DNA of 30,998 bases from a virus. The notes below the pieces were generated by a model. The model was not told the DNA's origin and did no database searches. It saw only the letters and a list, made by a program, of their open reading frames with translations. Positions 1 to 30,998 of this stretch are shown here, piece after piece (the first letter of the stretch is position 1; each line of letters starts with the position of its first letter). Location: positions 1 to 30,998 of the IMG/VR virus record IMGVR_UViG_3300020438_000158. One strand, given 5' to 3'. Position numbers and translations under genes: made by a program.

Positions 1-1515
1 GAAATGGGTCAGAGTCAACCGATTGATGATACCTTTGTAACTCCTGACTATCCTTATTGGGGTCTTGCCTATGTGCTTACACCAAAAGCAGCGAAGATTC
101 TTCTTGATGGAGATATTAAGCAGAATATGATACCAGTTGATGAATACTTGCCAAAGATGGTTCGTCAATTTCAAACACTTGCTTATAAGGTCAACGTAGT
201 CGAACAGAGAAACCGATCTGATTCTAAAAGTGATATTACAACTGGAAGTCGGTATGATGCGATGATTGACTTTCATGCTCATGCTTTGACGATGGGTACA
301 GAGGAGAGTCGATGTCTTAAACTTTACAGTAGTGCTGCATGTCATGGATTTGAGTTTGTTAACTTAGGTAAGGGTAAAAAGTGGATTGGTGGAGATATGC
401 TCAATGGGTGTCTTGGCGGTGGGCAGAAACTCAGAGCATTGAAGAAGTATATCAAGAATTTACCAGATCGGGACGTTGTTTTCTTTTGTGATGCCTATGA
501 TGTATTTCTTACGGACAGTTTGAATGAGATCATCTATCGGTATCTTGAAATTGGACATGATGTAATTTGTGGAGCAGAGAAGATCTGTTGGCCAGATGAT
601 AGATTGGCACAGAAGACAGAAGAACTTAATGCGAAGTACTTTCCTGATATGAAGACTGACTATCAGTATCTCAACTCAGGAACGATAATAGGTCGGGTCG
701 AAGTTCTTAAAAAGATATTATCTAAACTTCCAAAGAATGATGAGTCAGACCAGTTATGGATGCAGAAGATATTTCTAAGTGAGAAGTTTGACATCGTATT
801 GGATCAGGAATGTTATCTGTTTCAGACTCATGAACCCGAAGTCCATAAGGAGGGAGACCAATTAGTCAATCCGATTACGAAGTGTTATACATGCTTATAT
901 CATGGTAACGGAGGACAGGAACAGAAAAAACTCTTTCATAAAAAGTTTAAAGAGTTCTATGGTACATCAAGTCCGATCATATACACCCCGACCAAAAGAT
1001 ACGAAAAACTTTCAGATGAAATAATCCTTATAGATTATCTTACACCTTATATGTGTGACTCACTAATCGAGTTGAGCGAGCGTCACGGAGGTTATAAGAA
1101 CTTAGATGGCGATGATGTACCTGCACATGAAATGCGATTAAAGGAATTACAGTTATGGGATGTGACCGCACAGTACTGGGAGAATCATATAAAGCAAATT
1201 GTGTCAGAGTACTGGGAGTGTTGTAGTTTACATGGATTGAGAGATGCATTTATAATTAAGTACACCATGAACGGACAGAAGACGCTGAGATTGCACAGTG
1301 ATATAAGTCTGGTAAGTGGAAGTGTCAAGTTAAACGATGAGTATGAAGGTGGAGAGTTGTACTTTCCGAGACAGAACTTCTCTAATAAAGATGTACCTGT
1401 CGGAAAATGTATATTGTTTCCAAGTCAGGTCACACATCCCCATACATCCACAGAATTACTCTCAGGAACGAAGTGGAGTTTGACCATGTGGACTAACAAC
1501 ACAGTTAACACATAA
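1..1515 (+). CDS. Collagen-type glycosyltransferase/2OG-Fe(II) hydroxylase fusion (5' partial)
   Basis: The frame is open to the left edge, so the ATG at 4 is probably internal; residues are counted from it. Residues 18-50 (YWGLAYVLTPKAAKILL, then PVDEYLP) resemble the C-terminal end of GT25 collagen galactosyltransferases (COLGALT). Residues 118-315 match the PLOD/LH3 glucosyltransferase domain: GGGQK (138-142), the metal-binding DAYDVF (163-168), CWP (195-197), YLNSG (222-226), DQL (249-251), LDQE (266-269) and HGNG (300-303). Residues 340-496 are a double-stranded beta-helix dioxygenase with H431-x-D433, H480 and K490. The H-to-basic spacing of ten fits prolyl/lysyl hydroxylases, and Lys rather than Arg is prolyl-4-hydroxylase-like. 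Known family members hydroxylate collagen Lys or Pro and add Gal then Glc to hydroxylysine; mimivirus L230 is a viral two-domain relative. The substrate here is unknown. Domain calls are from motif reading. Confidence 0.85.
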   Translation, partial: EMGQSQPIDDTFVTPDYPYWGLAYVLTPKAAKILLDGDIKQNMIPVDEYLPKMVRQFQTLAYKVNVVEQRNRSDSKSDITTGSRYDAMIDFHAHALTMGTEESRCLKLYSSAACHGFEFVNLGKGKKWIGGDMLNGCLGGGQKLRALKKYIKNLPDRDVVFFCDAYDVFLTDSLNEIIYRYLEIGHDVICGAEKICWPDDRLAQKTEELNAKYFPDMKTDYQYLNSGTIIGRVEVLKKILSKLPKNDESDQLWMQKIFLSEKFDIVLDQECYLFQTHEPEVHKEGDQLVNPITKCYTCLYHGNGGQEQKKLFHKKFKEFYGTSSPIIYTPTKRYEKLSDEIILIDYLTPYMCDSLIELSERHGGYKNLDGDDVPAHEMRLKELQLWDVTAQYWENHIKQIVSEYWECCSLHGLRDAFIIKYTMNGQKTLRLHSDISLVSGSVKLNDEYEGGELYFPRQNFSNKDVPVGKCILFPSQVTHPHTSTELLSGTKWSLTMWTNNTVNT

Positions 1516-1532
1516 GAGTGAAAATGTAGGGT

Positions 1533-1548
1533 ATAATCTGTATGGAAT
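1533..1548 (+). repeat. 16-bp direct repeat, copy 1
   Basis: ATAATCTGTATGGAAT occurs here and again at 1668-1683, 135 bp downstream. This copy is preceded by GT so that it contains TATAAT. It may be a duplicated -10/start region, but no good -35 lies upstream. Confidence 0.6.
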
Positions 1549-1634
1549 ATGCGAAGGGGCGACTACTGAAGAACTGAGTGCTTTTTGTATAGTACTGATA
1601 CAGAAATAGGTTAAAAATACGTTTTAAATATGTT

Positions 1635-1642
1635 TATAAATA
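1635..1642 (+). promoter_or_regulatory. T4-type late promoter (TATAAATA)
   Basis: Exact match to the T4-like late -10 octamer recognised by the gp55 sigma factor. It lies in the gene-free spacer and points towards the structured-RNA region, not directly at a recognisable gene. In AT-rich sequence one such octamer can occur by chance. Confidence 0.4.
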
Positions 1643-1667
1643 TAAAACTGTCTTTTATTTGTCTTTG

Positions 1668-1683
1668 ATAATCTGTATGGAAT
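1668..1683 (+). repeat. 16-bp direct repeat, copy 2
   Basis: Identical to 1533-1548. Here the repeat is preceded by TG, so the TATAAT of copy 1 becomes GATAAT. Confidence 0.6.
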
Positions 1684-1818
1684 CTGTATGTATTGAGGGT
1701 AGAATGAGTATAGATTAATGGTCTCATAAATGGTCAGATTTCTTGTGTACTTAGCGAGCGTAGCATAAGGATCGCTCCTTGTCAACATATCAGGATTCGC
1801 AGATTTTTCAGGGAGGGG

Positions 1819-1847
1819 TTGACAGAATATCATAAAAGCATTATAAT
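1819..1847 (+). promoter_or_regulatory. Perfect consensus sigma70 promoter
   Basis: TTGACA (1819-1824), a 17-bp spacer, then TATAAT (1842-1847): both hexamers and the spacing are exactly consensus. The expected start is near 1854, two nucleotides before the base of a 13-bp stem. Such a promoter should be read by the unmodified host polymerase, so it is expected to act early in infection. No recognisable gene follows directly, which points to the structured RNA as its product. Confidence 0.8.
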
Positions 1848-2044
1848 TAAAGGAACTCGACTAGGTTTGGAGTCCTATTATGCACAAGATGTGGGAAACC
1901 TTCTGCATAAGAATCTAGTCGAGAGGTGAGGGACATCTTTACATAATGTAACAGAAGTCTCGACGAGAACATATATACTATTATGCAAACTCGTCGATAC
2001 ATCTCGTCGAGTATCATGCACATACACACATCTCGACTAAACAC

Positions 2045-2191
2045 ATGTACGACTACGAGTATCCATATGACATCGAGTACTCATCATATGATGATCTCGA
2101 CGAGACATATACGTACACATATGATCTAGATGACGATCATCCACGAGATACACATACGTGGCAAGAAATCGCATATATGCACTTTGCGTGA
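2045..2191 (+). CDS. Possible Tyr/Asp-rich small protein (48 aa)
   Basis: An ATG ORF of 48 codons lies inside the structured stretch. The product begins MYDYEYPYDIEYSSYDDLDE and is dominated by Tyr, Asp and Glu for 30 residues, then ends in a more ordinary tail (HTWQEIAYMHFA). There is no Shine-Dalgarno sequence before the ATG, and the frame stays open upstream to 1952 without another ATG. The composition could simply come from the repeated palindromic DNA (TATACGTAC, CTCGACGAG). Its transcript would come from the consensus promoter at 1819-1847. I recognise no family. Confidence 0.3.
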   Translation: MYDYEYPYDIEYSSYDDLDETYTYTYDLDDDHPRDTHTWQEIAYMHFA

Positions 2192-2212
2192 GCATGTTGC
2201 AGTGTGATACAG

Positions 2213-2240
2213 ACATCGTGAGGTAATACGATGTTGTTTT
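2213..2240 (+). terminator. Terminator-like hairpin ending the structured-RNA unit
   Basis: ACATCGT (2213-2219) pairs with ACGATGT (2228-2234) over an 8-nt loop and is followed by TGTTTT. The stem has few G-C pairs and the T-tract is interrupted, so termination may be partial. Confidence 0.45.
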
Positions 2241-2431
2241 ATACTATCTACAGATATTAACAGAAAGAAAAAGATATTACAAGAGGCAGTGTGGCAGCCT
2301 GATAATTGACACATATAATATTACAGAAGGTTACTCATATTAATTCATCGCAGGGGCGGTGGCGAAGATTTTATAGAGCGTACCTTCGCTCTTCATACTT
2401 CTATTATAATTGATCCATATCGGAAATCCAG
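2241..2431. other. Gene-free spacer with competing hairpins
   Basis: No gene is supported. Two mutually exclusive hairpins overlap: GCGAAG (2362-2367) with CTTCGC (2384-2389), and AGAGCG (2375-2380) with CGCTCT (2387-2392). A TATAAT at 2405-2410 lies 21 bp before the terminator stem but has no -35 partner. Confidence 0.5.
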
Positions 2432-2452
2432 CTGGCGTGTGCCAGTTTTTTT
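2432..2452 (+). terminator. Rho-independent terminator
   Basis: CTGGC (2432-2436), loop GTGT, GCCAG (2441-2445), then seven T. This is a textbook intrinsic terminator and separates the structured-RNA region from the small-gene cluster. Confidence 0.85.
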
Positions 2453-2454
2453 AG

Positions 2455-2526
2455 TGTCCACTAGTCGTTGTATTTGACAGCGGGATGGACTATAGTAAGA
2501 ATGTACAAAGGTTATTCCCAAATCTT
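2455..2526 (+). promoter_or_regulatory. Repeated promoter cassette, copy A
   Basis: Most diverged of six copies. Box TGTCCA (2455-2460), 30 bp, -10-like TATAGT (2491-2496), then ACAAAGGTT and TTCCCA (2515-2520), six nucleotides before the ATG at 2527. GTCCA/TGGAC can pair across the spacer. The segment from TATAGT to ATG closely follows copy D, which shows that the in-frame ATG at 2485 lies inside the promoter and is not the start. Confidence 0.7.
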
Positions 2527-2814
2527 ATGACTACAAAATTTGTAAAAGAACTCTACAACGAAGACTTAGTTTATTCTTCAGTCGTCTTCGGCATGGGTTT
2601 CTGGATAGACGACCAAGGTTTATTCATCTCAGCACCAGAATTCAAAGACGGGTCGCTCGATATCGACAATGCGATACCCGTGAGTGATTGGGAGTCGTTT
2701 GATGAATTGACCCCGCATCATCTCTCACACTTGATGAACGTTAACCAAATGTGTATACTCAAGAGAGATTCACAACAGATTGACTATTACGCAGGAGTTT
2801 TTCAAAATGCCTAA
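2527..2814 (+). CDS. Small acidic phage protein, unknown (95 aa)
   Basis: I place the start at ATG 2527, not at the in-frame ATG 2485. The longer version would translate the TATAGT promoter element and the TTCCCA leader that stand upstream of five other genes here. The product (MTTKFVKELYNEDLVYSSVV...) is acidic, with a central aromatic stretch (GFWIDDQGLFISAPEF). It has no signal peptide or membrane segment, and I recognise no family. Its stop overlaps the next start by eight nucleotides (ATGCCTAA), so the two are probably translationally coupled. It is the first gene of the cassette-driven region and likely expressed early. Confidence 0.75.
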   Translation: MTTKFVKELYNEDLVYSSVVFGMGFWIDDQGLFISAPEFKDGSLDIDNAIPVSDWESFDELTPHHLSHLMNVNQMCILKRDSQQIDYYAGVFQNA

Positions 2815-3007
2815 AGGAATTAACATCGAGTTAACACAAACTCAATACGACTACATGTATGAAGTGCTAATGGAAGCATACGCAAACGATGTAGCAGAGC
2901 AGAAAGATTGGGACGTGCAAACGTTTGACAATCTCATCGATAACATCTGTAATGGTAAATCTACCATTCTTTCAAATGATGTTAAAGGCATTATGCCAGT
3001 TAATTAA
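2807..3007 (+). CDS. Small phage protein, unknown (66 aa)
   Basis: Start chosen at ATG 2807, which has a Shine-Dalgarno-like AGGAG at 2793-2797. A longer version from a TTG at 2780 lacks any such signal. The product (MPKGINIELTQTQYDYMYEVLMEAYANDVAEQKDWD...) looks mostly helical and acidic, and no family is recognised. It overlaps the 3' end of the previous gene by eight nucleotides and is followed almost at once by cassette copy B, so the two genes form one unit. Confidence 0.75.
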   Translation: MPKGINIELTQTQYDYMYEVLMEAYANDVAEQKDWDVQTFDNLIDNICNGKSTILSNDVKGIMPVN

Positions 3008-3008
3008 G

Positions 3009-3082
3009 TGTCACATTCAACCCCCATTCGTAAGAGTGGCGGCTTATAATTAGTACATAAGCAAATTTCATTCCCAAGAATT
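3009..3082 (+). promoter_or_regulatory. Repeated promoter cassette, copy B
   Basis: Box TGTCAC (3009-3014) begins one base after the stop codon. A hairpin CCATTC/GAGTGG with loop GTAA fills the spacer, TATAAT is at 3045-3050 (30 bp from the box), then TTAGTACATAA, and TTCCCA (3071-3076) six nucleotides before ATG 3083. Confidence 0.85.
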
Positions 3083-3529
3083 ATGCCAAACTGGTGCAAA
3101 AACAGAGTTGACTTCTACTCAGAAAACAAAGAGGATCTAAAGAAAATCCTAGACATCTTTTCAAATAAAGAATCCGTATTTGGTCAAATCATACCAGAAC
3201 CAGATTGGAAAACAACACCAAACAAAGATGGCGAATTGCCAGTTGACAGAGAGTCACCATACCCACCACACTTTCCCGAATCAGGTATAACTGACGACAG
3301 ATGGTATAACTGGCGAAATGCAAACTGGGATACGAAGTGGGACGTTTCACAATCCGTAGAAATTGAGGAGGAAAGATACAAAGATGAGCTGGAATCTTTC
3401 ACAGCAGAATTTGATACCGCATGGTCACCACCCGAAGCAATCTGTCATGCCTTAAGGGAAATTTTCCCAGACGTGTCAATCTCATGGTTCTATGATGAAC
3501 CAGGAATGCAATTCGCAGGTTATCTATAG
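3083..3529 (+). CDS. YubB/Api92-like ferredoxin-fold protein (148 aa)
   Basis: The N-terminal MPNWCKN, the central WRNANWDTKWD (77-87), TAWSPP (112-117) and the C-terminal WFYDEPGMQFAGYL together match the signature of the DUF1281/YubB family, known from conjugative plasmids and from Api92 of the aphid-symbiont phage APSE. The fold in that family is ferredoxin-like and its molecular role is not established. The length is close to the compact members. It is a single gene between cassette copies B and C, which makes it look like a self-contained acquired unit. The family call is from motif memory, with good confidence in the family and none in the function. Confidence 0.85.
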   Translation: MPNWCKNRVDFYSENKEDLKKILDIFSNKESVFGQIIPEPDWKTTPNKDGELPVDRESPYPPHFPESGITDDRWYNWRNANWDTKWDVSQSVEIEEERYKDELESFTAEFDTAWSPPEAICHALREIFPDVSISWFYDEPGMQFAGYL

Positions 3530-3543
3530 GACAGTTTACAAAC

Positions 3544-3612
3544 TGGCACACTACAACCCCATTCGTTATGATTGGGGTTTATAATTAGAATATACACAAA
3601 GGATTCCCACCA
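3544..3612 (+). promoter_or_regulatory. Repeated promoter cassette, copy C
   Basis: Box TGGCAC (3544-3549), hairpin AACCCCA (3555-3561) with TGGGGTT (3573-3579), TATAAT at 3580-3585 exactly 30 bp after the box, then TTCCCA (3604-3609) three nucleotides before ATG 3613. The hairpin abuts the -10, so termination of upstream transcription and initiation would be tightly packed. Confidence 0.85.
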
Positions 3613-3741
3613 ATGTCAACATTACAGCACGAAGAAATTCTCTGGTCAATCTATTACGAAGTCATGGCAGAATTTCCATACATGACCGAAGATCAGCATA
3701 TTGAGATCGCAAACAAAAGATTTGAGGACTCATGCCAATGA
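3613..3741 (+). CDS. Tiny phage protein, unknown (42 aa)
   Basis: ATG 3613 stands three nucleotides after the TTCCCA of cassette copy C. The product (MSTLQHEEILWSIYYEVMAE, then FPYMTEDQHIEIANKRFEDSCQ) is predicted helical and acidic. It resembles in style the short helical proteins common in T4-like cyanophages, but no family is assigned. Its 3' end overlaps the next ORF by ten nucleotides. It is the first of three overlapping genes that would share one promoter. Confidence 0.7.
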   Translation: MSTLQHEEILWSIYYEVMAEFPYMTEDQHIEIANKRFEDSCQ

Positions 3742-3869
3742 ACATGGACTATGATGAAATCTTAAAATGTTACGAAGGAGTTGACGATGAACATGCATCA
3801 ACTTCATTCCAATTCGGAATAATGAACGACCTTTACTATCAACTTTTTTACAATTATGACAGGGATTGA
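3732..3869 (+). CDS. Tiny phage protein, unknown (45 aa)
   Basis: An ORF of 45 codons starts inside the end of the previous gene and overlaps the next by 14 nucleotides. The start could be ATG 3732, 3738 or 3744, all in frame (MPMNMDYDEI...). The product is acidic and rich in Tyr and Phe near the C-terminus (NDLYYQLFYNYDRD). No family is recognised. The end-to-end overlap on both sides is the main argument that it is real. Confidence 0.6.
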   Translation: MPMNMDYDEILKCYEGVDDEHASTSFQFGIMNDLYYQLFYNYDRD

Positions 3870-3984
3870 ACTTTTTATACTCATTGGCGGTTGCTATGCG
3901 ATCTATACAGTAGGCATGGCAATTTCAGCTCATTTGGATTATAGAGAATCCATGCTCAAATATAAGGATGAGTATGACAGTTAA
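3856..3984 (+). CDS. Tiny single-pass membrane protein (42 aa)
   Basis: ATG 3856 overlaps the end of the previous ORF. Residues 4-25 (IELFILIGGCYAIYTVGMAI) form one clear hydrophobic segment, followed by a charged tail (HLDYRESMLKYKDEYDS). This suggests a small inner-membrane protein with a cytoplasmic C-terminal tail. Function is unknown; small membrane peptides of phages often act on host envelope or lysis functions, but nothing here shows that. It closes the three-gene unit and is followed directly by cassette copy D. Confidence 0.65.
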   Translation: MTGIELFILIGGCYAIYTVGMAISAHLDYRESMLKYKDEYDS

Positions 3985-3989
3985 TAAAG

Positions 3990-4058
3990 TGGCACACAGT
4001 GGGTTCATTTTGATCTCATTGTTGTTTATAATAAGTACATAACAAAGGTTTCCCACTT
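3990..4058 (+). promoter_or_regulatory. Repeated promoter cassette, copy D
   Basis: Box TGGCAC (3990-3995) begins five nucleotides after the TAA stop. TATAAT is at 4027-4032 (31 bp from the box), followed by AAGTACATAACAAAGG, and TTCCCA (4050-4055) lies three nucleotides before ATG 4059. This copy has no strong hairpin in the spacer, so the box, the -10 and TTCCCA are conserved better than the stem. Confidence 0.85.
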
Positions 4059-4190
4059 ATGTACACCACAAAAGAATTTGACAAAGACGTAGCAGAGTTG
4101 AGAAAACTCATCAAAATGTGCGATGAACTGATTCAAAAACAGGACAGAAACACAGAGCATTTAATCAACCAATTCAACGGAGACAAGTAA
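4059..4190 (+). CDS. Tiny helical phage protein, unknown (43 aa)
   Basis: ATG 4059 stands directly behind cassette copy D. The product (MYTTKEFDKDVAELRKLIKM, then CDELIQKQDRNTEHLINQFNGDK) shows heptad-like spacing of Val, Leu and Ile and probably forms a short coiled coil. No family is recognised. One nucleotide separates its stop from the ATG of the next gene, so the two are likely co-translated. Confidence 0.7.
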   Translation: MYTTKEFDKDVAELRKLIKMCDELIQKQDRNTEHLINQFNGDK

Positions 4191-4191
4191 C

Positions 4192-4437
4192 ATGCAAAAT
4201 TTCAAACAGTTTTTAGATTACGTGATGTCATTCTATGGTGACGCAGATGCACTCTATCCAATCGACAATCTAACCAGAGAAGAAGTCGCATTAGCAACGT
4301 TGAATTATCTGGATCTGGTTGCATCCAGTAATGGAACAATCAACTGGGGCGATGGTGACTCTCTGGATCGTGAAAGAGTCAGAGACTTTATTATTAACAC
4401 AAGAGCGACCAAACCGCAGCTGCCAGTGTTCACTTAA
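4192..4437 (+). CDS. Small acidic phage protein, unknown (81 aa)
   Basis: ATG 4192 follows the previous stop by one nucleotide. The product (MQNFKQFLDYVMSFYGDADALYPIDNLTREEV...) is acidic, with a helical N-terminal half and a D/R-rich centre (WGDGDSLDRERVRDF). It contains no membrane segment or cysteine. I do not recognise a family. Cassette copy E starts five nucleotides after its stop, so it is the last gene of the copy D unit. Confidence 0.75.
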   Translation: MQNFKQFLDYVMSFYGDADALYPIDNLTREEVALATLNYLDLVASSNGTINWGDGDSLDRERVRDFIINTRATKPQLPVFT

Positions 4438-4442
4438 ACAAC

Positions 4443-4517
4443 TGGCACACACCCACTGCACACCGTTTACTTATCGGTTATAATAAGTACATAAGCAATT
4501 CACCCACTCTTCCCAAC
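4443..4517 (+). promoter_or_regulatory. Repeated promoter cassette, copy E
   Basis: Box TGGCAC (4443-4448), short stem ACCG/CGGT, TATAAT at 4479-4484 (30 bp from the box) followed by AAGTACATAAG, and TTCCCA (4510-4515) two nucleotides before ATG 4518. Confidence 0.85.
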
Positions 4518-4838
4518 ATGCGTAAAATTGAAATGATGATGAACTCAGCAATCAGATACAGAAAGAACTTCTCATCTGGTAACACTACGGTTCGTGCTTT
4601 CAGAGAATCAGTTGAAGTTTACCTACACGGAAACAACATTGCTTCACTTGATACAGCAACCCATGAACTCACTCTTAAAGATGGCGGGTGGCAGTCAAAC
4701 ACCACAAAAAGCAGACTTAATGCACTCTTAGATGAGTTCGTTCCAAGCATGCGTATTTTTCAAAATGACTGGACATGGTTTATCTCTGACAGTTTAGATG
4801 GTTCAAAACAACTTTTCACATCAGGTATGACAGTTTAA
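4518..4838 (+). CDS. Conserved phage protein of unknown function (106 aa)
   Basis: ATG 4518 lies directly behind cassette copy E. The product has the pattern RKIEMMMNSAI, NTTVRAFRESVEVYLHGNNIA, GGWQSNTTKSRLNALLDEF, MRIFQNDWTWFI. I recognise this as a recurrent small protein of marine T4-like phages; I believe it belongs with the family now called DUF8033, but that is from memory. The conserved GG-x(4)-TTKSRLNAL block suggests a nucleic-acid or ligand contact, which is inference only. It is a single-gene unit between copies E and F. Confidence 0.8.
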   Translation: MRKIEMMMNSAIRYRKNFSSGNTTVRAFRESVEVYLHGNNIASLDTATHELTLKDGGWQSNTTKSRLNALLDEFVPSMRIFQNDWTWFISDSLDGSKQLFTSGMTV

Positions 4839-4842
4839 TTAC

Positions 4843-4912
4843 TGTCACACCCGTCACCCCATTCGTGATGAGTGGGGTTTATAATAAGTACATACGAAAC
4901 AATTTCCCAAAC
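4843..4912 (+). promoter_or_regulatory. Repeated promoter cassette, copy F
   Basis: Box TGTCAC (4843-4848), a 9-bp hairpin with ACCCCATTC (4856-4864) against GAGTGGGGT (4870-4878) and a 5-nt loop, TATAAT at 4880-4885 (31 bp from the box), AAGTACATA, then TTCCCA (4904-4909) three nucleotides before ATG 4913. The in-frame GTG at 4865 lies in the hairpin and is rejected as a start. Confidence 0.85.
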
Positions 4913-5131
4913 ATGACAAAAACTCAAAGAATAATGAACAGAATCGTTCAGGTTGACAACTTCCAGAATATGGCATGCTGCTGTGCGGACTGGGCAGAGT
5001 TCGTGATTGAGTTGGCAGAGTGGGGAGTTGATGGGTGTGCGAAGGTAGATTTTGATGATCCAGAGTTAGACATTCCTACACTGAATAGGTTTATCAAAGC
5101 AGAAAACGGATATGTCAGGGAGGTTGCGTAA
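4913..5131 (+). CDS. Small Cys-containing phage protein, unknown (72 aa)
   Basis: Start set at ATG 4913 because the longer version from GTG 4865 would translate the cassette hairpin and the TATAAT. The product (MTKTQRIMNRIVQVDNFQNM...) contains a CCC run at residues 22-24 followed by ADWAEFVIELAEWGVDGC, then an acidic DFDDPELD. The cysteines could bind a metal, but they do not form a recognised zinc-finger pattern. No family is assigned. Its 3' end carries the strong Shine-Dalgarno for the next gene, so the two form one unit. Confidence 0.75.
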   Translation: MTKTQRIMNRIVQVDNFQNMACCCADWAEFVIELAEWGVDGCAKVDFDDPELDIPTLNRFIKAENGYVREVA

Positions 5132-6001
5132 ATGTTAAACAAACACATTGAACACCCAGAGGACACAATCCTTACAGGTGATCTATCCGTATTAAATGCG
5201 TTCACCGCAGATAATCATTATTCAGTTAAGATTGACGGATCACCCGCAATCGTTTGGGGAACTCACCCAGAGAATGGAAAGTTCTTTGTAGGCACGAAGT
5301 CCGTGTTTAATAAGATAACCCCAAAGGTTAACTACACAGTAAAGGACATTGAAAACAATCACCCAGACTTTGAGTTACAATCAATTCTTATTCGTTGCTT
5401 ACACAGTCTACCACAGACAGACCGAATTTTTCAAGGTGATTTCATCGGGTTCGGTGGTTACCGTGATTATAAACCGAATGCGATTAGTTACACATTGTCC
5501 GAAGTTCAAAACACTGCAGTCGTAGTTGCTCCGCATACAGAATACACGGGCGACAGTATGCGTACTCTCACTGCATCACCCTTGAAGGATAAGTTGGGAT
5601 CGGGTTTTATTCAACCGAATGCGTGGATCAGTGAGCATGGTGCAGTTATGAATATTGAAATGATGATTGGGTTCGCTCGTCAGATGGCAACACTGGTTGA
5701 CTTCGCCACCCCAAAGGAAGCGGAGTTATTAAAGAAGGATCTAAATGCATACATTCGTGACGGTGACGAAGTGGTAGCAGAGGAGTTCGCCAATTATCAG
5801 TTGGTGCGGTTGTGGTGCTTGGTTGAGAACATCAAAACCGAATATATGAAGTTAATGCGGGATGACTTTAACTGCGAATGCTTCTTAGGTAATGAATACG
5901 TAGACGGTGAGGGATACGTCATGCACAGTGAGCGTGGTACTTATAAGTTGGTGAACCGTTGGGTGTTCAGTCATTATAACTTTAATATCGTTCGTTCGTG
6001 A
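5132..6001 (+). CDS. Ligase-like covalent nucleotidyltransferase (289 aa)
   Basis: The start ATG has a clear Shine-Dalgarno GGGAGG at 5118-5123. The protein carries ordered motifs of the ATP/NAD-dependent ligase and capping-enzyme superfamily: motif I K33-I-D-G followed by SPAIVWG, a GTKS segment (54-57), QGDF (101-104) as a motif III candidate, EGYV (260-263) as motif IV, and TYKLVNR (270-276) as motif V with K272. In this superfamily the motif I Lys becomes covalently linked to AMP or GMP. The protein is short, with no OB-fold or DNA-binding extension visible, as in small phage RNA ligases. It resembles the uncharacterised cyanophage family I remember as DUF6267. Activity on RNA, DNA or another substrate is inference. 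Confidence 0.75.
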   Translation: MLNKHIEHPEDTILTGDLSVLNAFTADNHYSVKIDGSPAIVWGTHPENGKFFVGTKSVFNKITPKVNYTVKDIENNHPDFELQSILIRCLHSLPQTDRIFQGDFIGFGGYRDYKPNAISYTLSEVQNTAVVVAPHTEYTGDSMRTLTASPLKDKLGSGFIQPNAWISEHGAVMNIEMMIGFARQMATLVDFATPKEAELLKKDLNAYIRDGDEVVAEEFANYQLVRLWCLVENIKTEYMKLMRDDFNCECFLGNEYVDGEGYVMHSERGTYKLVNRWVFSHYNFNIVRS

Positions 6002-6010
6002 TACAGCAGT

Positions 6011-6036
6011 TATATGGGGGTTGATGCCCCCGTATA
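6011..6036 (+). terminator. Hairpin after the nucleotidyltransferase gene
   Basis: TATATGGGGG (6011-6020) pairs with CCCCCGTATA (6027-6036) over a 6-nt loop, a 10-bp stem with one G-U. No T-run follows (the next bases are TAAAAACC), so it may protect the 3' end of the mRNA or end transcription inefficiently. Confidence 0.55.
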
Positions 6037-6144
6037 TAAAAACCGATAGAGTCCCTAAGCTATAAACGACCCAATTCGACCTTTTGATATCAAGATCTAT
6101 AAATTTTTTTTTCGCTATATAAAATCAAGTCAAAGGTTCACTGA

Positions 6145-6318
6145 ATGAAAAAAAACTTCGAAAATATTTTTTCGACTATAGAGATCGATCCAGTTACAGA
6201 CAGGTATCATATTACAATTCCAGAGGAAATCATGAATGAGTTTGACTGGTACGAGGATCTTGTGTTAAAATGGAATGTAGACAGTGGAGACATTCTTATC
6301 AAGGAGGCAGATGACTGA
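6145..6318 (+). CDS. AbrB/MazE-like small protein (57 aa)
   Basis: The product starts MKKNFENIFSTIEIDPVTDR and continues YHITIPEEIMNEFDWYEDLV. The block ITIPEEIM...W..D.VLKWNVDSGDILI has the spacing of the SpoVT-AbrB swapped-hairpin DNA-binding fold, and relatives are frequent in T4-like cyanophages. If the fold is right, it could be a dimeric DNA-binding regulator or an antitoxin-like protein without a toxin partner; no toxin gene is adjacent. AAAGG eight nucleotides before the ATG can serve as ribosome binding site. The gene overlaps the next by eight nucleotides. Confidence 0.7.
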   Translation: MKKNFENIFSTIEIDPVTDRYHITIPEEIMNEFDWYEDLVLKWNVDSGDILIKEADD

Positions 6319-6496
6319 AGTTCAAACAAAATCATATCACATTTATTTGAATGAAAAATGTTTGTTTAAAAATTTGAATCAAGAAGAGTTTAATATTATA
6401 TGGAATCGCTTATATACATCTTATTGGAGTGATGAGGTATCATACTCAGAAATTACAGATAACCCGATAGAGTGTCACGAAGAATCCTCTTATTGA
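6311..6496 (+). CDS. Small conserved phage protein, unknown (61 aa)
   Basis: Start chosen at ATG 6311, which has AAGGAGG at 6301-6307 and overlaps the end of the AbrB-like gene in the usual ATGACTGA style. The in-frame upstream start at 6284 has no such signal. The product (MTEVQTKSYHIYLNEKCLFK, then NLNQEEFNIIWNRLYTSYW) resembles a short protein recurrent in marine T4-like phages, of unknown function. Its stop codon lies inside the -35 hexamer of the promoter for the downstream glycosyltransferase. Confidence 0.75.
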   Translation: MTEVQTKSYHIYLNEKCLFKNLNQEEFNIIWNRLYTSYWSDEVSYSEITDNPIECHEESSY

Positions 6497-6521
6497 CATT
6501 CTCTATATAATATTGTATGAT
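6493..6521 (+). promoter_or_regulatory. Sigma70-type promoter for the glycosyltransferase operon
   Basis: TTGACA (6493-6498), 17-bp spacer, TATGAT (6516-6521): one mismatch from consensus. The start is expected near 6528, 16 bp before ATG 6544. The -35 overlaps the TGA stop of the preceding gene. Confidence 0.65.
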
Positions 6522-6543
6522 ATGAATGTAATTACAAAACATT

Positions 6544-7299
6544 ATGGCTAAAGGATTTACAGTAAAAGCAAAAACTCCTGCAAAGAAGAAAGAGAAAGAA
6601 TGGGATTATGATAAAGCAAAAGAAATACTCAAAGGTAAGTCGGTAGTATTCTGTTTACCTGGTCGAGGAGTTTCATATACCTATCTCAAGTCATTTGTAC
6701 AATTGTGCTTTGATTTAGTACAGTGTGGAGCAAGTATACAGATATCACAAGATTATTCATCAATGGTTAACTTCGCCCGATGTAAATGTCTTGGAGCAAA
6801 TGTATTAAGAGGTCCTGATCAAATACCATGGGATGGTAAGTTAAACTATGATTACCAATTATGGATCGACTCTGACATCGTATTCAATTCAGAGAAGTTC
6901 CTTCAGTTAGTATTAATGGATAAAGATATCGCAGGTGGATGGTATTGTACCGAAGATGGTAAGACTACATCTGTTGCTCATTGGTTAGATGAGGATGACT
7001 TTCGTAGTAATGGTGGTGTGATGAATCACGAAACTCTCGAAAGTATATCCAAGCGTAAGAAACCATTTACAGTTGACTATACAGGTTTCGGTTGGCTCCT
7101 TATCAAGAAGGGTGTATTTGAACATGAAGATATAAAGTATCCTTGGTTCGCTCCGAAGATGCAAGTCTTTGAATCTGGTGAAGTACAGGACATGTGTGGA
7201 GAAGATGTATCATTCTGTCTTGATGCAAAAGAAGCAGGTTTTGAAATCTGGTGCGACCCACGTATAAGAGTTGGACATGAAAAGACAAGAGTTATATAG
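6544..7299 (+). CDS. GT-A-type glycosyltransferase (251 aa)
   Basis: After a Lys-rich tail (residues 1-20) the protein has a GT-A layout: a first beta strand (VVFCLPG, 34-40), NFAR (76-79), the metal-binding DSD within WIDSDIVF (107-114), GFGWLLIKKGVF (181-192), and GEDVSFCLDAKEAGFEIWCD (219-238) followed by H245. The GED motif supplies the likely catalytic acid region of GT2/Anp1-like enzymes. It should transfer a sugar from a nucleotide-sugar donor. The acceptor is unknown and could be DNA, virion protein or host glycan. The C-terminal end overlaps the next small gene. Similar enzymes are known upstream of gp25 in marine myoviruses, as I recall. Confidence 0.85.
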   Translation: MAKGFTVKAKTPAKKKEKEWDYDKAKEILKGKSVVFCLPGRGVSYTYLKSFVQLCFDLVQCGASIQISQDYSSMVNFARCKCLGANVLRGPDQIPWDGKLNYDYQLWIDSDIVFNSEKFLQLVLMDKDIAGGWYCTEDGKTTSVAHWLDEDDFRSNGGVMNHETLESISKRKKPFTVDYTGFGWLLIKKGVFEHEDIKYPWFAPKMQVFESGEVQDMCGEDVSFCLDAKEAGFEIWCDPRIRVGHEKTRVI

Positions 7300-7441
7300 A
7301 ATACGTGTCGGAACTCGTATTCTTCATGACCGAATCACAGAAGAAGAGTATCTGGACAAAATGCAAACGATTGCCGAAGACTTCTATGAAGGCGATCTAC
7401 CAAACGGAACTACAATTACTACAGAAATTATCAACGATTAA
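7277..7441 (+). CDS. Conserved small cyanophage-type protein (54 aa)
   Basis: The ORF starts inside the end of the glycosyltransferase gene in another frame. The product (MKRQELYRIRVGTRILHDRI, then TEEEYLDKMQTIAEDFYEGD) matches a short protein pattern, YRIRVG...TEEE(Y/F)..., that I know from marine T4-like phages. Function unknown. It fills the interval before the next gene with a 2-nt gap, and its charged alpha/beta composition is unlike an out-of-frame shadow. Confidence 0.8.
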   Translation: MKRQELYRIRVGTRILHDRITEEEYLDKMQTIAEDFYEGDLPNGTTITTEIIND

Positions 7442-7443
7442 TT

Positions 7444-7587
7444 ATGGCAATGAGATCTTTAGGGTTTACAAGCGGAGGAGTTGACTCGACTCCGAAAAAA
7501 ACTCGTCAAGGAAGAGGAAAACATACAAAATATTCCGCAACTTCGCGTAACTCGGCTCGTAAAAGGTACCGAGGTCAAGGAAAATGA
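7444..7587 (+). CDS. Conserved small basic protein (47 aa)
   Basis: The product (MAMRSLGFTSGGVDSTPKKT, then RQGRGKHTKYSATSRNSARK) is strongly basic and ends RYRGQGK. The pattern TPKKTRQGxGxxTKYxATSRNxARKxYRGQGK is a hallmark small protein upstream of gp25 in cyanophages. The charge suggests nucleic-acid binding, which is inference. The stop overlaps the ATG of the next gene by four nucleotides (ATGA). Confidence 0.85.
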   Translation: MAMRSLGFTSGGVDSTPKKTRQGRGKHTKYSATSRNSARKRYRGQGK

Positions 7588-7736
7588 ACTGTTGGCACTG
7601 TGGTACTGAATTAATCTGGGGTGCTGATCATGACATGGAGGATGTAAATGATGGAGAAGAGTCCGAATATGACTTTTACTCCAATTTTACATGTCCAAAA
7701 TGTCAATCTTATGTTGAAGTCTATCATCACAAATAA
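7584..7736 (+). CDS. Zinc-ribbon small protein (50 aa)
   Basis: Two CxxC knuckles, C3-x-x-C6 (CWHC) and C37-x-x-C40 (CPKC), frame an acidic loop (DMEDVNDGEESEYDFY). This is a compact zinc ribbon and probably binds one zinc ion. Partners are unknown; small phage zinc ribbons may contact RNA polymerase or nucleic acids. It is translationally coupled on both sides: ATGA with the previous gene and TAATG with the next. Confidence 0.85.
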   Translation: MNCWHCGTELIWGADHDMEDVNDGEESEYDFYSNFTCPKCQSYVEVYHHK

Positions 7737-8407
7737 TGTCTACTCTAATTGCGAATCTACCCTCCTATGATGTATGGGTAAGAAAAGAATATTTAACTGA
7801 CCATAAGAGTGGTCATGGTGAATTTGTTAAAGGTGTATGGGTATCTGCCAAAAGTATACCTGGTCGTGCCTTTTATTTTGAGACTTATTTACCAGAATAC
7901 GCTGCGATGTTCGATAAGTTGCCAATTTCTGCGTTTACAACCGATCCAGAGACACCAACACCCGATATGACTCTTCATAATCTGCAGTTTTGGAACTGTA
8001 TGGACTATGGAGTCGTTGCTGTACAGAAACAATTCATTGGAAGTATGCATTTTGAGGTCATGACAAGGGACTATGGCACTCAAACTGGCACTTATATCTG
8101 CACTTTGGACAATTATCATGAAAGTGTAGACTCAATTGACTACTCAACAAGTGAACAACCCGCTGAACATAAGTCTCATAACCTTCTTGAACTCGATAAT
8201 GGTCAATTTTGCCTCTATCCAAACAACAGAATGAGGATTTATGACAACAGCATCACTCCAGAAGTAGCAAAAGTACCTGATTTTAAAGTTTCGACTGTTT
8301 ATTACCAAGTTGAGAACGGTCATGACCGTGATGGACTCGGATCTGAAGAGAATTATTTTTGGAAAACAGCAAAAGAAAGGCAAGATAACCCAGAAATCGC
8401 CAATTAA
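7736..8407 (+). CDS. Conserved protein upstream of gp25, unknown (223 aa)
   Basis: The product (MSTLIANLPSYDVWVRKEYL...) has alternating beta-rich stretches with Trp and Tyr (FETYLPEYAAMF, LHNLQFWNCMDYGVVAVQ) and no membrane segment. A protein of this kind is regularly found just before gp25 in marine T4-like phages, as I recall. It ends in QVENGHDRDGLGSEENYFW. Its function is not known, and its position suggests a link to baseplate or late functions. The TAA stop sits in the loop of the terminator at 8394-8419, so it is the last gene of its operon. Confidence 0.8.
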   Translation: MSTLIANLPSYDVWVRKEYLTDHKSGHGEFVKGVWVSAKSIPGRAFYFETYLPEYAAMFDKLPISAFTTDPETPTPDMTLHNLQFWNCMDYGVVAVQKQFIGSMHFEVMTRDYGTQTGTYICTLDNYHESVDSIDYSTSEQPAEHKSHNLLELDNGQFCLYPNNRMRIYDNSITPEVAKVPDFKVSTVYYQVENGHDRDGLGSEENYFWKTAKERQDNPEIAN

Positions 8408-8419
8408 GGCGATTTTTTT
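8394..8419 (+). terminator. Rho-independent terminator before the late block
   Basis: AAATCGCC (8394-8401), loop AATTAA, GGCGATTT (8408-8415), with the T-run 8413-8419 partly in the stem. The loop includes the stop codon of the upstream gene. It separates the middle-type operon from the late structural genes. Confidence 0.85.
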
Positions 8420-8430
8420 ATGATTTTAAG

Positions 8431-8438
8431 TATAAATA
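8431..8438 (+). promoter_or_regulatory. T4-type late promoter 1 for gp25
   Basis: TATAAATA directly after the terminator, 53 bp before ATG 8492. Exact late octamer. Confidence 0.75.
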
Positions 8439-8456
8439 AAGAATTATCACTGCAGG

Positions 8457-8464
8457 TATAAATA
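8457..8464 (+). promoter_or_regulatory. T4-type late promoter 2 for gp25
   Basis: A second exact TATAAATA, 26 bp from the first and 27 bp before ATG 8492. The tandem arrangement suggests strong late expression of the baseplate operon. Confidence 0.75.
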
Positions 8465-8491
8465 AACCTAGCAAACTGTTTACCCATTTGA

Positions 8492-8890
8492 ATGAAAACT
8501 AGGATATCTAGGTCATTTAAGGATATTAGCTTATCATTTAAACCACATCCTGTTACAGGAGACCTCACAATTATCACTAATGCGAATGCAATTAAGAGAT
8601 CTGTAAGGAATTTAGTGGAAACAATTCCCAGAGAACGATTTTTTAATCCAAATTTAGGTAGTGAGGTAAGAAACACCTTATTTGAGTTTTGTGATTTTGG
8701 TACTGCATCTGTAATTCAACGACAAATCATTATAACTATCGAAAATTTCGAACCTCGAATCGATAATTTGGACGTTGAAGTGAATCCACGACCAGATCAG
8801 AACGAATTTGAGGTAACTGTCTTCTTTGATATCATTGGACAGCAGTTTCCGACACAAGAATTTCAATTCATATTAGAAGCCACACGATAA
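8492..8890 (+). CDS. 25: Baseplate wedge subunit gp25 (132 aa)
   Basis: The length equals T4 gp25 (132 aa). The sequence has the gp25 lysozyme-like fold pattern: SLSFKPHPVTGDL (13-25), AIKRSVRNLVET (33-44), ERFFNPNLGSEVRNTLFE (48-65) and the conserved EPR triplet (87-89), then VEVNPRPDQNEFEVTVFFDI. In contractile tails gp25 links the wedge to the sheath and starts sheath assembly. Two late promoters stand directly upstream and the gene is followed after one nucleotide by gp6. Confidence 0.95.
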   Translation: MKTRISRSFKDISLSFKPHPVTGDLTIITNANAIKRSVRNLVETIPRERFFNPNLGSEVRNTLFEFCDFGTASVIQRQIIITIENFEPRIDNLDVEVNPRPDQNEFEVTVFFDIIGQQFPTQEFQFILEATR

Positions 8891-8891
8891 T

Positions 8892-10841
8892 ATGCCATTT
8901 ACTAAATTTTCAAACTTAGATTTTGATCAAATCAAGACATCAATTAAAGATTACCTTCGTACAAACTCAGATTTTGACGCTTTTGACTTTGAGGGGTCTA
9001 ACTTTTCAGTTTTAATTGATACTTTAGCATATAATACGTATATTACTGCGTTTAACTCAAATATGGTTGTCAATGAGTCTTTTCTTGACTCAGCAACAGT
9101 CAGAGAAAACGTAGTTTCATTAGCAAGAAACATAGGATACGTTCCTAGATCTCGAACTGCAGCACAAGCGACCATATCTTTTAATATTACAAATACAGAG
9201 GATGTAAATATTGATTCAGCACCTTCTACAGTGACTTTGAAGGCGGGTTTAATTTGTATTGCTTCAAATAGTAGCATTACATACACTTTTTCAATTCCAG
9301 AAGATATTACAACTACAACAACTTTAGGTCAGGTAGGTACTAACTCGCAGGGAAATACAATTGCAGGTGGATATTCTGCATTTTTTGATTCAATCAAAGT
9401 TTTACAGGGAACATTTGTAAAAAAATCATTTACTGTTGATGGATCACTCGATCAAAGATTTATTTTAGACAATCCTTTCATAGATGCCTCTACAATTGTG
9501 GTATATGTGAAAGGTTCAAGTAGTAAAGGTAAAGGAACACTATACACAAAAGTTGATAATATTTTAAATATAGATTCTACATCATCTACATTTCTAATTC
9601 AGGAAGTTCAGGATGAAAAATACGAACTTTTATTTGGAGATGGTATTTTTGGTCGAAAACTTGAAAATGAATCTGTAATAGATGTTAGTTACATTGTTAC
9701 TGACGGAAAAGATGGAAATGGACCTTCATCATTTACATTTGCAGGAACTTTAGAAACTGCTCCTAATTCCACTGTCAATTTATCATCCTCACCAATAATA
9801 AATGTCGCTTCTAGTGCCTCTAATGGAGGTGATATTGAATCAACTGACTCAATTAAATACTTTGCCCCTCGACTCTATTCATCACAGTACAGGGCGGTTA
9901 CAGCAAGGGATTACGAAGCAATAATACAGCAAATTTATCCAAACACTGAAAGTGTTTCTGTTGTTGGAGGAGAGGAAATTGATCCACCACAATTTGGAAC
10001 TGTGTTTATCACAATAAAACCACAAAATGGTGATTTTGTATCTGATTTTGACAAAACTCAAATACTATCAAATTTAAAAAATTATACCCTAACAGGAATT
10101 ACTCAAAAGATAGTTGATTTGAAAGTTCTTCATATTGAAATAGAATCATTCATATACTATGACTCAGCAAAAGTTGTAAATGTTGAAGAATTAAAAACCA
10201 ATGTAATAAATGGTCTGACAACTTATTCAAATTCCACAGAAATTAATAAATTTGGTGGTAGATTTAAGTATAGTAAAGTTCTAAGTGTTATTGATAACAT
10301 TGAAAATTCTATTACATCTAATATCACAAGAGTTCGAATTCGAAGAAATTTAAATGCTTTAATTAATCAATTTGTACAATATGAACTTTGTTTTGGTAAT
10401 CAGTTTAATGTTAAGTCTGAAGGATTAAATATTAAAAGCACAGGATTTAAAATTGCTGGAGAAACTTCAACTGTATTCTTAACAGATACTCCAAATGCCG
10501 ATAAACTCACTGGTGTAATTTCAATTGTGAAGAAAGATGTTGTTAATAGTGAAAAAATTATTATTGTTGAAAATGCAGGAAATGTAGATTACATTAAAGG
10601 TGAGATAAATTTAACTACTGTTAATATTACATCAACTGAAAAACCAAACAATGTAATCGAAGTTCAAGCTTTCCCAGAATCTAATGATATTATAGGTCTT
10701 CAGGATTTATACTTGAAATTTAACATCGAAGATAGTCTCATAAATATGGTAAAGGATACAATTTCGTCAGGAGATCAAATATCAGGTGTTGGATACAAAG
10801 TTACATCAAGTTATACCAATGGTAAATTAGTAAGAGGATAA
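8892..10841 (+). CDS. 6: Baseplate wedge subunit gp6 (649 aa)
   Basis: The start is one nucleotide after the gp25 stop (TAATATG). The protein opens MPFTKFSNLDFDQIKTSIKD with NSDFDAFDFEGSNFSVLIDTLAYNTYITAFNSNM, typical of cyanophage gp6. Its length is close to T4 gp6 (660 aa). The middle contains a baseplate-J-like region (ELLFGDGIFGRKLENESVIDVSYIVTDGKDGNG and RAVTARDYEAIIQQIYP). Gp6 forms the clamp of the wedge core and interacts with gp25, gp53 and gp7. The gene belongs to the gp25-gp6-giant protein operon. Confidence 0.93.
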   Translation: MPFTKFSNLDFDQIKTSIKDYLRTNSDFDAFDFEGSNFSVLIDTLAYNTYITAFNSNMVVNESFLDSATVRENVVSLARNIGYVPRSRTAAQATISFNITNTEDVNIDSAPSTVTLKAGLICIASNSSITYTFSIPEDITTTTTLGQVGTNSQGNTIAGGYSAFFDSIKVLQGTFVKKSFTVDGSLDQRFILDNPFIDASTIVVYVKGSSSKGKGTLYTKVDNILNIDSTSSTFLIQEVQDEKYELLFGDGIFGRKLENESVIDVSYIVTDGKDGNGPSSFTFAGTLETAPNSTVNLSSSPIINVASSASNGGDIESTDSIKYFAPRLYSSQYRAVTARDYEAIIQQIYPNTESVSVVGGEEIDPPQFGTVFITIKPQNGDFVSDFDKTQILSNLKNYTLTGITQKIVDLKVLHIEIESFIYYDSAKVVNVEELKTNVINGLTTYSNSTEINKFGGRFKYSKVLSVIDNIENSITSNITRVRIRRNLNALINQFVQYELCFGNQFNVKSEGLNIKSTGFKIAGETSTVFLTDTPNADKLTGVISIVKKDVVNSEKIIIVENAGNVDYIKGEINLTTVNITSTEKPNNVIEVQAFPESNDIIGLQDLYLKFNIEDSLINMVKDTISSGDQISGVGYKVTSSYTNGKLVRG

Positions 10842-10842
10842 T

Positions 10843-13800
10843 ATGATAGGTACTGGTATTGATACAAGAATAAAAGTTCAACAAATTATTGACAATCAAC
10901 TTCCAGAGTTTATATTGTCTGAAAATCCTGAAGCGGTAAAATTTTTAAAACAATATTACATTTCTCAGGAATATACTGGAGGTCCGATTGATTTAGTTGA
11001 TAATTTAGATCAATATTTAAAGTTAGATAACTTAACTTCAGATGTTATTAAAGGAGAAACAACTCTTGCGGTTGGTATTGGAACTACATCTAAAACCATA
11101 ACAGTCACTTCTTCAAATTCAATTAAGGATTCATTTCCAAGTGAATATGGATTGTTAAAAATTGGAAGTGAGATTATAACATATACAGGAATAGCAGGTA
11201 CAAATACTTTTACTGAGTGTAAGCGTGGTTTTAGTGGAATTACATCTTTTAGAGATTCTAATAATCCATCTGAAATTGTTTTCTCATCTTCATCTGCAGA
11301 ATCTCATATTGAAGGAGTAAAAGTTGAAAATTTAAGCACTTTGTTTTTAAAAGAGTTTTATAAAAAACTTAAGACTACATTTACACCTGGATTAGAGAAT
11401 TCTGATTTTGTATCAAATTTAGACGTAAACAATTTTGTAAAGGAAGCAAGAACATTTTATGAATCTAAAGGAACAGAGGAGTCCTTTAGAATTTTATTCA
11501 ATGTTTTATTTGGAGTAACACCAAAAGTAATTGATCTTGAAAATTATCTAGTTAAACCATCATCAGCAAGGTATTTAAGAAGACAAAGAGTAGTAGCAGA
11601 AAAAATATCTGGTGATCCTTTAAATTTAAAAGGTCAAACTATATTCAGGTCAACAGATTTATCTACAACTGCATCTGTTTCTGAGGTTGAAGTTTTATCA
11701 GGTATATCTGGAATATCCACATCTAAAAATTATTTTATTTTAGATTTATTTGTTGGATTTGATGATGAAGAATTTATAACAGGAACCTTTGATGTCACTG
11801 GTAAAACAAGATCAATTGAAAATGTTAGTAGTGGATCAAGTGTTATAACAGTTGACTCTACAGTTGGATTTGGAACAACTGGTACAATTACCTCTGGTCT
11901 TTCTACAAATATTACATACACTAATAAGACAGTCAATCAATTTTTAAATTGCTCTGGAATTCATGTTGATGGAATTCATTTAGGTGACGATATTAGTGAA
12001 AATGATAATATTTTTGGATATGAGAATGGAAATTTATCAAGTAAGTCTGAATTGAGAATAACAGGTGTTTTAAATAAATTTATTCCTGCTGAAACAAACA
12101 AACTATCTTTAGAAGGAGAAACAATAAATGTAAAGAGTATGGGTGAAATTATAAAAAACCCATCTTCTGATAAAAGTAAAAAAGAGATATTTGCTAATTC
12201 TTGGATATACAATACAGCATCTTCTTATGACATTAATGAATCTACTAGAGGGTCAATAAGTGAATTTAGATTAAAATCAAAAATAGATAAGTCTAGTTTG
12301 AAGAAGGGTGATACAGTTCAAATTTTAGAAAAAAAGAATGTTTCCTTTTCTTTGGGAAATGTTGTTGCCACTTCAAAAATACAAACTATAACAGTTGGTG
12401 GTAATGATAATAAAATAACATTAGAAGATCCATTTGATTTTAGTCCTTCAAAAAGATATGCAGTTCGAAGAATTCTTAAAAAGGCAGTAAGTGCTGCAGC
12501 ACCAATTGAATTTGGTAATAATATTTTAACTTCAGACGTACAAAATGTTTATGATGAATCTGATGAAAACATATATGTAGCAAGTGGTTCATTACCATCA
12601 CATACTATTTCAAGAAATATCTCTGAGATTGGGATTCCTTCTGTTATAGAAAATACTACTATACAAGGTTTTAATACACTAACCAAAAAATACTCAGTAA
12701 TTTCATTTAGTTCAAATATTCCTTTTGTAACAGGAGATAAAATATATTATCAATCGTCAGATCCTCTAGTCGGATTAACACAAGGTTTTTATTATATTAA
12801 AAAAATTGGCGACAATAAAATAAAATTATTCCAAGCACCAGCTTTCATAAAGGCAAATGATTTTATTGAATTTGATGTTCCTACTAATACAAATAGATCA
12901 CATACTTTTACGTTAGCAAGTCATTATGGTAAACAAATATCCACTCAAAAATTATTAAAAAAATATCCACTAAATGTTCAACAAAATTTAGGAAAAGGTT
13001 CAGAAACAGTCAGTGGTCCTGTTGGAATGTTAATAAATGGTGTTGAAATAGAAAATGGAAAATTTTCTGATGCAATATTTCATGGTGAGGTAGATAATTT
13101 TTCGGTTATTGGTTTTGGAACTGATTATGATATTATAAATCCACCTGTAATTGAGATTGAAAATGTATCAGCAGGATCAACCCAAGCACTTGTAAGTCCT
13201 ATTTTGAGTGGGGACATAGAAGAAATTCAAGTTGATCAACAAAGTTTTGATATTGAAGATGTAGTTTCAATAAAATTAACAGGTGGTAATAGTGGGGAGG
13301 CAGTTCTTCAACCAGTTCTTCGAAAAAGAAATAGAGTTTTAGAATTTAGTGGTGTTACTAGTTTCTTTGGTGGTGGTATCGATACTTATTCAGAAACTGT
13401 AACCTTCTTCAATCCACATAATTTAAATAGCGGTCAAGTTTTAGTTTATGATAAAAATAAAAATACTCCATTAGGAATAGGAGTATTTAAAGGAAGTAAT
13501 CTTTCTAATACTGAAAGTTTAGTTGACGGTGAGCAATATTGGCCGGAGGTTGTAGGATTATCTACAATCAGACTTTATAGAAATAAAAGTGATTATGTCA
13601 GTGGTATTAATACTATAGGATTTACTGAAATTGCTAAAAATGGAGTTCATAAATTTAGAATAAAAGAGGGAAAAAATACATTATCCAGTATAAGAATTAT
13701 AAAATCTGGAAAACCATATGTTAATCAAAAAGTATTCGTAAATTCAAATATTGGAATATCTACTCACAAATCAACAATTACATTTGAAAATCATGGATTT

Positions 13801-16800
13801 TTAAGTGGAGAAGTAATAGACTACAAACCATCTGTAGGACTAGGAACAACAACACCTCAATCTATAACAGGACTATCTACATCTACTCAATACAAAGTAA
13901 TTAAAATTGATGATAATGTTTTTAGAGTATGTGATGTTGGTGTTGGTGCGACTGACAATACTAATTTTATCTCCAAAAATTATGTTAATCTTAAGACAAA
14001 AGGAACAGGATATCAATTATTTAAATATCCAGATATAGAAATTTCAATTGATGCAATATATTCATTACCTACATCTGAAAAAATTAATTTAATACCTGTA
14101 ATCAAAGGTAAAATTGTAGATGTTTCATTGTATCAAAAAGGAACTGGATATGGAAGCACTGACATTGTAAATTATGAAAATAAACCAAATATCTTAATTA
14201 AAAATGGAGTATCTAGACCTGGTAAAAATATTAATCCTTCACTGAATCCAATAATATCAAATGGAAAAATTATTGCTGTTAATATTCAAAGTGGTGGTGA
14301 TGAATACTATTCAACTCCAGATTTAACTGTAATTGGTAATGGTGTTGGTGCATCATTAAGAGCAGTAATTGACAGGGATGAAAAATCTGCAACTTATCTA
14401 AAAATTATTAATGTAGTTATTTTAAATAATGGAATTGGATATGATTTCAATCAAACTAGTATTAGAGTAACTGAGAGAGGAAAAAATGCTGTATTTAATT
14501 CATCAATTAAAAAATTAAATTTAGTTGGTATTCAAACATCTAGTCCATATGATCAGAAATATCAAGATGTGTCGTTAATACCATCTGATAATCAATTAAA
14601 ATATTCTATTGTTGGATATTCTACTCAGATAGGTCAAGATGAATTTAATGATATACCTGGTGAGCATTCTCCTATAATTGGATGGGCATATGATGGAAAT
14701 CCAATATATGGACCTCGTGGATATAGTGATTCCTTTGATAACTCATCATCTATTAAAATATTAGAGACTGGATATAAAATACATTCTAATATTAAAGATA
14801 GAGAAAAATTAGATTTTGAACTTGGATTTTTTGTTGATGATTATACATATTCACCAACAACTTCAACTGATTTAGATGAACATAATGGTAGATACTGTCG
14901 AACACCAGATTATCCCAATGGAGTTTATGCTTACTTTGCAAGTATTAATTCAGTATCTCAAAAACCAGTATTTCCATATTTTATAGGTAAAACTTATAGA
15001 TCAAATCCTAGTGTTGTAGACTCTCTTTCAACTATAACTCAATCTTTTGATTTTAATAATTCAAAATTAACTAGAAATACTTTCCCCTATAAAATGAGCG
15101 ATTCTTCTGCTAATAATGATTTTATTGTAGAATCAAATGAAATATTGCCACAATCAACAAAAGTTACATCAGTTTCTCAGGGTTCTGTAGACAATCTTCA
15201 GATATTAGAATCTGGAGAAAATTATAAAGTAAGTGACAGTGTTATATTTGATAATAGTGGAACAGAGGGCACTGGAATAAGTGCTCGTGTTAGTAAGATT
15301 GATGGTAAATCAATATCAGAAATTAATACAAATTATGAATTGTTTGAAAACGTTACTTTTATAAGAAAAGATGATGAAACTGTATCAGTATTTGTTCCCG
15401 ATACTCATCAATTTGAATTGGGAAATAATTTAATATTATCTGGTTTATCCACAGATATCAAATCTACATCTGGAGTTTCATTAATTGGAAATCATAGAGT
15501 ATCTGCTATTTCAACTGAAAGTACCGTATTATATAAACAAATGTCATCAAATTCAGTTGCAGGTATAGTAACTGATATATTTGTGTATAAAACAGATGTT
15601 ATATCAATTGGTAGTAGTATTGGAATTGGAACTGAAAAATTAATAGTTTTAAATAAATTTGACGATAGAAATATATTAAGAGTTCAAAGAGGTATAACAG
15701 GCACAGCACATACCTTATCATCAAAGGTCGATTTAATTCCTAGTTTCTTTGACATATCTTTTAAATCCAATTTCTTTAATTCTAAGGTTGATGATATTGT
15801 ATACTTTAATCCTAGACAATCTATTGGTATTGCTACAACAGTTGGAATTACATCATCAATAACAGTATCTGTTGGAGATACTTCAAATTCAGTTTCTGTT
15901 CCAGCACAGAGCATTTATCTACCAAATCACCCATTTAAAACTGGACAACAAATTACCTTTAAGACAGATGGTAACAGTGTTCTTGAAGTTTCTAGAGATG
16001 GTTCAGTTGGACAATCTTTTAACATACCATTTTCAGGAACAAGTCAAACTTTATTTGCGATAAACAAATCTTCAAATTATATCGGAATAGTAACTCAAGT
16101 AGGTTTAATAACTTCAACTAATGGATTATTTTTCAGAACTAATGGTGACAATTATTTTAAATATAGATTCGAATCTAATTACAATAAAGTGATTGGAAAC
16201 CTTGAACGAATAAATTCAAAAGTCACCTTAAGCACTTCACATACTTTAAGAGTAAATGATATTATTAGTTTAGATGTAGATTCTAATAGATCTGTTGGTA
16301 TTGGAACTTCTAATGCTGTTAGAGTCAAATATAATTCATTGATTGATAGTTTACTTATAGATCAGATTGGATTTACTTCTGCTAGTATTAATATCTCCAC
16401 TAATGTGTTAACGTTAAATTCGCATGGATTAGAAACAGGAGATAAAGTTTACTATGATGCAACTGATACAATTGCTAGTGGACTCAGTACAGGAGCATAT
16501 TTTGTTTATAAATTAGACAGCAATAATATAAAATTATCAGAAACACTTTATAATTCTACCTCTGTTCCCCCAAATGTTGTAAACATAGTATCAATTGGTG
16601 GATCTGAACATCAGTTATCTTTAATTGATCCTCCAATAGAAGTACTAAGAAATAATAATTTAGTCTTTGATCTTTCAGACTCTTCATTAGCAGGATTTGA
16701 TTTTAAAATATATGAAGATAATGATTTTAAAAATGATTTTGTTTCTACAGGAACAACTTCTATAAATGTAGTTACCACAACAGGAACTATTGGAGTTACT

Positions 16801-19800
16801 CCAACAGCATCCTTAACAATTAACTATACAGATGATAGTTTATTAAATTTATTTTATAATGTTGAGAAATCTGGATTTATAAGCACATCGGATTTTGATG
16901 TTCCAAATGCATTAGAAATATCATATGTTGATAGTAAGTATAATCAAGATTACTCAATAGTTGGAGTAGGAGAAACTACTTTTGACATTAGATTAGCAGA
17001 AAGACCAGAAATTTTAAAATATGATACAGATAATACCAATAAATTAAAATATTCTACATTATCAAAAAATGATATAGGTCCTATAAATCAAATTCAATTA
17101 GTGTCTGGTGGATTTGGATATAAATCAGTTCCTAAATTTGTTAGTGTTGCTTCAACTCAAGGTATCAGTGCTAAATTATTACCAGAATCTTCAGAATCTA
17201 ATAAAATTACTGGTGTAGAAATATTAAATGTTGGATTTGAATACGCATCTGATAAGACTTTAAGACCAATAGCTAATTTATCACCAGCAATATCTTTAAA
17301 AGATTCTGATAAAGTTACTTCAGTTTTAGTTAAGAATGGTGGTGAAAATTATGTAAGTGAACCTGAATTAGTAATTCAAGACATTGATACAAAAGAAATT
17401 GTAAATAGTGGATCTTTAAAAGCAAATATTAGTCCAGCATCACAATCTATTACATCTGTAGATGTAGTTAATACACCCTTTGGTATAGGTAATTGTGAGG
17501 TCTTTACTAAGAATAATACAAGTGGAATACCAATTACAAATATAGCAATTGGATCAACAATTGTTACTAATAATATTGCTGGTATAGTTACTGTAACACT
17601 TGCTACTCCTATTTTAGGATTTTCAACTGCACCATTTGAAGCAGGAGATACAATCTTTGTGGAAAATGTGGAAAATGAATATGGAAATACTTTCAATTCT
17701 CCTGTTAATAAATTTGCGTTTTATCCAGTTGAAAGGGTAATTGGTGGTTTCAATCCTAACCCATTTAAATTAGAAATTAATATTTATGGAGTGGTTTCAA
17801 ATCCTGGATTAGCAAAAACAATCCAAACTTTTGGATCTGTTATTAATTTCAAAAAATATCCAAAATTCATTGTTGTAACTGAATTATCTCAATTTATCAT
17901 TGGAGAAAAACTTTCAGTATCAAGAAATAATGGAGAATTTAATAAAGTTGATTTAACCGTTGATAGAATATCAAACAATTATATAAAAGTTATAGGTAAT
18001 TTTGATTTAAAACTCGATGACAAAATAAAAGGGATTTCCTCTGGAACGATAGGAACTATAAACACCATATTTGATAACAAAGGAGAATTTAAGGTTGATT
18101 TTTCATCTGAAAAATTACTTGGATGGGCAGATAATGTTGGTAAATTAAATCAAGATTATCAAGTTCTTCCTGATAACGATTATTATCAAACACTATCATA
18201 CACGATTCAAAGTCCGATAGAATATCAAAAATTAGTAAGTCCTGTTAATAAGTTACTTCATACAACTGGTCTTAAGAATTTTGCTGATGTTGGAATTAGT
18301 TCCTTTGTTGGCGTTGGAAAAACTGCAGTCGTTGATTCATCAACAATTATTAGAGACTTAACAACAGAAAATAGAGTTGATGCGATTGATAATTTTGATT
18401 TAGTTCAAGATGTTGATGTTATAACAAATCCACTTAGATCAAAATTTATTACTTTTGAGAATAAACGTCTTGCTAATTTCTTTGAATGCTCTACAAATAG
18501 AGTTTTAACAATAGATGACATAAGTGGACTATTTAAAGAATCTACAAATAATGTTAGTACTGATGGAAATTTAACTCTTGTCAATTCATTTGATAGATTT
18601 TTAGTTCAAGCAAGAGTTCCATCCAGTGGAGCAGCATCTACAACAAATGTTCTTCAAGCAACTGAATTAATTACATCTATAGATTTTATTAATGAAGATG
18701 TGTATACTATTCAAAAAGGATCTATAGAAGGCGAATCTAAACTGGTTGATATCATTGGTAATGATATTGGAGCTGGTGCTTTTAGTTTAAAATTTACTCC
18801 AACAAATATTTTTGATAGTGATTTAGATATAAAAGTTTTACAACATACATTTTTACCTGGAATTGGAGTTGGCCAAACATCTATTGGATTTATTCAATTA
18901 GATGGCAAAAATGTGAATGTTTCTTCATCCACCACCTCCACTATCATATCATCCAATATTTCTAATATTGAATCTTATTTTGCAACAATAGATGTGAAAG
19001 ATACTTTTAGTAATCAGAACAATATAATCGAACTTTATGTCACTCACGATGGTACAAATTCCTACATATCAAACTATTCTTTAGAAACAAATACTAATCT
19101 TTCAATAGGTACATTTACATCAGATCTTAACTCTAATATTTTATCTTTAAATTATGAAAACGATAGACCTAACCAAGTTTTACTTAATTCAAAAATTGTT
19201 GGTTTTGGTACAACATCAATCGGTATAGGAACATTTAGATTTAAATCACAAGCACAACCAAATGGATCTGAGAATTCTGCCAGATTGGAATCTAATTTTG
19301 TAAGTATTGCCTCCACTTCAGTAATAGCAGGATTTGCAACTTCAAGAGATACTACAGTTAAAAGTATTGTTAGAGTTTCAATAGGAAATACTAGTGCTCT
19401 ACATCAAGTTTTAATGGCACATGATGGTGAAGATATTTTCATTACACAATATCCATTTATATCAATCGGAACAGATGCTGGAATTGGAACATTTTCATCA
19501 GAATACAACGGATCAAATTTAAATTTAAAATTCCATCCTGATGCATCATTCATTGGAGTTGGTAATTTACAGGTTCAATCTTATAGTGAAATTATTAACA
19601 CGGGACTTGATTTATTAAATACGACACCAATTCTTGAATATGGCAAATCTCAAGAGTCTTTATCACTTTTACAATATGACGCAATTAATAGTGAAAGATC
19701 AAATTCTTTAGAGTTTGAATTAAAACATAATAATATTCCAATATTTGCTAGAAACTTCAATCCCCCAGATGATGTAAATTTAGCAACTGGTGAATTTACA

Positions 19801-22800
19801 ATACAAAATAATTTCTTCAATGCAAATGAAAGATTAATATATGAACCAGGATCTTCAATAGATGGTGTGGGAATTTCATCACTAGTAATGTCAAACGGTA
19901 ATCCATTACCAAGTGAAGTCTATGTAGTTTTGCCTTCAGGCACAACTAATTCAAATATATTCCAATTATCAACAACAAAGGCAGGAACTGCTGTTACATT
20001 TAATACAGTTGGATCTGGAAATAGACATAAGTTGGGAATGTTTAAAAAGAATGAAAAATCATTAATAACACTTGACAATGTAATACAATCTCCAATATCA
20101 TTTACTCCAATAACAACTACATTATCTGGAAACGTTGGTGGTCAAGTATCAATATCAACCACAATATTATCTTTAGCAGGAATTACATCTGTAGTAATTG
20201 AAAATTTATTAAAAATAGATGATGAATTTGTAAGAGTTAATAATGTTGGTTTTGGTACAACTAATGTAGGACCAATAACAAATACTGGTGCATTAAAATT
20301 AGTTGATGTTTCTAGATCTATGGTTGGATCTTCAGCATCCACTCATTCCGATTCATCCACGGTTAGATTGTTTAGGGGTGGATATAATATTGTTGGTGAA
20401 AAACTATTCTTTACAGATCCACCTAGAGGAGCAGGAGTTAATACTAAAAATGATTCTAATAGAGAAAGACTTAGATCATCCTTCAGCGGAAGAGCATATC
20501 TGCAGCAAGACTATTCAGAAAATGCTGTTTTTGATGATGTTTCAGATCAATTTACTGGAATAGGAAAAACATTTAGAACTTCAATATCAGGAGTAAACAC
20601 AACTGGTCTTAATACGGGAAGTAGTTTTGTTACTTTGAATGGTATATTTCAACCTCCAACTACACCTACAAACCCAAATAATAATTATGAGTTTATAGAA
20701 TCAACAGGAATAACAAGTTTTGTATTTAGTGGAATTTCATCAACTGATGGATCGCAAATTATTAGTCTATCTGATGTAAATCAAAATCAACTACCAAGAT
20801 CAGGACAAATAATATCAATCGGATATACTGGTGGATTGGGATTTGCTCCTTTAGCTGGTGCTGCTGTTACTGCAGTTATTGGTGCTGGAGGTTCAATTAC
20901 CGCTGTCGGTATAGGAACTAGGGACTTTAATGGATCAGGATATCGTCCAGAATTAAGTGTGACTGGAAATGGTGTCATTAGTATCGGTATCACTGATAGT
21001 GTTGGATCTGGTGCTACAATTACAGCGACTGTCGGTGTTGGTGGAACATTAACATTTAATGTTGTTGGTGGTGGAAGTGGTTACTCTAGTCCTATAGTAT
21101 TGGCACCATCTCCTACATATGAAAACTTACCTATTGTTGGAGTTTCTAGAATTGGTTTGGGTGCTACTACAGACACTGGAACAGGATTACTTTTAAATAT
21201 TGATGTAGGGGGAAGTAATACTACTGGTATTGGTTCTACATTATTTGAAGTTAAGTCATTTGATATTACAAGATCTGGTTATGGATTCAGAAAAGGTGAT
21301 GTGTTTAAACCAGTTGGATTGATTACAGATAAATCATTATCATCCCCCTTAAGTGAATTAGAATTTACTGTGAATGAAGTATTTACTGATTCATTCTGTT
21401 CTTGGAATGTAGGAGACTTTGATTATATTGATTCTATAGTAAGTCTTCAAGATGGAATTAGAACTAGATTCCCACTTAATTTTAAAGGAGAGTTGGTTTC
21501 ATTTGAATCTAAGCCAAACTCAAATATTGATATGCAGGCTTTATTGTTAATATTTGTTAACGGTGTAATACAAAGTCCTGATGATGCTTACATATTTAAT
21601 GGTGGAACATCTTTTGAATTTACAGAACCACCAGATGCTAAAGATAAAGTCACCATATTCTTCTATAAAGGTTTAAATAATGTTGATGTTACTTTTGTAG
21701 ATGCCGACGAGTCAGTAAAAGTTGGAGATGAAATCCAATTATTAAAAAATGCAGATATATCTAACTTTGATCAAGAAAGAAGAGTTATAGCAGGTATAGT
21801 AACATCTGATTTAATTGAAACCAATTTATATTTTGGAGAGGGGATTAATTCTCAAGTATCTAAACCATTAAGATGGATAAAACAAAAAACTGATAAGTTT
21901 ATCAACGGTGAATTAGTAACTAAAGTAAGACCTTTAATTGAACCATTAATATTTCCAGAATCTAAAATAATTAAAGATTTTTCAACAAGTGATCAGGATT
22001 TTTATCTTGATAGTATTGGAGTTGGAACTAATTCTTCTACAACACAATTCTTCTACGAAAATCCAACCAATATAGGTGTACTTGTTGTTGATGAGTCCAT
22101 AACACCACAAGCAGCTAGTTTATCTGCTGTGGTTTCTATTGGAGGAACAGTTGAATCTATAACAGTAAATAATGGTGGTAAGGGGTATGTGGGAACAACT
22201 ACATCTTTATCAGTTGGTATACCTACCACGGGTATTACTACTTTCATAAAGGGTGATGGAACAATTGGAATAGGATCAACAGCGACAGCAACAGGTAACA
22301 TAACAAGTGGAATTATAACTTCAGTTACAATCACTAATCCAGGACTTGGATATACTAGTGCTTCTGTTCCTAGTATTATAGCACCCGTTCCAACAACACC
22401 ATCTGAATTGATAACTGGATTCACTGGATCAAGTGGATTTAGTGGTATAGTTACTTCAATAAATGTATTGAGTAGTTCTACTATAAAATTCTTCTTAGAG
22501 AAAGAATCTGGAACATTTACTGGATTATCAAATGGAGATCCAATTTACATATTTGATACTGCAGTTGGAGCAGGTGTTACATCTGTTGTGACAGCAACAG
22601 GATCTCCTGTAGGAGTTGGAACTTCATTCTTTGACAATATATACTTGATTAGTTCATACAGCACTACTTCAAATACAGCAGAATTTGTTGCTGGTGTAAA
22701 AACAGATACCTCACTAACAGGTATTTCGACTAGTGGCATATCTGGTAGGTTCTCTTGGGGTAAATTAACTGGTGGAACTAGAAATCCAATAGTAGCAGAT

Positions 22801-22926
22801 CGAATATCGGTTATTGTTTCTGGAAAAACTATAAACTCAGGTTTATCAACTTTCCCAACCATACAAAGGAGAAAATCTGGTATTAGAGATACTGGTGCAC
22901 TGTCCGATAGGAGCAATCCTATATAA
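10843..22926 (+). CDS. Giant YHYH-domain baseplate/tail protein (4,027 aa), gp7 position
   Basis: The start is one nucleotide after gp6. The frame is intact for 12 kb, and the product is about four times the size of T4 gp7 (1,032 aa). Residues 1-260 (MIGTGIDTRIKVQQIIDNQL...) look like a wedge-associated N-terminal region with a helical FLKEFYKKL...TFYESKGTEESFRILFNVLFG block. Residues 1275-1384 carry a YHYH-family domain: H1275-SPIIGWAYDGNPIYGPRGY, then LDEHNGR near 1347 and PYFIG (1378-1382). The literal YHYH tetrad is absent. The rest is beta-rich with many repeats of the GxGY type (near 1050-1210, 2085-2180, 3365-3425, 3775-3840) and RG-x-x-G modules (about 103-137, 1588-1645, 3122-3180). 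Position suggests gp7-like wedge function with added fibre-like domains. Codon use is strongly A/T-ending. Confidence 0.85.
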   Translation: MIGTGIDTRIKVQQIIDNQLPEFILSENPEAVKFLKQYYISQEYTGGPIDLVDNLDQYLKLDNLTSDVIKGETTLAVGIGTTSKTITVTSSNSIKDSFPSEYGLLKIGSEIITYTGIAGTNTFTECKRGFSGITSFRDSNNPSEIVFSSSSAESHIEGVKVENLSTLFLKEFYKKLKTTFTPGLENSDFVSNLDVNNFVKEARTFYESKGTEESFRILFNVLFGVTPKVIDLENYLVKPSSARYLRRQRVVAEKISGDPLNLKGQTIFRSTDLSTTASVSEVEVLSGISGISTSKNYFILDLFVGFDDEEFITGTFDVTGKTRSIENVSSGSSVITVDSTVGFGTTGTITSGLSTNITYTNKTVNQFLNCSGIHVDGIHLGDDISENDNIFGYENGNLSSKSELRITGVLNKFIPAETNKLSLEGETINVKSMGEIIKNPSSDKSKKEIFANSWIYNTASSYDINESTRGSISEFRLKSKIDKSSLKKGDTVQILEKKNVSFSLGNVVATSKIQTITVGGNDNKITLEDPFDFSPSKRYAVRRILKKAVSAAAPIEFGNNILTSDVQNVYDESDENIYVASGSLPSHTISRNISEIGIPSVIENTTIQGFNTLTKKYSVISFSSNIPFVTGDKIYYQSSDPLVGLTQGFYYIKKIGDNKIKLFQAPAFIKANDFIEFDVPTNTNRSHTFTLASHYGKQISTQKLLKKYPLNVQQNLGKGSETVSGPVGMLINGVEIENGKFSDAIFHGEVDNFSVIGFGTDYDIINPPVIEIENVSAGSTQALVSPILSGDIEEIQVDQQSFDIEDVVSIKLTGGNSGEAVLQPVLRKRNRVLEFSGVTSFFGGGIDTYSETVTFFNPHNLNSGQVLVYDKNKNTPLGIGVFKGSNLSNTESLVDGEQYWPEVVGLSTIRLYRNKSDYVSGINTIGFTEIAKNGVHKFRIKEGKNTLSSIRIIKSGKPYVNQKVFVNSNIGISTHKSTITFENHGFLSGEVIDYKPSVGLGTTTPQSITGLSTSTQYKVIKIDDNVFRVCDVGVGATDNTNFISKNYVNLKTKGTGYQLFKYPDIEISIDAIYSLPTSEKINLIPVIKGKIVDVSLYQKGTGYGSTDIVNYENKPNILIKNGVSRPGKNINPSLNPIISNGKIIAVNIQSGGDEYYSTPDLTVIGNGVGASLRAVIDRDEKSATYLKIINVVILNNGIGYDFNQTSIRVTERGKNAVFNSSIKKLNLVGIQTSSPYDQKYQDVSLIPSDNQLKYSIVGYSTQIGQDEFNDIPGEHSPIIGWAYDGNPIYGPRGYSDSFDNSSSIKILETGYKIHSNIKDREKLDFELGFFVDDYTYSPTTSTDLDEHNGRYCRTPDYPNGVYAYFASINSVSQKPVFPYFIGKTYRSNPSVVDSLSTITQSFDFNNSKLTRNTFPYKMSDSSANNDFIVESNEILPQSTKVTSVSQGSVDNLQILESGENYKVSDSVIFDNSGTEGTGISARVSKIDGKSISEINTNYELFENVTFIRKDDETVSVFVPDTHQFELGNNLILSGLSTDIKSTSGVSLIGNHRVSAISTESTVLYKQMSSNSVAGIVTDIFVYKTDVISIGSSIGIGTEKLIVLNKFDDRNILRVQRGITGTAHTLSSKVDLIPSFFDISFKSNFFNSKVDDIVYFNPRQSIGIATTVGITSSITVSVGDTSNSVSVPAQSIYLPNHPFKTGQQITFKTDGNSVLEVSRDGSVGQSFNIPFSGTSQTLFAINKSSNYIGIVTQVGLITSTNGLFFRTNGDNYFKYRFESNYNKVIGNLERINSKVTLSTSHTLRVNDIISLDVDSNRSVGIGTSNAVRVKYNSLIDSLLIDQIGFTSASINISTNVLTLNSHGLETGDKVYYDATDTIASGLSTGAYFVYKLDSNNIKLSETLYNSTSVPPNVVNIVSIGGSEHQLSLIDPPIEVLRNNNLVFDLSDSSLAGFDFKIYEDNDFKNDFVSTGTTSINVVTTTGTIGVTPTASLTINYTDDSLLNLFYNVEKSGFISTSDFDVPNALEISYVDSKYNQDYSIVGVGETTFDIRLAERPEILKYDTDNTNKLKYSTLSKNDIGPINQIQLVSGGFGYKSVPKFVSVASTQGISAKLLPESSESNKITGVEILNVGFEYASDKTLRPIANLSPAISLKDSDKVTSVLVKNGGENYVSEPELVIQDIDTKEIVNSGSLKANISPASQSITSVDVVNTPFGIGNCEVFTKNNTSGIPITNIAIGSTIVTNNIAGIVTVTLATPILGFSTAPFEAGDTIFVENVENEYGNTFNSPVNKFAFYPVERVIGGFNPNPFKLEINIYGVVSNPGLAKTIQTFGSVINFKKYPKFIVVTELSQFIIGEKLSVSRNNGEFNKVDLTVDRISNNYIKVIGNFDLKLDDKIKGISSGTIGTINTIFDNKGEFKVDFSSEKLLGWADNVGKLNQDYQVLPDNDYYQTLSYTIQSPIEYQKLVSPVNKLLHTTGLKNFADVGISSFVGVGKTAVVDSSTIIRDLTTENRVDAIDNFDLVQDVDVITNPLRSKFITFENKRLANFFECSTNRVLTIDDISGLFKESTNNVSTDGNLTLVNSFDRFLVQARVPSSGAASTTNVLQATELITSIDFINEDVYTIQKGSIEGESKLVDIIGNDIGAGAFSLKFTPTNIFDSDLDIKVLQHTFLPGIGVGQTSIGFIQLDGKNVNVSSSTTSTIISSNISNIESYFATIDVKDTFSNQNNIIELYVTHDGTNSYISNYSLETNTNLSIGTFTSDLNSNILSLNYENDRPNQVLLNSKIVGFGTTSIGIGTFRFKSQAQPNGSENSARLESNFVSIASTSVIAGFATSRDTTVKSIVRVSIGNTSALHQVLMAHDGEDIFITQYPFISIGTDAGIGTFSSEYNGSNLNLKFHPDASFIGVGNLQVQSYSEIINTGLDLLNTTPILEYGKSQESLSLLQYDAINSERSNSLEFELKHNNIPIFARNFNPPDDVNLATGEFTIQNNFFNANERLIYEPGSSIDGVGISSLVMSNGNPLPSEVYVVLPSGTTNSNIFQLSTTKAGTAVTFNTVGSGNRHKLGMFKKNEKSLITLDNVIQSPISFTPITTTLSGNVGGQVSISTTILSLAGITSVVIENLLKIDDEFVRVNNVGFGTTNVGPITNTGALKLVDVSRSMVGSSASTHSDSSTVRLFRGGYNIVGEKLFFTDPPRGAGVNTKNDSNRERLRSSFSGRAYLQQDYSENAVFDDVSDQFTGIGKTFRTSISGVNTTGLNTGSSFVTLNGIFQPPTTPTNPNNNYEFIESTGITSFVFSGISSTDGSQIISLSDVNQNQLPRSGQIISIGYTGGLGFAPLAGAAVTAVIGAGGSITAVGIGTRDFNGSGYRPELSVTGNGVISIGITDSVGSGATITATVGVGGTLTFNVVGGGSGYSSPIVLAPSPTYENLPIVGVSRIGLGATTDTGTGLLLNIDVGGSNTTGIGSTLFEVKSFDITRSGYGFRKGDVFKPVGLITDKSLSSPLSELEFTVNEVFTDSFCSWNVGDFDYIDSIVSLQDGIRTRFPLNFKGELVSFESKPNSNIDMQALLLIFVNGVIQSPDDAYIFNGGTSFEFTEPPDAKDKVTIFFYKGLNNVDVTFVDADESVKVGDEIQLLKNADISNFDQERRVIAGIVTSDLIETNLYFGEGINSQVSKPLRWIKQKTDKFINGELVTKVRPLIEPLIFPESKIIKDFSTSDQDFYLDSIGVGTNSSTTQFFYENPTNIGVLVVDESITPQAASLSAVVSIGGTVESITVNNGGKGYVGTTTSLSVGIPTTGITTFIKGDGTIGIGSTATATGNITSGIITSVTITNPGLGYTSASVPSIIAPVPTTPSELITGFTGSSGFSGIVTSINVLSSSTIKFFLEKESGTFTGLSNGDPIYIFDTAVGAGVTSVVTATGSPVGVGTSFFDNIYLISSYSTTSNTAEFVAGVKTDTSLTGISTSGISGRFSWGKLTGGTRNPIVADRISVIVSGKTINSGLSTFPTIQRRKSGIRDTGALSDRSNPI

Positions 22927-22942
22927 AGTCAAGTAAACCTAG

Positions 22943-22950
22943 TATAAATA
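22943..22950 (+). promoter_or_regulatory. T4-type late promoter for the gp8-like gene
   Basis: TATAAATA in the 51-bp gap between the giant gene and ATG 22978, 27 bp before the ATG, the same distance as late promoter 2 of gp25. Confidence 0.8.
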
Positions 22951-22977
22951 TAAGAAAAAAACTATAGAACATAAAAA

Positions 22978-24624
22978 ATGTCGGCAATTGTAACAGATCA
23001 ATTTAGAATTAATAACGCAGGTAATTTTTTAGGAGATGTAAATAATTCCGCAAATTCATATTATGTTTTTGTTGGATTATCAAACCCATCTGTTAATGGA
23101 GTACCAAATGCTTTTGGTAGAAATGAAAGTGACGCTAAATGGAATGATCAAACTACTAGAGAAAAACCTGTAGATAATATTAATTATTTGAATCATGTTA
23201 GGGATACCATGATTTTTGGTAAAAAAATTACCTCTGAGAATGTTAGAAGAGTAGTAAGAAAGATAACTTGGACTAAGGATACCACTTATGATATGTATCG
23301 ACATGATTATAGTTCGGAAAATCAAGCACCTAATGGAAAAACATCAAGATTATATGATTCTAATTTTTATGTAATTAATAAAGATTTTAATGTTTATATC
23401 TGTATAGATAATGGATCATCTGGCATAAACACTACTGGTAATGCATCATTAAATGAACCAACTTTAACTGGATTGGAACCATTTAGAGCAACTGGTGCTA
23501 CAGATGATGGGTATCTTTGGAAATACTTGTTTACAGTAGCACCAAGTGATATTATAAAATTTGATGCCACTGAATTTATCCCACTACCTAATGATTGGTC
23601 AACATCAACTGATGCTAATATTGCTAATGTAAGGGATAGTGGAAATTCTGATATTAATAATAACCAAATTAAAAAGGTATACATCGCAGATGGTGGAACA
23701 GCATACACAAACGCTGGTGCAGGTGGTATTGAGGTTAATATTATTGGTGATGGATCTGGAGGAAAGGCAATAGTTGAAGTTGGTACAAATACTAAAATTA
23801 ACGATGTGCAGGTGTCAGTTGGTGGAAAGGGTTACACTTATGGAGTACTTGATCTTACTGATGTACAACCATCTTCAGGTGCTAATGCGAAATTGATTCC
23901 AATTATACCTCCAGCAAAAGGACATGGGTCTGATATTTACAAAGAATTGGGAGCAGATAGAGTTTTAGTTTATGCTAGATTTGATGATTCTACCAAAGAT
24001 TTCCCAATAGATACAAAATTTGCTCAAATAGGTATTGTTAAAAACCCAACTTCTATAGGATCAACTCAAATATATGATCAAACCCAATATTCGTCGATTT
24101 CTTCTCTATATTTAAAAACATTCCCATCTTCTTCTGATGTGAAAATTGGAGATTTATTAGAACAAGATGTGAAGGACGATGGAGTTGTTATTGGAAAAGT
24201 AAAAGCTTATGTTACTTCATTTGATATCATATCTAATGATTCAAGTAATCCAATAGCAGTTATGAAATATTCTAGAGATAGATCACTGTATTTTAATCAA
24301 TCTACAGGAGATCAGCAAGATCAAACGGGTATTAGTACTTCTGCAGGTTCTAATGGTCAAGTTTATGATTTTTCAGATTCACTTCCAGTTACAGGAACTG
24401 ATGGATCATCAAGTTATACTGTTGGAATAAATAGTACCTTTAGTGGCATTACAACAAACCCAACAGGAACTAAAGTGATTGATTTAGGAGTAGAATTTAA
24501 AAATGGGTTATCTCAATCTGAGATAAATAATCAGTCAGGTGATATTATCTACCTAGATAATCGACAGTTGATCACTAGAGATAGTAGGCAAAAAGAAGAC
24601 ATCAAAGTTATACTGGAATTCTAA
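22978..24624 (+). CDS. 8: Baseplate wedge subunit gp8-like (548 aa)
   Basis: The product starts MSAIVTDQFRINNAGNFLGD and has ANSYYVFVGLSNP, TMIFGKKITSENVRRVVRKITW, TTYDMYRHDYSS, NFYVINKDFNVYICIDNGSSGINTTGNAS and DGYLWKYLFTV, the pattern I know from cyanophage gp8 proteins. It is longer than T4 gp8 (334 aa). The extra length includes a GxGY-type repeat pair (residues about 235-300, IADGGTAY and VSVGGKGY) that also occurs in the neighbouring giant protein. Gp8 dimers join the arms of the baseplate wedge. It has its own late promoter, and three nucleotides separate its stop from the next gene. Confidence 0.85.
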   Translation: MSAIVTDQFRINNAGNFLGDVNNSANSYYVFVGLSNPSVNGVPNAFGRNESDAKWNDQTTREKPVDNINYLNHVRDTMIFGKKITSENVRRVVRKITWTKDTTYDMYRHDYSSENQAPNGKTSRLYDSNFYVINKDFNVYICIDNGSSGINTTGNASLNEPTLTGLEPFRATGATDDGYLWKYLFTVAPSDIIKFDATEFIPLPNDWSTSTDANIANVRDSGNSDINNNQIKKVYIADGGTAYTNAGAGGIEVNIIGDGSGGKAIVEVGTNTKINDVQVSVGGKGYTYGVLDLTDVQPSSGANAKLIPIIPPAKGHGSDIYKELGADRVLVYARFDDSTKDFPIDTKFAQIGIVKNPTSIGSTQIYDQTQYSSISSLYLKTFPSSSDVKIGDLLEQDVKDDGVVIGKVKAYVTSFDIISNDSSNPIAVMKYSRDRSLYFNQSTGDQQDQTGISTSAGSNGQVYDFSDSLPVTGTDGSSSYTVGINSTFSGITTNPTGTKVIDLGVEFKNGLSQSEINNQSGDIIYLDNRQLITRDSRQKEDIKVILEF

Positions 24625-24627
24625 AAC

Positions 24628-27600
24628 ATGTCACAGAAAACAAATTTAAACATAAGTCCTTATTATGATGATTTTAATGATGGCAATAATTTCTACAGAG
24701 TCCTATTCAAACCAGGCAGACCTGTTCAAGCTAGAGAGTTAACTACTCTTCAGTCAATACTACAGAACCAAGTAAAATCCTTTGGAAGTCACGTTTTCAA
24801 GGAAGGATCAATGGTTCTGCCTGGTGGTGTTAATTATGATGACAGATATTATTCAGTAAAACTAGAATCAGAGCATTTAGGTCTTCCAATATCACTTTAT
24901 CTTAGTAGTTTAAAAGGTAAAAAACTAAAAGGTCAAAATTCAGGTATAGAACTTTTAATTAATGACTGTAAGGTGCCAAGTGATTCACTTGATATTACAG
25001 ATACTACAATTTTTGTAAAATATTTAACTGGAAACACTAATAATGAAATTGCTGATTTGGACGATGGTGAACCTTTAATAACTTTAGAAGATATAACTTA
25101 TGGTAATACAACTATTAGCACAGGCGAAAGTGTAGCTACATTGATATCTACAAACGCTTCATCTGTTGGTAGTGCAGTAAAAATGAACGAAGGTGTATAT
25201 TTTGTTAGAGGAACCTTTGTAAGCGTTCCTACAAGCACTATAATACTAGACCCATATTCAAATACACCATCTTATAGAGTTGGTTTGAATATTTTAGAGT
25301 CTATTATTTCAGCAAAAGATGATTCTTCACTATATGATAATGCGAAAGGATTTTCTAACTTTGCAGCACCAGGTGCTGATAGATTGAAAATAACAGCAAC
25401 ATTATCAAAAAAGGCTTTAACTGATACAAGTGATGTAAGTTTTGTAGAACTAATTAAAGTAAGAGAAGGAGAACTTAAAAAATTACAAGACTTTTCAGTC
25501 TACAACGAATTAGAAAAATATCTAGCTGCTAGAACTTTTGAAGAATCTGGAAACTATTCTTTGGATAATTTTGAAGTTAAAGTATCTGATTCTTTAGATA
25601 CTGGACTTTCAAATGGAGGAATATTTAAATCAAATCAAGTTACTGAACAAGGAAATACTCCATCAGATGATTTGGGATGTGTTGAGATTAGTTCTGGAAA
25701 AGCGTATGTAAGAGGTTTTAGAATTAGTCAACCAGGAACTACAATCATAGATTTTGAAAAACCAAGAGATAAGGAAAAAGAAAAAGTAGCGTTAGTTCCA
25801 TTTGATATGGGAACTACAATTAGAGTTAATAATGTATCAGGAACACCTGCTTTAGGAACTAATAGTTCAACACCTGGTAACGCAAACTCCAACGTGGTTT
25901 CACTTTTAAGTAGAAGAAAAACTTCTAGTAAGGCAAATGCTATTCCCACAGGAGCATATGAAATAGGAAAAGCAAGAGTATACTCATTTGGATTGAGAAA
26001 TACACCATATATTGATAACTCTAGTCAGTGGAGTCTACATTTATTTGATGTTCAAACATATACTTTCATTACTTTAAATACATCTTTGACAGCAACAATC
26101 AGTTCATTTGTCAGAGGTGCTAGTAGTGGTGCTACAGGATTCATCAATTCATCCGTAACAAGTGCATCTGAAATTGTATTATCACAAACCTCTGGAACTT
26201 TTATTCCAAATGAAAAATTAATTATCAATGAATCTGAAGAATCATTTAGATCTATTATATCAGTTAGACAATATACTTTTGAAGATGTTAAGTCAGTTTA
26301 TCAAGACTCTTTAATAAGTGGATTTAATCTTGATTTTAGTGCTGATACTGTATTAGAAAGAACTAGGATATCATCTTTACCAGAATCAAATACATGTATT
26401 ATAAATGGAAGCACATTAGTTTCTCCAGGTAATGCATTTACTGGCATAAAAACTGATTCTATTGTACAATATCAAGTAGCAGGAAATTCTGATGTCACTT
26501 TTAATAGAGTAAGTTCTATTAGTAGTGATTTAAAAACCCTAACTTTATCTGCCACAACATTAGTTCCAGATGTAAATGTAGGAACTATTGGGGTAACTTC
26601 AACCACAGTTGCTCTGGCTTCTCCAGTTGTCGTAGATAAAGAGAATACTGGATTATATGCTAAATTAGGATTTGATAATATATGTGAGGTTGATTTAGGA
26701 AATGCCTCATTATCACTTTCTGCTCAAACAGCAAAAATTAATCTCTCACAAAACGCTACAACTCAACCAATTCCAGCTGGCATATCAAGTGCATTTTTCG
26801 ATAATTTTGATACTCAAAAATATTCTTTAGTTTATGCTGATGGAACAGTTGAACCATTAACAAGAGATCAATTTAAATTAGTTGACGGATCATCTAAAGT
26901 TGAATTTTCAGGATTAACAGTGGGTGCTGGAAATACAGCTGTTCTTAATGTTACCTTAGAAAAAGTAGGTATTACAGAAAAAACTAAACAATTTGTAAGA
27001 AGTAATAAGATAGTTATTAATAAGACTAAGATTGGTGTTTCTACAAGTACAAATGGTTTAACTTTTAATCAATATTATGGTTTAAGAATAGAAGATAGAG
27101 AAATATCCCTAAATGTTCCTGATGTTGTTAATATAGTATCTGTATTAGAATCTAAAGACAGTAACGACCCAACTTTAGATACAATTACAACAGTATCTGG
27201 ACTATCTTTAAATACTAATACTGTAGTTGGTGAAAAAATAATTGGTCAAGAAAGCGGAGCAGTAGCTCAATTGGTCACTAGAGTCAATGCTGAAAGTGTT
27301 GAAATTGCCTACTTTACAGATACACAGTTTACTTTAGGGGAACTAATAAGATTTGATGAATCAAATATTGAAACAACAGTTCAGGCAATTACTCTTGGTA
27401 ATAACACAAATGTCACTGAAAAATATTCACTAGACAAAGGTCAAAGAGAACAATACTACGATTATTCAAGACTAGTTAGAAAACCAACTTTAAATGCTCC
27501 ATCTAGAAGACTCTTAGTAATCTTTAATACATATGAAGTTCCATCTACAGACACTGGAGATGTATTTACAGTTAACTCTTATGATAAAGATCGATTCACC

Positions 27601-30600
27601 TCTGATGTTCCGATTTTAGATAATAATTTAAGAGTTTCGGACACACTTGATTTTAGACCTAGAGTAACATCTAATGTCAGTGCCTCTTCTTCCCCATTTG
27701 CTTTTACATCTAGAGATTTTTCTTCATCAGGAGCAACTTCTAGTCTTGTTGTATCTCCAGAGGGAAGTTCTAGACTTGGATATAGTTATTTCCTACCTAG
27801 AATTGATAAGTTAATTTTATCCCGTGGAAAAGATTATGAAGGTAGTTTTGCGGTAATAAAAGGAATATCATCTCTCAATCCAAAACCACCAGAACTAATT
27901 GATGGTGCGATGCATATAGCTACAATTAATCTTCCAGCATATCTTTATAATCCAGACGATGCTGAGATAAAATTGATTGATAATCGAAGATATACTATGA
28001 GAGATATTGGTAAGTTAGAAGATAGAATAGAAAATTTAGAAATTTTAACAAGTTTAAGTTTACTTGAAGTAGATACTAAAACTTTACAAGTTAAGGATGT
28101 AACAGGTGATAGATTTAAATCTGGATTTTTTGTAGATGATTTTAAAGATGCTGGAAGACTTGATTTAGATAACGATGATTGTAGAGTTAGTATTGATGCT
28201 GATAATCAGCAAATGATAGCTCCAGTAGATCAGTTTACAGTAAAACCTTTAATAGGTGTAGCAGAGAGTATTGATTTAAATTCTGCAGATTTTTCTCAAA
28301 ATTTACTATTATTAGATTCAAACCTTCAAAAGACAGGAGATTTAATAACACTTAAATATTCCGAAATAAAATCGGATATTGGTAATCCACAAGCAAGTAG
28401 AGTTGAAAATATTAACCCATATGAGGTTGTTGTTCGTAGAGGTAGAGTATTACTAAATCCCTCACAAGATAACTGGACAAGAGTTGAGGAAATCGATGGT
28501 GGTGTTAGAACTATTTTTGGAGATCCTAGAAATACCTCAACTGAAAGAATATTGACATCCTCAAGACCAGATCCTTTCATAAGATCTAGAAACGTAGGAT
28601 TCGATGCTTTCTCACTAACGCCAGGTGTTAGACATTATCCATACTTTGAAGGAAGAAGTGGTATTGATATTATTCCTAAGTTACTGGAAATTTCCATGGT
28701 TTCAGGAACATTTTCGATAGGTGAAACAGTTGTTGGTATAAACGAACAAGGTGATCAATTAATTTCATTTAGGGTAGCACAACCAAATCATAAAACAGGT
28801 GCTTATAATTCTGCTTCTACAGTATTTCAGAGTAATCCATATGATACTACATTAAGTTTAGGGTCATTTTATACAGAATCTGCAGTGGTATTAAACGTTG
28901 ATATTGCGTCATTATGTGAAGATGCTCAAGGTCAATTCTCAGGTAGAGTTAGAACAAATTTAAGATTGATTGGTCAAACAAGTGGAGCAATTTCAACTAT
29001 TAGTAATGTAAGATTGATACCAGATTCATTTGGTTCAGTTTACGGATCATTCTTCTTTAGAGAACCAAATACAACTCCACCACCACCTTTAAGATTTAGA
29101 AACGGAACGAAAACATTTAGATTAACCTCAGATGTTAATAATGCTAATCCATTACGTGGAGATGAAGGAATTGGTATAACTCGTGGGGATGCACAATATG
29201 TAACATTTGGAATTATTGATTCATTTACATCAACATTGGTTCGTCGTGTTCCACCACCTCGTCCACCAGGAGATCCTCTTTCACAGACATTTACTGTTGA
29301 TGAGACTGGAATGTTTTTATCATCAATAGATTTATTCTTTGCTACTAAGGATGCTAATGTTCCTGTAACAGTTCAACTAAGAGAAGTTGAATTAGGAACT
29401 CCAACAAATCAGGTAGTTAGTGATTTTGCTGAAGTAAGTTTAGATCCAACTGAATTAGATTCCTCTGGTGAATCAATTATAAAAACGTCAGCAGACGCTT
29501 CATTACCAACAAGGGTTACTTTCCCATCTCCAGTATACTTAGAACCTAACAGAGAGTATGCTATCGTCCTCTTAGCACCAGCAACAATAGAGTATAAGAT
29601 GTGGATTGCTCAAATGGGTGAGGAAACAATCGAAACTCAAACACTTGGAGTCGATCAAGGATCAAAGAGTATTGTAACTAAACAATATCTTGGAGGAAGT
29701 TTATTCAAATCTCAGAATGGAACTATATGGACAGCTACTCAAACTCAAGATTTGAAATTTAGTCTTTATAAGTGTTCTTTTGTAACCACTCCTGGTTCTC
29801 TTACAATGTTTAACTCTGATTTGACAACAAACGATAAAATCAATTCAAAGTTACAAGATAATTCATTAAAGACTTATCCAAGAAAATTAAGAGTTGGTGT
29901 TGATACAACTACTGCTTTAAGCAGTACTATATCAGTGGGAACAAAAGTTTCAGCGTCTAACGTTTCTCCATATACAAACTCCACAGATGCAAAAGGATTT
30001 GTAGAAAAAATTGGAGGACCAATAAATGGTGATGCTGGTAGATCTATAACTGGTTTTGGAACTGGATATTCTGGTGGTCCATATTCAAATGTGAACTTAT
30101 ATTCAATAACAGGTGATGGTACAGGAGCAACAGGAAATATCCAGACATCTGGAGGAGAAATAGCAAGTGTAGCGATTGCTGCAACTGGTAATGGTTATGT
30201 TGTAGGTGATGTTTTAGGAATCACTACAGCAGAAGTAGGAAATGCGGGAAGTGGTGCTGAAATAACAGTGACTGGAGTATTTGGAATGGACACTCTATAT
30301 CTAACGAATGTTCAAGGTGAAAAAATTAATAATGGTAGAAAATTAGTATACTATACTGATGTTACTTCAGGAACAATCGCCAATTCTACGGTGGATGTAA
30401 GAGGTGATTCTATAGTCAATGGTAGTCTTTATGAAGGAAATGTTTTAGAGGTTAATAGTTCTAACCACTCCATGAATTCTATTCAAAATGTTGTACAAAT
30501 TGATGGTGTAAAACCAGATACTACTCCTATTTTACTAACAGAAAATATTACTTCAACGGATACTACTATTTCTGTTGCGAGTACAACACCATTTGCTACT

Positions 30601-30998
30601 TTTGAAGGAATATCAACCAGTACTGGTTATGTTCAAGTTGGAAGAGAAATTATTTACTATAATGGAATTGGCATTGGAAACTTATCTGTTGGTCAAAGAG
30701 GATTTGGTGGATCTCCAAAAGATTCTCACTTTATCAATGATCAAGCGATAAAGTATGAATTTAATGGAATATCATTGACTGGTATTAATACAACTCATAA
30801 TTTACCAACTAGTGCGACACTACAATCAAAGAAAACTAGTGATAGTTATTTGTTAGAAATTAACAGAGGGGCAGGAAGATCTAACTTACAGAATAGATCA
30901 ATTGGTATAAATCAAATTAGTTTTGCTGATGAAAAGATTGGTGGAGAAAATCGAATAGTGGGTACTCAAAATTTCCAATATGACTCTTTTATTCCATC
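24628..30998 (+). CDS. DUF4815-type virion structural protein (3' partial, over 2,120 codons)
   Basis: The frame opens at ATG 24628 with MSQKTNLNISPYYDDFNDGN and then FYRVLFKPGRPVQARELTTL with QSILQNQVKSFGSHVFKEGS, the DUF4815 signature of cyanophage structural proteins. I see no stop before the right edge. A middle part (28600-29520) contains RHYPYFEGRSGIDIIPKLLE, RVPPPRPPGDPLSQTF and VDETGMFLSSIDLFFATKDA, which I recall as conserved in this family. A GxGY-type module (30050-30230) and an RG-x-x-G module (30628-30750) near the end are shared with the giant protein. It occupies the position of T4 gp9/gp10, suggesting a baseplate periphery or fibre-attachment role, which is inference. Confidence 0.85.
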   Translation, partial: MSQKTNLNISPYYDDFNDGNNFYRVLFKPGRPVQARELTTLQSILQNQVKSFGSHVFKEGSMVLPGGVNYDDRYYSVKLESEHLGLPISLYLSSLKGKKLKGQNSGIELLINDCKVPSDSLDITDTTIFVKYLTGNTNNEIADLDDGEPLITLEDITYGNTTISTGESVATLISTNASSVGSAVKMNEGVYFVRGTFVSVPTSTIILDPYSNTPSYRVGLNILESIISAKDDSSLYDNAKGFSNFAAPGADRLKITATLSKKALTDTSDVSFVELIKVREGELKKLQDFSVYNELEKYLAARTFEESGNYSLDNFEVKVSDSLDTGLSNGGIFKSNQVTEQGNTPSDDLGCVEISSGKAYVRGFRISQPGTTIIDFEKPRDKEKEKVALVPFDMGTTIRVNNVSGTPALGTNSSTPGNANSNVVSLLSRRKTSSKANAIPTGAYEIGKARVYSFGLRNTPYIDNSSQWSLHLFDVQTYTFITLNTSLTATISSFVRGASSGATGFINSSVTSASEIVLSQTSGTFIPNEKLIINESEESFRSIISVRQYTFEDVKSVYQDSLISGFNLDFSADTVLERTRISSLPESNTCIINGSTLVSPGNAFTGIKTDSIVQYQVAGNSDVTFNRVSSISSDLKTLTLSATTLVPDVNVGTIGVTSTTVALASPVVVDKENTGLYAKLGFDNICEVDLGNASLSLSAQTAKINLSQNATTQPIPAGISSAFFDNFDTQKYSLVYADGTVEPLTRDQFKLVDGSSKVEFSGLTVGAGNTAVLNVTLEKVGITEKTKQFVRSNKIVINKTKIGVSTSTNGLTFNQYYGLRIEDREISLNVPDVVNIVSVLESKDSNDPTLDTITTVSGLSLNTNTVVGEKIIGQESGAVAQLVTRVNAESVEIAYFTDTQFTLGELIRFDESNIETTVQAITLGNNTNVTEKYSLDKGQREQYYDYSRLVRKPTLNAPSRRLLVIFNTYEVPSTDTGDVFTVNSYDKDRFTSDVPILDNNLRVSDTLDFRPRVTSNVSASSSPFAFTSRDFSSSGATSSLVVSPEGSSRLGYSYFLPRIDKLILSRGKDYEGSFAVIKGISSLNPKPPELIDGAMHIATINLPAYLYNPDDAEIKLIDNRRYTMRDIGKLEDRIENLEILTSLSLLEVDTKTLQVKDVTGDRFKSGFFVDDFKDAGRLDLDNDDCRVSIDADNQQMIAPVDQFTVKPLIGVAESIDLNSADFSQNLLLLDSNLQKTGDLITLKYSEIKSDIGNPQASRVENINPYEVVVRRGRVLLNPSQDNWTRVEEIDGGVRTIFGDPRNTSTERILTSSRPDPFIRSRNVGFDAFSLTPGVRHYPYFEGRSGIDIIPKLLEISMVSGTFSIGETVVGINEQGDQLISFRVAQPNHKTGAYNSASTVFQSNPYDTTLSLGSFYTESAVVLNVDIASLCEDAQGQFSGRVRTNLRLIGQTSGAISTISNVRLIPDSFGSVYGSFFFREPNTTPPPPLRFRNGTKTFRLTSDVNNANPLRGDEGIGITRGDAQYVTFGIIDSFTSTLVRRVPPPRPPGDPLSQTFTVDETGMFLSSIDLFFATKDANVPVTVQLREVELGTPTNQVVSDFAEVSLDPTELDSSGESIIKTSADASLPTRVTFPSPVYLEPNREYAIVLLAPATIEYKMWIAQMGEETIETQTLGVDQGSKSIVTKQYLGGSLFKSQNGTIWTATQTQDLKFSLYKCSFVTTPGSLTMFNSDLTTNDKINSKLQDNSLKTYPRKLRVGVDTTTALSSTISVGTKVSASNVSPYTNSTDAKGFVEKIGGPINGDAGRSITGFGTGYSGGPYSNVNLYSITGDGTGATGNIQTSGGEIASVAIAATGNGYVVGDVLGITTAEVGNAGSGAEITVTGVFGMDTLYLTNVQGEKINNGRKLVYYTDVTSGTIANSTVDVRGDSIVNGSLYEGNVLEVNSSNHSMNSIQNVVQIDGVKPDTTPILLTENITSTDTTISVASTTPFATFEGISTSTGYVQVGREIIYYNGIGIGNLSVGQRGFGGSPKDSHFINDQAIKYEFNGISLTGINTTHNLPTSATLQSKKTSDSYLLEINRGAGRSNLQNRSIGINQISFADEKIGGENRIVGTQNFQYDSFIP

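Follow-up and report, generated by a model that had tools for sequence, protein, structure and literature searches.

Six intergenic units in the window (the whole stretch of 30,998 nucleotides analysed, IMG/VR record IMGVR_UViG_3300020438_000158), which comes from a T4-like marine cyanophage, are best read, with a probability of roughly 0.7, as instances of a promoter cassette common to most T4-like cyanophages examined. According to this reading, the cassettes are sigma70-type promoters, probably early ones, that depend on an activator, are fused to terminators and act as shuffling joints. Their parts follow one another in a constant order: a palindrome, a spacer of 29–31 bp in which the -35 element is weak or missing, a strong TATAAT -10 element, a short A-rich leader and an ATG.

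The six boxes of the initial annotation, starting at 2455 (TGTCCA), 3009, 3544, 3990, 4443 and 4843, were all recovered, and so were the claimed gaps between box end and -10 element (30, 30, 30, 31, 30 and 31 nt in copies A to F) and the -10 hexamers, TATAAT five times and TATAGT once (copy A) (table 1). The strict pattern TGKCAC-N30/31-TATAAT had five plus-strand matches in positions 1501–8500, against 0.002 expected in dinucleotide-Markov sequence, and chance is therefore excluded as the source of the window copies. An Rfam search of positions 1–9000 gave no match, and a tRNA search found none.

Table 1. Features of the six cassette copies in the window (MFE in kcal; PWM, score of the operator)
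Feature	Position	Strand	Details
Copy A operator TGTGCCAGTTTTTTTAGTGTCCAC	2438..2461	+	PWM 37.4 on +, 35.1 on -; box TGTCCA at 2455
Copy A operator, left half			Same as 3' arm of upstream terminator hairpin
Putative intrinsic terminator upstream of copy A, AGCTGGCGTGTGCCAGTT + T run	2430..2453	+	MFE -10.0, z -3.95
Copy A -10 TATAGT	2491..2496	+	-35-like TTGTAT, 17-nt spacer
Possible divergent -10 TATAAT	2403..2408	-	36 from palindrome A; supported by opposite-side TATAAT enrichment
Copy B operator TATGCCAGTTAATTAAGTGTCACA	2992..3015	+	PWM 40.7; overlaps upstream ORF end (stop TAA 3005-3007)
Copy B spacer hairpin	3021..3042	+	MFE -10.4, z -2.16
Copy B -10 TATAAT	3045..3050	+	Precedes ORF 3083-3529
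Copy C operator TAGGACAGTTTACAAACTGGCACA	3527..3550	+	PWM 45.9; stop TAG of ORF 3083-3529 inside
Copy C spacer hairpin	3555..3579	+	Adjoins -10; MFE -12.2, z -2.36
Copy C -10 TATAAT	3580..3585	+	Precedes ORF 3613-3741
Copy D operator TATGACAGTTAATAAAGTGGCACA	3973..3996	+	PWM 48.7; overlaps stop TAA 3982-3984 of ORF 3856-3984
Copy D hairpin	3991..4026	+	G-U rich, takes in box; MFE -12.0, z -4.22
Copy D -10 TATAAT	4027..4032	+	-35-like TTCATT, 17-nt spacer; precedes ORF 4059-4190
Copy E operator GTGTTCACTTAAACAACTGGCACA	4426..4449	+	Left half degenerate; PWM 38.6; overlaps stop TAA 4435-4437
Copy E -10 TATAAT	4479..4484	+	Spacer unstructured; precedes ORF 4518-4838 (phrog_554)
Copy F operator TATGACAGTTTAATTACTGTCACA	4826..4849	+	PWM 43.4; overlaps stop TAA 4836-4838
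Copy F spacer hairpin CCCCATTC...GAGTGGGG	4856..4878	+	MFE -14.5, z -2.11
Copy F -10 TATAAT	4880..4885	+	Precedes ORF 4913-5131 (gene F, phrog_9580)

A 24-bp palindrome, TGTGMCASTTnnnnAASTGKCACA, extends beyond the box, which forms no more than its right half; the palindrome's centre precedes the -10 element by about 41 bp. The left half (TGMCAGTT) stops short of the box; the stop codon of the upstream gene overlaps or borders it and usually lies within or beside the palindrome. Among 144 IMG/VR loci selected by the right half and the -10 element alone, the left half stood exactly 15 bp upstream in 52, and any other offset occurred at most 5 times. When loci were selected by the palindrome alone, TATAAT was found 36 (25 times) or 37 (8 times) positions away from it, and at most 4 times at any other position. 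The earlier proposal of an activator site at a fixed helical distance from the -10 element thus remains the best-supported reading, but the site is a 24-bp palindrome near -53 and not a hexamer near -45.

The initial annotation had staked its interpretation on enrichment of the box–spacing pair in related phages. The pair was strongly enriched in cyanophages, and the complete unit of palindrome, spacer and TATAAT occurred 8–26 times per genome in most of those fully scanned (P-SSM2 22, S-SSM7 23, S-PM2 19, Syn9 12, S-CRM01 26, S-TIM5 8, and S-SM2 2), while none was present in T4, in the pelagiphage HTVC008M or in reversed sequence. Most elements cluster in the small-gene block ahead of gp25; in Syn9, 9 of 12 lie at 40–60 kb, in or next to this block. 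The palindrome is essentially absent from host genomes, with 2 occurrences in 121 Cyanobium-family genomes versus 15 in 16 phage records (3.0 Mb), and its distribution is phage-specific. A wide scan of genome contigs returned 44 stretches in 257 Gb, about one-third of them cyanobacterial (mainly filamentous or non-marine lineages) and many others acidobacterial; nearly all lacked TATAAT at 36/37, none was titled Prochlorococcus, and a single close relative, Cyanobium, was represented. On the host-genome counts and the mostly missing TATAAT, a host regulon was rejected. The operator could still be bound by a hijacked host transcription factor, which would be needed at infection if the genes are early, and in S-PM2d phage promoters are reported to exploit host PhoB in this way (PMC10976474). 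Considering the near absence of the palindrome from the host family and the composition of the 44 stretches, we regard this explanation as unlikely.

We tentatively suggest that a candidate regulator, probably delivered or encoded by the phage, reads the palindrome at the 8–26 promoters per genome in most T4-like cyanophages and may thereby control the small takeover genes as an entire block, with the cassettes doubling as terminators and as recombination joints that move genes. A symmetric, probably dimeric protein would bind the palindrome beside the -35 region, recruit the host sigma70 RNA polymerase and compensate for a weak -35 element, sometimes driving transcription both ways. Comparing gene co-occurrence between element-bearing and element-free phages yielded 34 ORFs, mostly photosynthesis genes, structural genes and antisense frames, with no DNA-binding candidate among them. 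Because the operator is defined and its geometry fixed, such a regulator would be directly searchable by DNA pull-down.

The window element is presumably the promoter element of T4-like cyanophages treated by Doron et al. in 2016, an early-gene regulatory element of Syn9 and P-TIM40 that is said to be conserved and abundant. Both occur in T4-like cyanophages including Syn9. The literature searched, which lay beyond the full texts of Doron 2016, Arbiol 2010 and Comeau 2014, contained no description of the palindrome motif. T4-like cyanophages have neither alt and mod nor MotA and AsiA, and the way in which they switch on their early genes has been described as unclear (PMC2984593).

The spacer often carries a GC-rich hairpin and, in some copies, what appears to be a complete intrinsic terminator. 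Across the family, spacers folded with a mean z of -1.64; 63 of 142 reached -6 kcal or lower, and 19 of these 63 also had a T run. With no more than 19 spacers out of 142 combining the two features, termination may fail at many of the hairpins, and those in the window spacers lack a long T run. Copy D, said earlier to be without a hairpin, folds well (MFE -12.0, z -4.2); the unstructured copy is E (z +0.4). The C and F spacers share 22 of 28 bases, so the likeness of the B, C and F hairpins reflects related sequences and is not evidence of covariation. Where it is effective, the hairpin would stop transcription arriving from the preceding small operon, and each cassette would thus close one unit and open the next.

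Comparison of the loci of gene F orthologs, which were not selected for the element, revealed that cassettes are exchanged between genes. The element stood upstream in 53 of 56 loci, and TATAAT was present in 37 of 41 distinct ones. Their spacers agreed with the spacer of cassette E (26/28) or D (25/28) of the window and not with that of F (8–10/28), against a null with a mean of 8.1 and a 99.9% level of 19 of 28 bases. The operator and -10 element were thus retained at orthologous promoters while the spacers had been swapped, and gene order was rearranged where D- or E-like cassettes preceded the gene. As the cassettes provide short homology before many small genes, recombination probably effects these exchanges. 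Such exchange would offer a concrete mechanism by which ocean viruses of very high abundance rapidly turn over their small genes for host takeover.

The comparison with the PeSL cassettes of T4-type phages, made in the initial annotation, was apt, as here too a promoter is coupled to a hairpin or terminator and the whole passes between genes. PeSLs (Arbiol 2010; Comeau 2014; via PMC4503421) likewise combine a sigma70-type promoter with a stem-loop or terminator amid small accessory genes and are linked to shuffling. The cyanophage unit shows a sigma70-type promoter in a variable region (fixed TATAAT, TTG in 36 of 142, clustering in the small-gene block) and cassette exchange, with window D and E preceding gene F orthologs elsewhere. 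It differs in the additional 24-bp palindromic operator at a fixed distance, in the weak -35 element and in the hairpin placed between operator and -10. In PeSLs the stem-loop is an effective transcription terminator, as some of the cyanophage spacer hairpins may be, and recombination between cassettes gives rise to mini-circles. PeSLs in S-PM2 were judged too sparse to matter (PMC4503421), a view that the cassette exchange calls into question. A PeSL-type composite might need no dedicated regulator, host sigma70 polymerase alone being enough and the palindrome UP-like or structural; the good -10 element, TTG at -35 in a quarter of copies, the terminator-like spacers, the shuffling and the empty regulator search all agree with this. 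However, a symmetric, GC-containing 24-bp palindrome at a fixed spacing of 36/37 is not an A/T-rich UP element, and it is steadier than the -35 element or the spacer and absent from T4 and HTVC008M, so this explanation seems quite improbable. The intergenic repeats of halovirus HF2 (PMC8707807) are also short, viral and promoter-carrying but belong to an archaeal virus and are unrelated in sequence.

The claim that no -35 hexamer stands at the normal place does not hold for the family: 36 of 142 elements have a TTG separated from the -10 by 16 or 17 nt, compared with 0–8 for other spacer lengths. In the window, the -35 element is weak in A (TTGTAT), D (TTCATT) and E (TGCACA) and falls inside the hairpin in B, C and F (CCCATT). 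Some IMG/VR elements and those of the freshwater phage S-CRM01 have good hexamers (TTGACT), and some promoters may therefore work without activation. A dyad operator adjoining the -35 element can also repress, and the site might switch genes off later in infection. A repressor operator is very unlikely, though: with its centre some 41 bp ahead of the -10 element, the site falls outside the region where occlusion normally works, and a -35 element as weak as that of many copies suggests that activation is required. The proposed activator-dependent promoter resembles T4 MotA middle promoters in its strong TATAAT, weak -35 and (putative) upstream activator site. The MotA box has a different sequence and lies close to -30. 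A MotA reading (box 11–13 bp upstream of TATAAT) was rejected, the conserved block being palindromic and 36/37 bp upstream, and T4 having no element. The genes motA and asiA are absent from cyanophages (PMC2984593). Also rejected were a sigma54 promoter (TGGCAC-N5-TTGC), as TTGC, expected at -12, is missing there in C, D and E and TATAAT is found instead, and an NtcA promoter (GTA-N8-TAC), as the conserved upstream block is TGTGMCASTT-N4-AASTGKCACA.

That the palindrome is an RNA stem-loop ending the upstream mRNA (a 3'-end stabiliser, a processing or an antitermination site), as its place in or beside the stop codon and a foldable consensus would allow, is extremely improbable and was rejected, because its variable arm positions, often unpaired in RNA, do not covary (64 pairable versus 68 expected at position 5; 46 versus 55.7 at position 8), and its constant distance to the -10 element, whether on one side or on both, is a constraint of DNA geometry. 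The absence of covariation between the halves thus points to a DNA operator. On the opposite side of the palindrome, TATAAT stood at 36/37 in 13 of 142 elements, versus 8 across about 72 other positions. The sole reverse-strand match to the strict pattern in positions 1501–8500, at 2403–2444, shares palindrome A with copy A; initially read as a by-product of the terminator hairpin, it may be a divergent promoter.

The window, an IMG/VR virus record of 30,998 bases, carries homologs of gp25, gp6, gp7 and gp8 in the order found in T4-like cyanophages, and its gp8 shares 48-54% identity with those of P-SSM2, S-SRM01, S-T4 and other cyanophages. Small genes between 2.5 and 6 kb were matched to PHROGs of unknown function, and this region has DNA matches to Prochlorococcus and Synechococcus myoviruses, where the corresponding block lies directly upstream of gp25. 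The initial annotation had described six boxes here (TGKCAC, but TGTCCA in copy A), each at a constant spacing from a -10 hexamer, and all boxes, spacings and hexamers were found where it placed them. The strict pattern occurred five times in positions 1501-8500 of the window, versus 0.002 expected from dinucleotide-Markov versions. In part of the window and five related loci, 28 of the 31 TGKCAC boxes lying within 100 nt upstream of a plus-strand TATAAT were at 36 or 37. Enrichment in related phages, the check named in the initial annotation, was present in most cyanophages, whose whole records held 2-13 forward matches each versus at most one for a reversed control pattern. Offsets 35-38 were enriched in P-SSM2, S-SSM7, metaG-MbCM1, S-PM2, P-HM2, S-SKS1 and P-SSM7; T4 and HTVC008M showed no such enrichment.

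We found that the box is the right part of a 24-bp palindrome, the second half-site starting exactly 15 bp upstream of it in 20 of 29 cases. An iterated weight matrix gave the consensus TGTGMCASTTnnnnAASTGKCACA, 29-31 bp, CTATAATA and then an A-rich leader; 142 promoter-like elements were retained from eleven cyanophages, and the reversed-sequence control had zero matches. The matrix was trained on the same genomes that it scanned, and the 142 elements count some palindromes twice, once per strand; therefore, two tests with independent selection were made on IMG/VR loci. Among loci selected by the right half and -10 only, the left half stood at offset 15 in 52 of 144 (other offsets, at most 5 each). 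Among those selected by the palindrome only, TATAAT occupied position 36 or position 37 in 33 orientations (other positions, at most 4 each).

The distribution of the element was phage-specific. Near-complete scans found 22 elements in P-SSM2, 23 in S-SSM7, 19 in S-PM2, 12 in Syn9, 26 in S-CRM01, 8 in S-TIM5 and 2 in S-SM2, and none in T4 or HTVC008M. The strict palindrome had at least 120 matches in the viral collection, while only 44 such stretches turned up in 257 Gb of contigs from bacteria and archaea. A core pattern occurred 15 times in 16 phage records (3.0 Mb in total), versus 2 of 121 genomes in the family of a Cyanobium genome, which presumably includes the marine hosts in GTDB. Because palindrome and core pattern are so rare in these bacteria compared with phages, a host regulon using the 24-bp operator is unlikely. 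An alternative of lower probability is a host factor hijacked by the phage, whose sites in the host would be few or of a different kind. An RNA stem would predict covarying arms, and the variable positions did not covary: position 5 was pairable in 64 of 142 elements (68 expected under independence) and position 8 in 46 (55.7 expected). A second TATAAT stood on the opposite side of the palindrome, at 36 or 37, in 13 of 142 elements, versus 8 over about 72 other positions. Arms without covariation, the constant spacing from the -10 and this opposite-side TATAAT together point to recognition by a symmetric DNA-binding protein.

The absence of a -35 at its normal place, as initially claimed, did not hold throughout, since TTG stands there in 36 of 142 elements. 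Some IMG/VR copies and S-CRM01 pair TTGACT with TATGCT or TATCAT. Both observations indicate promoters of the sigma70 type with a weak -35, poorest where a hairpin occupies its place. Spacer folding was more stable than that of shuffled sequences (mean z -1.64). In 63 of 142 it reached -6 kcal, and 19 of these had a T run too, as in CCCCCTTTCAGGGGGTTTTTT of P-SSM2. In the window, the spacers of copies B, C and F fold as annotated; copy D, said to lack the hairpin, folds as well, and copy E is the one that does not. The predicted terminator of copy A sits upstream and overlaps the operator's left half. Upstream stop codons mostly fall inside the palindrome or a few bases away, with the first ATG typically 21-30 nt downstream of the -10. 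A dimeric activator would bind near -53 and recruit host sigma70 polymerase, hairpins would terminate the preceding transcript, and the cassette-driven genes would be early, a timing suggested by genome position and the literature.

Orthologs of gene F, which follows copy F, were gathered by protein and so were not selected for the element; 53 of the 56 with upstream sequence had it. TATAAT was kept in 37 of 41 distinct upstream regions, and the spacers were diverse. Some resembled the window F spacer (25/28), whereas that of locus L410 was 26/28 identical to window E and those of L400, L401 and L431 25/28 to window D; these D- or E-like spacers were only 8-10/28 identical to window F, and neighbouring gene order differs at their loci. 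Unrelated elements share a mean of 8.1/28 (99.9th percentile, 19). Spacers of window copies C and F are 22/28 identical. These comparisons demonstrate, at the level of sequence, that cassettes were exchanged between genes. Another set of loci is supportive only, because most were chosen for holding an element somewhere: it was directly upstream of homologs of gene E in 35 of 40, gene F in 11 of 11, gene 5132 in 39 of 51 and gene 6145 in 0 of 12. In the window, gene F separates the promoter from gene 5132.

Cyanomyoviruses lack alt, modA/B, motA and asiA, and their early and middle control was termed unclear (PMC2984593). Promoter prediction with BPROM and T4 late, Pho and NtcA patterns (PMC3037559) would miss the palindromic operator. 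In S-PM2, an early promoter resembling host promoters was described along with potential stem-loops, one of them at 11369-11391, and promoter-early stem-loop cassettes (PeSLs) were judged too sparse (PMC4503421). That stem-loop falls inside an element found here (11364-11405). Doron et al. 2016 reportedly described a novel regulatory element that controls Syn9 early genes and shows conservation across T4-like cyanophages, probably the same as the promoter found here. Based on this record and the probable match, we rate the whole as a PeSL-like cassette, similar in form to those of T4-type phages but different in its palindromic operator, with comparative evidence for exchange between genes.

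Features of the window, with coordinates
Feature	Position	Strand	Remark
2OG-Fe(II) oxygenase-like protein	4-1515		phrog_61
Perfect consensus promoter	1819-1847	+	TTGACA-N17-TATAAT
Candidate phage non-coding RNA	1819-2240	+	~390 nt after the promoter, without PHROG-matched ORF; strong folding, z -3.18
Terminator-like hairpin	2212-2235		closes the ~390-nt stretch
Divergent -10 of palindrome A	2403-2408	-	opposite-side TATAAT
TATAAT at 36 from palindrome D	3938-3943	-	inside ORF 3856-3984; possible antisense or divergent promoter
Gene E	4518-4838		phrog_554
Gene F	4913-5131		phrog_9580
Conserved glycosyltransferase-like protein	6544-7299		phrog_1574 / phrog_34859
Protein matching PHROG labelled ferredoxin	7736-8407		phrog_3704

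Rfam had no match for the candidate non-coding RNA stretch; Marine virus AG-345-L05 holds related DNA (72%), with the -35 and a -10 kept in the alignment. In the freshwater cyanophage S-CRM01 (HQ615693), many of the 26 elements have a different core promoter (TTGACT, TATGCT then AGCTAAGT). Contigs C52 and C54 of a Flavobacteriales TMED113 MAG (G002) carry cyanophage-type cassettes and small genes, L246 (NHFO01000061.1) having operator, terminator and TATAAT around 7430-7490, and so are probably mis-binned phage contigs. The palindrome also recurs in filamentous cyanobacteria (L203, L206, L229), sometimes near an ORF of ~500 aa, and on six contigs of one acidobacterial MAG, Pyrinomonadaceae SSF56 (L205, L212, L216, L222, L234, L237); these copies are mostly intergenic and lacking a -10, and are possibly transposon ends or sites of another regulator. 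One viral contig (IMGVR_UViG_3300008113_001711; L269, L303) carries several consecutive strict palindromes in tandem at ~58-bp spacing.
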